The notes under the pieces were generated by a model. It searched no databases. It was not told the origin of the DNA and saw nothing but the letters and a program-made list of their open reading frames with translations. This document shows positions 1 through 64,000 of a DNA stretch of 64,000 nt, piece by piece. The DNA lies in assembly GCA_001799845.1 (NCBI GenBank), contig MGUG01000005.1, positions 43,662 through 107,661 of the forward strand, given 5' to 3'. A program made the translations under genes and the position numbers. Source of the DNA: Elusimicrobia bacterium GWC2_64_44. Its GTDB lineage: Bacteria; Elusimicrobiota; Elusimicrobia; Elusimicrobiales; UBA9959. Numbering within the stretch: the stretch's first letter is position 1; every line of letters begins with the position of its first letter.

Positions 1-33
1 GCTCATGTGGTGAGGCGGCTGTCTCGGGAAATG

Positions 34-61
34 CGAAAGGCCCGGGAAACCGGGCCTTTCG
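34..61. terminator. Perfect 12-bp inverted repeat, likely intrinsic terminator
   Basis: CGAAAGGCCCGG-GAAA-CCGGGCCTTTCG; lies just downstream of the minus-strand ORF at 81-404. Confidence 0.45.
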
Positions 62-80
62 ATTTAAGGGGCCGGAACTC

Positions 81-404
81 TCAGTGTGCCAGCTCTTTGC
101 TTATATGCTCCCAGGCATCCTTCAGGTCGCGGGTGAGGCGGCGCAGTTCGGCAGCGCTCACTTTTTGCAGACCTTCGTACCGGGCTGCGGTGTCGTCGAC
201 TATCTTGTAGTAAGTCTCTTTGTTCATTTCTTTGAGGTTCTCTGCCGCTTCGAGCACCTCGCCCTTCATCTTGAATGCCCACCCGGAAAGTATCTCGCGG
301 TTCTTCGCCCCGCGCGCGCCGCTGAGCAGGTAAGTGCCGGCCGCGGCTATGGCCGCCAGCCCTATGCCCGTGCCCACTATCTTCTCGGTCTTCGTCATGG
401 TCAT
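81..404 (-). CDS. Small membrane-anchored hypothetical protein
   Basis: 107 aa ORF, N-terminal hydrophobic GTGIGLAAIAAAGTYLLSG then charged helical region. Confidence 0.5.
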   Translation of the reverse strand: MTMTKTEKIVGTGIGLAAIAAAGTYLLSGARGAKNREILSGWAFKMKGEVLEAAENLKEMNKETYYKIVDDTAARYEGLQKVSAAELRRLTRDLKDAWEHISKELAH

Positions 405-635
405 GCTGCCTCCCTTTATTCACCCTCGTCTGACAGCTAAATAATACCACCCTGCCGCCGCTGCTTTAAAGAGCGGCCGTCCGCAATCTGTGGACTTTTT
501 TCCTCCACCGGAGCAGACTCCTCCCGGGAGCGAAATAAGTCAACACAAAGCGGAAGGAGCCGCTTATACGCGCCGGGCTATTGCTGTATCATGAATTTAC
601 GCCGCTATAAGCGGCGGTTCCAACAGGGGGGTATC

Positions 636-1127
636 ATGAAAAACGTACTGATAGCGCTGGCCGTTGCGGTGGCCGCTTGCGGCCTGGCCGCGGCCCAGCA
701 GCCGATGGGCGGCATGGAGATGCCGGCCAAGAAAGGGACGATGAAGCAGGAAAAGAAAGAAATGAAGAAGTCCAAAATGACCAACTGGAAGGGGACCGTG
801 CAGGCCGTGGACGCGGCCGCCGGCAAGATCACGGTGACGGACAAGGAAGGCATGACCATGGTGATGCCGGTAACCGCCGAGACCAAGATCATGAAGGACG
901 GCAAGCCGGCCGTCATCGCCGACCTGATGGCCGGGCAAATGGTGCACATCATGTACGAGGGCGACATGAACATGCCAATGGTGAAGAAGATCAAGGTAAA
1001 AAAAGCCCATATGAAGAAAGAGAAGATGGAAAAGATGGAAAAGATGGAGAAGATGGAAAAGATGGAGAAGATGGAAAAACCGGGGATGATGGAAAAGAAG
1101 CCTGGCAACGGCGGAATGAACAAATAA
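636..1127 (+). CDS. Secreted Met/Lys-rich protein with DUF5666-like core and KME tandem repeat tail
   Basis: ATG at 636 preceded by AGGGGGG; signal peptide MKNVLIALAVAVAACGLAAAQ; core WKGTVQAVDAAAGKITVTDKEG; C-terminal (KME)n. Confidence 0.7.
   Translation: MKNVLIALAVAVAACGLAAAQQPMGGMEMPAKKGTMKQEKKEMKKSKMTNWKGTVQAVDAAAGKITVTDKEGMTMVMPVTAETKIMKDGKPAVIADLMAGQMVHIMYEGDMNMPMVKKIKVKKAHMKKEKMEKMEKMEKMEKMEKMEKPGMMEKKPGNGGMNK
1023..1076 (+). repeat. In-frame 9-nt tandem repeat aagatggaR x6 (Lys-Met-Glu)
   Basis: Direct reading of sequence. Confidence 0.95.
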
Positions 1128-1179
1128 ATACTGCCGGCCGGGGCCGCGGGGTTCCCGGCCGGCGGCTACAGGGGAATTT

Positions 1180-2025
1180 ATGCCTACATCGGGTGTGCTG
1201 GTCGAGACTGCGGAGCGGCCGGACTCCGGCAGGAAAGAACTGCCGCGGGGTTACGGGAAGACCATGGCGGCGCTGCTGCCGAGGGATCCCGACTGGATGT
1301 TCGTGTACTGGGAGATAACGGACGCAACCATGGCGGCCATCGCCGGCGAGCGCGGCTCAGGCGTCTTTACGGAAGCCCGGCAGGTGCTGCGGGTGCATGA
1401 CATGTCCGGCCCGGGCGGGGGCGCCGGTTATTTTGACGTGCCGGTGAGGTTCGAGGCTGGCAGCTGGTACGTGCATGTTCTTAACGGCGGGCGGGCCTAT
1501 CGCTGCGAGCTGGGCCTGGTGACCCCTGCGGGCGAGTTTATAGGGATAGTAGCCAGCAATACGGCGGTCCTGCCCTCGGCCCGCGTCTCCGATCTTACGG
1601 ACGAGCGGTGGCTGCAGGTGTCGCCCGATTTTGAAAAACTGCTGGAACTTTCCGGCGTGGAATATATCGGCAAGGGTTCCGGAGAAGTGGCCAAGTCGCT
1701 GGCCCAGCGCTGGGAGATGCTGCTGTCGGTGTTCTCGAGGGCTGCTTCGTGGGGGGTCAGCTCGCTCTCCTCCCGGGCCGGGCTGCCGCCGGCAGGAAAG
1801 AGTTTCCGGCTGGCCGCGGACTGCGAACTGGTGCTGTACGGGGCCACCGAACCGGACGCTTTCGTTACGGTGGCCGGACGCCGGGTGAAACTGAACCCGG
1901 ACGGTACCTTCTCCATGCGCTTCGCGCTGCCCGACGGAGTCACGGACCTGCCGATAAACGCGATGTCAGCGGACGAGAAAGAAGCGCGCAAGATAGAGCT
2001 GAGCGTTACGCGGCGCACAGCCTGA
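1180..2025 (+). CDS. DUF4912 domain protein
   Basis: 281 aa; PRGYGKTMAALLPRDPDWMFVYWEIT is typical of DUF4912. Confidence 0.75.
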   Translation: MPTSGVLVETAERPDSGRKELPRGYGKTMAALLPRDPDWMFVYWEITDATMAAIAGERGSGVFTEARQVLRVHDMSGPGGGAGYFDVPVRFEAGSWYVHVLNGGRAYRCELGLVTPAGEFIGIVASNTAVLPSARVSDLTDERWLQVSPDFEKLLELSGVEYIGKGSGEVAKSLAQRWEMLLSVFSRAASWGVSSLSSRAGLPPAGKSFRLAADCELVLYGATEPDAFVTVAGRRVKLNPDGTFSMRFALPDGVTDLPINAMSADEKEARKIELSVTRRTA

Positions 2026-2058
2026 TCCCGTCCTGCGTGGCGGCCGCGCGCCTTCCTC

Positions 2059-2084
2059 CCCCGGGCCCTGCGGCCCGGGGTTTT
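2059..2084 (+). terminator. Intrinsic terminator
   Basis: CCCCGGGCC-CTGC-GGCCCGGGG followed by TTTT. Confidence 0.75.
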
Positions 2085-2149
2085 CTTCGACGTGGCAAAA
2101 AAAGAGCGGGCCGGGAGCTTTCTCCCGGTACCCGCTCCGCCAGGCGCCG

Positions 2150-2320
2150 TCAGGCGCGCTTCTTTTTCATCTTCTCGCCGCAGCAGACCAGCTCAGCCGT
2201 CTCGCAGCCGCAGCCGCAGGGGTCCACTTCTATCACCGAGCCGCAGAGGCCGCAGGCGTACTTGGCGGGCGCCTTCGTCGCGGCGGTTTTTTTGGCCGCG
2301 TGTTTTTTCTTGGCTTTCAT
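2150..2320 (-). CDS. Desulforedoxin-like small Cys-rich protein, 56 aa (not in supplied ORF track)
   Basis: MKAKKKHAAKKTAATKAPAKYACGLCGSVIEVDPCGCETAELVCCGEKMKKKRA*; CxxC...CC spacing as in desulforedoxin/desulfoferrodoxin N-domain; directly downstream of SOD on same strand. Confidence 0.7.
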   Translation of the reverse strand: MKAKKKHAAKKTAATKAPAKYACGLCGSVIEVDPCGCGCETAELVCCGEKMKKKRA

Positions 2321-2360
2321 GGTTCCTCCGTGTCACCGCAGATAAATACAGCCCGGGCGC

Positions 2361-3047
2361 TTACCGTGGCAGGCGTCTTTCCACCGCCTCCCACTCCGTC
2401 ACGGCGAAGAACGCCTCAATGTACTTCGCCCTGTCCAGCTGGTAATCCGTCAGGTAGGCATGCTCGAACACGTCCATGATCAAGAGCGGCGTACAACCGG
2501 CCAGGTGGCCGCCATCGTGTTCGTTGATCCAGGCGTTGAAGAGCCTGCCGGACACATTGTCGCGGTACAGCGCAGCCCAGCCTATGCCGCGCATCAGGCC
2601 GGTGGCCGCGAAATCCTTCTTCCAGGCCTCGAAACCGCCGAACTGCTCCTGTATCGCCTTGTAGACGCGGCTGTTCTGCCGCGGCGTGCCGGTGCCGCCG
2701 AGGTTGCCGAAGTACAGCTCGTGCAGGCGCATGCCGTTGAACTCCCAGCCCAGGCGCCGCTTGAGCTCTCCGTACTCCGGGGTCTTTTCCTTGCCGCCTT
2801 CCAGCAGGTCGGCCAGTTTCTCCGTCAGCGCGTTGGTGTTGTTCACGTAGCCCTGGTAGAGTTTCATATGGTTGGCTATCAGCTGCGCGCTGAAGCCGGG
2901 CATCCCGGAAAGTTCCGTGTACTCCGCCGCTTTGTAAGCCTGTAGTGTTTGCTGCATGTTCTCCCCCCTTTTAGTTTCCTGCGCGCCGCCCGGCGCGGCG
3001 GTGAAGATCGCCGCCGCGGCGGCCAGCGCGGTCATTACTTTTCTCAT
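2361..3047 (-). CDS. Fe/Mn superoxide dismutase family protein with signal peptide
   Basis: LGWEFNGMRLHELYFGNLGG, GWAALYRD, DVFEHAYLTDY metal-ligand region; N-terminal signal sequence. Confidence 0.85.
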   Translation of the reverse strand: MRKVMTALAAAAAIFTAAPGGAQETKRGENMQQTLQAYKAAEYTELSGMPGFSAQLIANHMKLYQGYVNNTNALTEKLADLLEGGKEKTPEYGELKRRLGWEFNGMRLHELYFGNLGGTGTPRQNSRVYKAIQEQFGGFEAWKKDFAATGLMRGIGWAALYRDNVSGRLFNAWINEHDGGHLAGCTPLLIMDVFEHAYLTDYQLDRAKYIEAFFAVTEWEAVERRLPR

Positions 3048-3071
3048 TAGTCCCCCGGTACTTTAAAACGG

Positions 3072-3100
3072 AGGGAGCCTGGCGTCGCCGCCAGGTCCCT
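3072..3100 (-). other. GNRA-capped hairpin in the 5' leader of the SOD gene
   Basis: Minus strand AGGGA-CCTGGCG-GCGA-CGCCAGG-C-TCCCT, between SOD start and an upstream AGACC-ACGG-GGTCT hairpin. Confidence 0.4.
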
Positions 3101-3236
3101 GCACGTTTTCCCTACCCCAAAGACCCCGTGGTCTTCCCTCGCTTACAGGATAGCAACTGCCCAACGCATTGCTGATAGGGCATTGGCGCATTGTGTTGGC
3201 AGTTTTCCGCTTTGGCGCGCTGCCGGAAAAGCAAAA

Positions 3237-3264
3237 GACCGAAGGGCCTCCTCCGGTCTTCTAC
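3237..3264 (-). terminator. Intrinsic terminator of VOC gene
   Basis: AAGACCG...CGGTCTT stem; T-rich on minus strand. Confidence 0.5.
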
Positions 3265-3286
3265 CGCGCCGCCGCGGGCGCGCCGT

Positions 3287-3784
3287 TCAGCGCGCGCCGG
3301 CCTTGGCGAAGAACTCCTTCGCGCGCGCCTTCATCTCCTCCGGCGACACGTCCGCCGTGTGCGTGGCCACGGTCCAGAGGTAGCCGTACGGGTCCTTCAA
3401 CTGGCCCACGCGGTCGCCCCAGAACATGTCCTCCATCTTGCCCATGGCCCGGGCGCCGGCCTGGACCGCGGTCTTGAAGACGGCGTCCGAGTTCTCCACG
3501 TAGAGATAGAGAGACACCGTGGTGCCCTTCAGTTCCGAAGGCGCCCTGGCGCAGGACTCCTCGTGGCCCGGGTGGTCGGCCGGCTCGCTGCCCAACATGA
3601 AGTTGGAGTTGCCTATCCTCAGCTCGGCGTGCATGATGCTGCCGTCCGGGTTCTCCATGCGGTAGTTCTCCTTCGCGCCGAACGCCTTCTTGTAGAAGTC
3701 GATGGCGCGAGCCCCGTCCCTGATCACCAAGCCAGGCGTGATGGTGTGATAACCCTGCGGTACAGGTTTTACTTTGTTTTTCAT
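3287..3784 (-). CDS. VOC/glyoxalase-like (PhnB-type) protein
   Basis: GYHTITPGLVIRDGARAIDFYKKAFGAKE...FWGDRVGQLKDPYGYLWTVATH. Confidence 0.85.
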   Translation of the reverse strand: MKNKVKPVPQGYHTITPGLVIRDGARAIDFYKKAFGAKENYRMENPDGSIMHAELRIGNSNFMLGSEPADHPGHEESCARAPSELKGTTVSLYLYVENSDAVFKTAVQAGARAMGKMEDMFWGDRVGQLKDPYGYLWTVATHTADVSPEEMKARAKEFFAKAGAR

Positions 3785-4007
3785 TTTCCCTCCCCGGCCC
3801 CGGGCTTGTTGACTTACACGCTGCCGCGCGGGCCCGGCGGCCCCCGCTTTACTTATAAAAAAGTTCCCGAGGCGCGGTCAAGCCTCCGAATTCCGGAGAA
3901 AACATACCGGATTCAGCCGCTGCCGGGGCAGTGTCGGCCAAATAAGTTCTATCTTAAGAGGGGGTTTCCCCGACGGAGGAGTCGTCCGAAAGCGCCGATC
4001 TGACCGT

Positions 4008-4958
4008 TCAGCCGCCGCCGGACAGCTTCTTTAGTGCCGTCACAGCGTAGGTCCTGACATGCGGGTCCGGATCGTTCAGCAGGACCTTGAGCGGACCTTC
4101 GGCCCTGGGGTCGGCCAGCTTGCCCAACGCCTCAGCCGCGGCGATGCGCACCAGGGCGTTCCGGTCGGACAAGGCGGCGATCAGGCAGTCGAGCGAGGCG
4201 GGGTGGCCAATGGAGCCCAGGGACTCGGCCGCGGCGAAGCGCACTGTGAGGTTCCCGTCCTTGAGGACCTCGCAGAGCGGCGCTACGGCGTCGTCCCCGC
4301 CGACCACGCCCAGGGCCCCTACGGCCTGGTAGCGCACGTCGCCGCTGGGATCTTTGAGGGCGGCTATGAGGGCCCCGGCCGAGCCTGCGCCCATGCGCAT
4401 CAGCGCGGCGATAGCGGCTTTCCGGACCTGCGGGTTCGGGTCCTTGAGGGCGGCCACCAGGGGCTGCCCCGCCCGGGAGTCCTTGAGCAGCCCCAGGGTC
4501 TCTATCGCCGAGATACGGACGTTCTCGTTAAGGTCGGAGAGCGCCGCGATCAGCGGCTCCACCGCGACGGCGCTGCGCGTCTTGCGCAGCGCGATGGCGG
4601 CGAGGTTTCGCACGTCGGGGCTGGAGTCGCTGAGAGCCGCCGCCAACGGGGCGGCCGCCGATTCGTCGGTCACCTCCCCCAGCACCAGCGCGGCGCACTT
4701 TCGCACCTCGTCGCTGGAGTCCTTGAGGGAGTTGATAAGGGGATGCCAGGCCTTCGGCTGCTTGAACTGGGCCAGGGCCATTACGGCATAGGCGCGCACC
4801 TGGGACACGGGATCCTTGAGGGCCGCGGTGAGAGGCTTGAGCGCCAGGACGTTGTGGATCTCGCCGAGGGCCTGGGCCGCCTGCCTCCTGGCCTCAGGGT
4901 CCCTGGACTTCAGCCGGTCAAGCCACCAGCCGATGACCGAAGTTTCGCGCTCTTTCAT
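4008..4958 (-). CDS. HEAT-repeat (PBS lyase-type) protein
   Basis: Multiple ~31-aa repeats of type LxxALKDPxxxVRxxAAxALGxL; ATG at 4958 preferred over 5006. Confidence 0.85.
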   Translation of the reverse strand: MKERETSVIGWWLDRLKSRDPEARRQAAQALGEIHNVLALKPLTAALKDPVSQVRAYAVMALAQFKQPKAWHPLINSLKDSSDEVRKCAALVLGEVTDESAAAPLAAALSDSSPDVRNLAAIALRKTRSAVAVEPLIAALSDLNENVRISAIETLGLLKDSRAGQPLVAALKDPNPQVRKAAIAALMRMGAGSAGALIAALKDPSGDVRYQAVGALGVVGGDDAVAPLCEVLKDGNLTVRFAAAESLGSIGHPASLDCLIAALSDRNALVRIAAAEALGKLADPRAEGPLKVLLNDPDPHVRTYAVTALKKLSGGG

Positions 4959-5237
4959 AATGTCGCGCCCGCCAGCTCCCCATGCCCGCGCCTTGATTTT
5001 ACCCAACCCGCAATTTACAAACTTAGCGCCGCGCAGTCAACCACACAAAGGCTCATACTATTATTACTTTACCCGAAAGCCGGCCCGCACTCCGCTCCCC
5101 GCGCTCGCGGCTCTTGTCGGCCAGGCCGTATTTTGCGGGGCGCAAGTGATAATTTTTTGCGTATTTGTGGCGATTGACAGCGGACGGGCATTTTAACTCT
5201 AATGCCTCCAGAGGGTCAGATCGGACAAGGGGGACAC

Positions 5238-5759
5238 ATGAAAGTACACATGAACGTTTATGATTTCGCCATAAAGATGGAGCTGGACGGCAGGGGCTTT
5301 TACGAGGGACTGGCCCGGGAGACGCGGCACGCCGGCCTGCGCGGCATCTTCCTGCAGCTCGCCGCCGACGAGCAGAAGCACCAGGATATTTTCCAGACAC
5401 TGAAGAAGGAGGCCAGGCCGGAGACGATGAAGGCCAGCACCGCCCTTGAGCAGGCCAAGAGCGTGTTCGCGGACCTGCTGGCGAAAAAGGAAACTTTCGC
5501 CCCCGCCGGGGACCTGGACAGCTACCGGCACGCGATGAAACTGGAGGCGGACAGCTTCCGGCTCTACGAAGGTGCGGCCAAAAAGGAGCAGGACAAGGGG
5601 ATCAGGGAGCTCCTGCTGCTCATCGCCGGCGAGGAGCACAGGCACTACGATATCCTGCGGAACATCTACGATTTCGCCAACGCCCCCAGCCAGTACCTGG
5701 CCTGGAGTGAGTTCAGCAACCTGGAAGAGTTCCGGCAGTTCGGCCGCGACGTGGATTGA
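5238..5759 (+). CDS. Ferritin-like/rubrerythrin-type diiron protein
   Basis: Two helical repeats with E...E--H (AADEQKHQDIF; AGEEHRHYDIL). Confidence 0.75.
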   Translation: MKVHMNVYDFAIKMELDGRGFYEGLARETRHAGLRGIFLQLAADEQKHQDIFQTLKKEARPETMKASTALEQAKSVFADLLAKKETFAPAGDLDSYRHAMKLEADSFRLYEGAAKKEQDKGIRELLLLIAGEEHRHYDILRNIYDFANAPSQYLAWSEFSNLEEFRQFGRDVD

Positions 5760-5781
5760 CCGGAGCTTTAAGGCCGGATGA

Positions 5782-5822
5782 AAAAGCCCGGGAGAGGCAG
5801 CCGCCACTCCCGGGTATTTTTC
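5782..5822. terminator. Intrinsic terminator (possibly bidirectional, convergent genes)
   Basis: CCCGGGAG...CTCCCGGG followed by TATTTTT. Confidence 0.7.
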
Positions 5823-5835
5823 GTTAACAGGAAGG

Positions 5836-6612
5836 CTATCGGAATATCTCGCCGAAGAAGTCCAGCAGCGCCCGCCAGGAGCGGCGGTCTGCCTTTTCGT
5901 CATAGGCCCCCCCGCTCTTCACGTCGGACCCGGCGGCCGGGTTGCTGAAGCGGTGCACCGCCCCGCCGTAGGCCACCAGCTGCCAGTCGGCGCCTGCCGC
6001 GCGCATCTCTGCCTCGAACCCGGCCACCGCCGCCGAGGACACGAAAGGGTCGTCCGCGCCGTGATAGACCGCTATTTTTGCCTTAACGGCTCCGGGCGCC
6101 GCCGGCAGCGCGGTATCCAGGCTGCCGTGAAAACTGGCAGCGCCGGAGAGCGCCGCGCCCGAGCGCGCCAGCTCCAGCGCCGCGCCGCCGCCGAAGCAAT
6201 AGCCGATGACCGCCGTCCTGGCCGGGTCCACTCCTGGCTGTCTCTTCAGTTCGGCCAGCGCCGCCCCGGCGCGCCGCCGCAGCAGCGCCCTGTCTCCGCG
6301 GTATTTGCCGGCTTCCGCGGCAGCCGCCGCCTGCGTTGAGGGCCGCACGCCCTTGCCGTAGATATCCCCGGCGAGGGCCACGTAGCCCAGCTTCGCCAGC
6401 TGGTCGGCCCGGCTTTTTTCGTAAGGGCCCAGGCCGGTCCATTCGTGGAATACCACCACGCCGGGACGCTTGCCCTTCAGCGCCGGGTCGTAGGCCAGGT
6501 AACCCTCCAGCTTTACCTCCCCGTCGAAGTAGTCCACCTCCGCCGTCCTGATCTCCGCCCCGGCCCGGCCCGCCAGCGCCAGGCCCATCACCGCCGCCGT
6601 CAGTATTTTCAT
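5836..6612 (-). CDS. Secreted dienelactone hydrolase family protein
   Basis: VVVFHEWTGLGPYEKSRADQLAKLGYVALAGDIYGKG; GYCFGGGAALELA nucleophile; YHGADDPFV; signal peptide. Confidence 0.85.
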   Translation of the reverse strand: MKILTAAVMGLALAGRAGAEIRTAEVDYFDGEVKLEGYLAYDPALKGKRPGVVVFHEWTGLGPYEKSRADQLAKLGYVALAGDIYGKGVRPSTQAAAAAEAGKYRGDRALLRRRAGAALAELKRQPGVDPARTAVIGYCFGGGAALELARSGAALSGAASFHGSLDTALPAAPGAVKAKIAVYHGADDPFVSSAAVAGFEAEMRAAGADWQLVAYGGAVHRFSNPAAGSDVKSGGAYDEKADRRSWRALLDFFGEIFR

Positions 6613-6622
6613 ATCCCCCCCT

Positions 6623-7372
6623 TTATGCCTCATTCACCCGGCCGGAAGGCGGCAGTTCATAATTTCCGTAGTGCAGGTCGGTGCCGCGCTTGTAGCCGGG
6701 ATAAAATCTTTTCGCTACCAGGTCCGCCAACGGGTCGGTGAGGGCGTTGAGGAAGGTGTAGCTCACATTGTCTTCCAGGTGGTGCCTGGCGTGCAGGCGC
6801 TTGTCGAGCAGCAGCCGGGCCCGGCCCAGCAGCAGGACCCACCGTGAAGTGGAGTTGTGGGCCAGGTAATGCGAAACCTCCGCCACCGAGGATAATACGC
6901 CGAAATACGCCAGCCCCCAGACCAGCGCCGGGCTGACGCCGGGGGCGTAGGACAGAAGGGCGGCGGCGGCGAGACAGGGAACCAGCCACACCTTGGAACC
7001 GCTCTCGTTGAAGTATACGAAGGGCAGCGGGTGATCCTGGTACCGGGGCCGCTTGTGATGCAGGTGAAAATTGGCTATCAGCGGCCCGCCCAGGGACTCG
7101 TAATCGTCCATGCAGTCGGTGTGCATGTGCACCAGCCCGTTGACGAAGTCCGCCGCGAGGTAAGCCGCGGCAAAGACAAGCAACTGCCGCGCCGCTCCTA
7201 TGGAATGGGCGGAAGCCCTGTAAACCAGGAAAGCCTGCAGCGAGACATTGGCCGCCGCCACGAGCTTGCCGAAGACCTTGTACCGGCGCCGCCCCTCGTA
7301 GAGGGCCATCGCCGCGTTGAACTGGGCGCGCTTGAGGCGCAGCCCGTCGTCAGCTGTATCTTTGTTGGTCAT
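6623..7372 (-). CDS. CarF/TMEM189-like lipid (plasmanylethanolamine) desaturase domain protein
   Basis: His clusters NGLVHMHTDC, IANFHLHHKRPRYQD, VSHYLAH, KRLHARHHLEDN in a multi-TM context. Confidence 0.6.
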   Translation of the reverse strand: MTNKDTADDGLRLKRAQFNAAMALYEGRRRYKVFGKLVAAANVSLQAFLVYRASAHSIGAARQLLVFAAAYLAADFVNGLVHMHTDCMDDYESLGGPLIANFHLHHKRPRYQDHPLPFVYFNESGSKVWLVPCLAAAALLSYAPGVSPALVWGLAYFGVLSSVAEVSHYLAHNSTSRWVLLLGRARLLLDKRLHARHHLEDNVSYTFLNALTDPLADLVAKRFYPGYKRGTDLHYGNYELPPSGRVNEA

Positions 7373-7520
7373 AAAACAGCCGCGGCGCGAACTCGCCGCC
7401 GCCCCTTTGCCGCTATAATACCATAAAGGTACCGGGACCTCCCGGCCGGGCGCGAAAGCGCTAAAAGAATGCGGAATTCTGCCGCCGCGCTTATATTCTA
7501 CAATTCAGGCAGGGGGTAGC

Positions 7521-8585
7521 ATGTCTCTTGAAACAGAAGCCGAAAGGGTCCGCGCGCGGCGGAAGGCCGCCGGCCTGGAAGGGCTGGTGCGCGGCCTTGA
7601 GTTCGCCGTAATAAACGTACAGCCGGAGCTGCAGGCCGACGCCGCGGAAGAGTTGCTGCGCACTACGGGCCACTTCTGCCGCCAGGCCTATGAGGACGAG
7701 GATCACCGCGACTTCGTGCTGAGCACCCCGGGCTCGGCGGACCTGGTAGTCAGGTCGCGCCGGCGCGGCAAGAACCCGTTCGGCGGCGTCAACAGCCGCC
7801 GCCTGACCGCCAGGCTGCCGGACACGCGCCTGGAAACCTTCGTCTTTCTCGTCGAAGATCTGCCCAGGTACGCCGCCATCCAGAGGGGCCGCGGAATAAA
7901 GTTCCTGACCCCCCGCGTCGTGGAGAACGACAAGTATTTCTTTATCCAGACGCCGCCGTCCGCCTATACCGGCAATTCTACCGGCTTCGTGCAGTGGAAG
8001 GGCGCGGCGCGCGATTTCCTGCACAGCGGCGCGCGGGAACTGCCGCGGCCGGTCAAACCGGACCTGCCTTACCTTAAGAACATCGGCTGCCTGGACCACG
8101 CAGCCACCCGCGTCACGGCGGAGAACCGCGACCGGGCCATGCTGGAGTTCATGGACCTGACCGGTTACAACTTCGAGTTCGCCGTATACGTGGAGGAGCT
8201 GAACTCCATCACCAACGTCACGCGTGTGACGGAGACGGATTTCGCGCTGGTCTTCACGTCGGGTATAAAGCCCTTCGTCGACGAGGCCTCCTCCGGCCCG
8301 ACGGAGAAGTTCGTGCACCTCTACGGGGCCCGCACCCACCACCTGGCCTTCGACACGGAGAACATAGAAGACACTTTCGCCGCGCTGGCGCGCGACGGCA
8401 TGAAATACCTCATCGAGCTGGTGGGATCCGAGCAGGAAGGCCTGAAGCAGACCTTCACCGTACCTTCGAGGAACACCTTTCTCGTCAATGAATACATCCA
8501 CAGGTACGGGGACTTCGACGGCTTCTTCACCAGGAGCAACGTCACGGCCCTCACCCGGGCCTCGGGGAATATCCCCAACGATTAA
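7521..8585 (+). CDS. 4-hydroxyphenylpyruvate dioxygenase-like VOC dioxygenase
   Basis: CLDHAATRV; EFMDLTGYNFEFAVYVEELNSITNVTRV; TDFALVFTSGI; ARTHHLAFDTENI; NEYIHRYGDFDGFFTRSNV (2-His-1-Glu). Confidence 0.75.
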   Translation: MSLETEAERVRARRKAAGLEGLVRGLEFAVINVQPELQADAAEELLRTTGHFCRQAYEDEDHRDFVLSTPGSADLVVRSRRRGKNPFGGVNSRRLTARLPDTRLETFVFLVEDLPRYAAIQRGRGIKFLTPRVVENDKYFFIQTPPSAYTGNSTGFVQWKGAARDFLHSGARELPRPVKPDLPYLKNIGCLDHAATRVTAENRDRAMLEFMDLTGYNFEFAVYVEELNSITNVTRVTETDFALVFTSGIKPFVDEASSGPTEKFVHLYGARTHHLAFDTENIEDTFAALARDGMKYLIELVGSEQEGLKQTFTVPSRNTFLVNEYIHRYGDFDGFFTRSNVTALTRASGNIPND

Positions 8586-8620
8586 GATCCGCGGAACATT
8601 AAAGAGAGCAGGGAGGAAAC

Positions 8621-8974
8621 ATGTCTTACGTCGACGGTTACGTGCTGGCGGTCCCCAAAAAGAAGCTTGCGGCTTACCGCGTAATGGCCAGGCAAGGCGA
8701 GAAGGCCTGGCGCAAGCACGGAGTGCTGGACTATAAGGAATGCTCGGGCGACGACCTGAAGCCCAAGTGGGGCGTTCCGTTCACGCGCATGATGAAATGC
8801 CGCCCCGGCGAAACGGTGGTCTTCTCTTTCATCGTCTATAAATCCCGCGCCCACCGGGACCGGGTCAACGCCAAGGTGATGAAGGACATGGAGAAGATGC
8901 CCATGCCAAAGGACGTGCCCTTCGACATGAAGCGCATGGTCTACGGCGGGTTCAAGACGCTGGTCGGGGATTAG
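8621..8974 (+). CDS. DUF1428 family protein
   Basis: MSYVDGYVLAVPKKKLAAYRVMARQGEKAWRKHGVLDYKEC; KRMVYGGFKTLV. Confidence 0.85.
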   Translation: MSYVDGYVLAVPKKKLAAYRVMARQGEKAWRKHGVLDYKECSGDDLKPKWGVPFTRMMKCRPGETVVFSFIVYKSRAHRDRVNAKVMKDMEKMPMPKDVPFDMKRMVYGGFKTLVGD

Positions 8975-9024
8975 CTCGCGCCGCGAACTTTTTCCGTAAG
9001 CCGCGATACCCGGGAGGAAGGGTT

Positions 9025-9435
9025 ATGAAGCGACGAACGCTGTTTCTCGGTGCGCTGCTGCTCTTATGCGGCTGCGCCACCACGGCAAATTATAAGAAGG
9101 TGGTGGGTTCCTGGGTGGGCGCTGACGCGGAGACCCTGGTAAGCGCCTGGGGCTACCCGTCGCGGACTTTCGAGGCGCCCAACGGCAACACCGTCTACGA
9201 ATACTCCAACAGCGAGACCTACCAGACTTCCAGGCACACTATCTACACCTACGACCCGCAGACGCGCACCGGGTTCGCCACCACCCACGGCGGCGACACG
9301 CTCACCTTCCACTGCCGGACCTTCTTCGAGGTGAACGGCGGGAAGAAGGTGGTGAAGGCCAGCTTCAAGGGCAATTCCTGCAAGGCCACGGCGCCCGAAG
9401 AAACCCCGGGCGCTGAGCGGGGCCTCAAAAGATAA
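9025..9435 (+). CDS. Lipoprotein, SmpA/OmlA-like
   Basis: Lipobox LLLCGC; GADAETLVSAWGYPSRTFEAPNGNTVYEY. Confidence 0.65.
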   Translation: MKRRTLFLGALLLLCGCATTANYKKVVGSWVGADAETLVSAWGYPSRTFEAPNGNTVYEYSNSETYQTSRHTIYTYDPQTRTGFATTHGGDTLTFHCRTFFEVNGGKKVVKASFKGNSCKATAPEETPGAERGLKR

Positions 9436-9880
9436 TTCTGAAACCCGCGGCCGCGCTCAGGCGGAACTCGGTGTCGGGCAGCAGGTCCATGATCGGGGCC
9501 AGCTCGAGGAAAGCGGTAAAGCGCACGTCCTTGAAGAAGTACTGCAGGCCCACCGGGAAACGTGCGCCCAGCCGCGATTTATCCTCCAGCTTTATACTGC
9601 CCCCTACGCCGTAGTAGACCGGCAGGCTGCCTTCCTTGGGCGAGAAGACGTCGCGCTTGTACCAGAGCCGGTCGGCGTGAAAGCTCAGCTTGTCCTCTCC
9701 GGTGGTGGACCAGGCCAGGGCCGCGTCCATGGCCCCGCCGCCGGCCAGGTCCATCTTGCCGCTGAGGCCAGTAGGCTCGCCGACGATAACTCCCAGCTCG
9801 TACTTCTGCGCCGCCGAAGCGCCAGCCGGCGCGGCCGCGCAAAGCGCCGCGCCCAGGCATATAAGGCATGACTTTTTCAT
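9425..9880 (-). CDS. Small outer-membrane beta-barrel-like secreted protein
   Basis: Signal peptide; alternating beta pattern; ends with aromatic-terminated strand GFRIIF. Confidence 0.5.
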   Translation of the reverse strand: MKKSCLICLGAALCAAAPAGASAAQKYELGVIVGEPTGLSGKMDLAGGGAMDAALAWSTTGEDKLSFHADRLWYKRDVFSPKEGSLPVYYGVGGSIKLEDKSRLGARFPVGLQYFFKDVRFTAFLELAPIMDLLPDTEFRLSAAAGFRIIF

Positions 9881-9937
9881 GTTCCCCCCTGATCTAACTA
9901 GCTAAAAATCTTACGTCATCTTTTCGCCGGCGCCCTT

Positions 9938-10183
9938 TCAGCCCCCTGAGAAAGGGGACATGAGGGTGATACGGTCGCCGTCGGAGATGGGGGCGTCCCA
10001 GTCCACGAACTTGTCGTTGACGGCGGCTTTGGAAATGTTGGTGGTGAGCGGGATGGCCTTGTTCGTTTGCAGCTCGTGCAGCAGCTCGCGGGCGGTGGCG
10101 GCCTCGGTCTCGTAAGGGTCGTTCTGTATGCCGCGCCGCTCGCCTATCAGGGCGAAGTAGCGCACGGTGATCTTTTTCTTCAT
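9938..10183 (-). CDS. MoaD/ThiS-type sulfur carrier protein
   Basis: 81 aa beta-grasp protein ending in PFSGG; adjacent to XDH and MoeB-like genes. Confidence 0.85.
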   Translation of the reverse strand: MKKKITVRYFALIGERRGIQNDPYETEAATARELLHELQTNKAIPLTTNISKAAVNDKFVDWDAPISDGDRITLMSPFSGG

Positions 10184-12438
10184 TTCCCCTCCTCAGGGCC
10201 GTGCAGGTACATGAAGGCCCGCTCCGGCGTGATCGGCAGCGGCGGGATGGGTTTGTCCTTGCGCACGCCGCGCAGCGCGTCCACCAGGGCGAGGTAAGCC
10301 CCTAGGCCGTGCACCAGCGGCGGCTCGCCGATGGCCTTGGAATTGCAGACGGCGTAAGGATTGGACGAGTCCTTAAGCAGCGTGACCTCGAACCTGGCGG
10401 GGACGAACTTGATGTCCGGCACCTTGTAGCAGTTCACCCCGGTCAGCACGCGGCCGTCGGGGGCGTAGCGGAGCTGCTCCATGGTGGCCCAGCCCATGCC
10501 CTGCACCACGGCGCCCTGCACCTGGCCCAGGTCTATCTCGGGAGACAGGGATTCCCCGGCGTCCTGCACCACCTCGACGGCTTCCACCGTATAGGTGCCG
10601 CGGAGGAGATCCAGGTTCACCTCGGTCAGCGAGGCGCCGTAGCTGTAGTAGGCGAAGGGGCGGCCCTGCTCGGTCTCGACGCTGTAATGCAGGTTGGGCG
10701 TGGCGTAGAAGGCGTGCTCGGAGAGGTCCACGCGCGCCCACTGCGCGGCCGCGGCCAGTTTCTCCCAGGTCATCACGGGGCCCTTTTCCCCGACGCAGAC
10801 CGCCCCGCCGCAGATGGAGACGCCGGCGGGGTCGTCGCAGCTCAGGTGGCGGGCCGCGAACTCGAGCAGGCGCTCGCGCAGCTTTTCACAGGCCAGCTTG
10901 GTGGCCATGCCGTTGAGGTCCGCCCCGGTGCTGGCGGAAGTGGGCGAGGCGTTGGGGATGCGGGAAGTGTTGGTGGTATCGACGCGGACCCGGTCCACGG
11001 GAATGCCCAGCGTCCGGGCCGCCACTATGCGGATCTTGGCGTTGACGCCCTGGCCCATCTCCACGGCGCCGGTGCTCACCGAAACGCTGCCGTCGACGTA
11101 GATATTGACCAGCGCGCTGGCCTGATTGAGCGCGGTCTGCGCGAAAGAGATGCCGAAGCAGACCGGCACCACGGCCAGGCCCTTTTTGTTATCGGTGTGG
11201 GCCGCATTGTAGGCCGAGACCGCCGCGCGGCGCGCGGCTATGCCGGCCTGCTTATCCAGCGTGTCCCAGCAGCGCACGGCGTTCACGCCGGAAAGTTCCA
11301 CGCCGTAGGGCAGGGTGTCGCCGTCGCGCAGCAGGTTGCGGCGCTTCAGCTCCTCCGGCGTCACACCCATCAGTTCGGCCGCGTGGGTGAGCGCCGCCTC
11401 TATGGCCAGCGTCCCCTGCGGCACGCCGAAGCCGCGGAAGGCGTTGTTGGGCGGTATATTGGTGCGGCAGCTGACGCCTGAGACCCGCAGGCTCGGGATA
11501 TTGTAGGAGCCGCTGACGTGCAGGATAGACCGCCCGAGAACCGCGGGAGAGATGTCCGCGCAGGCCCCGGCGTGCTGGTAGAGGTCTATCTCGTAAGCCA
11601 GGATCTTCCCCTCGCCGTCGAGGCCCAGCTTGTAATCGTATTCGTAGGCGTGGCGCTTGCCGGTGGTGGCTATGTCCTCGTTGCGTGAGAGCGCAAGCTT
11701 CACCGGGCGCTTGAGCAGGTAAGCGGCCATGGCCGGGGCCGTTATCCAGACGGCCGTGGACTCCTTGCCGCCGAAGCCGCCGCCCAGGCGGCGGATGTCG
11801 AGCTCCACCTTGTGCATGGGGATGCCAAGCACTTCGGCGAGGTGGTGGTGGAAAGCCCCGGGAGACTGGGCGCTGGCGTGCACCTTAATGGTGTCGTGCT
11901 CTCCGGGCACAGCCAGCGCGCGCTGCGTCTCGAAATAGAAATGTTCCTGCGGGCCGCTGGCGAGTTTGCCCTGCGCCACGTATTTGCACCGGGCGTAGGC
12001 GCCGGCCAGGTCGCCGGTCACGCGCTCGCGGCGCTTGCCGTGGATCAGGCCTTTAGCCGCGGCCTCGCGCGGGCTGAAGACAGCCGGGAGCGGCTCAATG
12101 TCGGCCTGTATGAACTTCAGCGCCAGGAGGGCGGCGCGCCGGGACTCCGCCACTACCAGCGCTATGGGCTGGCCTATATATTCCACGCTGTCCACGGCCA
12201 GCAGGGGCTGGTCCTTCAGGATGTGCCCCACCTGGTTGAGGCCTGGCACGTCTTTGTGCGTGTAGACGGCGGCCACGCCGGGGGCCGCGGCGGCTTTGGA
12301 AACGTCCAGAGATCTTATCTTGCCGCGGGCCACGGGCGAGGTGAAGAGCACCGCGTGCAGACAGCCCTCCGGCGCGGGGATATCGTCGATGAAGCGCGAG
12401 GTGCCGCGCACGTGCATCAGCATGTCTTCGTTCTTCAT
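10180..12438 (-). CDS. Xanthine dehydrogenase-family molybdopterin subunit
   Basis: LGGGFGGKES, NNAFRGFGVPQ, VEMGQGVNAKIRIVAARTLGIP, QGAVVQGMGWA. Confidence 0.92.
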   Translation of the reverse strand: MKNEDMLMHVRGTSRFIDDIPAPEGCLHAVLFTSPVARGKIRSLDVSKAAAAPGVAAVYTHKDVPGLNQVGHILKDQPLLAVDSVEYIGQPIALVVAESRRAALLALKFIQADIEPLPAVFSPREAAAKGLIHGKRRERVTGDLAGAYARCKYVAQGKLASGPQEHFYFETQRALAVPGEHDTIKVHASAQSPGAFHHHLAEVLGIPMHKVELDIRRLGGGFGGKESTAVWITAPAMAAYLLKRPVKLALSRNEDIATTGKRHAYEYDYKLGLDGEGKILAYEIDLYQHAGACADISPAVLGRSILHVSGSYNIPSLRVSGVSCRTNIPPNNAFRGFGVPQGTLAIEAALTHAAELMGVTPEELKRRNLLRDGDTLPYGVELSGVNAVRCWDTLDKQAGIAARRAAVSAYNAAHTDNKKGLAVVPVCFGISFAQTALNQASALVNIYVDGSVSVSTGAVEMGQGVNAKIRIVAARTLGIPVDRVRVDTTNTSRIPNASPTSASTGADLNGMATKLACEKLRERLLEFAARHLSCDDPAGVSICGGAVCVGEKGPVMTWEKLAAAAQWARVDLSEHAFYATPNLHYSVETEQGRPFAYYSYGASLTEVNLDLLRGTYTVEAVEVVQDAGESLSPEIDLGQVQGAVVQGMGWATMEQLRYAPDGRVLTGVNCYKVPDIKFVPARFEVTLLKDSSNPYAVCNSKAIGEPPLVHGLGAYLALVDALRGVRKDKPIPPLPITPERAFMYLHGPEEGK

Positions 12439-13829
12439 ACGGCCTCCCCCGCCGCTGCGGTACTGGCGAAATGCGCGCGCACCAGCTGCCCGAGCAAAAG
12501 CTTCTTGTAGGCCGCCGAGCCGCGGATGTCGTCTATCGGCCTGGCCTCGCCTTCGGCCGCCCTGGCGAGGGCCTCTACAGTTTCAGCGTCCAGCTTTTGG
12601 CCTTTGAAAGACTCCGTGTTCAGGAGCAGCGGCACCTCGGCTACGCCGCCGGCGGAGAGCTTCAGGTCGGTTATCGCGCCGCCGGGCCCGGTAGTCAGCA
12701 GCAGCGCGGAGTTAACAGCCGCGGTGTCGAGCGTGGCACGGTTCGAGATCTTTTCGAAATGGTAGCGGGCGCCCTCCGGCAGCAGGGGAATAACTATCTC
12801 GCTGACCAGTTCGCTGCAGCCCAGGTCGGTCTTCTTGTAGCTGAGGTAGAACTTGGAGAGCGGCACTTCCCGCCTGCCGCCAGTACCCGTAATGACCATC
12901 CGCGCGTCGAGCGCGAGCAGTATGACGGTGGCGTCGCCTATGGGCGAGGCGTTGACCACGTTGCCGGCCAGGGTAGCTTTGTTGCGCAGTATGGCCGAGG
13001 AATGCCTCAGGAAATCTTTCTCGAGGGCCGGAAAATGCAGCAGCACCTCCGGCGACAGGCGGAACTCCTCTATGGTGACGGCCCCGCCCACGCGCAGCAC
13101 GCCGCCGTCGATCTTGATGTAGTTCAGGTCCGGACGCCTGGACAGGAAGCAGAGCTCGCTGTCGATGAGCTGCCCGGGTTTCTGGACGAAGAGGTCCGTG
13201 CCGCCGGCCACCAGCACGGCGTTCCCGCCCGCCGCCGCCGGTTCGGCCTCAAGCCGGGCGAGGCGCGCCGGGATCTCTTTGAAATAGGCCGGCACTACTC
13301 CGGCGGCTGCCAGCTCCCCCAGGCGCTTGGCCGGGGGCAGGTCCATCTTGGCCAGGCTCGCGCACAGGGCGCGCGCCGCGTTGCGGATGGAGACGTAGCC
13401 GGTGCAGCGGCAGATATTGCCGTCCAGCGCGTCTACCGCGCCTTCGTAAGAAAGTTTTTTGGCCCCGAGGCAGAAGCCGGTGAGCGACAGCACTATGCCG
13501 GGCGTGCAGAAGCCGCACTGCGAGGCGCTGTGCTCGACGATAAGCTTCTGCACCAGCGTCAGCTCCGCTCCGGAGAGGCCTTCCACGGTGACCACATGGC
13601 AGCCGTCGACATCCCCGATAGGCAGCAGGCAGGAGGCGCAGGCCTTGTACGAAACGGCGCCATCGGCCCCGCGGCGTCCCACCAGCACGGTACACGCGCC
13701 GCATTCCCCCTCGCGGCAGGCTTCCTTGGTGCCCGACAGGCAGCTGACATCGCGGACGAACTCCAGCACCGTCAGGCCTGGGCGTTCGCCGGTGCTTATA
13801 AGCCGCTCGTTAAGGATGAAACTGGTCAT
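12435..13829 (-). CDS. Fused [2Fe-2S] + FAD subunit of xanthine dehydrogenase family
   Basis: CREGECGACTVLVG, SQCGFCTPGIVLSL, GNICRCTGYVSI then VLVAGGTDLFVQ FAD domain; ATGA overlap with Mo subunit. Confidence 0.92.
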   Translation of the reverse strand: MTSFILNERLISTGERPGLTVLEFVRDVSCLSGTKEACREGECGACTVLVGRRGADGAVSYKACASCLLPIGDVDGCHVVTVEGLSGAELTLVQKLIVEHSASQCGFCTPGIVLSLTGFCLGAKKLSYEGAVDALDGNICRCTGYVSIRNAARALCASLAKMDLPPAKRLGELAAAGVVPAYFKEIPARLARLEAEPAAAGGNAVLVAGGTDLFVQKPGQLIDSELCFLSRRPDLNYIKIDGGVLRVGGAVTIEEFRLSPEVLLHFPALEKDFLRHSSAILRNKATLAGNVVNASPIGDATVILLALDARMVITGTGGRREVPLSKFYLSYKKTDLGCSELVSEIVIPLLPEGARYHFEKISNRATLDTAAVNSALLLTTGPGGAITDLKLSAGGVAEVPLLLNTESFKGQKLDAETVEALARAAEGEARPIDDIRGSAAYKKLLLGQLVRAHFASTAAAGEAV

Positions 13830-13851
13830 TTATACCTCTTTGACCGGCGCG

Positions 13852-14637
13852 TCAGGCCGGCTTCAGAAATTCGAAATTCCGCCTGCCGCAGCAGGAGCAG
13901 TCCGGCTTGCGCTCCGCGGCAACCGGGGAGGCCGTGCCGCGCCAGATATCCAGAGTGTGGAGTTTATGGCCTTCGTACGGCGCGCCGGTCAGGATCTTGA
14001 TGGCCTCGGTCACCTGCAGCGACGCTACCCAGACCGCGGCCGCGTTGAGCACGCCGAAAGCGTCGCAGGTAGGCAGGCGGCCGCCGGCCGGCGGCAGTTC
14101 GAAGAGGCAGCGCAGGCAGGGCCCGACGCCCGGCCGCACCGCCAGCACCATGCCGTCCACGCCCAGCACGCCGCCATAGACCCAGGGCTTGCCGGCCTTC
14201 ACGGCGGCGTCGTTGAGCAGGAAACGCGTCTCGAAATTATCGGCCCCGTCTATCACCAGGTCGGCCCGCCCGACCAGCTCTTCGATATTCCCGGCGGTAA
14301 CGTTGACCACTACGGGCTCTATCTTTATCTCCGGGTTTATCGCGCGCAGGCGGCGCGCTGCGGCCTCGGCTTTGGGCGCGCGCGCCTTAACATCGTTCTC
14401 GTCGTAAAGGATCTGGGTGGGAAGGTTGAAGAGCTGGACGAAGTCCCGGTCGGCGACTATCAGCCGGCCTATCCCGGCGCGGGCCAGCAGCATGGCCTGG
14501 GCGCTGCCGAGGGAGCCGCAGCCCAGCACCAGGACAGAACTGCGGGCCAGCTTATGCTGGCCCGCTGCTCCGATAAGGCTGAGCGCCTCATGCCGCGCGT
14601 AGCGCTCTCCTCCCGGGGAAGGGGTGTCGGCGGGCAT
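13852..14637 (-). CDS. MoeB/ThiF-type E1-like adenylyltransferase
   Basis: LVLGCGSLGSAQAMLLARAGIGRLIVADRDFV; VIDGADNFETRFLLND; LPTCDAFGVL; CxxC pairs. Confidence 0.88.
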   Translation of the reverse strand: MPADTPSPGGERYARHEALSLIGAAGQHKLARSSVLVLGCGSLGSAQAMLLARAGIGRLIVADRDFVQLFNLPTQILYDENDVKARAPKAEAAARRLRAINPEIKIEPVVVNVTAGNIEELVGRADLVIDGADNFETRFLLNDAAVKAGKPWVYGGVLGVDGMVLAVRPGVGPCLRCLFELPPAGGRLPTCDAFGVLNAAAVWVASLQVTEAIKILTGAPYEGHKLHTLDIWRGTASPVAAERKPDCSCCGRRNFEFLKPA

Positions 14638-14648
14638 GAACCGGTCTC

Positions 14649-15947
14649 TTAGAAAGTGAAACCCATGCCGACTATGAACTTGGCGCCGCTCAGGGTGATC
14701 GTGTCCTCTTCGCCGGAGATGCCGCGGTCGAACATGATATGGTTCAGCTCGTAGCGCAGCTCCGTGACGATCTGGAAGTTCTTGCCGGCCTTGAAGCGGG
14801 CGCCTATCGGCACGCGGAACATGAAGCCGACGCCCATATCTTCCACCGGGCGGCTGAAGATGGAAGAGTTGGTGAAACCCTTGGCGTACGGCAGCGTTAT
14901 GGTATTCAGCGAGAGGCCGAGGCCGAGGCCGAAGTACGGGTCCACCTTGGGGGTGGGGATGCGCAGCAGCAGGTCGCCGCTGATGCCGAAGGTCTTTACG
15001 GTGGCGTAGTCGTTGGAACTGAAGGTGACATTGCCGCCGGACAGGCCGTTAAGGGCCCAGGCCGCGGTCTGCGCCTTTATATTGCGCTTCTCATAGGACA
15101 GCTCCAGGTCGCCGCCGACCGGGCCGTTGCCGAAGCCGCCTACGCGGAAGGCTATCGGGCCGGCGCCTTCGGTGAGCAGCTTGTCGAAGCGGACCGTGCG
15201 GAAATCCCTATTGGTCACAAAGGAGTCAACCTTGATGCCGAGGTCATTGGTGTAGGTATTATTGAGGGTGATATTGGCGTTGCTATTGTAGAACTCCAGC
15301 GCCATGTTGGGCGAGCCGAAGCCCATGAAGATGTCGAAGAAGCCGTAGGCGAACTCGCCGCGCGGGGCGCGCTGGGCCGGGGCGGGGGCCTGGTAGGGCT
15401 GCTGATACGAGGGCTGCTGGTAGGCCTGCGGCTGGACCGGCGCCGGCGCGGGAGCGGTGGCCGCGTCGCCTATCCAGTCCTTCTTCAGCGTGACCTGAGA
15501 GGCGCCTATGGCCTGCGCGGTCTCGGTCTTGATCAGGCGGGCGTTAACCTCTATCTGGCCGGCCTGCATCTCCACCAGGGTGCCGGTAACGATGGCTTCC
15601 ACGCCTAAAACCTTGCCCAGCTGCTGCGCGCTGGAGGCGTCTATGGTGCCGGAGGCCTGGAGCTTCAGCTCGGCCATGACCTTGTCCAGCACGGAGCGCT
15701 CGATGATCTCGAACTTGTGCATATTGATCATCTTGATCGTCAGGCGCTCGGAGATGACAGAGCCGTCCTTGGCTGCGGCGCGGCCGTCGGCGTAGGAGAA
15801 GGGGATGATGGCTATCTTCTTGCCCTGCACGGAAACGCCGGCCTCGGTTATTTCCCTGGCCAGCAGGCTGTAATTATCCTCGGCGTAGGCTCCGGCCGCG
15901 CAGGCCAGCAGCAGAACAGCGGCAAGTGTTTTGGCAATATTTTTCAT
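14649..15947 (-). CDS. CsgG/FlgO-type N-terminal domain fused to C-terminal outer-membrane beta-barrel
   Basis: KIAIIPFSYADG...LTIKMINMHKFEIIERSVLDKVMAEL...VLGVEAIVTGTLVE; Pro/Gln/Tyr linker; barrel ending MGFTF. Confidence 0.7.
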   Translation of the reverse strand: MKNIAKTLAAVLLLACAAGAYAEDNYSLLAREITEAGVSVQGKKIAIIPFSYADGRAAAKDGSVISERLTIKMINMHKFEIIERSVLDKVMAELKLQASGTIDASSAQQLGKVLGVEAIVTGTLVEMQAGQIEVNARLIKTETAQAIGASQVTLKKDWIGDAATAPAPAPVQPQAYQQPSYQQPYQAPAPAQRAPRGEFAYGFFDIFMGFGSPNMALEFYNSNANITLNNTYTNDLGIKVDSFVTNRDFRTVRFDKLLTEGAGPIAFRVGGFGNGPVGGDLELSYEKRNIKAQTAAWALNGLSGGNVTFSSNDYATVKTFGISGDLLLRIPTPKVDPYFGLGLGLSLNTITLPYAKGFTNSSIFSRPVEDMGVGFMFRVPIGARFKAGKNFQIVTELRYELNHIMFDRGISGEEDTITLSGAKFIVGMGFTF

Positions 15948-16108
15948 GCAGTTATTTCCTCACGTTCCAACGGTCGTTTCAGGATCTTGCGGGCGGCAGG
16001 CGGTATTTACACATGCCCGGCCCTGTACGGCCCCCCGGGGCGGCACCCTACAATACAGTTATATCATATTCGGGTTTAATGGGGGTAGACTTACCCCGCC
16101 CGCCCCGC

Positions 16109-16918
16109 TCACTTTACGGGTTTGTCCTTCATGTGGCCGCCGCCGCGCTTGTAATGGGTCTTCATGATCTCGGCCAGCACGGAAATGGCGATCTCCCCGG
16201 GAGCCTTGCCTCCCAGGTCCAGCCCGACCGGGGAATGCACCCGGGGGTCCTTCAGGGGGTAAAGCTTCTTCTTGCCGAGCAGGCGGAAGATCTCCCCCAC
16301 CTTGTCGCGGCTGCCTATCATGCCGATATAAGCCGCGTCGGTCTTCATCACGGCCTCCAGGCATTCCCGGTCCAGCGCGTGCCCGCGGGTCACTATCACG
16401 GCGTAGGTATCCTTGTCCACGCCCGCGGCCGCCACGGACTTGTGCGGCATTTCATTGATGATGGCGAGCGCGCCGGGAAAGCGCTCTGCGTTGGCGAACT
16501 CCGCCCTGTCGTCGGCAACCAGGAACGGGTAGCCGGCCAGCCGGCAGGCCTCGGCGATCTTCACGCCTACGTGGCCGCCGCCAAGGATCAGCACCTTGAA
16601 AGGATTTTTATAAACGTCGATGAATACTTCCATCTTGCCCATGCAGATCATGCCGGTATTGCCCTTGGGCTTGAGGTCGAAGATGAATTTGCCGCCATCG
16701 CCACTGCTGATGCAGTCCACGGCCCGGCGGATGACCAGCGCCTCCACCGAGCCGCCGCCCACGGTGCCCTCTATGGAGCCGTCGGCGAAGACCAGCATCC
16801 TGGCGCCGGCGTCCCTCGGGGTGGAGCCGCCCACCGAGATCACGGTAACAAAGGCGGCGGCGCGGCCCGCGTCTATGGCCTCGCCCAGCATTTTGATCAG
16901 GTTCTTTTGTTCTTTCAT
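16109..16918 (-). CDS. XdhC/CoxI family Moco sulfurylation/insertion protein
   Basis: GRAAAFVTVISVGGSTPRDAGARMLV; ILGGGHVGVKIA; YIGMIGSRDKV; HSPVGLDLGGKAPGEIAISVLAEI. Confidence 0.9.
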   Translation of the reverse strand: MKEQKNLIKMLGEAIDAGRAAAFVTVISVGGSTPRDAGARMLVFADGSIEGTVGGGSVEALVIRRAVDCISSGDGGKFIFDLKPKGNTGMICMGKMEVFIDVYKNPFKVLILGGGHVGVKIAEACRLAGYPFLVADDRAEFANAERFPGALAIINEMPHKSVAAAGVDKDTYAVIVTRGHALDRECLEAVMKTDAAYIGMIGSRDKVGEIFRLLGKKKLYPLKDPRVHSPVGLDLGGKAPGEIAISVLAEIMKTHYKRGGGHMKDKPVK

Positions 16919-16936
16919 AGATTATTTTTTACTATT

Positions 16937-18433
16937 TCAGGCCAGTTTAAATATCTCCAGCGCCTCGCTCTTGCCCTTGAGCGCCACTTTGCCCAGCGGC
17001 TCGAACTTTATCCCGGCGCCGAGCGAGGCCCGGGCCTTCTCCAGCGCCGTAGCGCTCACCACTATGTCCGTGTTGAGGTCCTTGGTCTTGGACTCCAACC
17101 GCGACGCGATGTTGACCGTGTCGCCTATGAAGGTATATTCCAGCCGCGCCGCGGTGCCGATATTGCCCGCAACCAGCTTGCCGCAGTGGATGCCGATGCC
17201 GAACTCCACCTTGCCCGGCGCCTCGCCCGAGGCGTTGAGATCCTCCAGCGCGGCGCGCATGCCTATGGCGGCGCGCACCGCATCGGCCGCGAAATCGTCC
17301 GAGCCCAGCGCCGGCGTATAGATGGCCATCACCGCGTCGCCGATGAACTTGTTGATCACGCCGTTATGCTCCGCGATCGGCGGGGTGATATAGTGGAAGT
17401 ACTTGTTGAGGAAGTCCACCAGATCGGAAGCGCTCATGGTCTCGCTGAGCGGGGTGAAGTTGCGGATGTCGCAGAACATCACCGCCGCCTCCATGTTCTC
17501 GCCGCCCAGGTTCACCTTCTTGTTGTGGATCAGCTCGCGCGCGATCTCGATGGACATGTACTTGCCGAAGGTATCCTGCAGCTCCTCGCGCTCTTTCAGG
17601 CCGTCCACCATGTCGTTGAAGCCGGCCTTCAGGTAGGCCACCTCGTCGGCGAAATAGATGCGGCTCTTGGCGTAGTCGCCGCCGGCCACCCGGCGCATCC
17701 TGCCTATCAGCCCGTCCAGCGGTTTCTGTATGCCGTTGTAAACGCTGGTCAGGCCGCTGAAGAGAACCACGGAGGAAAGCCCCATCATCATGACCAGGTT
17801 GCTCCCGAGCGCGTCCCAGGCTACCCTGTTGAAGAACGCCGCATAGATCAGGATAAAAGGCAGGATGGCGAAGCCGGCTATCATTATCGACAACTTGATA
17901 TAGACCGGCAGCGTGAAGCCGGCGCGCACGCGGTAAAGTTCCGGGCCGGAATATAGGGATTCCATCAGCGTCTTCTGCTTTGAAAGATTGGCGTCCACGT
18001 AGACCACCAGCAGCGAGATCTGGGCGAAGAAGGCCGCCGCCGCGGCGGCGAGCCGCGGCTTGTTCAGGAGCCCGGGCGCGAACAAGGCCGGCAGCAGCGA
18101 GACCGCCTGGGCGATGACTATCATCAGCAGGCCGTCCCTGTAGATATTGGTGATCCGGCGGCGGATCTTGTCCTTGAGGGCCTCGTCGGGCTTCTGGAGG
18201 TAAAGGTAGGCAGGCCTGCCCCAGAGGTAGACCATGGCGCACATGATCCCGAAGGACAGCCCTCCCACGCCGAAGCCCAGCCCCTTGTGCCCGCCCGGCG
18301 CGATGCCGGTCAGGGCCGTCAACGTCATGTCGGAGAAAACGGAGCCGACGATGCTCAGCACGAACGGGATAACGAGGATATTGAAGAACTCCTGCAGTTT
18401 CTTCTTACGCTCGGCTTTTTCAGAATTCCCCAT
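16937..18433 (-). CDS. Membrane adenylate/guanylate cyclase with HAMP
   Basis: Six-TM-like N-terminus; VMFCDIRNFTPLSE...INKFIGDAVMAIY...RLEYTFIGDTVNIASRLES class III cyclase motifs. Confidence 0.9.
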   Translation of the reverse strand: MGNSEKAERKKKLQEFFNILVIPFVLSIVGSVFSDMTLTALTGIAPGGHKGLGFGVGGLSFGIMCAMVYLWGRPAYLYLQKPDEALKDKIRRRITNIYRDGLLMIVIAQAVSLLPALFAPGLLNKPRLAAAAAAFFAQISLLVVYVDANLSKQKTLMESLYSGPELYRVRAGFTLPVYIKLSIMIAGFAILPFILIYAAFFNRVAWDALGSNLVMMMGLSSVVLFSGLTSVYNGIQKPLDGLIGRMRRVAGGDYAKSRIYFADEVAYLKAGFNDMVDGLKEREELQDTFGKYMSIEIARELIHNKKVNLGGENMEAAVMFCDIRNFTPLSETMSASDLVDFLNKYFHYITPPIAEHNGVINKFIGDAVMAIYTPALGSDDFAADAVRAAIGMRAALEDLNASGEAPGKVEFGIGIHCGKLVAGNIGTAARLEYTFIGDTVNIASRLESKTKDLNTDIVVSATALEKARASLGAGIKFEPLGKVALKGKSEALEIFKLA

Positions 18434-18443
18434 TTATCGCCCC

Positions 18444-19682
18444 TTAAAAATATCTCAAGAATACCCAGTATATTATGCCATTTATCGCCGTCAGCGGGAG
18501 CCCGGCGCGCGCGAACTCCGCGAAGGTTATGGTCTGCCCCGCTTTCTTCTCGGCGTTCTGGATTATTATCACGTTGCTGGCAGCGCCCAGGATGAACATG
18601 TTGCCGGCAAAGGTGGACGCCGCGGCGAGCGCCATCAGCTCGGGCGTGCCCGCCCCGGCGTGGCGCAGCACGGGCAGGTAAAGCGCCACCAGCGGCACGT
18701 TGGAGATCAGCTGGCTCAGCAGCACGCTGACCGCCATGATGGGCCCGAGGCCGGAGATGTCCGCCCCGGTGCGAGCTATCAGCCCCTGAAAAAAGCCGGT
18801 GTCCCACACGCAGCGCGTCAGCGCGAACATCCCGGCGAAGAAAGCCAGCGTGCTCCAGTCCGTTTTCCGCAGGATCTCGAAGCGCCGCGGACTGAGCAGC
18901 AAGCCAGGCGCGGCGGCGGCCAGGGCGATCCACGTCAGGCGGAAATCCAGCGCCGGGTTTATGGAGACCAGGATGATTTTGGCGGTGATAGCCAGCGCCA
19001 GCACGGCGGCCGTGAGCCTGGCCAGGCGGGCCAGGGCCCTGTCCTTCACCGGCTCCTGCGAATGGCTAAGTTTTGCGGCCGGGAATTCCCCGGGGTAGAA
19101 ATGCCGCAATACCAGGAAAACCGCGCCGAGGTTCAGCAGCGTCGGGAGGGCGAGGTATTTAAAGAAGGTCAGGAACGGCGCGGCGAGTTCCCCCCTCACC
19201 GCCACCAGCAGGTTCTGCGGATTGCCTATCGGGCTCATCACGCTGCCCACGGTTATGGAGAAGGCCAGCGCCAGCAGCAGCGCCTTCGGGGACAGGCGGT
19301 GCTTGCGCGCCAGCAGCAGCGCCACCGGCGTGCCGATGATGGCCAGCGTGTCGTTCATCAGCAGGGCCGAGGCCAGCCCCATGAAGAACACGAAAGTCAG
19401 CAGCAACCCCGCTTCGGTGCGCGCGCGCTTGAAAACCTCGAACTCCGCGTGCGCGAGCCACCCGCTCAGCTCGAAGACCTGCCCCGCCGCGAACATGCCG
19501 AACAGGAACAGCATTACGTCCGAGTCCACGGCGGCGAGCGCCGCGGCGGGCCTGAGGTCTCCGGACAGCAGCACGGCGGCGGCGCCGCCGCACATCACCT
19601 GCCAGATCTCGAGACGATAGCCGCGCACCTGCCTGACCGCCGTGAGCAGGAAAACCGCGGCGAGGATGAGGACGGGGAACAT
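18444..19682 (-). CDS. ArsB/NhaD/SLC13-type anion permease
   Basis: Multi-TM; FFMGLASALLMNDTLAIIGTPV; ISNVPLVALYLPVL; ITVGSVMSPIGNPQN. Confidence 0.8.
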   Translation of the reverse strand: MFPVLILAAVFLLTAVRQVRGYRLEIWQVMCGGAAAVLLSGDLRPAAALAAVDSDVMLFLFGMFAAGQVFELSGWLAHAEFEVFKRARTEAGLLLTFVFFMGLASALLMNDTLAIIGTPVALLLARKHRLSPKALLLALAFSITVGSVMSPIGNPQNLLVAVRGELAAPFLTFFKYLALPTLLNLGAVFLVLRHFYPGEFPAAKLSHSQEPVKDRALARLARLTAAVLALAITAKIILVSINPALDFRLTWIALAAAAPGLLLSPRRFEILRKTDWSTLAFFAGMFALTRCVWDTGFFQGLIARTGADISGLGPIMAVSVLLSQLISNVPLVALYLPVLRHAGAGTPELMALAAASTFAGNMFILGAASNVIIIQNAEKKAGQTITFAEFARAGLPLTAINGIIYWVFLRYF

Positions 19683-20284
19683 CAGCCGGCTTTAACGAGG
19701 GCCTCGTAATCTTCCGGCGTGTCGATGTCGCGGATGATCCCGGTGTCCTTCACTTCCAGGTCGGTGATCCTGACGGAGGGATGGTGGGTCACCCAGTGCA
19801 GGCCTTTCTCGAGCGGCCCTTCGAAGCAGAGCGCGCGGTGCGCCGCCGGGATGAGGATGGGGTGCCCGCGCTTAAGTTTAGAATCAGCGGCCCGGAAAGC
19901 ACGGGGAATGACGATGGTCTCTTTACTGTTGTTCCAGCTGTCGATGACCCGCTTGTAGGTTTCCCTGTCCACCGCCGGCTGATCGGCCAGGCAGACCAGG
20001 AAACCCTCGGCGGTTTCAGAGGCGTCCAGCAGCCCGCAGCGCAGCGACGAGAGCTGCCCGTGCTCCGGGTGCGGGTTGACGGTCACCTTCTCACCCGCCG
20101 GGGTCCAGCCGGCCAGGATCTCGTGCGAGTCTTTGCCCAGCACCACCACCCGGTCCTCTACGCCAGCCCGGCGCAGCGCGTCGCAGACATGCTCTATGAA
20201 GGGCAGGCCCCGCCACTGCAGCAGGGCCTTGGGCCGCCCCATCCGGGAAGAATCACCCGCCGCCAGTATAATAGCCGAGAGCAT
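19682..20284 (-). CDS. MocA-like molybdenum cofactor nucleotidyltransferase
   Basis: IILAAGDSSRMGRPKALLQWRGLPFIEHV; LADQPAVDRETY; RGHPILIP; DIDTPEDY. Confidence 0.88.
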   Translation of the reverse strand: MLSAIILAAGDSSRMGRPKALLQWRGLPFIEHVCDALRRAGVEDRVVVLGKDSHEILAGWTPAGEKVTVNPHPEHGQLSSLRCGLLDASETAEGFLVCLADQPAVDRETYKRVIDSWNNSKETIVIPRAFRAADSKLKRGHPILIPAAHRALCFEGPLEKGLHWVTHHPSVRITDLEVKDTGIIRDIDTPEDYEALVKAG

Positions 20285-20288
20285 GGTC

Positions 20289-21398
20289 TTAGTCCCCCAT
20301 GCAGATGCCGAGGTCGCGGGCGGTCACTATGCTGTCGCAGTCGGGCGGCACGGTCTTCATGCGGCCGGAGATCTCCGCCAGCGGGACGTAGCGCACCGTC
20401 GGGGGGTCCAGCGCCACCATCACGCCGCTCTTGCCCTCGTCCAGCGCGCGCACGGCGGCGGCGCCGAAGCGCAGCGAGAGCAGGCGGTCGAAAGTTGTAG
20501 GGCTGCCGCCGCGCAGCAGGTGGCCCAGCACCACGGTGCGGCACTCCTTGCCGGTCAGGGGCTCCAGCTCCCGGGCCACCCGCTCGCCGGCGCCGCCCAG
20601 CTTCTCGGCGCGGCCGAGTTCTTTGCTGACCACGCAGACCTTGCCGCCTATCGGCGCGGCGCCCTCGGCCACCACCACTATGCAGTAATGCTTGCCGCGC
20701 TTGGGGCGCAGCTTCAGGGCTTCGGCCACTTTCTTTATATCGTAGGGGATCTCGGGTATGAGGATGGCGTCGGCGTTGCCGGAGATGCCGGCGTTCATGG
20801 CTATCCACCCGGCGTAGCGGCCCATCACCTCCACCACCATGATGCGCCGGTGCGCGCTGGCGGTGGAGTGCAGCCGGTCGATGCATTCCGTGGCGAAGGA
20901 GACGGCCGTGTCGAAGCCGAAGGTCGCCACCGTCTTCTCGAGGTCGTTGTCTATGGTCTTGGGCACGCCTATCACGCGCAGGCCCTTCTCGGCCAGCACA
21001 TTGGCGATGGCCAGCGAGCCGTCGCCGCCGAGGGCCACCAGCGCGTCCAGCTTGTTCTTGCGGAAGGCCCGGATCAGTTCGTCGGTGCGGTCCCTCTCGT
21101 ACCACTTGCCGTCCTTACCCAGCGTCGGGTACTTGGCCGGATTGCCCTTGTTGGTGGTGCCGAGTATCGTGCCGCCCAAATGCGTGATGCCGCGCACCTT
21201 GCCGCGGGTCAGGGTGATCAGCCCGCCGTCGGGATAGTCTTCGGGCATCATCAGGCCGTTATAGCCGTCCCGGATGCCCACCACCTCTATGCCCTTGTGC
21301 AGCGCGGAGATTACCACGGCGCGGATAACCGCGTTAAGGCCCGGCGCGTCGCCGCCGCCGGTGTTGATAGCGATTCTTTTGATCTTGGTTTTAGCCAT
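20289..21398 (-). CDS. 6-phosphofructokinase family
   Basis: NTGGGDAPGLNAVIRAVV; LGGDGSLAIA; PKTIDNDLE; EVMGRYAGWIA. Confidence 0.92.
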   Translation of the reverse strand: MAKTKIKRIAINTGGGDAPGLNAVIRAVVISALHKGIEVVGIRDGYNGLMMPEDYPDGGLITLTRGKVRGITHLGGTILGTTNKGNPAKYPTLGKDGKWYERDRTDELIRAFRKNKLDALVALGGDGSLAIANVLAEKGLRVIGVPKTIDNDLEKTVATFGFDTAVSFATECIDRLHSTASAHRRIMVVEVMGRYAGWIAMNAGISGNADAILIPEIPYDIKKVAEALKLRPKRGKHYCIVVVAEGAAPIGGKVCVVSKELGRAEKLGGAGERVARELEPLTGKECRTVVLGHLLRGGSPTTFDRLLSLRFGAAAVRALDEGKSGVMVALDPPTVRYVPLAEISGRMKTVPPDCDSIVTARDLGICMGD

Positions 21399-21464
21399 AA
21401 AGAGTTCCCTTCGTATACCTGATTATCACAATCTTTAACGCCGCCTTTCAAGAACGCCGGCGGC

Positions 21465-23792
21465 TCACAGCCCCTTCAGCGCCTCCCAGAAGTCCAGCGC
21501 GTCGGCGTAGCGCATGGTCGGCTCCGGCTCCAGCGCGCGGCTTATCAGCGCGTCCACTCCGGGCGGCAGCCACGGCAGCACAGAGCCGGCCTCGCGGTAA
21601 TCCTTCAGCAGCTTCTGCTTCTGGTTATCCAGACCGGTATAGGGCAGTGAGCCCGTGAGCATCTCATACAGGCAGACGCCCATCGAATAGATGTCGGACT
21701 CACGCTTTACGACTCCGGAATGCTGCTCCGGGGCCATGTAGGCCGGCGTGCCGGAGCTGGTCTGGTGGCTCACGCGCGTCAGCCCGTCGCGCAGCGTGCA
21801 GGCCAGGCCGAAATCCATCACCATGGCCTTGCCGGTGTCCGCCAGCATGATATTGGGCGGCTTCAGGTCGCGGTGGATGACGCCGTTGGCGTGCGCGTAA
21901 TGCACGGCGTCGCAGGTGCCCTCGAAGACTTTTTTGCAGTCGTCGAGCGTGAGCCGCTTTTTTTCCTTCAGGAGCGCGTAAAGAGTTTTTCCCGCCACGT
22001 ATTCGAAGACCAGGTAGATCTCCCCGTCCTGCTCTATCAGGTTGTAGAGGGCGACGATGTTGGGATGGTTCAGCTTGTCCACGATGGCGGCTTCTTTGCG
22101 GAAGCGTTCGTATTCTTCAGGGTATTCCTTGAGGTAGGAATGCATCTGCTTCACGGCCACGGTCAGCCCGCTCTTGCGGTCCAACCCCTCGTAAATTATG
22201 CCCATGCCCCCGGCCGCCACCGTGCTGCGCAGCTCGTAACGGCCTGCCAGCGTGATAGCCGGCGCGGGGGCCACGCGGGCGGGCGAAGCCCCGGCCGGAG
22301 GGGCTGGGCGCGGCGCCGCGGACGGGCGGGGCGGCCCGGCTACGACCCGGGCTTTAAGCCGGTCGCGCCGCTCGGCCGCATCCTTGTACTCTATCAGGCC
22401 GTAAAGTTCCACGGCGCGCTCGAAAGACCCGGCCGCTTCCAGGGCGCCGGCCAGCTCGTAATAATTTTCCGCGCCCTCCGACGGTGAGATGGTGGTCAGC
22501 AGGCAATCCGCGGCCAGGCGGTCGAGCTGCCACGCCAGGTCCTGGCGCCCCTTGGCGTCGGCCAGGCGGCCCAGGCGCAGGAAGGCGGCGGGCAACGCCT
22601 CGGGAGAGGCGGCTGGGTCCGGCGGCAGCGCGCCCTTCAGGCGCTTCTGCTCGAACACCGCCCCGCCGGGCCCGCGCCCTACGGGGTGCGCGGCGGCTAT
22701 CTCCCGGTCTATGGTCGACAGCACCAGCCCGGCCCGCACGAAGTCCCCGAGCTGCAGGTAGATCTCGAACAGCAGGCTGTAATCCGTAAGCGTCATCCGT
22801 GACTGCGGTTTTTTGAGCAGCGCGGCCAGGGCCTCCTGGAACTTCCCCGCCCGCGCGGCGGCCGCCGCCTCGCTATAAACTCCGGGCGGCGGCGGCGCCC
22901 CGTAGGGGGCGGCGGCCCTCGCCGGAGCCGGGAGCTCCTGCGCGCGCGGCGCGGGCGGCTTTGCCCGGCCGACGGAAGAAAAGAAGCGGGCCAGGCCCCG
23001 CCAGGCTTTGGCCCACGGTACCGTGACCGCGAGGATCAGCAGGCCCACCACGAAAGACAGGATATCGAAGATCTGTTTTAAGGGGCCCGGGCGGTCGCCC
23101 TCCCGCGCCTTGATGTTGGCGGCGAAGGCGGCCACGTCGGCCGGGGCCACGCTCACGCGCGGCCTGCCGGGCGCCCTGACCTCGGCGGAGATCAGGAACT
23201 CGTCGCCGTCGGACTCGATAGCGAGGCTGCCCGGGACCACCACCTCGGCCAGTTGCGCCTTCAGGCCGCTCATGTCGCCGGACAGCTCTGCCAGGGCCCG
23301 CGCGTCGGAGGTGTACCGCCCGTGGCGCAGCTTGTACATTTCCTCCAGCTCGGCAATGCGCAGCAAGCCGCGCCGCACCGCCGCCGCCGGGTCCCGCGGG
23401 CCGCCGCGCAGACTCTCCTGTATCAGGGCGTGCATCCGGCGCACGTCGGCGGACTGGGGGCGCATGCGCAGCAGCGCCTCGAAATCCGCCAGCGCCCTGG
23501 GGTAGTCCCCCCTGGAGTAAGCGGCGTAGCCGCGCTTGCTGTAGGCCGCGGCCAGCCTGGGCTCTATCTCGGGCTCCAGCTCCGGGTCCAGGCCGTATGC
23601 CTTGCTGAAAGCTATTATCGCCGAGGTATGATCGCCCTTGTCGTAGGCGGCCAGCCCGGACCTGTAGAGGCCGCGGGCCCGCTCCTCCGCCCGCTGGTCG
23701 GCGGCGGCCGGCCCGGGAGCCAGGCAGCAGAGTACCGCGGCCAGCGCCAGGGCGGCGTGCGCGAATTTACAGCCTGTTTTCCCGGTTTTCAT
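21465..23792 (-). CDS. Ser/Thr protein kinase with N-terminal signal/TPR region and C-terminal kinase domain
   Basis: TPR-like N-terminus, TM, then VAAGGMGIIYEG...VIHRDLKPPNIMLADTGKAMVMDFGLA. Confidence 0.9.
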   Translation of the reverse strand: MKTGKTGCKFAHAALALAAVLCCLAPGPAAADQRAEERARGLYRSGLAAYDKGDHTSAIIAFSKAYGLDPELEPEIEPRLAAAYSKRGYAAYSRGDYPRALADFEALLRMRPQSADVRRMHALIQESLRGGPRDPAAAVRRGLLRIAELEEMYKLRHGRYTSDARALAELSGDMSGLKAQLAEVVVPGSLAIESDGDEFLISAEVRAPGRPRVSVAPADVAAFAANIKAREGDRPGPLKQIFDILSFVVGLLILAVTVPWAKAWRGLARFFSSVGRAKPPAPRAQELPAPARAAAPYGAPPPPGVYSEAAAAARAGKFQEALAALLKKPQSRMTLTDYSLLFEIYLQLGDFVRAGLVLSTIDREIAAAHPVGRGPGGAVFEQKRLKGALPPDPAASPEALPAAFLRLGRLADAKGRQDLAWQLDRLAADCLLTTISPSEGAENYYELAGALEAAGSFERAVELYGLIEYKDAAERRDRLKARVVAGPPRPSAAPRPAPPAGASPARVAPAPAITLAGRYELRSTVAAGGMGIIYEGLDRKSGLTVAVKQMHSYLKEYPEEYERFRKEAAIVDKLNHPNIVALYNLIEQDGEIYLVFEYVAGKTLYALLKEKKRLTLDDCKKVFEGTCDAVHYAHANGVIHRDLKPPNIMLADTGKAMVMDFGLACTLRDGLTRVSHQTSSGTPAYMAPEQHSGVVKRESDIYSMGVCLYEMLTGSLPYTGLDNQKQKLLKDYREAGSVLPWLPPGVDALISRALEPEPTMRYADALDFWEALKGL

Positions 23793-23901
23793 ACCTGGTT
23801 GAAGTATAACAAAGGGCGCCGTCCTTATCAAAGCTTCGCGGCCGCCCGCATAAAGGACCGCGGCCCCTGGCGGGGCCGCAGGCGCTCATGTCCATCCATC
23901 C

Positions 23902-25269
23902 TTACACACCGGCTTTCCGGTAGAGCTTGGCGGCCGCTTTGCCGGCGCGCTCGGTCAGCTTGAACTCGTCCACCTGCGTCAGGCGGCCGTTCTTCACTAC
24001 CACCTTGCCGTTGACTACGGTGTACTTGGTGCGGTGCGACGCGCCGCAGAACAGCAGCGACGCCAGCGGGTCAGACTTGGAACCGATGTAATCCAGGCCG
24101 CTCACATCGAAAATAGCCAGGTCCGCGGCCTTGCCGGGCTCGATGGAGCCGATATCGGAGCGGCCGAGCACCGCGGCGCCGCCGCGGGTGGCCAGCTCCA
24201 GCGCCTTGCGGGCGGGCATGGCCTTCACGTCCTCCAGGCGGTGCACCAGCATGCACTGGCGCGCTTCGCCCAGCATGTCGCAGGAATCGTTGGAGGCGGA
24301 GCCGTCCACGCCGAGGCCCACCGGCACCTTGTGGCGCAGGAACATCGGCACCGGCGCTATGCCCGAGCCCAGCCGCAGGTTGGAACAGGGGCAGTGCGCC
24401 ACTCCGGTGTGCGTCTTGCCCATCCGCTTCGCTTCGGCTTCGTTGATATAGACGCAGTGGGCGAACCAGGCGTTGCCCTCGTCCACCCAGCCCACGGATT
24501 CCATGTATTCCAACGGGCGCATTTTGAATAGCTTCTTGCAGAAGGCTTCCTCGTCCTTGGTCTCGGCGAGATGGGTATGCATGCGCACGCCCCATTTCTT
24601 GGCCATCTCGGCGGTGAGCCTGAGCAGCTCCGTAGTGACGGAGAACGGCGAGCACGGCGCCATGGCGACGTTGGTCATGGCGAACTTCTCGCGGCCGTGG
24701 AATTTGTTGATGAGCCGCTCGCAGTCTTTGAGGATGAAGTCCTCGTCCTGCACGACGGAATCCGGCGGCAGGCCGCCCTTGCTGCGCCCGCGCGACATGG
24801 AGCCTCGCGTCGCGGTGAAGCGCATGCCCACTTCGCGCGCGGCCGCTATCTGCGTGTCGATGAAGAAGCCGCTGTCCTTCTTCGGGAAAAGATACAGGTG
24901 GTCGGAGCTGGTGGTGCAGCCGGTCAGCAGCAGCTCGCCCAGGCCCGCCTGCGTGCTGGCGTAAATGGCCTCGGGGTCCACGTGTTTCCAGATGTCGTAG
25001 AGATAGACCAGCCAGTCGAACAGTTCCGCGTCCTGCACCTTGGGCAGGTTGCGAGTGAGCGTCTGGTAAAGGTGGTGGTGAGTGTTGACCATGCCGGGCA
25101 TGACCACGCAGCCCTTGGCGTCTATCACCGTGTCGGCTTTGACCTTGAGGCCCTTGCCCACCTTCTTTATCTCGGGGCCCTCTATGTAGACGTCCCCGCC
25201 CTTTATCTCGCGGCCGGCGTCGTCCATGGTGGCCAGCACCTCGGCGTTCTTGATCAGCAGTGTTTTCAT
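23902..25269 (-). CDS. 8-oxoguanine deaminase-like amidohydrolase
   Basis: GMVNTHHHLYQTLTRNLP; CTTSSDHLYLFP; ATRGSMSRGRSKGGLPPDSVV; HTHLAETKDEE; LGVDGSASNDS. Confidence 0.85.
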   Translation of the reverse strand: MKTLLIKNAEVLATMDDAGREIKGGDVYIEGPEIKKVGKGLKVKADTVIDAKGCVVMPGMVNTHHHLYQTLTRNLPKVQDAELFDWLVYLYDIWKHVDPEAIYASTQAGLGELLLTGCTTSSDHLYLFPKKDSGFFIDTQIAAAREVGMRFTATRGSMSRGRSKGGLPPDSVVQDEDFILKDCERLINKFHGREKFAMTNVAMAPCSPFSVTTELLRLTAEMAKKWGVRMHTHLAETKDEEAFCKKLFKMRPLEYMESVGWVDEGNAWFAHCVYINEAEAKRMGKTHTGVAHCPCSNLRLGSGIAPVPMFLRHKVPVGLGVDGSASNDSCDMLGEARQCMLVHRLEDVKAMPARKALELATRGGAAVLGRSDIGSIEPGKAADLAIFDVSGLDYIGSKSDPLASLLFCGASHRTKYTVVNGKVVVKNGRLTQVDEFKLTERAGKAAAKLYRKAGV

Positions 25270-25325
25270 AATGGTCCTTAAGATCTCCGCGCTTTTGATA
25301 TTATAGTAAAATCAATATTAGACGG

Positions 25326-27902
25326 ATGATACAGAAAGGCGACAAGATCGGCACCTATTCCATAACCGGCGAGCTCGGCCGCGGGGGCATGGGCGTGGTG
25401 TACCGCGCCCACGACAAGGCCCTGCAGCGCGACGCCGCGCTGAAGATGGTGCTGCCCGAGGCGGCCACGCCCAACAGCAAGCGGCGCTTCCTGCGCGAAG
25501 CCGCGGCCATAGCCCGCTGCGACCACCCCGGCATCCTGAAAGTCTACTCCTTCGGCGAGCACGAAGGCCTGCCCTACATGGCCATGGAGTACGTGGACGG
25601 CAAGCCGCTGCTGGCCTTCCTGGAACTGGCGCGCGCCGTTAACGACGCGAAAGACCTGGAGGAACTCAAGCGCTTCGGCTATATCCAGGACTCTACGCCC
25701 GAGGACGAGGAGCTGCCCTTTTTCCTGCGGCCGCTCGCCGGCCCGCCGCTGGCCGACCCGGACTACGAGAACCGGGCCGCGGCGCTGGTGGCCGGCGTGG
25801 CCGACGCCCTTTACGAGGCGCATTCCCTCGGCATTTTGCACCGCGACATCAAGCCCTCGAACATTTTGATAGGCCGCAAGGGCCTGCCCAAGCTGGCCGA
25901 CTTCGGCCTGGCCAAGTTCGCAGACTCCTCCGACATCACTACCGGGCAGCCGATGCTGGGCACGCTGCGCTACATGGCCCCGGAGAATTTCTCCAACCGC
26001 GAGGCCTCCGCCGCTTCCGATATTTACAGCCTGGGCACGGTGCTCTACGAGCTGCTGACGCTGCGGCACCCGTACAAGGGCGACTCCACGGCGGCGTTCA
26101 TAAGGGCCGTAACGCAGGACAAGTGCCCGCCTCCCTCCAAATACAACCAGTCGGTCTCCCCGGCGCTCGCGCTGGTGATCATGCGCTGCCTGGAGAAGAG
26201 CCCGGCGGCGCGCTACAAGAACGCGCGCGAGCTGGCCGACGCCATCCGCCTCGCGGCCCGGCCCAAGGGGCTCAAGACCAATATCGTCGACGGGCTGCTG
26301 GGCCTGCTGCGCACGCAGCCGCAGGCCGGCGCAGCGGAGGCCGACGGCGAGCTCCGCTCGGCCGCAGAGACGGACCGCCGGGAGGCCGCGCGCCTGGCCG
26401 GCGAAGCGGCCCTCAACTATTTCAGCGACTTCTCGGTGCCGCAGGCGCAGGACCTGGCGGAGGCTGCCCTAAAGCTGGACCAGTACTCCGTGGACGCCAC
26501 CGCGATGCTGACGGTGCTCTCCAACCACATGGGCGAGACCCCGCTGCTGCGCAAGGCCGGGGCCCGGATGCGCCGGCTGGCCAGGTCCGGGGCTGACGAG
26601 CACGCCCGCCTTTACGCCGGGCTCCTCGCCGAGCATTTGGCCAAGTCGGCCGACTGGCTGAAAAAGATGGAGCATTACCTGGGCGGCGGCTCCGACGACC
26701 CGGCGCTGCTCGCCATCTGCGCCAGGGCCAGGCTGGCCGCCGGAGACTACGCCAGGGCCCGGGACTACGCCCGCCGCATAGACAAAGCCATCCCCGGCGG
26801 CTCGCTGTTCACCTGGTTCGTGGAGGCCTATTTCAACGTCTGGGCCGGGCGGCGGGACCTGTGGCTGCAGCTCACCCTCGACGCCATAAAGGACCACCCG
26901 GGCAACGTCATGCTGCGGTTCGCGCTCGCCGAAGGCCTTACCGAGACCGGCCGCCTCGACGAAGCGGAAGCCGCGCTGAAAGAAGCCGCCGGCCTGGCGG
27001 GAGAGCACGACTTCATGCCGCTGCTGCGGGGCGAGCTCGCGCTCATGCGCGGGGACTACAAGGCGGCCTGCGTCGACATCCGCAAATCCTTGGGGGCGGA
27101 GAAAGACGAATCCATCGGCTACGCGTACTACCGCCTCAGCAAGCTCTACGCCCTCCGGGGCGACAGGAAAGAGGCGCTGCGCCACCTGGGCATAGCCCGC
27201 AACCAGGCGCCTGAGCTGAACTTCAAGACCCCCCAGGAACTGGAGGCGCTCGTCGAGGGTTCGGTGGAATACGCCCCCTCTTTCGAGGGCCTGCCCGCTG
27301 ACTGCCTGGAGCTGAATTTCAAAAAAACCAAGCGCGCCCTGCTGGACAACCTCTGCTCCGCGTCCAAGAACACGGATACACCTTTTTCCACGGTCTACAT
27401 GTTCGGCAGGGACACGGAGCCCGCCGCGGTACGCAGCTGGGCCGTCTTCAACCACCTGGACCTGGAGCCGAGGAAGCGGGTAAAGATCTTCCTGCAGGCC
27501 CTGCCCATGTCCTCTTTCCTGGACGCCCGGGGCAACCCGCTGAAGGCCGAGTTCACCCGGGTGCAGACCTCCTACGCCCGGTACATGGCCACGGTGCAGC
27601 TGCCGGCGCCGCTGCGGCAGTCCGGCTTCTGCCCGGTGGAGGCCCAGCTCAACCTTGAAGGCCTCTGGCACGAGCGCCAGGGCGGGGTCATCGATCTGCG
27701 CCTGGAGGAAACCGCGCGCGGCGTGGGGCACCGGGCCCATATCCTGGCCCTGCCCGAGGATTCCGAGATGCTCGAGCTTTCGGACCGCGCGGACGAGGAG
27801 CTCAAGCGCGGCGGGTGGCGCTTCCTCGTCTACCGGCGCCTCTTTTTCGACGGCGCGCATTTCAGGCTGAAGGCCAGGTTCAGGCACAGGAAGGCCGCAT
27901 GA
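25326..27902 (+). CDS. Ser/Thr protein kinase (N-terminal) with C-terminal TPR-like region
   Basis: LGRGGMGVVYRAHDK; ILHRDIKPSNILIGRKGLPKLADFGLA; APENFSN; helical repeats after ~aa 350. Confidence 0.9.
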   Translation: MIQKGDKIGTYSITGELGRGGMGVVYRAHDKALQRDAALKMVLPEAATPNSKRRFLREAAAIARCDHPGILKVYSFGEHEGLPYMAMEYVDGKPLLAFLELARAVNDAKDLEELKRFGYIQDSTPEDEELPFFLRPLAGPPLADPDYENRAAALVAGVADALYEAHSLGILHRDIKPSNILIGRKGLPKLADFGLAKFADSSDITTGQPMLGTLRYMAPENFSNREASAASDIYSLGTVLYELLTLRHPYKGDSTAAFIRAVTQDKCPPPSKYNQSVSPALALVIMRCLEKSPAARYKNARELADAIRLAARPKGLKTNIVDGLLGLLRTQPQAGAAEADGELRSAAETDRREAARLAGEAALNYFSDFSVPQAQDLAEAALKLDQYSVDATAMLTVLSNHMGETPLLRKAGARMRRLARSGADEHARLYAGLLAEHLAKSADWLKKMEHYLGGGSDDPALLAICARARLAAGDYARARDYARRIDKAIPGGSLFTWFVEAYFNVWAGRRDLWLQLTLDAIKDHPGNVMLRFALAEGLTETGRLDEAEAALKEAAGLAGEHDFMPLLRGELALMRGDYKAACVDIRKSLGAEKDESIGYAYYRLSKLYALRGDRKEALRHLGIARNQAPELNFKTPQELEALVEGSVEYAPSFEGLPADCLELNFKKTKRALLDNLCSASKNTDTPFSTVYMFGRDTEPAAVRSWAVFNHLDLEPRKRVKIFLQALPMSSFLDARGNPLKAEFTRVQTSYARYMATVQLPAPLRQSGFCPVEAQLNLEGLWHERQGGVIDLRLEETARGVGHRAHILALPEDSEMLELSDRADEELKRGGWRFLVYRRLFFDGAHFRLKARFRHRKAA

Positions 27903-28846
27903 CGCCTCCGCTCACGCTCACCCTGCGGCTTAAAAAGCCGCTCGCGCGCGGCATCACCTCGCTGAAGCTGCTGGACCCCACTATCTCCGACCTGGCGGGC
28001 CTCCTCACAGGCGTGAAGCCGGTCACCTACACCGATTACGCCGGGAGCGACTGGCCGTATATCAAAGGGCTTTGCGACGCGCTCGGCCTGGTCTACGCAG
28101 ACCCGGAGGCCGCGGCGGCGCGGCGCGGCAAGCATCTGGGCTCGGCGCCAGGCGGCCGGAAGATGCTGCTGCTCGCCAGGAAGCCAGGGCCGCTTAAAGC
28201 GGCGGTGGCGGCGTGGGGGAAATCGGCCATAGACCGCGACTGGGGAATGCTGCTTGGCTACCCCGCCTGCTGCGTGGACGCGTACATCCGCTGGCGCACC
28301 GGCTGCCACGAGCAGAAAGACCTGGTCCGCTTCACGGCGGAGAATTCCCCCGCGGGAAAGGCCTGGGACTTCAAGCTCAACAATATCGTCAACTATTTTT
28401 CCCGCGTGTACGGCGCAGACGAGCCGCAGAGCCGCCTGATCAGCGACCTGAACCAGCGCGCCGGGCTTCTGATCTCCATAGCGCACGTGGCCAGCTGGCA
28501 TTCCTGCTCCTACCTCTGCAAGGAGAGCTCTAAGAAAGCCTCCGCTATCTTCGAGTTCTTCGAGGATTACGCCCCGGCTTACGCCGCGGGCCTAAAGCGC
28601 CTGCTGGCGCGGCCGTTCCTCTTTGTGGATAAATACGATTTTCTCCCCCTCGAAAAAAAGGCCGGGGCGGGTTGGGCTTTCACCTACCCCGCGCTGCCGC
28701 TCGGCCTGCTGCCGCCCGGGCGCGCCGCGGCGCTGAAGAACTCCGACGGGCTGGAGATCTCCGGGCGCGGCCTGAAGCTGGGCGGCAGAACCCTGAAGAC
28801 GCCGGCCGCGCCGTTAATATTAAATTTTTCTTCCCGAAATTTATAA
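27899..28846 (+). CDS. Uncharacterised Cys-rich protein, translationally coupled to kinase
   Basis: ATGA overlap at 27899; motifs GMLLGYPACCVDAYIRW and HVASWHSCSYLCKESSKKA. Confidence 0.65.
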   Translation: MTPPLTLTLRLKKPLARGITSLKLLDPTISDLAGLLTGVKPVTYTDYAGSDWPYIKGLCDALGLVYADPEAAAARRGKHLGSAPGGRKMLLLARKPGPLKAAVAAWGKSAIDRDWGMLLGYPACCVDAYIRWRTGCHEQKDLVRFTAENSPAGKAWDFKLNNIVNYFSRVYGADEPQSRLISDLNQRAGLLISIAHVASWHSCSYLCKESSKKASAIFEFFEDYAPAYAAGLKRLLARPFLFVDKYDFLPLEKKAGAGWAFTYPALPLGLLPPGRAAALKNSDGLEISGRGLKLGGRTLKTPAAPLILNFSSRNL

Positions 28847-28880
28847 AATAGATTGCGGACAGACTGACAGGAGCCCGATC

Positions 28881-31334
28881 ATGAAAAAAATACAATTCCT
28901 TACCGACGCGCAGCTGAAGACCGAGGCCGAGCGCTGCCTCTATTGCGAGGACAAGCCCTGCCAGAAGGCCTGCCCGGCCGACTGTTCCCCAGCCGATTTC
29001 ATCATGGCCGCGCGCCAGCTGGCGGATTCCGATTTCAAGCGCTCGGCGGCGCTGATCATGGGCCACAACACTTTCGGCGGCGTCTGCGGCGCCGTCTGCC
29101 CCGACTGGTTCTGCGTCAAGGCCTGCTCCCGCAAGATCTTCGACAACCCGATCAAGATCCCCCCCTTCCAGGCCGCCGTCGTGCAGCGCGCCAAGGAACT
29201 GGGCGTAATGCCCAAATTCAAGAAAGCCAGGCCCAACGGCAAAAAGGTCGCCGTGATAGGCGCCGGCCCCGCCGGCCTCTCGGCCGCGGGCACGCTGGCC
29301 CAGCTCGGCTACAAGGTGGACGTCTTCGAGAAGGACAAGCGCGCCGGCGGCGCCTGCAATTTGATCCCCGACGCGCGCTTCCCGAAGGAAGTGCTGAAGA
29401 CCGAGATCGAGTGGGTAAAGGGCCTCGGCGACATAAAGATCAAGACCGGCGCGGGCGTGAAGGACCCCGCCGCGCTCCTGAAGAAATACGATTCCGTCAT
29501 CGTCACCGCCGGCGTGGAAGAGCAGCTGAAGCTCGGCATCGAGGGCGAGGGCCTCGGCGTGGAAGGCCTGGAATACCTGCGCAATACCTCCAAGTACAAG
29601 GTGAAGGGCAAGAATGTCGCCGTCATAGGCGGCGGCGCCGTGGCCGCCGACTGCGCCATGAAGGCGCTCACCCTGGGCGCGGCCCGCGCCGAGATCTTCA
29701 CCCGCAAGAACATAGGCGACATCCAGCTGCCCGAGCACGAGCTGCGCGATATTATAAAAGCGGGCATCAACATCAACGGCCGCAGCCGCATCACCGGCAT
29801 CCTCAAAGGCGGCAAGGGCATAAAGATAGTCCGCCTCGACGAGAAATGCAGGGATATCCCCGGCACGGAGCAGGTCCGCGGCGACGTGCAGTTCACCGTG
29901 CTGGCCATCAAGAACATGCCCGTGTTCACCGACAAGGGCGTTGAGGGCGTGTTCCTGGCCGGCGACTGCCGCAACGGCGCGGCCACCGTGGTGGAAGGCA
30001 CCGCCTCCGCCAAGAACGCCGCCATGGAAGCCCACGCCTGGATGCAGGGCAAAGAGGCCCCGGCCTTCCCCGACAACAAGAAAAGCCACGTGCTCCTGGC
30101 CGGCCGCGACATGAGGCCGGTGGACCTGACCACCGACTTCTTCGGCCGCAAGCTGAGCTCCCCCTTCCTCATCTCGGCCTCCCCCCACTCCGACGGCTAC
30201 GAGCAGGTGAAAGCCGCCTACGAGGCCGGCTGGCCCGGCGTGGTTATGAAGACCGCCTTCGACGGCATGCATATCCACATCCCGTCGGAGTACATGGTGA
30301 CCTTCAACGAGAGCACCTACGGCAACTCCGACAATGTCTCCGGCCACCCGCTCGACCGCGTCTGCAAAGAGGTCGCCCGCCTGGTCAAGGAATACCCTGA
30401 CCGCCTGACCGCGGCCTCCACCGGCGGCCCGGTGACCGGCAACGACGAGTTCGACAAGAAAGGCTGGCAGAGCAACACGCTGAAGCTCGAGAAGGCCGGC
30501 GCGATGGCCATCGAATACTCCCTCTCCTGCCCGCAGGGCGGAGACGGCACCAAGGGCGATATCGTTTCTCAGGACCCGGAGCTCGCGGCCAAGATCATCG
30601 GCTGGGTGATGGAGGTCTCCGACCCGGAGATCCCCAAGCTCTTCAAGCTGACCGGCGCGGTCACCGCCATCTGGCAGATAGTCAACGCCATAAAGCAGGT
30701 CTACGCGAAGTATCCGCACAAGAAGGCCGGCATAACGCTCGCCAACTCGTTCCCGGCGCTCGCCTTCCGCCCGCGGATGAGCGGCAAAGGGCGTTGGGAA
30801 GAGGGCATGATAGTGGGCATGAGCGGCGAGGGCGTGGCACCCATCAGCAACCTCACCATCTCCAAGGCGGTCAGCCTCGGCGTGCCGATCTCCGGCAACG
30901 GCGGGCCGATGGATTATAAAGCCGCGGCGCATTTCCTGGCGCTGGGCGCGGGGTCCGTGCAGTTCTGCACCGTGGTCATGAAGTACGGCTTCGGCATCAT
31001 AGGCGAGCTCGAGAGCGGCCTCAGCTTCATGCTGGAGGAAAAGGGTTACAAGTCTGTCGGCGAGTTCATTGGCTGCGCGCTGCCCGGCCCGGTCACAAAC
31101 TTCCCGGACCTCACGCCGGTCAAGAACATCCCGTCGGTGGACGCCGAGCTGTGCCGCCACTGCGGCAACTGCGAGCGCTGCGGCTACCTGGCCGTGAAGC
31201 TCGACGGCAAGAAGGTGCCGCAGTTCGACGCCTCCAAGTGCATAGGCTGCTCGCTCTGCGCCAAGAAATGCTTCGCCGGAGCCATCAAGATGCGCAAGCG
31301 CACCGCGGCCGAGCAGAAGGTCTGCCCGGACTGA
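28881..31334 (+). CDS. DPD-like fusion: GltD/PreT-like FeS-FAD-NAD(P) module + PreA/dihydroorotate-dehydrogenase-like barrel + two 4Fe-4S
   Basis: EAERCLYCEDKPCQKACPADCSPADFI; VAVIGAGPAGLSAAGTLAQLGY; IEYSLSCPQGGDGTKGDIVSQDPEL; ELCRHCGNCERCG and KCIGCSLCAKKC. Confidence 0.85.
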   Translation: MKKIQFLTDAQLKTEAERCLYCEDKPCQKACPADCSPADFIMAARQLADSDFKRSAALIMGHNTFGGVCGAVCPDWFCVKACSRKIFDNPIKIPPFQAAVVQRAKELGVMPKFKKARPNGKKVAVIGAGPAGLSAAGTLAQLGYKVDVFEKDKRAGGACNLIPDARFPKEVLKTEIEWVKGLGDIKIKTGAGVKDPAALLKKYDSVIVTAGVEEQLKLGIEGEGLGVEGLEYLRNTSKYKVKGKNVAVIGGGAVAADCAMKALTLGAARAEIFTRKNIGDIQLPEHELRDIIKAGININGRSRITGILKGGKGIKIVRLDEKCRDIPGTEQVRGDVQFTVLAIKNMPVFTDKGVEGVFLAGDCRNGAATVVEGTASAKNAAMEAHAWMQGKEAPAFPDNKKSHVLLAGRDMRPVDLTTDFFGRKLSSPFLISASPHSDGYEQVKAAYEAGWPGVVMKTAFDGMHIHIPSEYMVTFNESTYGNSDNVSGHPLDRVCKEVARLVKEYPDRLTAASTGGPVTGNDEFDKKGWQSNTLKLEKAGAMAIEYSLSCPQGGDGTKGDIVSQDPELAAKIIGWVMEVSDPEIPKLFKLTGAVTAIWQIVNAIKQVYAKYPHKKAGITLANSFPALAFRPRMSGKGRWEEGMIVGMSGEGVAPISNLTISKAVSLGVPISGNGGPMDYKAAAHFLALGAGSVQFCTVVMKYGFGIIGELESGLSFMLEEKGYKSVGEFIGCALPGPVTNFPDLTPVKNIPSVDAELCRHCGNCERCGYLAVKLDGKKVPQFDASKCIGCSLCAKKCFAGAIKMRKRTAAEQKVCPD

Positions 31335-31348
31335 CCAAAGGACACGCC

Positions 31349-32674
31349 ATGACGAAGACGATACTGATAAAGAACGGCATCATCGCCACGCTGGGCGAGA
31401 AGAACAAGGTCCTGACGGGCCACGCCCTGCTGATAGAGGACGGGCTGATAAAGAAGATAGCCCCGCAGAAGAGCTTCAAGGGCAAGTACGGCAAAGTCAT
31501 AGACGCCGCAGGCAAGCTGGTAATGCCGGGCTTCATCAACGCGCACATGCATTTCTACAGCACCTTCGCGCGCGGCCTGGGCAAGGCCGCCCCGTCGAAG
31601 AGCTTCGTGGAGATCCTCAACAACCTCTGGTGGCGCCTGGACAAACAGCTGACCAACGCCGACTCCTATTACAGCGCCGCGATACCGCTGATCAACGCCG
31701 TGCGCAAGGGCACCACCACCATCATAGACCACCACGCGAGCCCCTTCGCCATCACCGGCTCGCTCGCCGCCGTGGAGAAGGCCGTGCGCGAGACCGGCCT
31801 GCGCGCGGCCCTGTGCTACGAGGTCTCCGACCGCGACGGCAAGGAAAAGGCCAAGGAGGGCCTGGACGAGAATTCGGCCTTCATCGCCGCCTGTCAGAAG
31901 CGCAAGGACAACATGGTGAAGGCATTGTTCGGCCTGCACGCCTCATTCACCATCACCGACGAGACCTTGGAAGAGGCCGCCTACCGCGGCCACAAGCTGG
32001 GCGTGGGTTTCCACATCCACACCGCCGAGTCCCAGGCCGACCAGCTGCACTGCGAGTCCCACCACAAGCTGCGCGTGGTGGAGCGCCTGCGCGACTTCGG
32101 CATCCTGGGCCGCCAGTCCATAGCCGCGCACTGCGTGCACGTCAACGACGAGGAGATAGAGATCCTCAAGAAGACCGAGACCGCCGTGGCGCATAACCCC
32201 CAGTCCAACGCCAACAACTCGGTGGGCATCGCCGACGTGGCCAACATGGCGCGGCGCGGCGTGCTGGTGGGCCTCGGCACCGACGCGATGACCGTGAACA
32301 TGCTCGAAGAGCTGCGCTGCGCGCTGTGGCTGCAGCACCTCAAGCACGACCCCTCGCACGGCTTCATGGAAGTGGCGAACGCCCTCCTGGTCAACAACGC
32401 CAGGATAGCCAACCGCTACTTCAAGAACGTAGGAGAGCTGAAGCCCGGCTACGCGGCGGACATAGCGGTGATAGACTACATGCCCCCCACGCCGATGGAC
32501 GCCTCCAACTTCGCCGGCCACCTCATCTTCGGCGTCAGCCAGAGCACGGTGGACACCACCATCTGCGCAGGCCGCGTGCTCATGGAGAAGAAAGTCCTGA
32601 AGCTCGGCCTCGACGAGGAGGAGGTCTCCCGCAAGTCCTCCGAACTGGCGAAGAAGCTCTGGAGCAGGTTCTAG
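31349..32674 (+). CDS. ssnA: SsnA-like aminohydrolase/chlorohydrolase
   Basis: GFINAHMHFYSTFARGL; TTTIIDHHASP; GFHIHTAESQADQLHCESHHKLRVVERL; VAHNPQSNANNSVG; GLGTDAMTVNM. Confidence 0.85.
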   Translation: MTKTILIKNGIIATLGEKNKVLTGHALLIEDGLIKKIAPQKSFKGKYGKVIDAAGKLVMPGFINAHMHFYSTFARGLGKAAPSKSFVEILNNLWWRLDKQLTNADSYYSAAIPLINAVRKGTTTIIDHHASPFAITGSLAAVEKAVRETGLRAALCYEVSDRDGKEKAKEGLDENSAFIAACQKRKDNMVKALFGLHASFTITDETLEEAAYRGHKLGVGFHIHTAESQADQLHCESHHKLRVVERLRDFGILGRQSIAAHCVHVNDEEIEILKKTETAVAHNPQSNANNSVGIADVANMARRGVLVGLGTDAMTVNMLEELRCALWLQHLKHDPSHGFMEVANALLVNNARIANRYFKNVGELKPGYAADIAVIDYMPPTPMDASNFAGHLIFGVSQSTVDTTICAGRVLMEKKVLKLGLDEEEVSRKSSELAKKLWSRF

Positions 32675-32693
32675 GCGGCCGGACAGCGCGAAG

Positions 32694-32725
32694 AAAGAGC
32701 CCGGCCCACGCCGGGCTCTTTTATT
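32694..32725 (+). terminator. Intrinsic terminator after ssnA-like gene
   Basis: AAAGAGCCCGG-N6-CCGGGCTCTTT then TATTTT. Confidence 0.85.
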
Positions 32726-32732
32726 TTGGGTC

Positions 32733-32761
32733 TTGACAACGGCCGGGGCGCCTGCTAAACT
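32733..32761 (+). promoter_or_regulatory. Sigma70-type promoter of GntR/ABC operon
   Basis: TTGACA (32733-32738) - 17 nt - TAAACT (32756-32761). Confidence 0.75.
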
Positions 32762-32764
32762 ATC

Positions 32765-32788
32765 ACTGTGCTAGCATACTAGCACAGT
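32765..32788. promoter_or_regulatory. Palindromic operator, probably autoregulatory GntR site
   Basis: ACTGTGCTAG-CATA-CTAGCACAGT, perfect 10-bp arms, ends 1 nt before the ATG of the GntR gene. Confidence 0.85.
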
Positions 32789-32789
32789 T

Positions 32790-33161
32790 ATGATCACACT
32801 CAACCAAACCTCGCAGGTCCCCATCTACGACCAGATCAAGCTGGGCCTGAAAGGCCTCGTTAAGAAAGGCCTGTTGAAGCCCGGCGACGCGGCCCCTTCC
32901 ATAAGGAAGATGGCCGCCGACCTGAAAGTGAATCCCAACACCGTGGCCCGCGCCTTCCGCGAACTGACCGCCGAGGGCTTTTTTGAAAGCAGCCGCGGCC
33001 AGGAGAACATAATTTCCCACCGGGCCTCCGGGCTGGCCGAGAGCGCCGCCCGCAAGGTGTCGGAAAGCCTGGAGGCGGCGCTGAAAGGCGGGCTGGAGAG
33101 CGGTTTTTCCTGGGGAGACCTGGAAAAGATGATCGCCGCCCTCAAGAGGAAACTATTATGA
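32790..33161 (+). CDS. GntR-family (YtrA-type) transcriptional regulator
   Basis: VPIYDQIKLGLKGLVKKGLLKPGDAAPSIRKMAADLKVNPNTVARAFRELTAEGFFES. Confidence 0.9.
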   Translation: MITLNQTSQVPIYDQIKLGLKGLVKKGLLKPGDAAPSIRKMAADLKVNPNTVARAFRELTAEGFFESSRGQENIISHRASGLAESAARKVSESLEAALKGGLESGFSWGDLEKMIAALKRKLL

Positions 33162-34021
33162 ACGACGTCCTGGAAGTAAGAGGCCTGACCAAGGCCTTCG
33201 GCAAGAATGAGGTGCTCAGGGGTCTGGACCTGGCCGCGGCGAAAGGCGAAGTTGTAGGCATACTAGGCCGCAACGGCTCCGGCAAGACCACCCTCTTCTC
33301 CATACTGCTGGACCTCACCGCGCCGGATTCCGGCCGCGCGGAAATACTGGGCCTGCGGCCCGACGGCAGCGGCAGGGTGCGCGGCCTGATAGGCTACGTG
33401 CCGGAGAAGCCGGCATTCCACGCCTTCATGACGGCGGAGGAAGTCCTCCGCTTCCGCGCGCGCTACTTCCCACGCTGGGACATGGCCAAGGCGCTGGCGC
33501 TCTGCGGGAAGTTGGAGCTGGACCCCGCCTGCAAAGTTTCGGCCATGAGCAAGGGCAACCTGGCCAAGCTGGCGTGGGTTACCGCCGTGGCCCATAACCC
33601 GGAGATCCTGCTGCTCGACGAGCCGACTTCCGGACTCGATTACCTTGTGCGGGACCATCTCCTCAACGGCCTCATCCACGAGCTCACCGAAGGCGGCAAG
33701 ACCATCCTAGTCGCCAACCACCGCATGGGCGAGATGGGCGGGATCCTCGACAGGGTCTGCGTGCTCAAAGACGGCGTCATAGCCGCGAGCCACGGCGCGG
33801 CCTTCCTCTCCGAAGAGGTTTTTCGGGCCGCGGTGCGGCTGGAGTCGCCCGTTACCCTGCCGGACGGCGTTGTGCCGCTCGGCGGCGTCGGCCCGCTTAA
33901 GGAATTCGCCGTGTTCGGCCGCGAAAAGCTGGAGAAGCTCAGGCTGGACCCGGCCTTCGCCGGGGCGGAGTTCACCCCCATGCCGCTGGAAGAGTCTTTC
34001 AAAGTGCTGCTGGGCGAATAG
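33158..34021 (+). CDS. ABC transporter ATP-binding protein
   Basis: GILGRNGSGKTTLFSILLD; MSKGNLAKLAWVTAVAHNPEILLLDEPTSGLD. Confidence 0.93.
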   Translation: MNDVLEVRGLTKAFGKNEVLRGLDLAAAKGEVVGILGRNGSGKTTLFSILLDLTAPDSGRAEILGLRPDGSGRVRGLIGYVPEKPAFHAFMTAEEVLRFRARYFPRWDMAKALALCGKLELDPACKVSAMSKGNLAKLAWVTAVAHNPEILLLDEPTSGLDYLVRDHLLNGLIHELTEGGKTILVANHRMGEMGGILDRVCVLKDGVIAASHGAAFLSEEVFRAAVRLESPVTLPDGVVPLGGVGPLKEFAVFGREKLEKLRLDPAFAGAEFTPMPLEESFKVLLGE

Positions 34022-34032
34022 AGGAAAACTAT

Positions 34033-35979
34033 ATGAAGAACCTGATAATACTTCAGTTCAGGAAAAGCCGCCTCCCCTTCCTGGTGATGGCCGGTGCCGT
34101 CCTGCTGTCCGCTCCCGCGGCGCTGCTCTTCCGCCCTTCCAGCATGACAGGGGCCGAGTCGGTCAACATCGCCATGCTTTTCTGGGCCCTGGCGGGCCTG
34201 CCGCTGGCCCTGATGACCCTGGCCGGTACGGCGGGCTCGGACGCAGCCTCCGACGCGGCGCGCGCGGCGGAGCAGCCGCTGCCTGAAAGCCAGTACAGGC
34301 AGGTCCTGGGCGGGCTGGCCGCGGCCGCGCTCCAGGCGGCGCTGCTCGTACTGGCCGTCTACGCCATAATGGGCTTCGCGGTACCGCTGGACAAGCTCAA
34401 CTTCGTGAACGCCCACGTGGCGAGGCATTACCTGTTCTACGCGGCGTTCCTCGTCCTCTACACCTTCGCGCTCTCCTACGCCTTCCGCAATGCCGTGGCC
34501 GGCGGCCTGGCCGCTGCGGCGCTGCTGCTCGTCACGGCGGCCCCGCTGCTCTCGGCGGCCCTGTTCGGGGAACTGATGCTGGACCTCATCCCGCTGGTTT
34601 TCATCAATTCGCTGACCGCGGTACTGGCCCTGGCCGGCTCGCTTGGCGCGCTGTACCTGTTGTGCCGCGCCTACGCCCGCAGAGAGGCCGGGAGAGCGGC
34701 CAAGGCCCTTCTTTCAGCGCTTCTGCTGACGGCCCCCGTGCTTCCGCCTTTCTTCGGCCTGGCCGCCCTCCGCGCCAAGGCCGCGGAGGTCACCTGGCCG
34801 GTATATCCGCTGGTCCTCAACTCCGACGCTCCCGAGGCCGCGCCCGGCGTCATGCTGGCGCAGAAACCTTTCACCGGCGAGGTCTTCCTTATAGACGAGG
34901 AGGGCAGGCGCGCCGCGGTCTTCCCCGAAGAGTCGGGCCGGGGCCTGCCTAATTATTTTTTCCCTGTTCCGGCTTTCGTGAGCGGCCAGACGATGTCGGC
35001 CCCCGACGGCACCGTCTGGGTATACTGCAACCGCTACGACAAGCCGGCTGTACTGCTCAACGGCAGCGTCGCCGCGGGGATGAAATTGCGCTCCACCCTG
35101 CCGGACTCCCGGCGGGCGTACTTCGTGCGGGGAAAGGTCCCGGCGATAGTCGAGCGCCGCAAAGACGGCGTCTATCACGCTCCGCTGCGGACCGGCACGG
35201 GGCCGCTGGAATGGGAGAAGATCGGAACCATGTCAGCAGAGGCCGCGAAACGGTGGCAGACCGGCACCGGCGAGGAAGCCCTGCTGGACGCCTTCTTGCG
35301 CGCTAAACTGGCCGGGGCCCCGGGCGTAGCCGTAGTCTCCGCCGACGGCAGGGCCGTGACTTCCGGCGGGGAAAAGTGGACGGTGCCCGGAGCCTTGGGG
35401 GCCAAATTTCCTCTGGTCGGCATAAAACTCGCAGACGGGATGAACTACGTCGTGCCCGCCGGTGAAGGCAAAGACTATGCCGCCTACCTCTGCCCCCCCG
35501 GGAAGGCGGCCCGCCGGCTCTGGCAGGGGTACTTCCGCGTCGGCTCGAACCTCTGGCAGGCCCCCGACGGCACCCTCTGGGGTTACAACAGGAAATCGCG
35601 CGTGGAGTCTACGGTCAAAACTATTTTCGGAACGACGAAGAACGGGCTGGAGTCCCCGCAATTCAATATCCTGACCCGGGACGGGAGGTCCATAGAGTCG
35701 TTCCGGCTCGACCAGATATTAAGAGACCTCCCCGGTGCAAAGGGCGAAATAGCGCTGGTCAGGGAGAATAATGGCGAGTTCTGGTTCACGATCGGCAACG
35801 CCTACCTGGTAAAGACCGGCGCAAACCCGCACGGCCCCTACTCCTACTGGAAACTTCCCCAAAGCGTAGAGGAGAAGTACTGGCGCAGCAACCTGCTGGC
35901 CGACCGCAACGGGCTGCTGATCGCGGCGATAGACGGAATTCATTTCATGGACTGGGAGGGCAAAGCGAAGCGGCTGTAA
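34033..35979 (+). CDS. ABC-2-type membrane protein with large C-terminal domain
   Basis: ~6 TM segments then extended region with repeats such as APDGTVWVYCNRYD and APDGTLWGYNRKS. Confidence 0.65.
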   Translation: MKNLIILQFRKSRLPFLVMAGAVLLSAPAALLFRPSSMTGAESVNIAMLFWALAGLPLALMTLAGTAGSDAASDAARAAEQPLPESQYRQVLGGLAAAALQAALLVLAVYAIMGFAVPLDKLNFVNAHVARHYLFYAAFLVLYTFALSYAFRNAVAGGLAAAALLLVTAAPLLSAALFGELMLDLIPLVFINSLTAVLALAGSLGALYLLCRAYARREAGRAAKALLSALLLTAPVLPPFFGLAALRAKAAEVTWPVYPLVLNSDAPEAAPGVMLAQKPFTGEVFLIDEEGRRAAVFPEESGRGLPNYFFPVPAFVSGQTMSAPDGTVWVYCNRYDKPAVLLNGSVAAGMKLRSTLPDSRRAYFVRGKVPAIVERRKDGVYHAPLRTGTGPLEWEKIGTMSAEAAKRWQTGTGEEALLDAFLRAKLAGAPGVAVVSADGRAVTSGGEKWTVPGALGAKFPLVGIKLADGMNYVVPAGEGKDYAAYLCPPGKAARRLWQGYFRVGSNLWQAPDGTLWGYNRKSRVESTVKTIFGTTKNGLESPQFNILTRDGRSIESFRLDQILRDLPGAKGEIALVRENNGEFWFTIGNAYLVKTGANPHGPYSYWKLPQSVEEKYWRSNLLADRNGLLIAAIDGIHFMDWEGKAKRL

Positions 35980-35996
35980 GACCGGGGACAAAAAAG

Positions 35997-36034
35997 AGCG
36001 CGGGCCGTCCGTCAGGGGCGGCCCGCGCGCTTTT
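35997..36034 (+). terminator. Intrinsic terminator
   Basis: GCGCGGGCC...GGCCCGCGC then GCTTTTCT. Confidence 0.7.
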
Positions 36035-36088
36035 CTACCGCGGTCAGAAAGTCTGCGTCACCTTGTTAAGCCCCATGAGAGGGTGCGA

Positions 36089-36307
36089 CTACACATCATT
36101 TTTCGGGATCCGTTTAGAATAGTCTCTATACCACGCCTCGTTGCCATAGATCCTGGACATACAATCCGGACACAGCCCGTGAGAGTAGACTACCCCCTTT
36201 TCCGCCACAACGACACGCCCCGCCCATCTGCCGCCGCTGTCCCGGGTTTTGTTGCAACCGCAGCAGAGAACAACAAAGCCATTGCGCGCCCAACCGCCGT
36301 CACTCAT
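36089..36307 (-). CDS. Stand-alone CxxC...SHGxCPxC zinc-ribbon-like protein
   Basis: LCCGCNKTRDSGGRWAG...VVYSHGLCPDCMSRIYGNE, same signature as C-terminus of RR at 47842-48402. Confidence 0.6.
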   Translation of the reverse strand: MSDGGWARNGFVVLCCGCNKTRDSGGRWAGRVVVAEKGVVYSHGLCPDCMSRIYGNEAWYRDYSKRIPKNDV

Positions 36308-36396
36308 TTTGAACCTTCAGTAAGAACGCAGAACAGGACATTACAGTATCCTGCAGCAATTCTTAAATTTTTTCAGGAACATCATCTAATAGTAAC

Positions 36397-36678
36397 TCAG
36401 ATATCAACTTGATTTGAAGGGATCTCAGGATCGCTATCGGCAACATCAGGCTGTAATCGTTCCTGGATCCCCATATCTGATACGATCTGCCTTAATTCAC
36501 GATTTTCGCCCTCAATGACTTTCAACTTGGCCGCGACAACCGTGTCCCGCTTTCCTTTCCATAGATAAAACGTGCGGCGACTTATACCAAGTTTCCGGCA
36601 TATCGTTTCGATAGAAACGCCCAGATCATACAGTCTTAAAGCGTAGTTTATCCGCTCTTCATTGCGGCAGCCACCCAT
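36397..36678 (-). CDS. Helix-turn-helix protein resembling IS3-type OrfA (orphan/remnant)
   Basis: GVSIETICRKLGISRRTFYLWKGKR...ENRELRQIVSDMGIQERL; no OrfB nearby. Confidence 0.5.
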   Translation of the reverse strand: MGGCRNEERINYALRLYDLGVSIETICRKLGISRRTFYLWKGKRDTVVAAKLKVIEGENRELRQIVSDMGIQERLQPDVADSDPEIPSNQVDI

Positions 36679-36804
36679 AGTGTGTACATATAGTGTACAT
36701 TTCGGATGAAACGCAGGCCACTAAAGTTATTTTTAACACTCAAATAAATATTTCAAGCCCCTATCACCGCGCATGCACGATAATCGCCGACCCGCAACCA
36801 TGGG

Positions 36805-37497
36805 TCAATCTGTCTTCATCAGGGAGATCTCTATGCGTCTGTTCTTGGCTCGGCCTTCCGCGGTAGAATTATCCCCGACCGGCCGGTTATCGCCGTAGCC
36901 TATGCCGGCCAGGTGCTTGGAGTTCAGGCCCTCCCCTTGCATGAACTCAAGAACGCTGTAAGCTCTGGCCATCGAAAGCTCCCAATTAGAAGTATATTTC
37001 CCGTTCTTAATAGGGACATTGTCGGTATGTCCCTCGATTATAACGTCGTTGGGGATCTTTTTCAGCTCGGCGGCTATCGGGGCAAGCACTTTTCTGGCGG
37101 GCTCTTTCAGGTCCGCCTTTCCCGAAGCGAACAGTACCCCTTCCGTAAGCACCAGCTTTACTTTGCGCTCATTGGACTGTATCTGGACCAGGTTGGCCAG
37201 TTCGCCGGACTGCATAGACTCCTTCAGGTTGGACTCCACCTGCGATTCGTTTTCCTGCGCTTTGGCGCGCTCCAGACCGCGCGAAACGGCATTGCCGCCG
37301 AAGGCTTTCTGGATGTTCCCCAGGGATTCCTCGTATTTGCGGTTCTTGGTCTTGTCGTTTTTGGTAATAGAGAAAGAGAACAGCACCAGAAAGAATATCA
37401 TCAGGTAGCTCATCAGGTCGCCGTAAGTTACGGCCCAAAGCGCCCCTTTGTTCAGGTGATTCTCTACTTCATCCCTTCGCTGCTTGTATATAGCCAT
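36805..37497 (-). CDS. motB: MotB-type stator protein (TM + OmpA peptidoglycan-binding)
   Basis: ALWAVTYGDLMSYLMIFFLVLFSFS with conserved ion-channel Asp; IIEGHTDNVPIKNGKYTSNWELSMARAYSV...GDNRPVGDNSTAEGRAKNRRIEI. Confidence 0.9.
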   Translation of the reverse strand: MAIYKQRRDEVENHLNKGALWAVTYGDLMSYLMIFFLVLFSFSITKNDKTKNRKYEESLGNIQKAFGGNAVSRGLERAKAQENESQVESNLKESMQSGELANLVQIQSNERKVKLVLTEGVLFASGKADLKEPARKVLAPIAAELKKIPNDVIIEGHTDNVPIKNGKYTSNWELSMARAYSVLEFMQGEGLNSKHLAGIGYGDNRPVGDNSTAEGRAKNRRIEISLMKTD

Positions 37498-37505
37498 AAG
37501 CGCCT

Positions 37506-39071
37506 TTAAACCGCGTCTCCCGGTCGTTCTTCCACGCTGCCGCTAGGCTTAAGCGGCTCCTCGATGTCGCGGAGATACTTTTTCTCGAGCGTGTCGGTCT
37601 TGTGGTCAAGTGAGAACAGGCGCTTGTCCAGTTTTTCACATTTTTCCAGGGCCAGGAAAGCCGCTTGCTGGGCGTTCTTGATCTTGCCACCCGCGGCTTG
37701 CCAGATCGCCTTAAGGGCGGAGAGTTTAGCAGAGGCGGCAGCCATAACTTCCTCCCGCATCTTCCGGGAAGTATGCCCAAGGAGTTCGTGCGCTTCACGG
37801 ATCACCTTATCCGCTTCCGCGAGCACAAGATCCTTTGCCGAAGAGACTTCTAGGCAAAGCTGGTCCATCGACTCATTAACGTTTAAGACCTCACTTTCAA
37901 GCTTCCCCAGCCGTAGCGCCGTTTCGGATTCTGCTTTCTCCCGCAGGCCGCGCTCGTCCGAGATCAGGCCGCTAACTCCCGCTTTATTTTCATAGAACGA
38001 GAGCTCTGTCGCTTCGCAGCGTTCCTTTACGGCGTCCAGTTTCTTCAGCGCCATGTTCAAGGCTCCGGCGCAGGACTCCGCGCGGCGTTTAAACTCAGCG
38101 AACTCAGCCTCGTACTCCTGTCTGCAGCCAACGGTTTCACATTCTATTTTGGTCAGCCGCGCACGCGCTTCGGACTCCAGTTTTTTCCGCTGCCCCCGCT
38201 CAGCCGCCACCAGGGTCCGCACTTCAGCGTTATTTTCAGACACCAGTCGTTCCAGTGACTGAAGGTGCTCCTGCAGATCCCCCAGCTCGCCAAGCGTTCC
38301 CTTCAGCCCGGCCGCGTACGTCTCTCCTCGGCGGGTCAGCTCGGCAAGTTCCGTTTCATGCGATCGCAGAATACCCGCTGTCACGCTTTCTATCTTTCCG
38401 AACCTCTCTTCTATTTCTGACTCGAACTTTTTCCTGCGGCGACTCTCTTCCTCGGAGAAAGCCTGTGCCGTTTTTTCCATCGCTGAAGCCGCGCCCGCCA
38501 GCGTCGCCCGCAGCTCCGTATCCAGCGAAGCCGCCCACCGGCGGATCTCGTCGGCGCCGGCCGCGCCCGCGCGGCGGTCGGCTCCGGCGGCACGTTCCAT
38601 TTCCGCGGCGTGCTCCGCCATTTCAGCGGCCTTGCTCTCTGCGCAATTCCGGACGCCCGTTATCAGGTCCTTCAGCTCGTTCTCGCTGTTCTCGATCATC
38701 CGCTTCAGGTTAGCCTCAAGGCCCGGGACCTGCGCTGTTTTTTTCAGCAACTCCCCCATTCCGGCTTCAAGAGCGGCAAGTCTATTATTAACAGCCGCTC
38801 CAGAATCCGGGACCCCGCTCTGAGAGGCCGCCACACGCCTCGTTTCGGCTTCGGTCTCAAGCCGCTTTATTTTCATTTCCAGTTCGGCCAGCTTGTTCTT
38901 CAGACCAGTAACGTCCTGCTGCGGCTTGGCAAACTCCGGAGGGGCAAGAGGTTCCGACTTAAACTGAGATGCCGCGCCTGCAGCGTCTTCCGAGGACTTA
39001 AGGAAGGAAAAGACCGACCCGCCCTTGAGACGTTCGAAGATCTTATCCGCCTTATTCGATTCGTCGTTCAT
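37506..39071 (-). CDS. Long coiled-coil protein in motor cluster
   Basis: 521 aa heptad-rich; N-terminal FERLKGGSVFSFLK. Confidence 0.7.
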   Translation of the reverse strand: MNDESNKADKIFERLKGGSVFSFLKSSEDAAGAASQFKSEPLAPPEFAKPQQDVTGLKNKLAELEMKIKRLETEAETRRVAASQSGVPDSGAAVNNRLAALEAGMGELLKKTAQVPGLEANLKRMIENSENELKDLITGVRNCAESKAAEMAEHAAEMERAAGADRRAGAAGADEIRRWAASLDTELRATLAGAASAMEKTAQAFSEEESRRRKKFESEIEERFGKIESVTAGILRSHETELAELTRRGETYAAGLKGTLGELGDLQEHLQSLERLVSENNAEVRTLVAAERGQRKKLESEARARLTKIECETVGCRQEYEAEFAEFKRRAESCAGALNMALKKLDAVKERCEATELSFYENKAGVSGLISDERGLREKAESETALRLGKLESEVLNVNESMDQLCLEVSSAKDLVLAEADKVIREAHELLGHTSRKMREEVMAAASAKLSALKAIWQAAGGKIKNAQQAAFLALEKCEKLDKRLFSLDHKTDTLEKKYLRDIEEPLKPSGSVEERPGDAV

Positions 39072-39099
39072 AATAGCGATAGGGAAAAGTCTCAGGCCC

Positions 39100-40659
39100 T
39101 TATGCCGCGCTCCCGCTTTCCCCCATAACGCTGCGGGTCTTTTCCGCTATTTCCTTCCTGGCGGCATCAAGCTGTTCTTTTTCGCGCTTAAGCTCCGCGG
39201 CCATTACCTCTATGGCGGCGAATTTCTCACGTATGACCACGCCCGAAACTCCGGTAAGGGAGGAAAGCCTGTCTCCACCGACTTGCGTCACAAGGGAAAC
39301 AAGGGTATTCTCGTAACCACCAAGGCGTTTTGAAACATATTCGATAGACGAGCATACGGTTCCGATCTGCCGCAGCGTAGCCAACGCGCCGGCGTAGTTG
39401 GCGCTAAGCCGCGCGAACTGCTCACGGTTCTTTTCCTGAAGGTCCGTCATAAAGCGCTCAAGAGCCTTGTCTACGATGAGCCCGACATTTTCCAACGCCG
39501 ATTCCATGGTCCTTTTGTTGCCGTTAATGGCCTGGTCAAGCCCCTGTTCCAGCGCTTTTGCCTTTTTCTCGAACCCTTCAGCTATAATGCTGAAGTCGGA
39601 GACCTTTTCCCAGAAATGTTCAGCCTGCTCCTTATGTGCGTGCCTTATCGTCGCCAATTCCCCGCCGAGTTCCCTTAAATGCACGCTATACTCCTCCAGA
39701 TTTATGCTGGACAGGGCTTTCTCCAGGGAAGATATCTTCGCGGCGGCCTCCGAGAACGCCTGAAGACTCGCCTCTTCCTGAGAGCGCAAGGTATCTATGT
39801 TTCTGGTCAGCGCCGAAACCTTTTTATCCAGTTCGTCCGCCCGCGCATTATAGTTTATGCCGCCTTCCTTCACCGAGGATTCGTTCCTGGCGCCCACCGC
39901 TATCACCGAGTCGCGCAGTTGCAGGAAACCGTCTTCGCATGTCCTGCGGGTTTCGTCCAGCTTTCTCTCCAGTTCCGCGCTCCGCGACATGGACCGCTTT
40001 GCCTGGTCCTGCAACAGGCGTATGTCTTCATCGCGCTTCTTCCTCTCCTCTTCCAGGACCTTGGGCAACTCGGCAGCCATGCTCTTAACTTCCAGCCGGT
40101 AATTCTTCATCTCCCCCGCATGCGCGGCGCCCAGCGTTTTTAAGGCATCCAGCCGCGACACGAGACCCGCCAGAACGGACATCATGCCGCCGGTTCTTTT
40201 TTCCGCGGCGGCCCCGGCCGCGGCGGCTTGCCGCGACAGGTTATCAGCCAATACCCCGGGGATGTTCTTCGCTATAGCCTCTATCCGGGCATTAAGTTCC
40301 GCTACCTGCTCCGGGCTGGCCGACGGCGCCGGATTCAGACCGGCTAGTTTGGTCTCCACCGTGGCGGTCAGGTTCTTTTCAAGCAGGTCTATGCGGGCTT
40401 CAAGGGCGGTTATCTGCTTGGTAGTCACCGCGGGCACGGGAACGTGCGGAGCGGAGTTCAACCCGGCCAGTTTGGTTTCCACCAGGGAAATCAGGTTCTT
40501 TTCAAGCAGGTTGAGGCGGTCCTTAAGGGCGGTTATTTGCTCCTTAGGGACTTCCGGCGCGGGAGCAGGCCAGGCCGGGGATTGGGGAGCGATAGCCGAA
40601 AAAACGGAATTTCCGTTGAGTTCTCCCGCCAGTCCGCGGCTTTTTTTATAGTCAGGCAT
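39100..40659 (-). CDS. Long coiled-coil protein in motor cluster with N-terminal internal repeats
   Basis: 519 aa; repeats KEQITALKDRLNLLEKNLISLVETKLAGLN / TKQITALEARIDLLEKNLTATVETKLAGLN; N-terminal ELNGNSVFSAI. Confidence 0.7.
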   Translation of the reverse strand: MPDYKKSRGLAGELNGNSVFSAIAPQSPAWPAPAPEVPKEQITALKDRLNLLEKNLISLVETKLAGLNSAPHVPVPAVTTKQITALEARIDLLEKNLTATVETKLAGLNPAPSASPEQVAELNARIEAIAKNIPGVLADNLSRQAAAAGAAAEKRTGGMMSVLAGLVSRLDALKTLGAAHAGEMKNYRLEVKSMAAELPKVLEEERKKRDEDIRLLQDQAKRSMSRSAELERKLDETRRTCEDGFLQLRDSVIAVGARNESSVKEGGINYNARADELDKKVSALTRNIDTLRSQEEASLQAFSEAAAKISSLEKALSSINLEEYSVHLRELGGELATIRHAHKEQAEHFWEKVSDFSIIAEGFEKKAKALEQGLDQAINGNKRTMESALENVGLIVDKALERFMTDLQEKNREQFARLSANYAGALATLRQIGTVCSSIEYVSKRLGGYENTLVSLVTQVGGDRLSSLTGVSGVVIREKFAAIEVMAAELKREKEQLDAARKEIAEKTRSVMGESGSAA

Positions 40660-40675
40660 AATGATATCTCCGGTA

Positions 40676-42184
40676 TCAGGCGCCGGCCTGCTCGCTGGAC
40701 AGCATAAATTTCCGGGTGTCTGAAGGCTTCAGTATCTTTCCTTCCTGTATCAGCTCGGCCATTACCCGCATTATACGTTCCAGCGCCTCTTCCGTCTTTT
40801 CCGGGGAGGGCGCGCCGTAACTCATGCTCTGCTCCACCATCTGCCAGGTCTTTTCGGCCATCTGCCCCTTGATCTTCTCCTTCACATCGGACGGCAGGTC
40901 AAAAAGCGCGGAGGCCCACTCTTCGGCCTTGATCGAGGTCACAAGGAAGGAAAGGTCCCTGTCACTGAACATGCCTATATCGTCCGGCAGCAGTATGGAT
41001 TTGCGCACCTCCGCGGCCAGTTCGGGATGCTTTTTGGTAAGTTCATCCAGCATCCCGCGCTTGGCGCGCAGGTTCACGTTCTCTATCACGCTCAGCGCTC
41101 CTTCAATTCCGCCTACCGCGCCGCTCAGGCGTCTTTCCAGCTCGTCTTTAAGGGTAATTATTACGTCAGGCTCAATGAACCGTATCTTGGCCATGTTAAT
41201 GATAACGTCGGAAGCGAAAGAGGCCGGAAGCCTTTTAATGAACTCGCCCCGCACGTCCTGCTGAAGGTGCCCCGCCACCAGCGCCACATTGGCCGGGTCT
41301 TCGCTCACCATCATATTTACAAGGAACGGCACCTGGTCGAGGCGGATGTCGAATACGACCCCCCCGCTCTCGTCACGGGAGACGGTCCCGCCGCCTTCGG
41401 GCTGCGCCCCGCCGCCGGTGGCGGCAAGCGCCGGCTGACCGGCGTCCGGCATACCAGGCGCGCCGTTCTTACCCAGCTCCATAGTTATCTGGTGGCTCTG
41501 CTGCACTTTCGCCATGGTGCTCATGGCGCCGGCGAGTTTCAGAAAACCCACAGCAACGACTACCATGGCGATTACAGCTATCAAGGTAAGCATTACGTAT
41601 TTGAGGACCATGCTTATGGCCTCCGGGGTATACCAGATAGTGCGCCAGAGCGGCGCAAAAGGGGCCTTTATTACGGACATCTGGTCTCCCCTCTTAACGT
41701 CCAGCATCAGCATTTCAGAAACGACCTTGCGGATATTCTCGGCGTCCAGTTCCGGCAGGTCCCGGTTGACGATGATACTGACGGACATCTTCTTAACTAT
41801 GGCCGAGGGATACTGCATCTGCCTGTTATAGGATTTATTTTCCGTACCGCCCGTACCGTAAGCCGGGAAACCGGGCATAAGGTAGTCCCCCGATTGCGCG
41901 TCCCCCCCGGCGCCCTGCCATTTGAAAGGATTATTCTTGTCCTGCGAGACCGCGGAGGTGACATCCATTTTTTCGGTGCGGCTGAAATCCATAGTGGCCT
42001 CGACCACCACCTTGGCCTGGTTGGGGCCGAGCAGGCGCACCAGCACCTCGTCCACCTTCTGTTCAAGCGCGCGCTCGTACTTGGCCTTATCCTCGAAAGG
42101 CAGGGACTGCGCAAAAAGACCCGGCACCTGGAGGAACAAGAGGGCCGCTGCGATAACCGCCGTATTTCTTCCTATTTTTTTCAT
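40676..42184 (-). CDS. FliF (C-terminal ring-building/TM part)-FliG fusion protein
   Basis: FliF-like FEDKAKYERALEQKVDEVLVRLLGPNQAKVVVEATMDFSRTEKMDV...MSVSIIVNRDLPELDAENIRKVVSEMLMLDVKRGDQMSVIKAPFAP + TM; then FliG-like VSEDPANVALVAGHLQQDVRGEFIKRL...LPDDIGMFSDRDLSFLVTSIKAEEWASALFDLPSDVKEKIKGQM. Confidence 0.85.
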   Translation of the reverse strand: MKKIGRNTAVIAAALLFLQVPGLFAQSLPFEDKAKYERALEQKVDEVLVRLLGPNQAKVVVEATMDFSRTEKMDVTSAVSQDKNNPFKWQGAGGDAQSGDYLMPGFPAYGTGGTENKSYNRQMQYPSAIVKKMSVSIIVNRDLPELDAENIRKVVSEMLMLDVKRGDQMSVIKAPFAPLWRTIWYTPEAISMVLKYVMLTLIAVIAMVVVAVGFLKLAGAMSTMAKVQQSHQITMELGKNGAPGMPDAGQPALAATGGGAQPEGGGTVSRDESGGVVFDIRLDQVPFLVNMMVSEDPANVALVAGHLQQDVRGEFIKRLPASFASDVIINMAKIRFIEPDVIITLKDELERRLSGAVGGIEGALSVIENVNLRAKRGMLDELTKKHPELAAEVRKSILLPDDIGMFSDRDLSFLVTSIKAEEWASALFDLPSDVKEKIKGQMAEKTWQMVEQSMSYGAPSPEKTEEALERIMRVMAELIQEGKILKPSDTRKFMLSSEQAGA

Positions 42185-42213
42185 AAACACAACGCTCCAT
42201 CCTGAAAATCGGA

Positions 42214-42951
42214 TCACAGGAAAGCCTGCAAGCGCCGCTCTACCACCAGCGGCACGCTTCCCTTCATTATCTCAAGCACACCTTCCAGTATCATGGTCTT
42301 AAGGCGCACCTGCATCCAGACCTTGGCCCGCATTTTCCCCGCTATGGGTACGCAGACCATGTTGGCGAAGAAGATCCCGTAAAAAGCCGAGGTTATGGCC
42401 ACCGCCATGGCCGGGCCCACGCTCTCGGGGTTGGCGAGGTCTTTCAATACCCCGATGATGCCGATGAGCGTCCCCAGAAGCCCGAACATCGGGGCCATTA
42501 CGCCCATAGTGCGGTAAACGTTGGCGACTTCGGTCATATCATCCACGCCCTGGTTTATCTCCTGTTCAAGCACCTGTCTGACGAAGTTATAGTCGTTATA
42601 TTCAAGCGCCGCTATGGCCGCCCTGTTGAGGAATCCGTCAGCCACTCCTGGATCGGCGTCTTTAAGCGCGACAAGCCCCCGCATGCGTGACTGCTCCGCG
42701 AGGTTTACTATCACGGGGATAAACTTCTCAAGGGACGCCTCGCCGGTCTCTCGGAATATCCAGCCCAGTTCGCGCGCGGCGCGGGAAACATACTTCAGAG
42801 GGGTATTTATAAGCGTGGCAACTATGGTACCGCCTATGACCACTACCACGCCATGCATATTCAGCAGGGAAGCCGAGATCTGGTTGCCGGCGAAACCGGC
42901 GAAGATAAGCCCCGCTGCGCCAGCCACACCGAGTATTGTAGTAATGTCCAT
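42214..42951 (-). CDS. motA: MotA-type stator protein
   Basis: GGTIVATLINTPLKYV; YRTMGVMAPMFGLLGTLIGIIGVLKDLANPESVGPAMAVAITSAFYGIFFANMVCVPIAGKM. Confidence 0.92.
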   Translation of the reverse strand: MDITTILGVAGAAGLIFAGFAGNQISASLLNMHGVVVVIGGTIVATLINTPLKYVSRAARELGWIFRETGEASLEKFIPVIVNLAEQSRMRGLVALKDADPGVADGFLNRAAIAALEYNDYNFVRQVLEQEINQGVDDMTEVANVYRTMGVMAPMFGLLGTLIGIIGVLKDLANPESVGPAMAVAITSAFYGIFFANMVCVPIAGKMRAKVWMQVRLKTMILEGVLEIMKGSVPLVVERRLQAFL

Positions 42952-42983
42952 ATATTTCCTCCGCGGCCGCGTTCCGCCCTGCC

Positions 42984-43925
42984 TTAAGACTTGACCGGGA
43001 CCTTGAACCAGAATGTCGACCCTTTCCCAAGGCCCGGGCTGGCCGCGCCAATATCACCTTGGTGGGCGCGCACTACTTCCTGCGCTATCGACAGCCCCAG
43101 CCCCCAGCCCTGCTTGCGCAACTTCTCGTCCTTCTGGTGTTTGGCCTGGTAAAACTTCTCGAAGATCTTCTTCGTCTCGCTGGAATGTATCCCTATGCCG
43201 GCATCCTTCACCATCGTAACCACATATTTCCCCTCGCGGCGGAAAGAGATCTCGACTTTCTTGTCGGCGGGCGTGAATTTAATAGCGTTATTAACGAGGT
43301 TCATAAAGACCTGCGAGAGCCTGAACTTATCTCCGTCGACGAGAACACCCTCGGGGAAGTCGTGCACCACCAGGTCCACGCCCTTCTTCTGCGCGTTTAT
43401 GGAAAGACCGGGGAGGATATCCTTAGCCATCTCCGGAAAAAAGAAGTCCGTTTTTTCCATCTTAAGCTTCCCGGCCTCTATCATGGCCAGGTCGGTAAGG
43501 TCCGCTATCAGGCGGCCCAACTGGTCCGTGGAGCTTACGATGTTCTTCAGGTACATCGCCTCGCGTTCGCCCACGTTCTTCTTAAGCAGCAGTTCGCTGA
43601 ACCCCCTTATCGACGCCAACGGGGTACGCACGTCATGCACGACCATGGAAAGGAATTTGGACTTCATCTCGTTAAGGCGGCCCAGTTCCTGGTTGGAAAG
43701 AGAAAGTTTTACAGACATTCCCTCCAGCTCCTGTTTACGCTGGTAAAGCTGTCCCTGCGCCAGGGCTATGCGCTCCATATACTGCTGTATGACCATATTG
43801 GAGAAATGCTGCCGCTGGTTAAAGAAAGAAGACTGCATGAACCCGGACACCTGCGCGACGACAAGGAACCCCGCTCCCAGGAGGAGCAGAGACAAGGGGA
43901 TGAGCGCGATTATCAATATCTCCAT
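42984..43925 (-). CDS. Membrane sensor histidine kinase
   Basis: TM; SKFLSMVVHDVRTPLASIRGFSELLL; NLVNNAIKFTPADKKVEI; GWGLGLSIAQEVV. Confidence 0.92.
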   Translation of the reverse strand: MEILIIALIPLSLLLLGAGFLVVAQVSGFMQSSFFNQRQHFSNMVIQQYMERIALAQGQLYQRKQELEGMSVKLSLSNQELGRLNEMKSKFLSMVVHDVRTPLASIRGFSELLLKKNVGEREAMYLKNIVSSTDQLGRLIADLTDLAMIEAGKLKMEKTDFFFPEMAKDILPGLSINAQKKGVDLVVHDFPEGVLVDGDKFRLSQVFMNLVNNAIKFTPADKKVEISFRREGKYVVTMVKDAGIGIHSSETKKIFEKFYQAKHQKDEKLRKQGWGLGLSIAQEVVRAHQGDIGAASPGLGKGSTFWFKVPVKS

Positions 43926-43933
43926 AAAACGAC

Positions 43934-45649
43934 CTACTGCCACCCCTGGGCATCCATGAACTTCTTCGTGACCTGGTCGTCAGGCTTAAGCTCCATGGCC
44001 TTCTGATACGCCTGTTTCGCCTTCTCCTTGTCGCCCATCATGTAATAGGCGGAGCCCAGCCTGGTCCAGACCACGGGGTTCTGCTCGTCCAGCACCGACA
44101 CTTCCTCACATTCCTTGGCTGCCGCGTCGAACTGCTGTATATAGAAGCCTTTGGCGGCTTTCCTCAGTTTCTCCTTTATCAGGGATTCTTTGGGCAGTAT
44201 TTCATCGCGCCGCACGTGTATCTTCACCAGGTCGCTCATAACATACAGCAGTTCTTCGAACATCGGGTCTCCGCGCATATTCGCGCCCAGGGCGGCGTGG
44301 GCCAGCAGCAACGCCCGGAGGTCCTTACCCTCTATATACGCCGCTATGGCCTCCGTCCCTACCCTGGACTGCTCCGTAGCCATTGAAAGCAGTTGCTCCC
44401 GGGCCGGGACATCGGCCAGCTTAAGGCCTGCGATGACCGCGGAGAGCCGTTTATGCCTGGCGCCCCAGTCCCCTTCCTTAAGGCCGGGTTCAAGGTTGAA
44501 AGCTTTGTCGATATTGTTTTTCGCGGAAACATATCTGTACGCGGCCAGATCCTTCAGGGCCAGCTCAAGGAAATCCTTGGCGAACATATCCAGTTCTTCT
44601 ATCTTTTCCTTCCGGGCCACCAGTTTCGCTTTTTCCACGCGCTGCGTCCTGCCCGCGAGAGGCTGTTTTACCGCCGGCGCGCCGAACCGCATGGAAACTC
44701 CGAGTTTATGCATAGCGCCCAGTTCCCCGTAAGGGGACATAGAATAATCTATATCCGTGAACGAAAGCCGGAACCCCACGCCGAAACGCAGCCCTGTCCC
44801 CATTTCCTGCCCGGTACGGTACCCGGCCCGGAGGGAGAGCAGCTGGAACGCAACATATTCCGCGCCGATAGAGACGCAGTAATCCTCATCGTTCGAGTAG
44901 GTCTGGTCCAGGCTGAGTATCATGCTGGCGCTGCCGCCAGGATGCGAATGCCAGGAACCGCCGAGCGTGGCGGACATGGGCAAAGGAGAAGACCGCTTAT
45001 CGAACGTCAGCCCGGGGCCGATATTCTTTACCGCCATGGCCACGCGGAACTCCTGCGCCGGAGCCGCGCTCATCCAGTATTTGTCCGGCCGTATGTAATA
45101 GATGGCGCCCAGGTCGACCGCACCCGTGTTGGCGGAAGCGTTGTCCAGACGCTCGCTTATTAATTTTACGCCCGCGCCAACGTTCAGCACGGGCCGGGAG
45201 ATCTCGTCCTTAAGCAGGGTGCGGCCATAAGCGCCGCCAACCGCAATGTCGGAAGATCCCACCTTTCCTGTCTTCGCTCCCTGAGCGTCATAGCCCTGAA
45301 AAGGCGACACGCTGAGCCGGGTAAGATTAAAGCCGAGGGTGGCCCCGTACCTCATCGGATAAACCATGGATAGATACTGGTTGGTCACGTCTTCCATCGA
45401 GTCGTTGTATGTCGCGGAAAATTCCGGGCTTTCCACGCTGCCCAGGCCGGCCGGGTTCCACCAGGCGGAGTAGGCGTCCTCGGTTACGGCAGTATAAGCC
45501 TCCCCCATGCCTGTGCCGCGGGGGCTTGGAGAGAATTTAAGAAAAGACGCGGCGGAAGAGCCCGCATCCCCGGAGCTGGCCGGGAAAGGGAAAATGCCAC
45601 CGGCCAGACATATGGCCGCGAAAGCTATTTTTCTTATTCCTCTCTTCAT
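43934..45649 (-). CDS. PorV/UPF0164-like outer-membrane barrel fused to C-terminal TPR
   Basis: SSAASFLKFSPSPRGTGMGEAYTAVTEDAYSAWWNPAGLGSV; C-terminal VWTRLGSAYYMMGDKEKAKQAYQKAMELKPDD. Confidence 0.8.
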   Translation of the reverse strand: MKRGIRKIAFAAICLAGGIFPFPASSGDAGSSAASFLKFSPSPRGTGMGEAYTAVTEDAYSAWWNPAGLGSVESPEFSATYNDSMEDVTNQYLSMVYPMRYGATLGFNLTRLSVSPFQGYDAQGAKTGKVGSSDIAVGGAYGRTLLKDEISRPVLNVGAGVKLISERLDNASANTGAVDLGAIYYIRPDKYWMSAAPAQEFRVAMAVKNIGPGLTFDKRSSPLPMSATLGGSWHSHPGGSASMILSLDQTYSNDEDYCVSIGAEYVAFQLLSLRAGYRTGQEMGTGLRFGVGFRLSFTDIDYSMSPYGELGAMHKLGVSMRFGAPAVKQPLAGRTQRVEKAKLVARKEKIEELDMFAKDFLELALKDLAAYRYVSAKNNIDKAFNLEPGLKEGDWGARHKRLSAVIAGLKLADVPAREQLLSMATEQSRVGTEAIAAYIEGKDLRALLLAHAALGANMRGDPMFEELLYVMSDLVKIHVRRDEILPKESLIKEKLRKAAKGFYIQQFDAAAKECEEVSVLDEQNPVVWTRLGSAYYMMGDKEKAKQAYQKAMELKPDDQVTKKFMDAQGWQ

Positions 45650-45834
45650 AGACTATCCCTGTTAATAGTCTATAGCAGTGGAGGGTTCAAATCCCGAAGA
45701 AATTACGAAAGGTGTTCATTAACTACGAAACACAATAGAGCGGACTGCCGCGGAACTTATCCAGACGCGGCCCGGCATCACGGCGGCACCCCTGCCGCGA
45801 ACAGGCTGGCTGGCTTTATAATGGCAGGATACAG

Positions 45835-46227
45835 CTAGGAACGGCCGCTGATTATCTCCACGGCTTTCTCAAGAACTTTTTCAGGCGGTATCATTTTAGG
45901 GAAAAAGCACACGAATCCGCGCGCCGAAGCAAAAACCTTATTCAACTCGTCGTCCATGAAGTTTTCCCCGGTCATTACCACGAAAGGGATACTATTCAGC
46001 CTGGGGTCCTTAACCGCCCGTTTGTTCAGCTCGAGCACAAATTCCTTCCCGGACATTTCCGGCATTGAAACGTCAAGAACGATGAAATCAGGGATTCCAA
46101 TCCGCAGTTGTTCAAGGGCCTGAAGGCCGTTCATCGCAAGTTCCACTTCGTACCCGGCATCCTCGAAGATATACTTGAACAATTCAAGAATGGTCCGTTC
46201 ATCATCTACGATAAGGATTTTAGCCAT
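45835..46227 (-). CDS. Response regulator, receiver-only
   Basis: KILIVDDERTILELFKYIF...PDFIVLDVSMPEMSGKEFV...VVMTGE. Confidence 0.9.
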   Translation of the reverse strand: MAKILIVDDERTILELFKYIFEDAGYEVELAMNGLQALEQLRIGIPDFIVLDVSMPEMSGKEFVLELNKRAVKDPRLNSIPFVVMTGENFMDDELNKVFASARGFVCFFPKMIPPEKVLEKAVEIISGRS

Positions 46228-46230
46228 AAG

Positions 46231-47619
46231 TCACTTCGTCTGTATAGCAAAAGAGAATTTGCTGCCTTTACCTTCTTCCGACTCTACCCAGATACGTCCC
46301 CTATGAAGTTCCACCGCCATTTTACACATAGCCAGGCCAAGCCCGAACCCCATGTATTTATGCTCCTCCAACTGAGTGTATTTCTCAAAGATTTCCTTAT
46401 GTTTATCCTTAGGGATGCCGGGCCCGGTATCCTCCACGCCGAACACCACCTCTCCGCCGGCCTCACTGCAGAAAAGCGAAACCTCCCCGCCATTTGGAGT
46501 GAACTTAAGTGCGTTCCCCACAAGATTGGAGATAACCCGCTCAAGAAGGACCACATCCGCGTTAAAATCAATTTTCGAGGGAGAAGGGACAAGCGAGAAC
46601 TTTATGTTCTTACGCGAAGCCAAAGGAGCGTACATCTCGAATACGCGGGCGCACATCTCCCCCGCATCCGCGGCGGCGGGATTAAGTTTCATCTCGCCGT
46701 GCTCCAGTTTTATGGTATTAAGGATATCCTCCACCATTCCGTTGAGCCGCATGGAAGAACGCAGGATGGCCTGCAGATATTTGCCCGCTTCGGGAGACGC
46801 GGGAACATACTGTTCCATCAGATGGGCATAGCCCTGTATGCTGGTTAGGGGCGCCCGCATGTCGTGGGTTATCATGTGGAAGAAAGTTTCGCGCGCGCTC
46901 TCTATCTCTTTTTCCACGGTGACGTCGCGGATAAGAATAACGCGCCCTGACCGTTTAAAAGTAGCCAGCAAGAACTGCCGCGAGATGACCCGAAAATTCT
47001 TACACACGTCGCAATCCCCGTCCGGGTCATGCACCGTAACCTCAGCCTTCAGATAGTTCTCCTGGGAAGCCATGAGCCCGCTCACTACGGGAGCGAACGT
47101 TTCGTGCTTTACCGATCCCGGCAGCACGATATTAGGGTCATGCTTGTCTATCCCCAGCAGGTCCAGCGCCCGCTGGTTGGAATATATAAGCAGCCCGCGG
47201 TCGTCCACCAGCATGACGCCGTCAGTTATGGTCTCTATCAGCGCCTGAGCCTTGGCGCGCTCTTCCACCACCTGGTTCAGGTGGAACGCCCTGTAAGCGT
47301 TGAGTTCTAGCATAAGCCGGTTCAGCGAGGAAATAAGAACTCTCGCCTCCGGCCATCCATCTTTGGGGATAACGGACTCGAGTTTATAATCCCCTGCGAT
47401 GAACCGTTTCACCCCCTGGGACATACCCGCCATGGGACGCGCCAGGCCGGCCAGGAGGGCCCATACTGATAATGACCCACAAAGAAAAACAGCAGCAGCG
47501 GCCAGCAAGAGCGCCTGCGGATAAGCGAGACCGAACCAGGACACTGCGGCGAAAAAGGCCAGAACAGGCAGCAGTGAAGCCGCGGCCACTATCAAAGTCA
47601 GGCGGTATATTATTTTCAT
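46231..47619 (-). CDS. Sensor histidine kinase with HAMP/PAS
   Basis: TM; FFHMITHDMRAPLTSIQGYAHLM; NLVGNALKFTPNGGEV; VEDTGPGIPKDKHKEIFEKY. Confidence 0.92.
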   Translation of the reverse strand: MKIIYRLTLIVAAASLLPVLAFFAAVSWFGLAYPQALLLAAAAVFLCGSLSVWALLAGLARPMAGMSQGVKRFIAGDYKLESVIPKDGWPEARVLISSLNRLMLELNAYRAFHLNQVVEERAKAQALIETITDGVMLVDDRGLLIYSNQRALDLLGIDKHDPNIVLPGSVKHETFAPVVSGLMASQENYLKAEVTVHDPDGDCDVCKNFRVISRQFLLATFKRSGRVILIRDVTVEKEIESARETFFHMITHDMRAPLTSIQGYAHLMEQYVPASPEAGKYLQAILRSSMRLNGMVEDILNTIKLEHGEMKLNPAAADAGEMCARVFEMYAPLASRKNIKFSLVPSPSKIDFNADVVLLERVISNLVGNALKFTPNGGEVSLFCSEAGGEVVFGVEDTGPGIPKDKHKEIFEKYTQLEEHKYMGFGLGLAMCKMAVELHRGRIWVESEEGKGSKFSFAIQTK

Positions 47620-47841
47620 AGAAGAGGATAGAACTTATCCTTACTCGGATTATACAAAATGGAGCCCGAAACAATCCCGAAGCCCAGAAATCCCATCGCA
47701 GAGCGGGATTTTCGGGATTTCCGTAGTAAAAAGTAGTATATTTCGGGGATATTCCCCAGCGTCCGACAGACAGTATTGCCACCCGGCCAATGGATTACCG
47801 GGTGTATTTATGTGTTTTAATTGCACCCACGGAGGACCACA

Positions 47842-48402
47842 ATGAACGTCCTGGTAATAGACGACGATCCGGTGTTCGCAACGCTGGTGAGAGAGATGGT
47901 CATCGACGCCGGCCACAACGCGAAAGTGGCGAATTCAGGCGAGGCCGGATTAACATGCTATAAGATCCGGCCTTTTGACATTCTAATTTGCGATTGGGCC
48001 ATGCCCGGCATCTCCGGCATAGATGTTTGCCGTAAGATCCGCGAGCTGCCCTCCCAGAATTACACGTACTTCATAATACTTACCGGGGAGAAGACCACCA
48101 GGGATCATTATGTGACCGCCATGAAAAACGGCGCCGACGACTTACTTGTAAAACCCGTCGACGCGGAAACCCTGATGTTCCGGCTGGCGGTAGCCGCGCG
48201 CATATGCCACACCACCAACCGTCTTACCCAGTTAGAGCATATGATATCCATATGCTCCCATTGCAAACGCATACGCAGGGACGACAATGTATACGAGCAG
48301 TTGCAAACATATGTTTCACGTTATTACAAAGTGGCGTTCTCACACGGGGTCTGCCCTGACTGCATGGAGAAGTTCTATCCGGATGTTGCCCCACCTACGT
48401 AA
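47842..48402 (+). CDS. Response regulator with C-terminal CxxC...SHGxCPxC zinc-ribbon-like domain
   Basis: MNVLVIDDDPVFATLV...ILICDWAMPGISG; ISICSHCKRIRRDDNVYEQLQTYVSRYYKVAFSHGVCPDCMEKFYP. Confidence 0.88.
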   Translation: MNVLVIDDDPVFATLVREMVIDAGHNAKVANSGEAGLTCYKIRPFDILICDWAMPGISGIDVCRKIRELPSQNYTYFIILTGEKTTRDHYVTAMKNGADDLLVKPVDAETLMFRLAVAARICHTTNRLTQLEHMISICSHCKRIRRDDNVYEQLQTYVSRYYKVAFSHGVCPDCMEKFYPDVAPPT

Positions 48403-48627
48403 GCGCGGACAGCGCACGCCCGGTTTTAAGGTTTCCGCAGAATCTGCTTCCAGAATAACATGAGGAACTGGCCCCGCCCCTCGCAGTAATCGTTGGGGCA
48501 AAGAGCTTCTCGCCGACGCGGTGCGCGTGGCGGATCACGCGATCAAACTACCGAGCCACTTCCATGGAAGTCCATCCGGGTCGCCCGGGCATTCAGCCGC
48601 GCAGGGCAAAAATACCTCCCTGAAACC

Positions 48628-48734
48628 GGTAAAAACACGGTAAAAATGCGTGGGCCCTGGCGGTAGGCCGGTTAACGGAGGACTCCGGGACCAAAGACAC
48701 TTCTGGAACCGCGTGGGATGGCGTAAATTATAAT
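48628..48734 (+). promoter_or_regulatory. Conserved upstream element E1 (48628-48703) + -10 TATAAT (48729-48734)
   Basis: GGTAAAAACACGGTAAAA...GGGCCCTGGCGGTAGGCC...GACACTTC, 25 nt, TATAAT; shared with E2-E5. Confidence 0.75.
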
Positions 48735-48769
48735 CAGCGGCAGAGACTAAGGGTTAAAGGAGAAAAGAT

Positions 48770-49639
48770 ATGAAGAGAATTCTAATAGCAGCGGTGATGC
48801 TGGGTCTCGCGGGCGGTGCTTACGCGGCGGACTTCGGCGATCTGGGCGGAGTGAAAGCGGCCGGCCTTAAGGCCCTGGCAGCGGCGGAAGGCATTGTTGT
48901 CCCAGAGGTGAATAAAGGCTATGTGGCAGGAAACGATGCTGTGGTGGGTACGCCTTCCAAACCGGTTGAGTATATCACCATTAATGGCGGGGAATTCCCG
49001 ATGGGAACCGACAGCGGCGAGAAAGGTTTTGAAGACGCCAAGCCGATACATGAGGTATCCATCAAAACCTTTGGTATGTCCAAAACAGCGGTTACAGTGG
49101 AGCAATACGCGGAATGCGTTATCAAAGGCGGTTGCACGGACCCGGCCACCGGAGCCTATTGCAACTGGGGCAAGACCGGACGCCAGTTTCACCCGGTCAA
49201 CTGCGTGGATTGGAATCAGGCGCAGGCTTACGCCAAATTCAAAGGCGCCAGGCTCCCCAGCGAAGCCGAGTTCGAATACGCGGCCACCAGCGGCGGCAAG
49301 AACCAGAAATACCCGTGGGGCAATGAAGAACCGACCAGCGAACTGGCAGTGTTTCATACCAATGGCACCATGCCGGTCTGCTCCAAGCCCAAGGGGAATA
49401 CGGCGCATGGTTTATGTGATATGTCCGGCAATGTCTGGCAGTGGATGCAGGACAAGTACCAGGATTCGTATAAAGGTGCGTCTGTTGACGGCAGTGCGGT
49501 TGAAGGTGCGGGCTCCGCCCGGGTGGTTCGTGGCGGCTCCTTCAACATCGGTGGCGCCAGATACCTGCGGGCCGATGGCCGCAACTACTACGGCCCCGGC
49601 GGCCGCCGCGGCAGCATCGGGTTCCGCCTTGTGAGGTAA
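48770..49639 (+). CDS. Secreted FGE/sulfatase-modifying-factor (CLec) domain protein with shared AADF leader
   Basis: MKRILIAAVMLGLAGGAYAADFGDL; INGGEFPMGTD; WNQAQAYAKFKGARLPSEAEFEYAA; HGLCDMSGNVWQWMQD; ARVVRGGSFN...IGFRLVR. Confidence 0.88.
   Translation: MKRILIAAVMLGLAGGAYAADFGDLGGVKAAGLKALAAAEGIVVPEVNKGYVAGNDAVVGTPSKPVEYITINGGEFPMGTDSGEKGFEDAKPIHEVSIKTFGMSKTAVTVEQYAECVIKGGCTDPATGAYCNWGKTGRQFHPVNCVDWNQAQAYAKFKGARLPSEAEFEYAATSGGKNQKYPWGNEEPTSELAVFHTNGTMPVCSKPKGNTAHGLCDMSGNVWQWMQDKYQDSYKGASVDGSAVEGAGSARVVRGGSFNIGGARYLRADGRNYYGPGGRRGSIGFRLVR
49541..49639 (+). other. Candidate DGR-type variable region at C-terminus of CLec domain
   Basis: FNIGGARYLRADGRNYYGPGGRRGSIGFRLVR; most codons at template-Asn positions are NNC (ATC, GGC, TAC, TAC, GGC, CGC, AGC). 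Confidence 0.4.
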
Positions 49640-49713
49640 GTGTTGTTGACCCTTGGACACTTGAACTTTTGGCCCTTGGTCTTGAATCAGTTGCAGTAAA
49701 ATCAGTTTGCGGA

Positions 49714-49758
49714 GGTAGCGCACCGGGCGCGTGCGTAAGCCGCGCCCGGTGCGCTACC
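49714..49758. repeat. Perfect 18-bp inverted repeat, 9-nt loop, no T-tract
   Basis: GGTAGCGCACCGGGCGCG-TGCGTAAGC-CGCGCCCGGTGCGCTACC. Confidence 0.9.
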
Positions 49759-49797
49759 GGAGCACTAGGAATATAAATCCGGAACCGCGGCGGAGAA

Positions 49798-50172
49798 ATG
49801 AAACTCAAGATTTTCACCCTGCGTTTAAATCCGGCGACCGGACTTTTCGACGAGGGTGAGCTTGCGAGTTTCCAGTTGGCCAAAGATGTGATCGAGATCT
49901 CGGAACATTTCCTTGTCCACGAAAAGACGCCGACACTTTTACTGGTCCTGCGTTACAGAGAGCTTCCGGATGGTGACGGTGCGCGCCGGCAACCGGAGGC
50001 CGCGCGCAAGGACTGGCGCGCGGAGCTTGACGCGCAGGGACAGCGGATCTACGACGAGTTCAGATCGTGGCGCGGCCGCAAAGCCAAACAGGAAGGTTTA
50101 CCGCCCTACCTAATCCTTAATAATCGCGAGCTGGCGGAATTAGTAATGAAGCATCCGGCGAACGGGAGATAA
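49798..50172 (+). CDS. HRDC-domain protein resembling DGR accessory HRDC proteins
   Basis: MKLKIFTLRLNPATGLFDEGELASFQLAKDVIEISEHFLVHEKTPTLLLVLRYRE; C-terminal IYDEFRSWRGRKAKQEGLPPYLILNNRELAELV (HRDC). Confidence 0.65.
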   Translation: MKLKIFTLRLNPATGLFDEGELASFQLAKDVIEISEHFLVHEKTPTLLLVLRYRELPDGDGARRQPEAARKDWRAELDAQGQRIYDEFRSWRGRKAKQEGLPPYLILNNRELAELVMKHPANGR

Positions 50173-50286
50173 AGGGGACATCCCAAGCGGTTCCAGAATT
50201 TAGGGAATTATTCGACCCACTAGGCGGGGCCCACCTTGTTTTACCGGCCTTTAAAGCCGTATGGAACGGACTGTTTAACAGTCCCC

Positions 50287-50985
50287 TCAATGCCCCGGGG
50301 CGATTAGTTTATATCCAAGTCCGCGTACCGAGGCTATCCTATCACCGAGCGCCCCAAGCTTCTTGCGAAGATTCATTACGGTCACATCCACGACTTTATG
50401 GCTGGCAGAATTGGAAGAAGTCTTCCAGACCGCTTCCAGCAGAAAATCCCTGGTGACAGGGATATTAGTCCTTTCCAGCAGCACGCGCAGAAGCTCATAT
50501 TCCATGCGGGAAAGCTGCACATTCTCCCCGCCGGCCTGCACCTGCCGTGCTTTCAGATCCATCGACAGGGCGCCGCATTCAAGCCTGTCGCCGCAGCCGG
50601 CCAGCTCCGGGCTACCCCGGCGCACCAAGCCGTCGGCGCGGGCCATAAGTTCCTCAATATCGAAAGGCTTTGCCAGATAATCGTCCGCGCCGAAACGCAG
50701 GCCAAGCACCCTGTCCTCCACCTCGCCCTTGCCCGTGAGCATTAGTATGGGGATAGTTCTGTAGCGGGAATCCTTTCTTAAAGTCAGGCAGAACTTAACG
50801 CCGTCCCCATCGGGGAGCCCCCTGTCGAGCACTATCAGGTCCGGCCTGGCCGTTTCAAGCTCTTTAGCTCCCTCCGCAAGGGTTTTGGCAACATGGACCA
50901 CGCGGCCCGCTTCCAGCATGGCCGCCTTCACCAGCTCACGGCAGGCGGGATCGTCCTCTATTATAAGCACCAGAATTTTACGCAT
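50287..50985 (-). CDS. OmpR/PhoB-family response regulator
   Basis: Receiver VLIIEDDP...LIVLDRGLPDGDG...LMLTGK...YLAKPF; winged-helix LSRMEYELLRVLLERTNIPVTRDFLLEAVW...RGLGYKL. Confidence 0.92.
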   Translation of the reverse strand: MRKILVLIIEDDPACRELVKAAMLEAGRVVHVAKTLAEGAKELETARPDLIVLDRGLPDGDGVKFCLTLRKDSRYRTIPILMLTGKGEVEDRVLGLRFGADDYLAKPFDIEELMARADGLVRRGSPELAGCGDRLECGALSMDLKARQVQAGGENVQLSRMEYELLRVLLERTNIPVTRDFLLEAVWKTSSNSASHKVVDVTVMNLRKKLGALGDRIASVRGLGYKLIAPGH

Positions 50986-51105
50986 ATCTTCTCCTGTACC
51001 GCAAAGAGCCCGGATTGAAACAAGAGGGCAAGAGACTGCTGGCGCCGTTTATGCAGTTGTCTGTTTTGCCGGTCGCGGCGCTGAGAATCTCCGCGCGGCC
51101 ACCCC

Positions 51106-51474
51106 TCATGCATGCAGGAGTTTTCTTACCACCGCTATTATTTGGTCCAGCGGCTGGGTCTTTGCCAGCGCCCCCCTGCAGTTGGGAAGCCTCCTGAACC
51201 CCTCCGCGAGCATTGGGTCCCCGGCCAGCGAGGATAACAGGATGAACGGGATGCCGGAGGTAGCCCGCATACAGCGTATACCCAGCGCCGCGTCATAGCC
51301 GCTCATATCTCCCAATTCATAATCCAGCAGTATGAGGTCCGGCAGATAGGTTAGCGAGTTCTTGATGCCCGCCTTGCCGCTGAGCGCGCTGTCCGCATCG
51401 TAACCCGCCTCGCGCAAAGCGCAACACAGCATCAGAGCAAACGGTTCGTTATCCTCTATGACAAGTATTTTCAT
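51106..51474 (-). CDS. Response regulator, receiver-only
   Basis: MKILVIEDNEPFALMLCCAL...LILLDYELGDMSGYDA. Confidence 0.88.
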   Translation of the reverse strand: MKILVIEDNEPFALMLCCALREAGYDADSALSGKAGIKNSLTYLPDLILLDYELGDMSGYDAALGIRCMRATSGIPFILLSSLAGDPMLAEGFRRLPNCRGALAKTQPLDQIIAVVRKLLHA

Positions 51475-51878
51475 TTTTGGCGCGATCCCGACCACGAAAA
51501 AAAGTGGCAGTTCATCCCAGAATAGGACAGCATCTCCGAAATGCAGGAAAGAAGCTCCCCTGAAGCCAGCGGCTTCCTGAACACGCGCACCCGCCCATTA
51601 CGGACCAGAAGGGGCCGTACACGCTCCGGCAGCCCTGTGACAAAAATTACCGGCACCCCGGCTCGGGATATTTCCCTGATTATCTCAAAGCCCCTTTCCC
51701 CTCCGCCAGCGGGGATGTCGGAGTCCAGAACGACCAGCTGGGGCAGAAACTCCCGGAACAAGAGGACCGCCGCGGTGGTATCGGCGGCGACACGCATTTC
51801 GTACCCGGCCTCACGGAACAATGCCTTATAAAATTCCGTCATCGCGATATCGTCATCTACGGCAAGGATACGTTTCAT
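51471..51878 (-). CDS. Response regulator, receiver-only (4-nt overlap with 51106-51474)
   Basis: RILAVDDDIAMTEFYKALF...LVVLDSDIPAGGGERG...VIFVTG...RVFRKPL. Confidence 0.85.
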   Translation of the reverse strand: MKRILAVDDDIAMTEFYKALFREAGYEMRVAADTTAAVLLFREFLPQLVVLDSDIPAGGGERGFEIIREISRAGVPVIFVTGLPERVRPLLVRNGRVRVFRKPLASGELLSCISEMLSYSGMNCHFFSWSGSRQK

Positions 51879-52254
51879 ACATCGTCAGTTTCCCTCGCCT
51901 CCCTTCCCTAGCGCATTTTTTTAAAATCCTGCGTGTAAACCGCCAATTTCACAATAATATCAAAAAGCAGTGCGCTTATTCCTGAATTCGGGCAGGTTCT
52001 TACCGCCCGGCGTGGCGCCGGGCTGGAGAGCGGCATTCACTCCTTGGGCAAGGACCGGGATATTGCGTCGTATTGATCCGCCTGCAATAGTCTAAAAAAA
52101 CTGAACCAGAACCAGAAATTAGGCTTGAAATACCACTAGTACCAGGACATCCCGGAGTGCAGAAGCGGCTTGGATAATATTTCAGATTTCACAACACGGA
52201 GTGGCGCCACCAGGCACTGCTTGTTCCCAAGCCCCGGAGTATCACACAAAACCA

Positions 52255-52361
52255 GGTTAAGGAACGGTAAAATTCTCTGGGCCCAGGCACTAGGCCGTTT
52301 AATTTAAAAACACGGGGCCTTGGACACTTCAAAACAGTCACGGCGGAACGTAGACTATACA
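52255..52361 (+). promoter_or_regulatory. Conserved upstream element E2 (52255-52330) + -10 TATACA (52356-52361)
   Basis: GGTTAAGGAACGGTAAAATTCTCTGGGCCCAGGCACTAGGCCGTTTAA...GGACACTTC, 25 nt, TATACA. Confidence 0.75.
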
Positions 52362-52432
52362 TATAGGAACGAAGGCCACAGCCAGACAGCCACTATATGG
52401 CCTGCACCTAAAACAATTACGGAGATTAAACC

Positions 52433-53329
52433 ATGAATAAAAAGATAATAACGGCGGTGATGGTAATGATGGCGGGGCAGGCTTATGCTGCGGAGTTCAG
52501 CGATCTGCAGGCCATTAAGGCCGCGGAGTTGCGCACGACGGAGACGGGAAGGATCCCCGCGCCGGAGCAGCCGGAGCCAGCGGAGAATACGCAGAAGGGT
52601 GCGGCCGAGATACAAAGCGCGGTGCTTAAGATCAGCAATTATTCCGAGAAGGAGTTCAGTGGAGCGTTTCTCAACACCAAAGAATTAGCGGACCTTACCA
52701 ACCAGATGAACTATATAGCCGGCCTTCCCGCCAGGGACATCCCCGTGCAGCTGCTGGGCTATCTGGAAGGGATGAGCGTTACCCTGCAGTACCAGCTCCC
52801 GAGAGGCCCGGTCGGACGCAATGTCTCCCCCGCCATGAAAGCGGCACGCGCCATGCAGGCCAAGGTAACCTCGGTGAAACAGCCGGATAAAGCCCTGCGC
52901 GGCAGCCTGACCTTCGCGGTCGGGAACGTTTCGCTAAAGCTGGCCCCGCTCAACTTCACCCCGGCAGCCGTAGACGCCAGCCTGACCTGCCGGTTCGAGG
53001 ACGGTTCCGGCTCGGTGGGCGCGCGCCCCGAACAGGAACTGCCTGTAAGGGTTTCGGGGACCGGCAACCTTTACCAGGTGGAGATCTCCGCGGGCAAGCT
53101 GTCAAAGTTCAGCCTGTTCACCGCTCCCAAGTCCTGCCAGTACGTGCTCAACGTACGTTCCGTCTCCGGCGTTTCCGGCAGCGTAACCCTGGCCGGGTCC
53201 GCATTCAACATGACGCGCGAGGAACTGAGCGAGCTTCTCTCCGACACGAGGCTCAACGAAGCTATCTCCGCCCAGAACCAGCCCCTCCGGCTTATGGAGC
53301 GGAACGGCTTTATAGTCTCCGTCAAGTAG
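52433..53329 (+). CDS. Secreted protein of unknown function with shared AAEF leader
   Basis: MNKKIITAVMVMMAGQAYAAEFSDLQAIKAAELR; 298 aa; terminator downstream. Confidence 0.7.
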   Translation: MNKKIITAVMVMMAGQAYAAEFSDLQAIKAAELRTTETGRIPAPEQPEPAENTQKGAAEIQSAVLKISNYSEKEFSGAFLNTKELADLTNQMNYIAGLPARDIPVQLLGYLEGMSVTLQYQLPRGPVGRNVSPAMKAARAMQAKVTSVKQPDKALRGSLTFAVGNVSLKLAPLNFTPAAVDASLTCRFEDGSGSVGARPEQELPVRVSGTGNLYQVEISAGKLSKFSLFTAPKSCQYVLNVRSVSGVSGSVTLAGSAFNMTREELSELLSDTRLNEAISAQNQPLRLMERNGFIVSVK

Positions 53330-53450
53330 CGGCCATTCCTGAGCGGCAGATGCCATTGTCCGCGGCGGCGCGGAGCAGCCCGACAAGTTCCCGTGTCGGG
53401 CTGCTTTTTCCCCCAAGGCCCGGAGTCTTACAGAAAACCAGGGTAAGGAA
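53291..53450 (+). repeat. Inverted duplication copy A (3' end of 52433 gene + terminator + start of E3)
   Basis: High identity to reverse complement of 55201-55362. Confidence 0.85.
53374..53409 (+). terminator. Intrinsic terminator
   Basis: AGCAGCCCGACA-AGTTCCCG-TGTCGGGCTGCT followed by TTTT. Confidence 0.9.
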
Positions 53451-53540
53451 CTCCCTGGGTCCAGGTAACTAGGTCGTTTAATTTTGAAACACGGTACCTT
53501 GGACGCTTCTGGGCGCGCAGTTCATAGCGTAAGCTATATA
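53441..53540 (+). promoter_or_regulatory. Conserved upstream element E3 (53441-53509) + -10 TATATA (53535-53540)
   Basis: GGGTAAGGAACTCCCTGGGTCCAGGTAACTAGGTCG...GGACGCTTC, 25 nt, TATATA. Confidence 0.7.
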
Positions 53541-53575
53541 CGGTGGCACAGACCGGCGGACAATAAAGGAGACAA

Positions 53576-53910
53576 GTATTCTGATAGCGGCGGTGATGAT
53601 AGGCCTTCCCGGCTGCGCGTATGCCGCTGATTTCAGTGACCTGGCCGGCGTAAGCCCCGCTGACCTGAAAGATATTGCAATGTCGGGGGATTCCGGCAGA
53701 TCTGTGGAAAACATAAGCGCGGTTATCGCTTGTTTTTCCAGAAGTCGATCTTTTTTCCTTCGCTTGGAATTTAAAAAAGCCGTCGCCGCCATCTGTTTTA
53801 TCTGTACTAGCAAAAAGCGGTGCGTTTTTATGAATTTCGCATGGTATTCCCCCGCGCCCGGCAGCAGTGGTCGGGCGGGTCAGTCATCAACCGGGGCGGG
53901 TTCTATTACA
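53576..53910 (+). pseudogene. Decayed AADF-leader family member lacking its start codon
   Basis: acaagtattctgatagcggcggtgatgata versus aaaagatatgaagagaattctaatagcagcggtgatgctg: ~8 nt containing ATG missing; then GLPGCAYAADFSDLAGVSPADLKDIAMSG. Confidence 0.65.
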
Positions 53911-53963
53911 GATTAAGCCAAGGGACGCCTCAAGTCGGGGGACTCTGGGCGGCCACCGCTGGT

Positions 53964-54707
53964 TCAATCAGGCAATTCGTCTACCGACAGGACTTTGATT
54001 TCATGTTCTCTCAGCGCCTGCTCGATGTAATATTTATGAGCGATGCCGACAGCGACAAGAACGCTCTTGTCGGGATACTTTTTTACCGTGTCCAGGATGT
54101 TTTTGGCGATGTTCTCATTCCGCATTCTCTCATACTCCTTTAAAAAAGCATACTTGGAATGTTTTTCAAAAACATCGTTCCTGAATCTGTCTTTGGCGGC
54201 CCACATCCGGGTGACATGTTCGGAATTTATCTCCCGGAAATCACTGCGGATGAAATAATCGTTTAATAATTTAAACATGCCGCCCAGGAGATCTATTTCT
54301 TTTTGCAGAGTCGCGTCATTGCTAGCCTGGTCCTGCAACTCTTCCCACTTCTTTCCTTTCTCATTGTCCCACCAATCAATGCCGCTGATCGGGATCCCGT
54401 CTTTTTGGGCGGCGGGAATAACGTATTTTTTAAAATCGTACGGGGTCCCGGTAAAGCTATTGTCTGCGGAGAATTTCGGCAAAGTTTCCACGCACAGCAC
54501 GTCCGGTTTAAGCTTCTCGTAAATTTGGCCCATTCTTTGATATGTATAAATTTTGGCCTTCTCGTGCGCCTGGTGTATTCCGCCTAAAACGAATACCCCA
54601 GTTTTCATTTTTACTTTCGAAGATGCCGGCATCTCGGCATGACTTTGGGCGAAAAATGAAAACATAATGATTGCAAGCAGTCTTAGCACCTTATTAGCCA
54701 ACACCAT
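53964..54707 (-). CDS. TraB/TIKI-like secreted protein, low-GC insertion
   Basis: Signal LRLLAIIMFSFFAQSHA; LGGIHQAHEKA; DVLCVETLP; NENIAKNILDTVKKYPDKSVLVAVGIAHKYYIEQAL. Confidence 0.6.
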   Translation of the reverse strand: MVLANKVLRLLAIIMFSFFAQSHAEMPASSKVKMKTGVFVLGGIHQAHEKAKIYTYQRMGQIYEKLKPDVLCVETLPKFSADNSFTGTPYDFKKYVIPAAQKDGIPISGIDWWDNEKGKKWEELQDQASNDATLQKEIDLLGGMFKLLNDYFIRSDFREINSEHVTRMWAAKDRFRNDVFEKHSKYAFLKEYERMRNENIAKNILDTVKKYPDKSVLVAVGIAHKYYIEQALREHEIKVLSVDELPD

Positions 54708-55109
54708 GGTGCCGCCGGTGGAGTAGCCGGCCGAAGAGGCCATGGACTGCATGCAGTTGTTCTCCAGTATGGTAATGTCGGTCTTGAGCCGGAACGGCAT
54801 GGCCAGGCGCAGGAATTTCCAGATGGGGTAGGACAGGACGCAGGATGTGATGGTCACACACAGGCCTCAGCCGATCTTGAGGCTGATATAGAGGTTGGAC
54901 AGCGACATGAAGGCGCCCATGATGGCGGCGCGCAGGGTGAGTTGGGTCATGTTGTCGCCCTGGTACACTTCCTTGTCCCATTTCATCTCCACGTCTTCCA
55001 CGGCGGGCCCGGCCACGTGAGGGGTTTCCTTGGGCTCGTATATTAGCTCTATCTCGTCCTCCGTCTGCATGTCTTCGAGCGGAAGGTCGTCGCATTTTTT
55101 GTCGGCCAT
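54705..55109 (-). pseudogene. Truncated oligopeptide (OPT-family) transporter 5' fragment with in-frame TGA
   Basis: MTQLTLRAAIMGAFMSLSNLYISLKIG*GLCVTITSCVLSYPIWKFLRLAMPFRLKTDITILENNCMQSMASSAGYSTGGTM then sequence changes to TraB-like gene. Confidence 0.8.
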
Positions 55110-55200
55110 TTTTGGTTCCTCTGGGTTGGATTAGTTGTGACCCTGCCCCATCTTTCAACCCGCGCTTAACTGCGGTTCCGTGCTCACAGGGAAATTTACC

Positions 55201-55362
55201 GTTCCTTACCCTGGTTTTCTGTAAGACTCCGGGCCTTGGGGGAAAAAGCAGCCCGACGCAGGAACTTGTCGGGCTGCTCCACGCCGCCGCGGGCAACAAC
55301 ATCTGCCGTCCAGGAATGGCCGCTTACTTCACGGAGAATATGAAACCGTTCCGCTCCATAAA
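55201..55362 (-). repeat. Inverted duplication copy B; retains GFMERNGFIFSVK* remnant and terminator
   Basis: Reverse complement matches 53291-53450 (cf. RLMERNGFIVSVK*). Confidence 0.85.
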
Positions 55363-55460
55363 GCCTCTCCTTTTCGGAGCCGGTCAAAACCTACACAATT
55401 CTGCCCTCTAACGGTCTACCCGGAGGGCCGCCGTAAACATCCGTAGCGGAACGTCTAAAT

Positions 55461-55470
55461 CCCCCCCCCC
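55461..55470. repeat. Homopolymer C10 tract
   Basis: aaat cccccccccc g. Confidence 0.95.
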
Positions 55471-55613
55471 GCTTTTCACCCTCCAACTATCGCGTAGATG
55501 GCCGTCAGCCGCTTAAGATTCAGCAGCCAAGCCTATTATCAGCGCCTTCTGCCTCATGTTTTCAAACGTCCGCCTGCAGAATTACCTGAACCCGTATTCT
55601 ATTCCCGCTCTGC

Positions 55614-56333
55614 TTACCTTAATTTCTTCTCGGTGAGAATGTACGCATCGGCCCTTTTCAGTCCCGGAAAAACGACAATCATATATCCTCTCAGGAGCCG
55701 CGCCCGGTAAGTCCCTCCCGTCCAACCGTCGAACAAGTTGAGAGTGGCGTCTTCGCCGCCGGGCCCGTTCCAAGGGAAGTACGAAGCTCTCCCGGCGGGC
55801 CATCCTTTAATCTGTTTGAGGGCTTTTTCTGGCGACATTTCTGTTATCCCAGCATGCTTCCCAAAAATGCCGAGATAGGATTCCCCCAGTTTATCACCTG
55901 CCTCTTCCGGAGACAGCGCGATATAGAGCCCGCCCCCCGCTGTTTCCACGGCTTCAGCCGAAGGATCAGCGTCCCATTGGAGCCTGTCGGTAAGATGCAC
56001 CCCGACCCACACGGAATCTCTGCTGAGCATTTCCCGTGTTATCGGTCGGGCCCGCTTATAAAGTACGTTGACCGCCTCGTTCACTGTGCCGTTAAAACCA
56101 GCATTCAAAAGTTCCTGCTGCAGCTCGGCGGGGAATATGGAGAAGTTTCCATATATACTCCCGGTTCGGGGCATACTCCCTGCCCGATCCGGGGCCACGG
56201 GGGTCATTACCCCAACGGGGTCTGTTTGCGCCAGGCCGGAGGCCGTCAAGGACTGCAGCTCGAAAAACTCCGCCGAATAGGCCGTCCCCGCCATTCCTAT
56301 CAGTAACGCTACTAATATATTGTTTGTTTTCAT
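55614..56333 (-). CDS. Secreted protein of unknown function with shared SAEF leader
   Basis: MKTNNILVALLIGMAGTAYSAEFFELQSLTASGL; 239 aa. Confidence 0.65.
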   Translation of the reverse strand: MKTNNILVALLIGMAGTAYSAEFFELQSLTASGLAQTDPVGVMTPVAPDRAGSMPRTGSIYGNFSIFPAELQQELLNAGFNGTVNEAVNVLYKRARPITREMLSRDSVWVGVHLTDRLQWDADPSAEAVETAGGGLYIALSPEEAGDKLGESYLGIFGKHAGITEMSPEKALKQIKGWPAGRASYFPWNGPGGEDATLNLFDGWTGGTYRARLLRGYMIVVFPGLKRADAYILTEKKLR

Positions 56334-56438
56334 ATTACTTTTCTCCTTGATATCCCAACTTGTGGCTCCTCATTTGTTTTCCCAGCAACCAGTGAGGGCT
56401 CTCTTTTATCAGGACTACCGCCAACTCCATTTTCTGTG

Positions 56439-56545
56439 AATATAGTTTACCGCATCCCCCCAGCATTCCGAAGTGTCCTTAGTCCCGAATTTACAGGGGA
56501 AATGGCCTATTGATAAGGCCCAGAGAATTTTACCGTTTCTTTGCC
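56439..56545 (-). promoter_or_regulatory. Conserved upstream element E5 (56470-56545) + -10 TATATT (56439-56444)
   Basis: Minus strand GGCAAAGAAACGGTAAAATTCTCTGGGCCTTATCAATAGGCC...GGACTAAGGACACTTC, 25 nt, TATATT. Confidence 0.75.
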
Positions 56546-56720
56546 ATCGAGGAATGCTCACAAGGTAGGCATGAATGCCGCCGACAACATAAGCATCTTG
56601 ATGCTGACCAACTCAGAAAGAATCCAAAACTGGGCTAGATCATCGTCAATCTGCCGTCAAGCCGGACAGAAGCGGATTTACATCGTAAAACATACAGCCC
56701 CCCCGCTTTAAGCGGACCGT

Positions 56721-57236
56721 TTAGCTTCCACAACTCTGAAACTCAAAAGAAGCCACTTCGCGGAAGTCGTATGCCTGGCTGTTAGTCATGCGGAAGTAGG
56801 TAAGCACCAATTTTGCGCGACCACCACCCAGCAGATAAAGCTTGGGAGCGAACTGGCCAGCATCATAACCTGAACCATCTTTCAATTTTTGCAGATCGCC
56901 AACCATGAAAGAAGAAGGCCCTGTGAAAACTACATTAACCAGGAATTTTTCCCCGCCTGGAAGTTTGGCCGCAGCGGAGCGGAGCGCAGAAGCTATGCCC
57001 GCATCGTTAACAACTGCGTTAAATCTGCGCGCATCCTTGACACTAAGTTGAAGCTTCCCCCCTCCGCAGTAAAGTTCAAACGCCTTAAGCGAAGCGCCCG
57101 CCACCGGGAAAGGCACCGAAACTTTGACAACAGGGATATCCCCCGGTTTAAAGGCCTGTAAATCCGCGAAATCCGCCGAATAAACCTTTCCCGCCATCCC
57201 TATCAATAACGCCGCCAGTATGCCGCTTGTTTTCAT
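56721..57236 (-). CDS. Secreted protein of unknown function with shared SADF leader
   Basis: MKTSGILAALLIGMAGKVYSADFADLQAFKPGDI; 171 aa. Confidence 0.65.
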   Translation of the reverse strand: MKTSGILAALLIGMAGKVYSADFADLQAFKPGDIPVVKVSVPFPVAGASLKAFELYCGGGKLQLSVKDARRFNAVVNDAGIASALRSAAAKLPGGEKFLVNVVFTGPSSFMVGDLQKLKDGSGYDAGQFAPKLYLLGGGRAKLVLTYFRMTNSQAYDFREVASFEFQSCGS

Positions 57237-57341
57237 ATCACTTTTCTCCTTTATATTTCAGCTTATGGCTCCCTATATGTTTTCAGGACGACCAGTAAAG
57301 CTTCTCTTTTATTAAACTTACCGCCAACTCCACTTTCTATT

Positions 57342-57448
57342 AATATAGTTTACCGCGTCCCACCTGCATTCTGAAGTGTCCTTGAGCCCGGATTCTCCGG
57401 GTAAATGGCCTATTGAGAAGGCCCACAAGATTTAACCGTTTCTTTACC
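57342..57448 (-). promoter_or_regulatory. Conserved upstream element E4 (57373-57448) + -10 TATATT (57342-57347)
   Basis: Minus strand GGTAAAGAAACGGTTAAATCTTGTGGGCCTTCTCAATAGGCC...GGCTCAAGGACACTTC, 25 nt, TATATT. Confidence 0.75.
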
Positions 57449-57669
57449 AAGATCACCGACCAAAGAAGCGTTTAAACCAAGTTACTCCGCAAACTGTGCC
57501 AAAGCGGCGACGGGTCACCAGCAAACAAACCGTGTCAACCAATCTCAAAATCAAACCATGGCAGGGATACGGACGGACGCTTTTTTAAGCCTGATCCTGT
57601 TATGGCTTGATTTTACATGAGTCGATGCGCAAACTCTCTTCCGCCTTTTAAATTTGGTAAAATAGCGAT

Positions 57670-58350
57670 ATGTCAGGAGAAAGAATACTTGTAATAGAGG
57701 ACAACCCTGAGACTTCTTGTCTTATTAAATGCTCACTTGAGGAAACTGGATTTAAAGTAATCATTACAGATTTAATAAACTCCGGTTTCAATCTGCTTCA
57801 AAACCAGCAGCCCTCCCTGGTAATTGTCGACGTCGACCTGCCGGACGGTAGCGGCTTTGATTTTTGCCGAAAAGTACGAAGTCATAAACCCCTGGCCTCG
57901 ACCCCTATAATATTATTAACAGGCCATTCGGACGTTAAAGACAAAATGCTGGGATTCGCGTGCGGCGCGGATCAGTACCTGACAAAACCTATAGAAATGG
58001 TGGAGCTGGAAATGTGGGTTAAAGCACTGCTTAAAAGAGTCTCCATCGACACGGCTCATGCCCCTGTCGCGGAGAGCGAAGATCTGTCAATAGACGAAGA
58101 AACTCATTTAGTTAAGTATAAGGACCTGACCATTGAAAATCTGACGGCCAGGGAATTCAAACTTTTACAAATACTTGCAAAGAACATGCCAAAGGTATTA
58201 TCTAGAAAATATATTTTATCCAAGATCTGGAATACCGTCGCTGTAGACCATCTTGTTGACACGCATATTTATAATTTGAGAAAGAAATTACCGGCAGATC
58301 TGGCCGTGAGAATCCAATCCGTTCCCGGCAAGGGCTTTCGCTTTCATTAG
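57670..58350 (+). CDS. OmpR/PhoB-family response regulator
   Basis: ILVIEDNPETSCLIK...LVIVDVDLPDGSGFDFC...YLTKPI; winged helix LTAREFKLLQILAKNMPKVLSRKYILSKIW...GKGFRFH. Confidence 0.92.
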   Translation: MSGERILVIEDNPETSCLIKCSLEETGFKVIITDLINSGFNLLQNQQPSLVIVDVDLPDGSGFDFCRKVRSHKPLASTPIILLTGHSDVKDKMLGFACGADQYLTKPIEMVELEMWVKALLKRVSIDTAHAPVAESEDLSIDEETHLVKYKDLTIENLTAREFKLLQILAKNMPKVLSRKYILSKIWNTVAVDHLVDTHIYNLRKKLPADLAVRIQSVPGKGFRFH

Positions 58351-58365
58351 ACCTACCACTACACC

Positions 58366-59364
58366 TTAAGGACGCCCTTTCTTTGAATGCCCCTGGGGGG
58401 CCTTCCTGGCCCCATCCTTCTCCCCGAATTTAAAGGTTAGGCTCATCCGTTGCATACTCCCCATCTCGCCCATCGGCACAAAACCATAATTCATCATAAA
58501 ATTGGATGCCTTAAAACCAATACCAGCGTTAACACCTACCGGCAAACCGCCTAACCCTCCCTCCCCCACACCCATCGCGCGTGATAACCCGCCGTTCAGA
58601 ACAAACCCGCTGCCCATATTTAAACCCAGCCCCAGCCCGAATACCAGGCTGCTTTCAGGGATATTCCCGCTCAGGTTGAATACCGCTTCCAGCCCGCCGC
58701 CTACGTTCACCGCCATCCCGGCCGCCGCGGTAAGCGGCAACGACTCGCTTTTTGACATATACTTCATCGGGCTGCCGATATTGCGCACTGAAAGGCCCAC
58801 CTTGTACGGATATGCGTCATACTTGTCACCGGCGAACACCGCCCCAAGATCCATAGCGAACGCGGAGGCAGACTCACGCTCTATGGTTGAAGTTATATAT
58901 TTAAACGTAACGCCGCCAGTGAACTGACCGAAGTTCTTACCCGCACTTAGGTTAACCGCCATGTCAGCAGCGCCGAATCCGCCGGTAGGCGCGCCCTGCG
59001 CGTCGCGCCCTTCAAAACTATTGGCTGACACGCGCGTAACTGACAAGCCCCCGTTAAAACTTTCGCCATAATGGCCGTAACCAGCATTCAAGAAGTTGTA
59101 CCCCTCAAGGTGTGAGCCGTATGAGCTCTGAAACTCGCTCTGCTTCATTAGGCCCACCAGCGCAGGGTTATCCATTATCCCGCCCATCCCACTGCCTGAA
59201 ACTACCGCGCTGCCGCCAAGGCCCATCGACTGCGCGCTAGCAGGGATCTTTAAGAACGCGGCGGCCGAGGTCTTGGCCCCGCCTTGAACCGGCGGACAAA
59301 ACAGGCACCCCATCGACAGCAGTGCCAGGGGGATCAGGCGGGTTTTGGCGGTTATCCGTTTCAT
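58366..59364 (-). CDS. PorV/UPF0164-like outer-membrane barrel protein
   Basis: KTSAAAFLKIPASAQSMGLGGSAVVSGSGMGGIMDNPALVGLMKQSEFQSSYGSHLEGYNF...MQRMSLTFKFG. Confidence 0.75.
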   Translation of the reverse strand: MKRITAKTRLIPLALLSMGCLFCPPVQGGAKTSAAAFLKIPASAQSMGLGGSAVVSGSGMGGIMDNPALVGLMKQSEFQSSYGSHLEGYNFLNAGYGHYGESFNGGLSVTRVSANSFEGRDAQGAPTGGFGAADMAVNLSAGKNFGQFTGGVTFKYITSTIERESASAFAMDLGAVFAGDKYDAYPYKVGLSVRNIGSPMKYMSKSESLPLTAAAGMAVNVGGGLEAVFNLSGNIPESSLVFGLGLGLNMGSGFVLNGGLSRAMGVGEGGLGGLPVGVNAGIGFKASNFMMNYGFVPMGEMGSMQRMSLTFKFGEKDGARKAPQGHSKKGRP

Positions 59365-59520
59365 ACCAATAGGATAATCGGTTTTCCGCACCGCGTCCAC
59401 GAAAGATATTTACAAGGAAACAGGCCGTTATCTCACAGGGGGAACCTGTAAAAACGGCCTGTTTCTTGTAGTTTTTTTACTTCTTCTTGTATCTCCCGAC
59501 CTACAGCTGTGATGAACGAC

Positions 59521-62500
59521 CTACCGAATCACAGCGAACTTCCCCTTCCTGATCGTTTCACCACCGGCTCCGCTGATCTTTATAAGGTAGAAGTACGCGC
59601 CGCTGGCCGCCCCTTTGGCGTCCCATTCGTATTCATAGGCGGACACCAGTTGATTGTTCCTGTTCACCAGTAAAGGACCGCCAGTAAGCGTCTTTTTGTG
59701 TATTACCCTGCCAGTAAAGTCTATTACTTTTATTTCCACTTTATCGGCCGTCTCGGTCTCTATGTGAAACACAGGTCTGGCCCCATTCTTGGCCGGATTG
59801 GGGAACACATACACGCTGCCCACTATCTCAGGCGTGCTCAAAACAGGCACCATACTGAACAACCTGTACACCGAGAATATCTCCGTCTCAGCGTTCATAG
59901 TATTATCCACAGGGTCATACGTGGAAACCAGCGGCGTCCAGACCCCGGTGGCATCGTCCCAGGCGTAGATGCCAACCACGCTCTGCATTGTTGCCGATAC
60001 GGTTGCAGACCGCCTAACCGGCACCTTGATCCTTATGGGGCTCGACGCCGTGTAATTTTCCGGCAGGACCCTGACACCGGCCGCTATCGGGACTATTTTC
60101 TGAAGTTTCGCCCTGGCTTCACGTTCAGCCAACAGTTCGTCATCATCAATACTTTCGTCAACTACGCTTACCAAGACCGGGTCGGTAATTGACATGGGCG
60201 CTATTGTGACGCTTGCGCTTGCGGCAAGAATCACACTACCCACTGAGGAGACCACAGCATCGGTCCTTTGCCGATTGTTTATGGTAAGACTGACGGAGGC
60301 CGCGGCCATGTTGCTACCCGTGTCATAGGCCCGGACACTTATCACGTGAACGCCATTAGTGAATTTAAGCGTATTCAACTTATATATGTACGGAGCAATC
60401 CCATCGATAACTTTTAACACATTATCGACGTAAAACCCGACCCTGTCCACCCCGTTAGCATCAGAAGCGGAAACGGTTACATACACCGTACCGGACACGG
60501 TAGCGCCGTTTGACGGCGCCGTAATGGAAACTGCAGGCGGAGTGATATCCGTCATCGAGTTAAACACTGCTACCGTAACCTGGGCCTGCGCGGAATTACC
60601 GGCCGCATCGTAAGCCTTTACAACGATCACATGCGTCCCGTTGCTAAGCAGGGTGGTATCCAATGCGATTGAATATGGCGCGGCGGCGGCAAGGCCTTTA
60701 AGCATGTTGTCAGTATAAAGCTCGACGCGAGCCACTCCTATATTATCTGCAGCGGCAACCGAGACCATAACAATCCCCGAAACTCCCGCGCCGGCGGACG
60801 GGGCAGTAATGAAAACTACCGGCACTATAACATCGGCTGCTGCCAATGTGGTGGCCCAGCCTGAAGCGCTGTTAGCTGACACATTGCCCGCCGCGTCAGA
60901 AGCACGCAACCTGGTGTAATACGGCGTCTGCGCCGACAGCCCGGCTATGGCTACAGAAGTCACATTGCCAAGCGCAAGGTTACTATACCCAGCAACAAAG
61001 CTGGTGAACCCGGAATTAAGCGATACGTCCAGCTGGTATCCGGTTACACCCACATTGTCGGTAGCGGCGGCCCAGCCAAGCGTGAAGCCAGTGTCGCTTA
61101 TATTAGAGACCACAAGCCCGGCCGGCGCATTGGGCGAGGTAGAATCCGGCGCGGCCAGCGTAGTGGCCAACCTTGAAGCGCTATTAGCCGATATATTACC
61201 AGCCGCATCATAAGCGCGCAACCTGGCATAATACGGCGTCTGCGCCGACAGCCCGGCTATGGCTACAGAAGTCACATTGCCAAGCGCAAGGTTACTATAC
61301 CCAGCCACAAAGCTGGTGAACCCGGAATTAAGCGATACGTCCAGCCGGTATCCGGTTACACCCACATTGTCGGTAGCGGCGGCCCAGCCAAGCGTGAAGC
61401 CGGTATCGCTTATATTCGAGGATACCAGCCCGCTCGGTATATTAGGCGCGACAACATCCGGCCCGAGCAGCGTCGAGGTTAAAAGCACCGACTGATTAGC
61501 CGAGACATTACCGGCCGCGTCGTAAGCGCGCACACGGGCGTAATACGGCGTCTGCGCCGACAGCCCTGATATACCTACAGAAGTCACATTACCCAAATTA
61601 AGGTTATTGTAACCCGCGACAAAGCTGGTGAACCCGGAATTTAGCGATACGTCCAGCCGGTATCCGGATACACCCACGTTGTCGGTCGCCGCTGACCAGC
61701 CAAGCGTATACCCCATGTCGCTTATATTAGATGACACCAGGCCGGTAGGCGCGTTCGGCGGCGTTACATCGGGCGCGGCCAGCGTAGTGGCCAGGCGTGA
61801 AACGCTGTTGGCTGAAACATTGCCCGCCGCGTCATAAGCGCGCAACCTGGCATAATACGGCGTCTGCGCCGACAGCCCGGCTATGGCTACAGAAGTCACA
61901 TTGCCAAGCGCAAGGTTACTATACCCAGCCACAAAGCTGGTGAACCCGGAATTAAGCGATACGTCCAGCCGGTATCCGGTTACACCCACATTGTCGGTAG
62001 CGGCGGCCCAGCCAAGCGTGAAGCCGGTATCGCTTATGTTAGAAGCTGCAAGCCCCGTCGGCGCGTTAGGCGCGGTAACATCGGGCGCGGCCAGTGTTGT
62101 AACCAGCAGCGGCGCCTGATTAACCGATATATTACCAGCCGCGTCATAAGCGCGCAACCTGGCATAATACGGCGTCTGCGCAGACAGCCCGGCTATGGCT
62201 ACAGAAGTCACATTCCCAAGCGCAAGGTTACTATACCCAGCCACAAAGCTGGTGAACCCGGAATTAAGCGAGACGTCCAGCCGGTATCCGGTTACCCCCA
62301 CGTTGTCGGTAGCGGCGGTCCAGCCCAGCATGAAGCCGGTGTCGCTTATGTTAGAAGCCACAAGGCCGGTCGGCGCGTTAGGCGCGGTAACATCGGGCGC
62401 AGCCAGCGTTGTAACAAGCAGCGGCGCCTGATTAGCCGATATATTCCCCGCCGCGTCATAAGCGCGCAGCCTGACATAATACGACGTCTGCGCAGACAGC

Positions 62501-64000
62501 CCGGCTATGGCTGCGGAAGTCACCTTGCCAAGCGCAAGGTTACTATACCCAGTCACAAAGCTGGTGAACCCGGAATTAAGTGAGACGTCCAGCCGGTAGC
62601 CCGTTACCCCCACGTTATCCGTTGAAGCAGTCCAGCCCAGCATGAAGCCGGTGTCGCTTATGTTAGAAGCCACAAGGCCGGTCGGCGCGTTAGGCGCAGT
62701 AACATCGGGCGCGGCCAACGTTGTAACCAGCAACGGCGCCTGATTAGCCGATATATTCCCCGCCGCATCATAAGCGCGCAGCCTGGCATAATACGGCGTC
62801 TGCGCCGATAGACCAGAGACTACGGTAGAAGCCACACTGCCCAAGTCCTTGTTGCTGTAACCCGTGACAAAGCTGGTGAACCCGGAATTAAGCGACACAT
62901 CCAGCCGGTAACCGGCCACGCCAACATTATCAGCGGCCGCGGTCCAGCCCAAAGTGAAGCCGGCGGCGCCTATATTAGAAGCTGCCAGCCCCAAAGGCGC
63001 GGTCGGCGACGAAACATCAAGCGTAGTGGTCAGAAGCGAAGCGCTGTTGGCAGACACGTTCCCGGCAGCGTCATAAGCGCGCAAGCGGGCATAATAAGCG
63101 ACGCCATCGCTCAGCCCAGATATCAACGAGCTGGTAACAGCGCCGACATCCTTGCTGTTATAGCCGCTGACGAAACTGGTGAACCCGGAATTAAGCGATA
63201 CGTCCAGCCTGTAGCCCACTACTCCCACATTGTCAGTGGAAGCGGTCCAGCCCAAAGTGAACGCCGAGCCGCCCACATTAGACGCTGCCAGTCCCGCCGG
63301 CACCGTCGGTGATGAGGTGTCTATGGTAGTAACTGGCAACGAAGCGCTGTTAGGCGAAACGTTCCCCGCCGCGTCATAAGCGCGCAGCCTGGCGTAATAT
63401 GCCGTGCCGGCTGAAAGCCCGGCAATGTTAGTGCGGACCACATTCCCGATATCTTTATTGCCATAGCCGGCCACAAAACTGGTGAACCCAGAATTAAGCG
63501 ACACGTCCAGCCGGTAACCGGCCACCCCCACATTATCCGTGGCCGCCGTCCAGCCCAGCGTGAACGCCGCGCTGCTGATATTCGACGCCACTAGTGCGCT
63601 CGGCACCGTAGGGTATGAGATATCCGCCACATTAACCGTTATTGACGCCAACGAGCTATTACCCGCAACATCGTAAGCCCGCACCGCCAAAGCATGGTTG
63701 GCAGCGCTCACCCCGCTCGTATTCCAGGCATAACTGTACGGGCTTGACGTATCGGTAGAAGCCGACACCCCGTCTATATAGAACACAACCCTGTCTACAT
63801 CAACATTATCTGCAGCTGCGGCGTTGATAGCTACCGAGCCGGTTACTGTGGAACCGTTCGCCGGGGCAGAAACAGACACCGTCGGCGCTATAATGTCTGC
63901 CAACTCCACACTTATCGCGCACACTTTGGCATTATTTACCACGCCCGTGAACTGGATACTGATCTGCCCACCCGTGACCGTTACGGGGATTGACCTGTCC
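59521..64000 (-). CDS. Giant secreted surface protein (5' end outside window): malectin-like end, Ig-like, nine FN3, Ig-like x2, T9SS/FlgD-like C-terminal domain
   Basis: Frame stays open past 63942 to window edge (DRSIPVTVTGGQISIQFTGVVNNAKVCAISVELADI); FN3 units GLVASNISDTGFTLGWxAATDNVGVTGYRLDVSLNSGFTSFV; C-term VYVFPNPAKNGARP...VEIKVIDFTGRVIHKK...YEWDAKGAASGAYFYLIKI...RKGKFAVIR. Confidence 0.85.
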   Translation of the reverse strand, partial: DRSIPVTVTGGQISIQFTGVVNNAKVCAISVELADIIAPTVSVSAPANGSTVTGSVAINAAAADNVDVDRVVFYIDGVSASTDTSSPYSYAWNTSGVSAANHALAVRAYDVAGNSSLASITVNVADISYPTVPSALVASNISSAAFTLGWTAATDNVGVAGYRLDVSLNSGFTSFVAGYGNKDIGNVVRTNIAGLSAGTAYYARLRAYDAAGNVSPNSASLPVTTIDTSSPTVPAGLAASNVGGSAFTLGWTASTDNVGVVGYRLDVSLNSGFTSFVSGYNSKDVGAVTSSLISGLSDGVAYYARLRAYDAAGNVSANSASLLTTTLDVSSPTAPLGLAASNIGAAGFTLGWTAAADNVGVAGYRLDVSLNSGFTSFVTGYSNKDLGSVASTVVSGLSAQTPYYARLRAYDAAGNISANQAPLLVTTLAAPDVTAPNAPTGLVASNISDTGFMLGWTASTDNVGVTGYRLDVSLNSGFTSFVTGYSNLALGKVTSAAIAGLSAQTSYYVRLRAYDAAGNISANQAPLLVTTLAAPDVTAPNAPTGLVASNISDTGFMLGWTAATDNVGVTGYRLDVSLNSGFTSFVAGYSNLALGNVTSVAIAGLSAQTPYYARLRAYDAAGNISVNQAPLLVTTLAAPDVTAPNAPTGLAASNISDTGFTLGWAAATDNVGVTGYRLDVSLNSGFTSFVAGYSNLALGNVTSVAIAGLSAQTPYYARLRAYDAAGNVSANSVSRLATTLAAPDVTPPNAPTGLVSSNISDMGYTLGWSAATDNVGVSGYRLDVSLNSGFTSFVAGYNNLNLGNVTSVGISGLSAQTPYYARVRAYDAAGNVSANQSVLLTSTLLGPDVVAPNIPSGLVSSNISDTGFTLGWAAATDNVGVTGYRLDVSLNSGFTSFVAGYSNLALGNVTSVAIAGLSAQTPYYARLRAYDAAGNISANSASRLATTLAAPDSTSPNAPAGLVVSNISDTGFTLGWAAATDNVGVTGYQLDVSLNSGFTSFVAGYSNLALGNVTSVAIAGLSAQTPYYTRLRASDAAGNVSANSASGWATTLAAADVIVPVVFITAPSAGAGVSGIVMVSVAAADNIGVARVELYTDNMLKGLAAAAPYSIALDTTLLSNGTHVIVVKAYDAAGNSAQAQVTVAVFNSMTDITPPAVSITAPSNGATVSGTVYVTVSASDANGVDRVGFYVDNVLKVIDGIAPYIYKLNTLKFTNGVHVISVRAYDTGSNMAAASVSLTINNRQRTDAVVSSVGSVILAASASVTIAPMSITDPVLVSVVDESIDDDELLAEREARAKLQKIVPIAAGVRVLPENYTASSPIRIKVPVRRSATVSATMQSVVGIYAWDDATGVWTPLVSTYDPVDNTMNAETEIFSVYRLFSMVPVLSTPEIVGSVYVFPNPAKNGARPVFHIETETADKVEIKVIDFTGRVIHKKTLTGGPLLVNRNNQLVSAYEYEWDAKGAASGAYFYLIKISGAGGETIRKGKFAVIR
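60840..63620 (-). repeat. Nine tandem FN3-coding repeats, core period 312 nt (104 aa)
   Basis: Near-identical blocks, e.g. GGCTATGGCTACAGAAGTCACATT(G/C)CCAAGCGCAAGGTTACTATACCC at 312-nt spacing. Confidence 0.9.

Follow-up and report, generated by a model that had tools for sequence, protein, structure and literature searches.

We found that the window, by which we mean the whole stretch of 64,000 nucleotides analysed here, carries a gene for a natural fusion of FliF and FliG (FliFG; 40676..42184, (-) strand). Together with MotA and MotB from the same operon, FliFG probably forms a rotary motor that spans the cell envelope, is driven by ions and works independently of a flagellum. It is highly probable that FliFG is a rotor and that MotA/MotB are a stator; that the output of the motor is gliding or the handling of surface proteins is a guess about which we are somewhat more doubtful than confident.

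Domain structure of the FliF-FliG fusion

The open reading frame encodes 502 aa from its ATG, or 513 aa if an upstream in-frame GTG is used. Three Pfam domains were matched above their curated cut-offs: YscJ_FliF_C over its whole profile (residues 48-176, 1.1e-8), FliG_M (residues 288-356, 3.4e-10) and FliG_C (residues 381-484, 7.8e-15). When a profile of 44 relatives was compared with the PDB, T. maritima FliG (1lkv) was matched at E=6.8e-38 and the FliF chain 9yh6 at 2.9e-7. An AlphaFold2 monomer model of FliFG, made with 44 relatives, had a mean pLDDT of 72 and a low pTM of 0.36. Foldseek matched it to 31 PDB structures at E<=0.001, all of them of FliG or FliF.

Reference HMMs for flagellar FliF and flagellar FliG were each built from seven proteins, which came from E. 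coli, from five flagellar loci on plasmids and from the flagellated relative G032. The FliF HMM covered FliFG only from FliF position 235 onward, up to 478 (E=1.8e-16), and the FliG HMM only from FliG position 122 onward (E=1.3e-30). Of FliF, the RBM3/collar region and TM2 remain in FliFG, without RBM1, RBM2 and the C-tail; of FliG, the M and C domains remain, without FliG-N. The initial annotation had proposed a natural fusion that lacks RBM1/RBM2 and keeps RBM3/collar, and Pfam, the profile search, the HMMs and Foldseek agree on it, with FliF homology from position 235 on. The possibility that the N-terminal half is unrelated to FliF had also been raised there, and this half was recognised as FliF by the HMM, Pfam and Foldseek alike. 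The 1:1 FliF:FliG stoichiometry that had been suggested is indeed enforced by the fusion. The loss of FliG-N and of the FliF C-tail that binds it goes beyond what had been noticed.

The chain begins with a signal or TM segment (residues 1-26; 42107..42184 (-)), assigned from the sequence and a model helix at residues 7-18. In kinase-fused relatives (see below) this segment would be an uncleaved TM if the kinase is cytoplasmic. The RBM3/collar domain follows (residues 29-176; 41657..42100 (-)), where the Pfam match is joined by model matches to FliF RBM3 rings, and then a TM helix corresponding to FliF TM2 (about residues 190-222; 41519..41617 (-)), placed by a model helix at 187-230, a hydrophobic stretch and the FliF HMM. 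A disordered linker (residues 227-277; 41354..41506 (-)) replaces the FliF tail and FliG-N; it was delimited by the pLDDT, which is <50 across residues 231-273, and by the start of the FliG HMM match. The remainder, defined by Pfam and a table of known sites, consists of the FliG middle domain with EDPA for EHPQ (residues 288-356; 41117..41323 (-)) and the FliG C-terminal domain with the torque helix (residues 381-484; 40733..41044 (-)).

Operon, paralogues and rotor-stator residues

The genes around FliFG are transcribed, all on the (-) strand, in the order PorV/PorQ barrel-TPR protein, histidine kinase, MotA, FliFG, two coiled-coil proteins and MotB. The stator subunit MotA (42214..42951 (-)) was identified by Pfam MotA_ExbB and by a full-length match to solved flagellar stators (MotA/PomA, E=6.5e-34). 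MotB (36805..37497 (-)) has a plug and an OmpA domain according to Pfam, and it, too, matches a solved flagellar stator subunit over its full length (MotB, E=1.6e-32). In alignments, MotA keeps the channel residues P173 and P222 and MotB keeps the channel Asp, which is Asp27 when aligned with E. coli MotB. The first gene encodes a PorV/PorQ-family outer-membrane barrel with a C-terminal TPR (43934..45649 (-); NF033709 at 1.2e-45, TPR, synteny), and the second a histidine kinase with one N-terminal TM (42984..43943 (-); Pfam HisKA/HATPase_c, synteny). The two coiled-coil proteins, of 519 aa (39100..40659 (-)) and 521 aa (37506..39071 (-)), were recognised by heptad score and conserved position; no family match was obtained for them in Pfam and a further family-model search. 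A stand-alone response regulator (45835..46227 (-)) and a second histidine kinase with a PAS domain (46231..47619 (-)), both found by Pfam, adjoin the cluster in several close relatives and are possible partners.

In addition, stand-alone response regulators and kinases are unusually many near the motor cluster (window positions 45835-51878 and 57670-58350). At 58366-63942(-), a PorV-like barrel, recognised by its sequence pattern with no Pfam match, adjoins a 1473-aa protein of Ig/fn3 repeats, which has a weak Por_Secre_tail match and looks like a T9SS-type surface protein.

MotB also matches ZorB models, which would speak for a Zorya-type anti-phage system. Six cluster proteins were scanned and this was the sole match: MotA had no ZorA match, ZorC, ZorD and ZorE were matched by none of the six, and FliFG is no part of Zorya. 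We rejected this reading, whose probability is close to nil.

The assembly from which the window comes is a 90% complete draft of 3.09 Mb with five FliG_C loci, and all five FliG_C proteins are fusions with FliF homology. The FliF HMM detected it at E values of 1.8e-16 to 1.7e-5 in four of them (C5, C54, C30 and C7); in the fifth (C35) the homology was traced via its close relatives L037-L043, and the N-terminal half has the same layout. A flagellar-type MotA is present at all five loci, in C30 about 6.5 kb off and on the opposite strand. The genome has only two MotA_ExbB genes besides these, and by ORF reading they appear to belong to a TolQ/TolR/TolA-like cluster and to an ExbB/ExbD/TonB-like cluster by a TonB-dependent receptor. 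The C35-type rotor, which occurs across the phylum, is the most flagellar-like by Pfam score, and in L006 (8008-9960(-)), L037, L038 and L043 it has TPR repeats beyond FliG-C.

Family searches of the same draft for FlhA (PF00771), FliM/FliN (PF01052) and the FliF N-domain, RBM1/RBM2 (PF01514), found none of them. At the FliM-binding EHPQR motif, the window FliG has E125 D126 P127 A128 N160 (E. coli numbering; R160 is replaced by N); the motif is degraded. Taken together, these findings indicate that FliFG is not the MS-ring/C-ring of a flagellum. The earlier view of a reduced MS-ring with an attached C-ring subunit is therefore borne out for the domains and fails for the flagellar structures themselves.

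We also looked at the charged residues of the torque helix, as the initial annotation had recommended. E. coli FliG K264, R281, D288, D289 and R297 correspond to F, K, Q, S and P in the window protein (F264 K281 E287 Q288 S289 in E. coli numbering), and thus charge is kept at position 281 only. On the stator side, MotA keeps R90 at the rotor contact, and E98 is replaced by K. Window-type relatives of the same family mostly have FliG E287 and Q288, then S or T at 289, and almost all loci arranged as HK-MotA-FliFG have K or R at MotA 98 (S in L084). In the C35 paralogue, MotA K90/E98 are kept, together with FliG K287/E288, and in the kinase-fused clade charge is lost on both the rotor and the stator sides. 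The charge patterns appear to change in step by paralogue type, which fits stators matched to their own rotors. Since the D288/D289 pair and MotA E98 are changed, torque via the known contacts cannot be assumed.

Distribution and conservation in Elusimicrobiota

Of 200 phylum genomes, 67 contained FliG_C, with a maximum of six copies per genome. FlhA was present in one of the 200 (G032) and absent from 199, and the FliF N-domain exceeded the cut-off in G032 only. G032, the sole genome with FlhA among those sampled from Elusimicrobiota, encodes FliF and FliG separately within an ordinary flagellar gene cluster (L105, G032:C2:110000-129800), and no FliFG fusion was found in it. A single-cell study likewise noted that flagellar genes are absent from Elusimicrobia (PMC7031533). 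Among the matches listed, 53 loci came from named genomes, titled Elusimicrobia, Elusimicrobiota, Elusimicrobiales or only 'bacterium'; this spread comes from one genome-collection scan of metagenome assemblies, and other phyla may also have FliFG. A distant FliFG (L101, WVXT01000028.1; 20% identity), which is accompanied by MotA, MotB and a PorV-like match, may be from outside Elusimicrobiota. In plasmid records the matches were flagellar fliF/fliG or 'FliG C-terminal domain' proteins, and the one of the latter on a Photobacterium plasmid sits in a flagellar locus; viral contigs gave one candidate stretch and no relative.

The order PorV-like barrel/TPR, histidine kinase, MotA, FliFG, coiled-coil, MotB recurs in the family, and its HK-MotA-FliFG part was seen in 29 loci. 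At least one ORF lies between FliFG and MotB in all 40 checkable loci, mostly coiled-coil-like by a crude heptad score. In G037 the FliFG neighbour (L106 3047-7852(-)) is also coiled-coil-like and, at 1601 aa, far longer than its window counterpart.

In 12 other loci (L081, L083, L085, L087, L088, L089, L090, L093, L095, L096, L097 and L100) the kinase and FliFG form one open frame, HK, TM, RBM3, TM and FliG-M/C. These fusions belong to one lineage of the phylum, and MotA is found further along where the contig extends far enough. Such an in-frame fusion suggests that the kinase is part of the rotor. It could also mean that the FliFG ring and the kinase form a stationary platform that senses ion flow or load via MotA/MotB and has little or no mechanical output, and the several response regulators close by and the altered charges of the torque helix agree with this. 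Yet a closely related kinase lies directly beside MotA and FliFG in only one of the five loci of the genome, and a complete stator with a peptidoglycan anchor and kept channel residues argues for work and not for sensing alone. We consider a sensing platform improbable.

FliFG is under purifying selection, with dN/dS of about 0.10-0.27 among close relatives (NG86; synonymous sites are near saturation), and the domain boundaries given by the FliF and FliG HMMs were identical in all fusions tested. In a tree of FliG-M/C, the window-type rotors formed a well-supported group; several rows were very long and the tree did not settle a single origin of all fusions (52/88). A decaying fliF and fliG joined through deletion, that is, a relic of a lost flagellum, would be conceivable, since ordinary fliF and fliG do occur in at least one flagellated member of the phylum. 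Against such a relic stand the up to six intact copies per genome, the conserved operon and boundaries and the dN/dS values, and we rejected it as very improbable. The five paralogues each with MotA, the conserved operon and the spread through the phylum in the absence of flagella had not been part of the initial annotation.

Proposed motor and comparison with known systems

In the rotary motor that we favour, many FliFG chains would assemble into a membrane ring (the model is of a monomer), with RBM3/collar presumably in the periplasm, the TM helix in the membrane and FliG-M/C in the cytoplasm on the flexible linker. MotA/MotB would be fixed to peptidoglycan through the OmpA domain of MotB, and ion flow through them would push FliG-C and turn the ring. 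The joint between the FliF tail and FliG-N would be dispensable because rotor and torque subunit share one chain. With no FliM/FliN there would be no classical switch, and the kinase and the coiled-coil proteins are likely regulators. The turning ring would transmit work through the periplasm to the outer membrane, with the PorV-like barrel/TPR protein as the most likely link, and there the work would move or deploy surface proteins; the roles given to PorV and the surface proteins are taken solely from the gene neighbourhood.

Gliding or surface-protein export is suggested by the PorV-like barrels, by SprA-like ORFs in the phylum and by large surface-type proteins, which lie near the C35 paralogue and at other places in the window. 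In Bacteroidota the GldL/GldM motor powers type IX secretion and gliding, and as a special case of the rotary motor FliFG-MotAB might replace GldL/GldM and drive PorV/SprA-dependent export or movement. The PorV/PorQ-family barrel in the operon and the surface-type proteins would suit this, as would the findings that 35 of the 200 phylum genomes have SprA_N-like ORFs (about 1700-1850 aa) and that none of the 200 has a GldM domain above the cut-off. However, the window's own genome gave no SprA_N match, SprA-like ORFs were also found in genomes without FliFG, the SprA and GldM family models fit this phylum poorly, and PorV-family barrels are known outside T9SS as well. We regard the replacement of GldL/GldM as unlikely. 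On a broader proposal our confidence and our doubt are evenly balanced. In it, each cell would run a set of specialised FliFG-MotAB rotary motors for gliding or for outer-membrane/surface-protein transport, and in some lineages every rotor subunit would bear a histidine kinase; FliG would then serve as a torque subunit without a flagellum, in a new class of envelope machine.

The established role of FliG is that of torque subunit in the flagellum. In Elusimicrobiota, almost all of which are non-flagellated, a rotary motor seems to have been uncoupled from the flagellum and reused otherwise. If this is true, FliFG-MotAB, without switch, export apparatus or filament, would be a very small rotor-stator core kept by evolution, and it would bear on the old question of flagellar origin, namely whether a motor without secretion is possible. 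It would also point to an unrecognised mode of movement or surface handling in a largely uncultured phylum. Structural and mechanical studies would gain a single-chain rotor, and in the natural HK-FliF-FliG chain the rotor would be tied directly and physically to two-component signalling.

With the flagellar rotor and MotA/MotB the window system shares RBM3, FliG-M and FliG-C, the stator family and the kept channel residues. Unlike in the flagellum, RBM1/RBM2, the FliF tail, FliG-N, FliM, FliN and FlhA were not found, and the charges of the torque helix and MotA are re-patterned. The open literature searched, a scope beyond which most subscription papers and preprints lie, contained no description of FliFG combined with MotA/MotB apart from the flagellum. 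FliF and FliG have been joined in one chain by engineering in Salmonella and Vibrio, and the Salmonella fusions were reported to rotate with biased direction (PMC4768692, PMC11481574); in contrast to the window FliFG, these are artificial fusions of full-length proteins within ordinary flagella. SpoIIIAG of the sporulation complex is, like FliFG, an RBM3-like ring-type protein with an insert that is used outside the flagellum (PMC4768692). It differs from FliFG in having no FliG part. We know of no MotA/MotB partner of SpoIIIAG.

Agl-Glt of Myxococcus and GldLM/T9SS gliding of Bacteroidota resemble the window system as ion-driven, MotAB-like (5:2) motors on the envelope outside the flagellum. 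Their motor parts are of the TolQR/ExbBD-like or GldLM kind, and we know of no FliF or FliG rotor in either. In the literature searched, Chlamydiaceae provide the only example of a natural FliF-FliG fusion, of about 330 aa (Bergeron 2016, PMC4768692). Both it and the window FliFG occur without flagella, with a shortened periplasmic part of FliF and without FliG-N. The chlamydial protein keeps an RBM2-like region and FliG-M only, its RBM3 (SpoIIIAG-like) is described as absent, and it was described without a stator and discussed as a possible injectisome partner (PMC4768692). The window FliFG, in contrast, keeps RBM3 and both FliG-M and FliG-C and has MotA/MotB alongside, a nearly opposite choice of domains.

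Follow-up and report, generated by a model that had tools for sequence, protein, structure and literature searches.

An orphan target of a diversity-generating retroelement in an Elusimicrobia genome, probably rewritten in trans by a driver outside the assembly

The diversity-generating retroelement (DGR) of Treponema denticola, whose target is TvpA, combines a target of the C-type-lectin (CLec)/FGE type with an HRDC accessory gene. Isolates of this species also carry target genes that have A-biased variable regions (VRs) and are accompanied by neither a reverse transcriptase (RT) nor a template repeat (TR); these were called remnants of a lost DGR (PMC4891356). In the DGR of Bordetella phage BPP-1 (mtd/avd/brt) the transfer from TR to VR is A-specific, Avd is present, and the VR, not the TR, is followed by a GC-rich hairpin whose stem is 7-10 bp long and whose loop has 4 nt (GRNA); it is located 4-34 bp past the VR and is necessary for homing (PMC3240598). 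Dispersed CLec targets with a distant RT have been reported from cyanobacteria, as have DGRs carried on plasmids (PMC7517822). The best named plasmid relative of the RT described below, with 52% amino acid identity and accompanied by Avd, belongs to the plasmid DGR of Prosthecochloris aestuarii (NC_011061), a member of a different phylum. A literature search for DGRs in Elusimicrobi- taxa returned, at the level of titles and abstracts, nothing on the present locus.

The locus lies in the window, the whole 64,000-nucleotide stretch of Elusimicrobia bacterium GWC2_64_44 DNA that was analysed (Table 1). It is probably a satellite (orphan) DGR target on which a driver outside the assembly, plausibly a mobile one, still acts in trans or did so until recently. 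Compared to the T. denticola system, the Elusimicrobia cassette has Avd besides HRDC and a TR that overlaps the 3' end of the RT gene, its orphan targets recur both within the genus and in neighbouring ones, and a circular MobF plasmid carries the nearest driver that was found in the genus. It differs from BPP-1 in the presence of HRDC and in its hairpin, which has a 9-bp core stem and a 9-nt loop and lies 54-131 nt past the VR. In contrast to the cyanobacterial systems, most of these Elusimicrobia genomes are without any cognate RT or TR. Orphan targets and plasmid DGRs are each already known; the unusual part is the genus-wide excess of freshly rewritten targets over drivers.

Table 1. Coordinates of the features in the window and of the intact cassette in the genus-mate G053.
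Feature	Position	Strand	Basis or remark
DGR target gene, 289 aa: Sec-type leader (~aa 1-20) and FGE-sulfatase/C-type-lectin-type domain	48770..49639	+	ORF, Pfam, phmmer
VR, 127 bp, homologous to G053 TR	49509..49635	+	A-specific mismatches, third-base retention
Hairpin/cruciform after VR: 18-bp perfect stem, 9-nt loop TGCGTAAGC	49714..49758 (arms 49714-49731/49741-49758)	+	Inverted repeat, DNA fold z = -4.3
Truncated DGR accessory HRDC gene, 124 aa	49798..50172	+	Homologous to aa 1-123 of 212-aa G053 protein
Left arm of 20-bp (19/20) inverted repeat	48701..48720	+	Brackets target and HRDC remnant exactly
Right arm of 20-bp (19/20) inverted repeat	50179..50198	-	Starts where intact-cassette homology stops
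G053 cassette (L084)	Target 3717-4682, HRDC 4866-5504, Avd 5386-5730, RT 5727-6764, TR 6747-6873

The C-terminus of the target gene product was an exact match to the one quoted in the first-pass annotation, and its identification there as a CLec/FGE protein was confirmed by Pfam (FGE-sulfatase, PF03781, E 4e-49) and by a phmmer match to T. denticola variable protein 1, which is itself the target of a DGR (PDB 2y3c, E 7e-16). The DGR target of G053 is 76-80% identical to it at the amino acid level. By these sequence matches the protein is predicted to have a CLec-fold scaffold; its AlphaFold model, built on a shallow alignment, had a pLDDT of 33. There was no cysteine in the VR. The FGE motif RGGSYLCHDSYC is RGGSFNIGGARY in the window protein, and the FGE catalytic cysteine pair, looked for in the C-terminal region of the protein sequence, was absent.

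The locus had been proposed from the window alone to be a DGR target, and comparison with the TR of G053 supported this reading. In a gapless alignment to this TR, which comes from a relative and not from the same genome, the window VR differed at 21 of 35 A sites and at 3 of 92 non-A sites (Fisher p = 6e-12), so that 21 of the 24 mismatches fell on template A's; the search for a TR with A-specific mismatches thus succeeded with the TRs of relatives. All three non-A differences were also present in the VRs of other species, leaving no private non-A changes. The VR had been placed at 49530-49639; its 3' location was borne out, but the TR-homologous stretch begins at 49509. At the 13 AAC or AAT codons of the relatives' template the third base was kept in every case (including AAT to GGT) while the codon was changed in 11, and since elsewhere in the gene only 33.5% of the codons end in C (P = 7e-7 for the retention), the NNC codon pattern noticed earlier is real and exceeds the GC3 background. 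Third-position identity to G053 was 0.62 in the body of the target and 0.60 in the HRDC gene, compared to 0.95 at the non-A third positions of the VR (binomial P = 4e-5). Since about 38% of third positions no longer agree in the coding sequence around the VR, the rewriting of the VR is much younger than the divergence of the genes. In old paralogs of the same family, which served as a control (G053:C99 and G041 d), the A bias was not significant (p 0.07-0.08) and 32-33 of 92 non-A sites differed; a VR that has been abandoned is expected to lose its A signal in this way.

The window VR was therefore almost certainly written by a DGR. The alternative is an ordinary protein of the FGE fold with a C-terminus that only looks like a DGR variable region and with NNC codons that reflect high GC3. 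FGE C-termini do have the same RVxRGGS...R...GFR layout and the DNA is GC-rich, but this explanation is refuted by the TR comparison, that is by mismatches almost confined to A, third-base retention and the conservation of VR non-A third positions, and it does not account for the DGR-type hairpin and accessory gene or for a VR without cysteine, hence without the FGE catalytic pair. We consider it extremely improbable. VRs of different genera are nearly identical at their non-A sites, which could be read as proof of horizontal transfer. This reading was weakened to recent rewriting, because the TR of DeMMO, whose RT is 85% identical in amino acid sequence, differs at only 2 of 92 non-A sites and thus shows that TRs themselves evolve slowly.

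The intact cassette of G053 was identified when 59 genomes of the family were searched with the target and with RVT_1. In it a 76%-identical target lies beside a short RT, Avd matched NF033474 above the cut-off and the TR overlaps the 3' end of the RT gene; of the 22 sites at which the cassette's own VR differs from its TR, 21 are template A's. The same order, target-HRDC-Avd-RT-TR, was found in G011, the DeMMO5_7 contig, G190, G234 (two cassettes), G214, G175 and G219. The DeMMO5_7 cassette (L206), complete from the FGE target to the TR, is on a 3.8-kb contig filed in a 'Bacillota' MAG; it is probably mis-binned, and its placement is compatible with a mobile or hard-to-bin carrier. The records with the relatives' loci were mostly Elusimicrobia/Elusimicrobiales MAGs, and the viral contigs yielded one distant relative of the RT (39%). 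Other DGR loci of the same family also had A-biased TR/VR pairs (L086, L088, L092, L093 and L094, in G053:C18, G049, G013 twice and G018); their RTs share no more than about 37-43% identity with the G053 type.

Comparison with these cassettes showed that the HRDC protein, previously likened to a DGR accessory, is encoded by a truncated copy of the gene that lies between the target and Avd-RT in G053, G011, DeMMO5_7 and others. It is 84% identical to the G053 protein in amino acid sequence; after the homologous part there is a 13-nt gap and then a stop, and in the nucleotide alignment the homology continues beyond the gap, out of frame, to about 50177. The HRDC domain is partial (profile positions 3-42 of 68), not the complete domain of an intact accessory. 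HRDC remnants in other species vary in length (aa 1-28 in G047, aa 1-43/53 in G056), which indicates that the cassette decayed more than once. The arms of the inverted repeat that brackets the locus are possible ends of a mobile unit; no obvious target-site duplication accompanied them, and the repeat was not found in the other loci compared. This repeat aside, the sequence after the HRDC junction had no similarity to those loci. In a comparison of synteny, orthologs of the downstream response regulator were close to FGE targets in G040 and G041, whereas those in G034 and G037 had no target nearby; no clean empty site for the locus emerged. It is very likely that the local cassette has decayed.

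The perfect 18-bp inverted repeat described after the gene was confirmed as a hairpin, in keeping with the GC-rich hairpin expected downstream of a DGR target VR. Its core, CCGGGCGCG-TGCGTAAGC-CGCGCCCGG, follows VRs in about nine species and is absent after the G053 TR; the spacer between VR and hairpin is likewise conserved. A genome-wide pattern scan for the core returned ten stretches, nine of them in Elusimicrobia/Elusimicrobiales records; the exception was the DeMMO5_7 contig, which carries a complete cassette of the same type. No match to the pattern was found in viral contigs. Fresh VRs without the hairpin were seen in G024, G027, G046 and, in one case, G041, and were counted against the satellite-target reading.

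The absence of an RT and a TR, first reported for the window, extended to the whole source assembly (3.09 Mb, 60 contigs, 90.2% complete). No RT was detected there with the RVT_1 profile or in searches with cognate DGR RTs, no Avd was matched, and no TR was found, the VR matching only itself and otherwise giving short GC-rich hits; all three components of a complete DGR are thus missing from the assembly. The driver may either have been lost or be located on unassembled or mobile DNA.

Given the incompleteness of the assembly, the RT and TR could simply fall in its unassembled part, a point counted against a trans driver on mobile DNA. The locus would then be a normal remote target of a complete cassette elsewhere on the same chromosome. 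G190 offers a parallel, in that a decayed second copy (L232:2053-3180), in which a deletion has joined HRDC to the end of Avd and the start of RT, lies near an intact cassette, and its VR differs from the TR of that cassette at 17 of 28 A sites and 1 of 99 non-A sites; the sequences indicate that an intact cassette can serve decayed copies. However, 11 other genomes (G021, G022, G024, G025, G027, G032, G041, G046, G047, G048 and G056; estimated completeness 63-100%) lack a cognate RT, although each has one or more VRs that differ from the G053 TR at 0-6 non-A sites. For an RT located on ordinary chromosomal DNA, the joint chance of this would be about 1e-15, a rough bound, as marker completeness is no gauge of mobile or repeat-rich DNA. 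A cassette in the missing tenth of the chromosome is accordingly quite unlikely. Recent complete loss, with the driver deleted and the VR now frozen, is in agreement with the truncation of HRDC by deletion, with the unequal remnants in G047 and G056 and with the Treponema precedent (PMC4891356). It would, on the other hand, require that about a dozen species lost the driver independently and very recently, because few of the VRs are old enough to show decay at their non-A sites, and we regard it as unlikely. The third possibility, a recent trans driver on mobile DNA, was judged to have slightly less than an even chance.

The only close copy of the element that was identified in the genus lies on the circular, mobilizable 15.5-kb plasmid of G053. 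The ends of this contig overlap by exactly 141 bp, giving a circle of 15,510 bp, and it encodes ParA, ParB and a MobF relaxase that scored above the cut-off; from its sequence it is very probably a plasmid. Binning often misses plasmids, which would explain the fresh VRs without drivers. Searches of the other fresh-VR genomes yielded no relaxase of the G053 type. Two chromosomal paralogs of G053 were stale relative to the plasmid TR (15 and 33 of 92 non-A sites), a result that was counted against trans action from this plasmid, and intact cassettes of other families are on longer contigs (311 kb in G214), so the DGR is not always plasmid-borne. That a travelling mobilizable plasmid carries the driver and, in many Elusimicrobia species, rewrites the resident targets on the chromosome in trans is therefore put forward only tentatively. 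If true, chromosomes would keep only target and hairpin, and diversification would be supplied by an element passing between hosts; the circular G053 plasmid makes the rewriting of chromosomal genes in trans by a mobile DGR directly testable.

The mechanism proposed for the satellite target builds on what was directly observed, namely the A-specific VR/TR pattern, the hairpin, the cassette anatomy of relatives, the truncation and the lack of RT and TR in the assembly. The locus would consist of the gene of a secreted variable protein of the CLec/FGE type, the homing hairpin and the 5' part of HRDC that remained after a deletion had removed the 3' part of HRDC, Avd, RT and TR. The VR would have been overwritten by cDNA from a TR nearly identical to that of G053, with template adenines randomised, and this cDNA installed upstream of the hairpin. 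The RT and TR would act, or have acted recently, in trans from DNA outside the bin, most plausibly a mobilizable plasmid like that of G053, with complete recent loss as the alternative.

Most of the recently rewritten VRs that were found in the genus are in genomes without a cognate RT, so that hypervariable proteins are undercounted; DGR surveys take the RT as their starting point and, according to one large survey, miss targets that are not adjacent to it (PMC8144416). The freshness of a VR at non-A sites provides a clock by which active targets can be told from retired ones.

Some further observations were made on other proteins of the region. The N-terminal leader of the target (approximately aa 1-39; 48770-48886) is common to two neighbouring genes (52433-52540 and about 53575-53685), and many genes with such a leader were found in G041:C34 (L186, L178). 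These sequences suggest a leader-defined set of putative exported proteins with swapped C-termini. The protein encoded at 59521-63942 of the window has 1473 aa and fn3/bacterial-Ig repeats, and it weakly matches the Por secretion C-terminal sorting domain.
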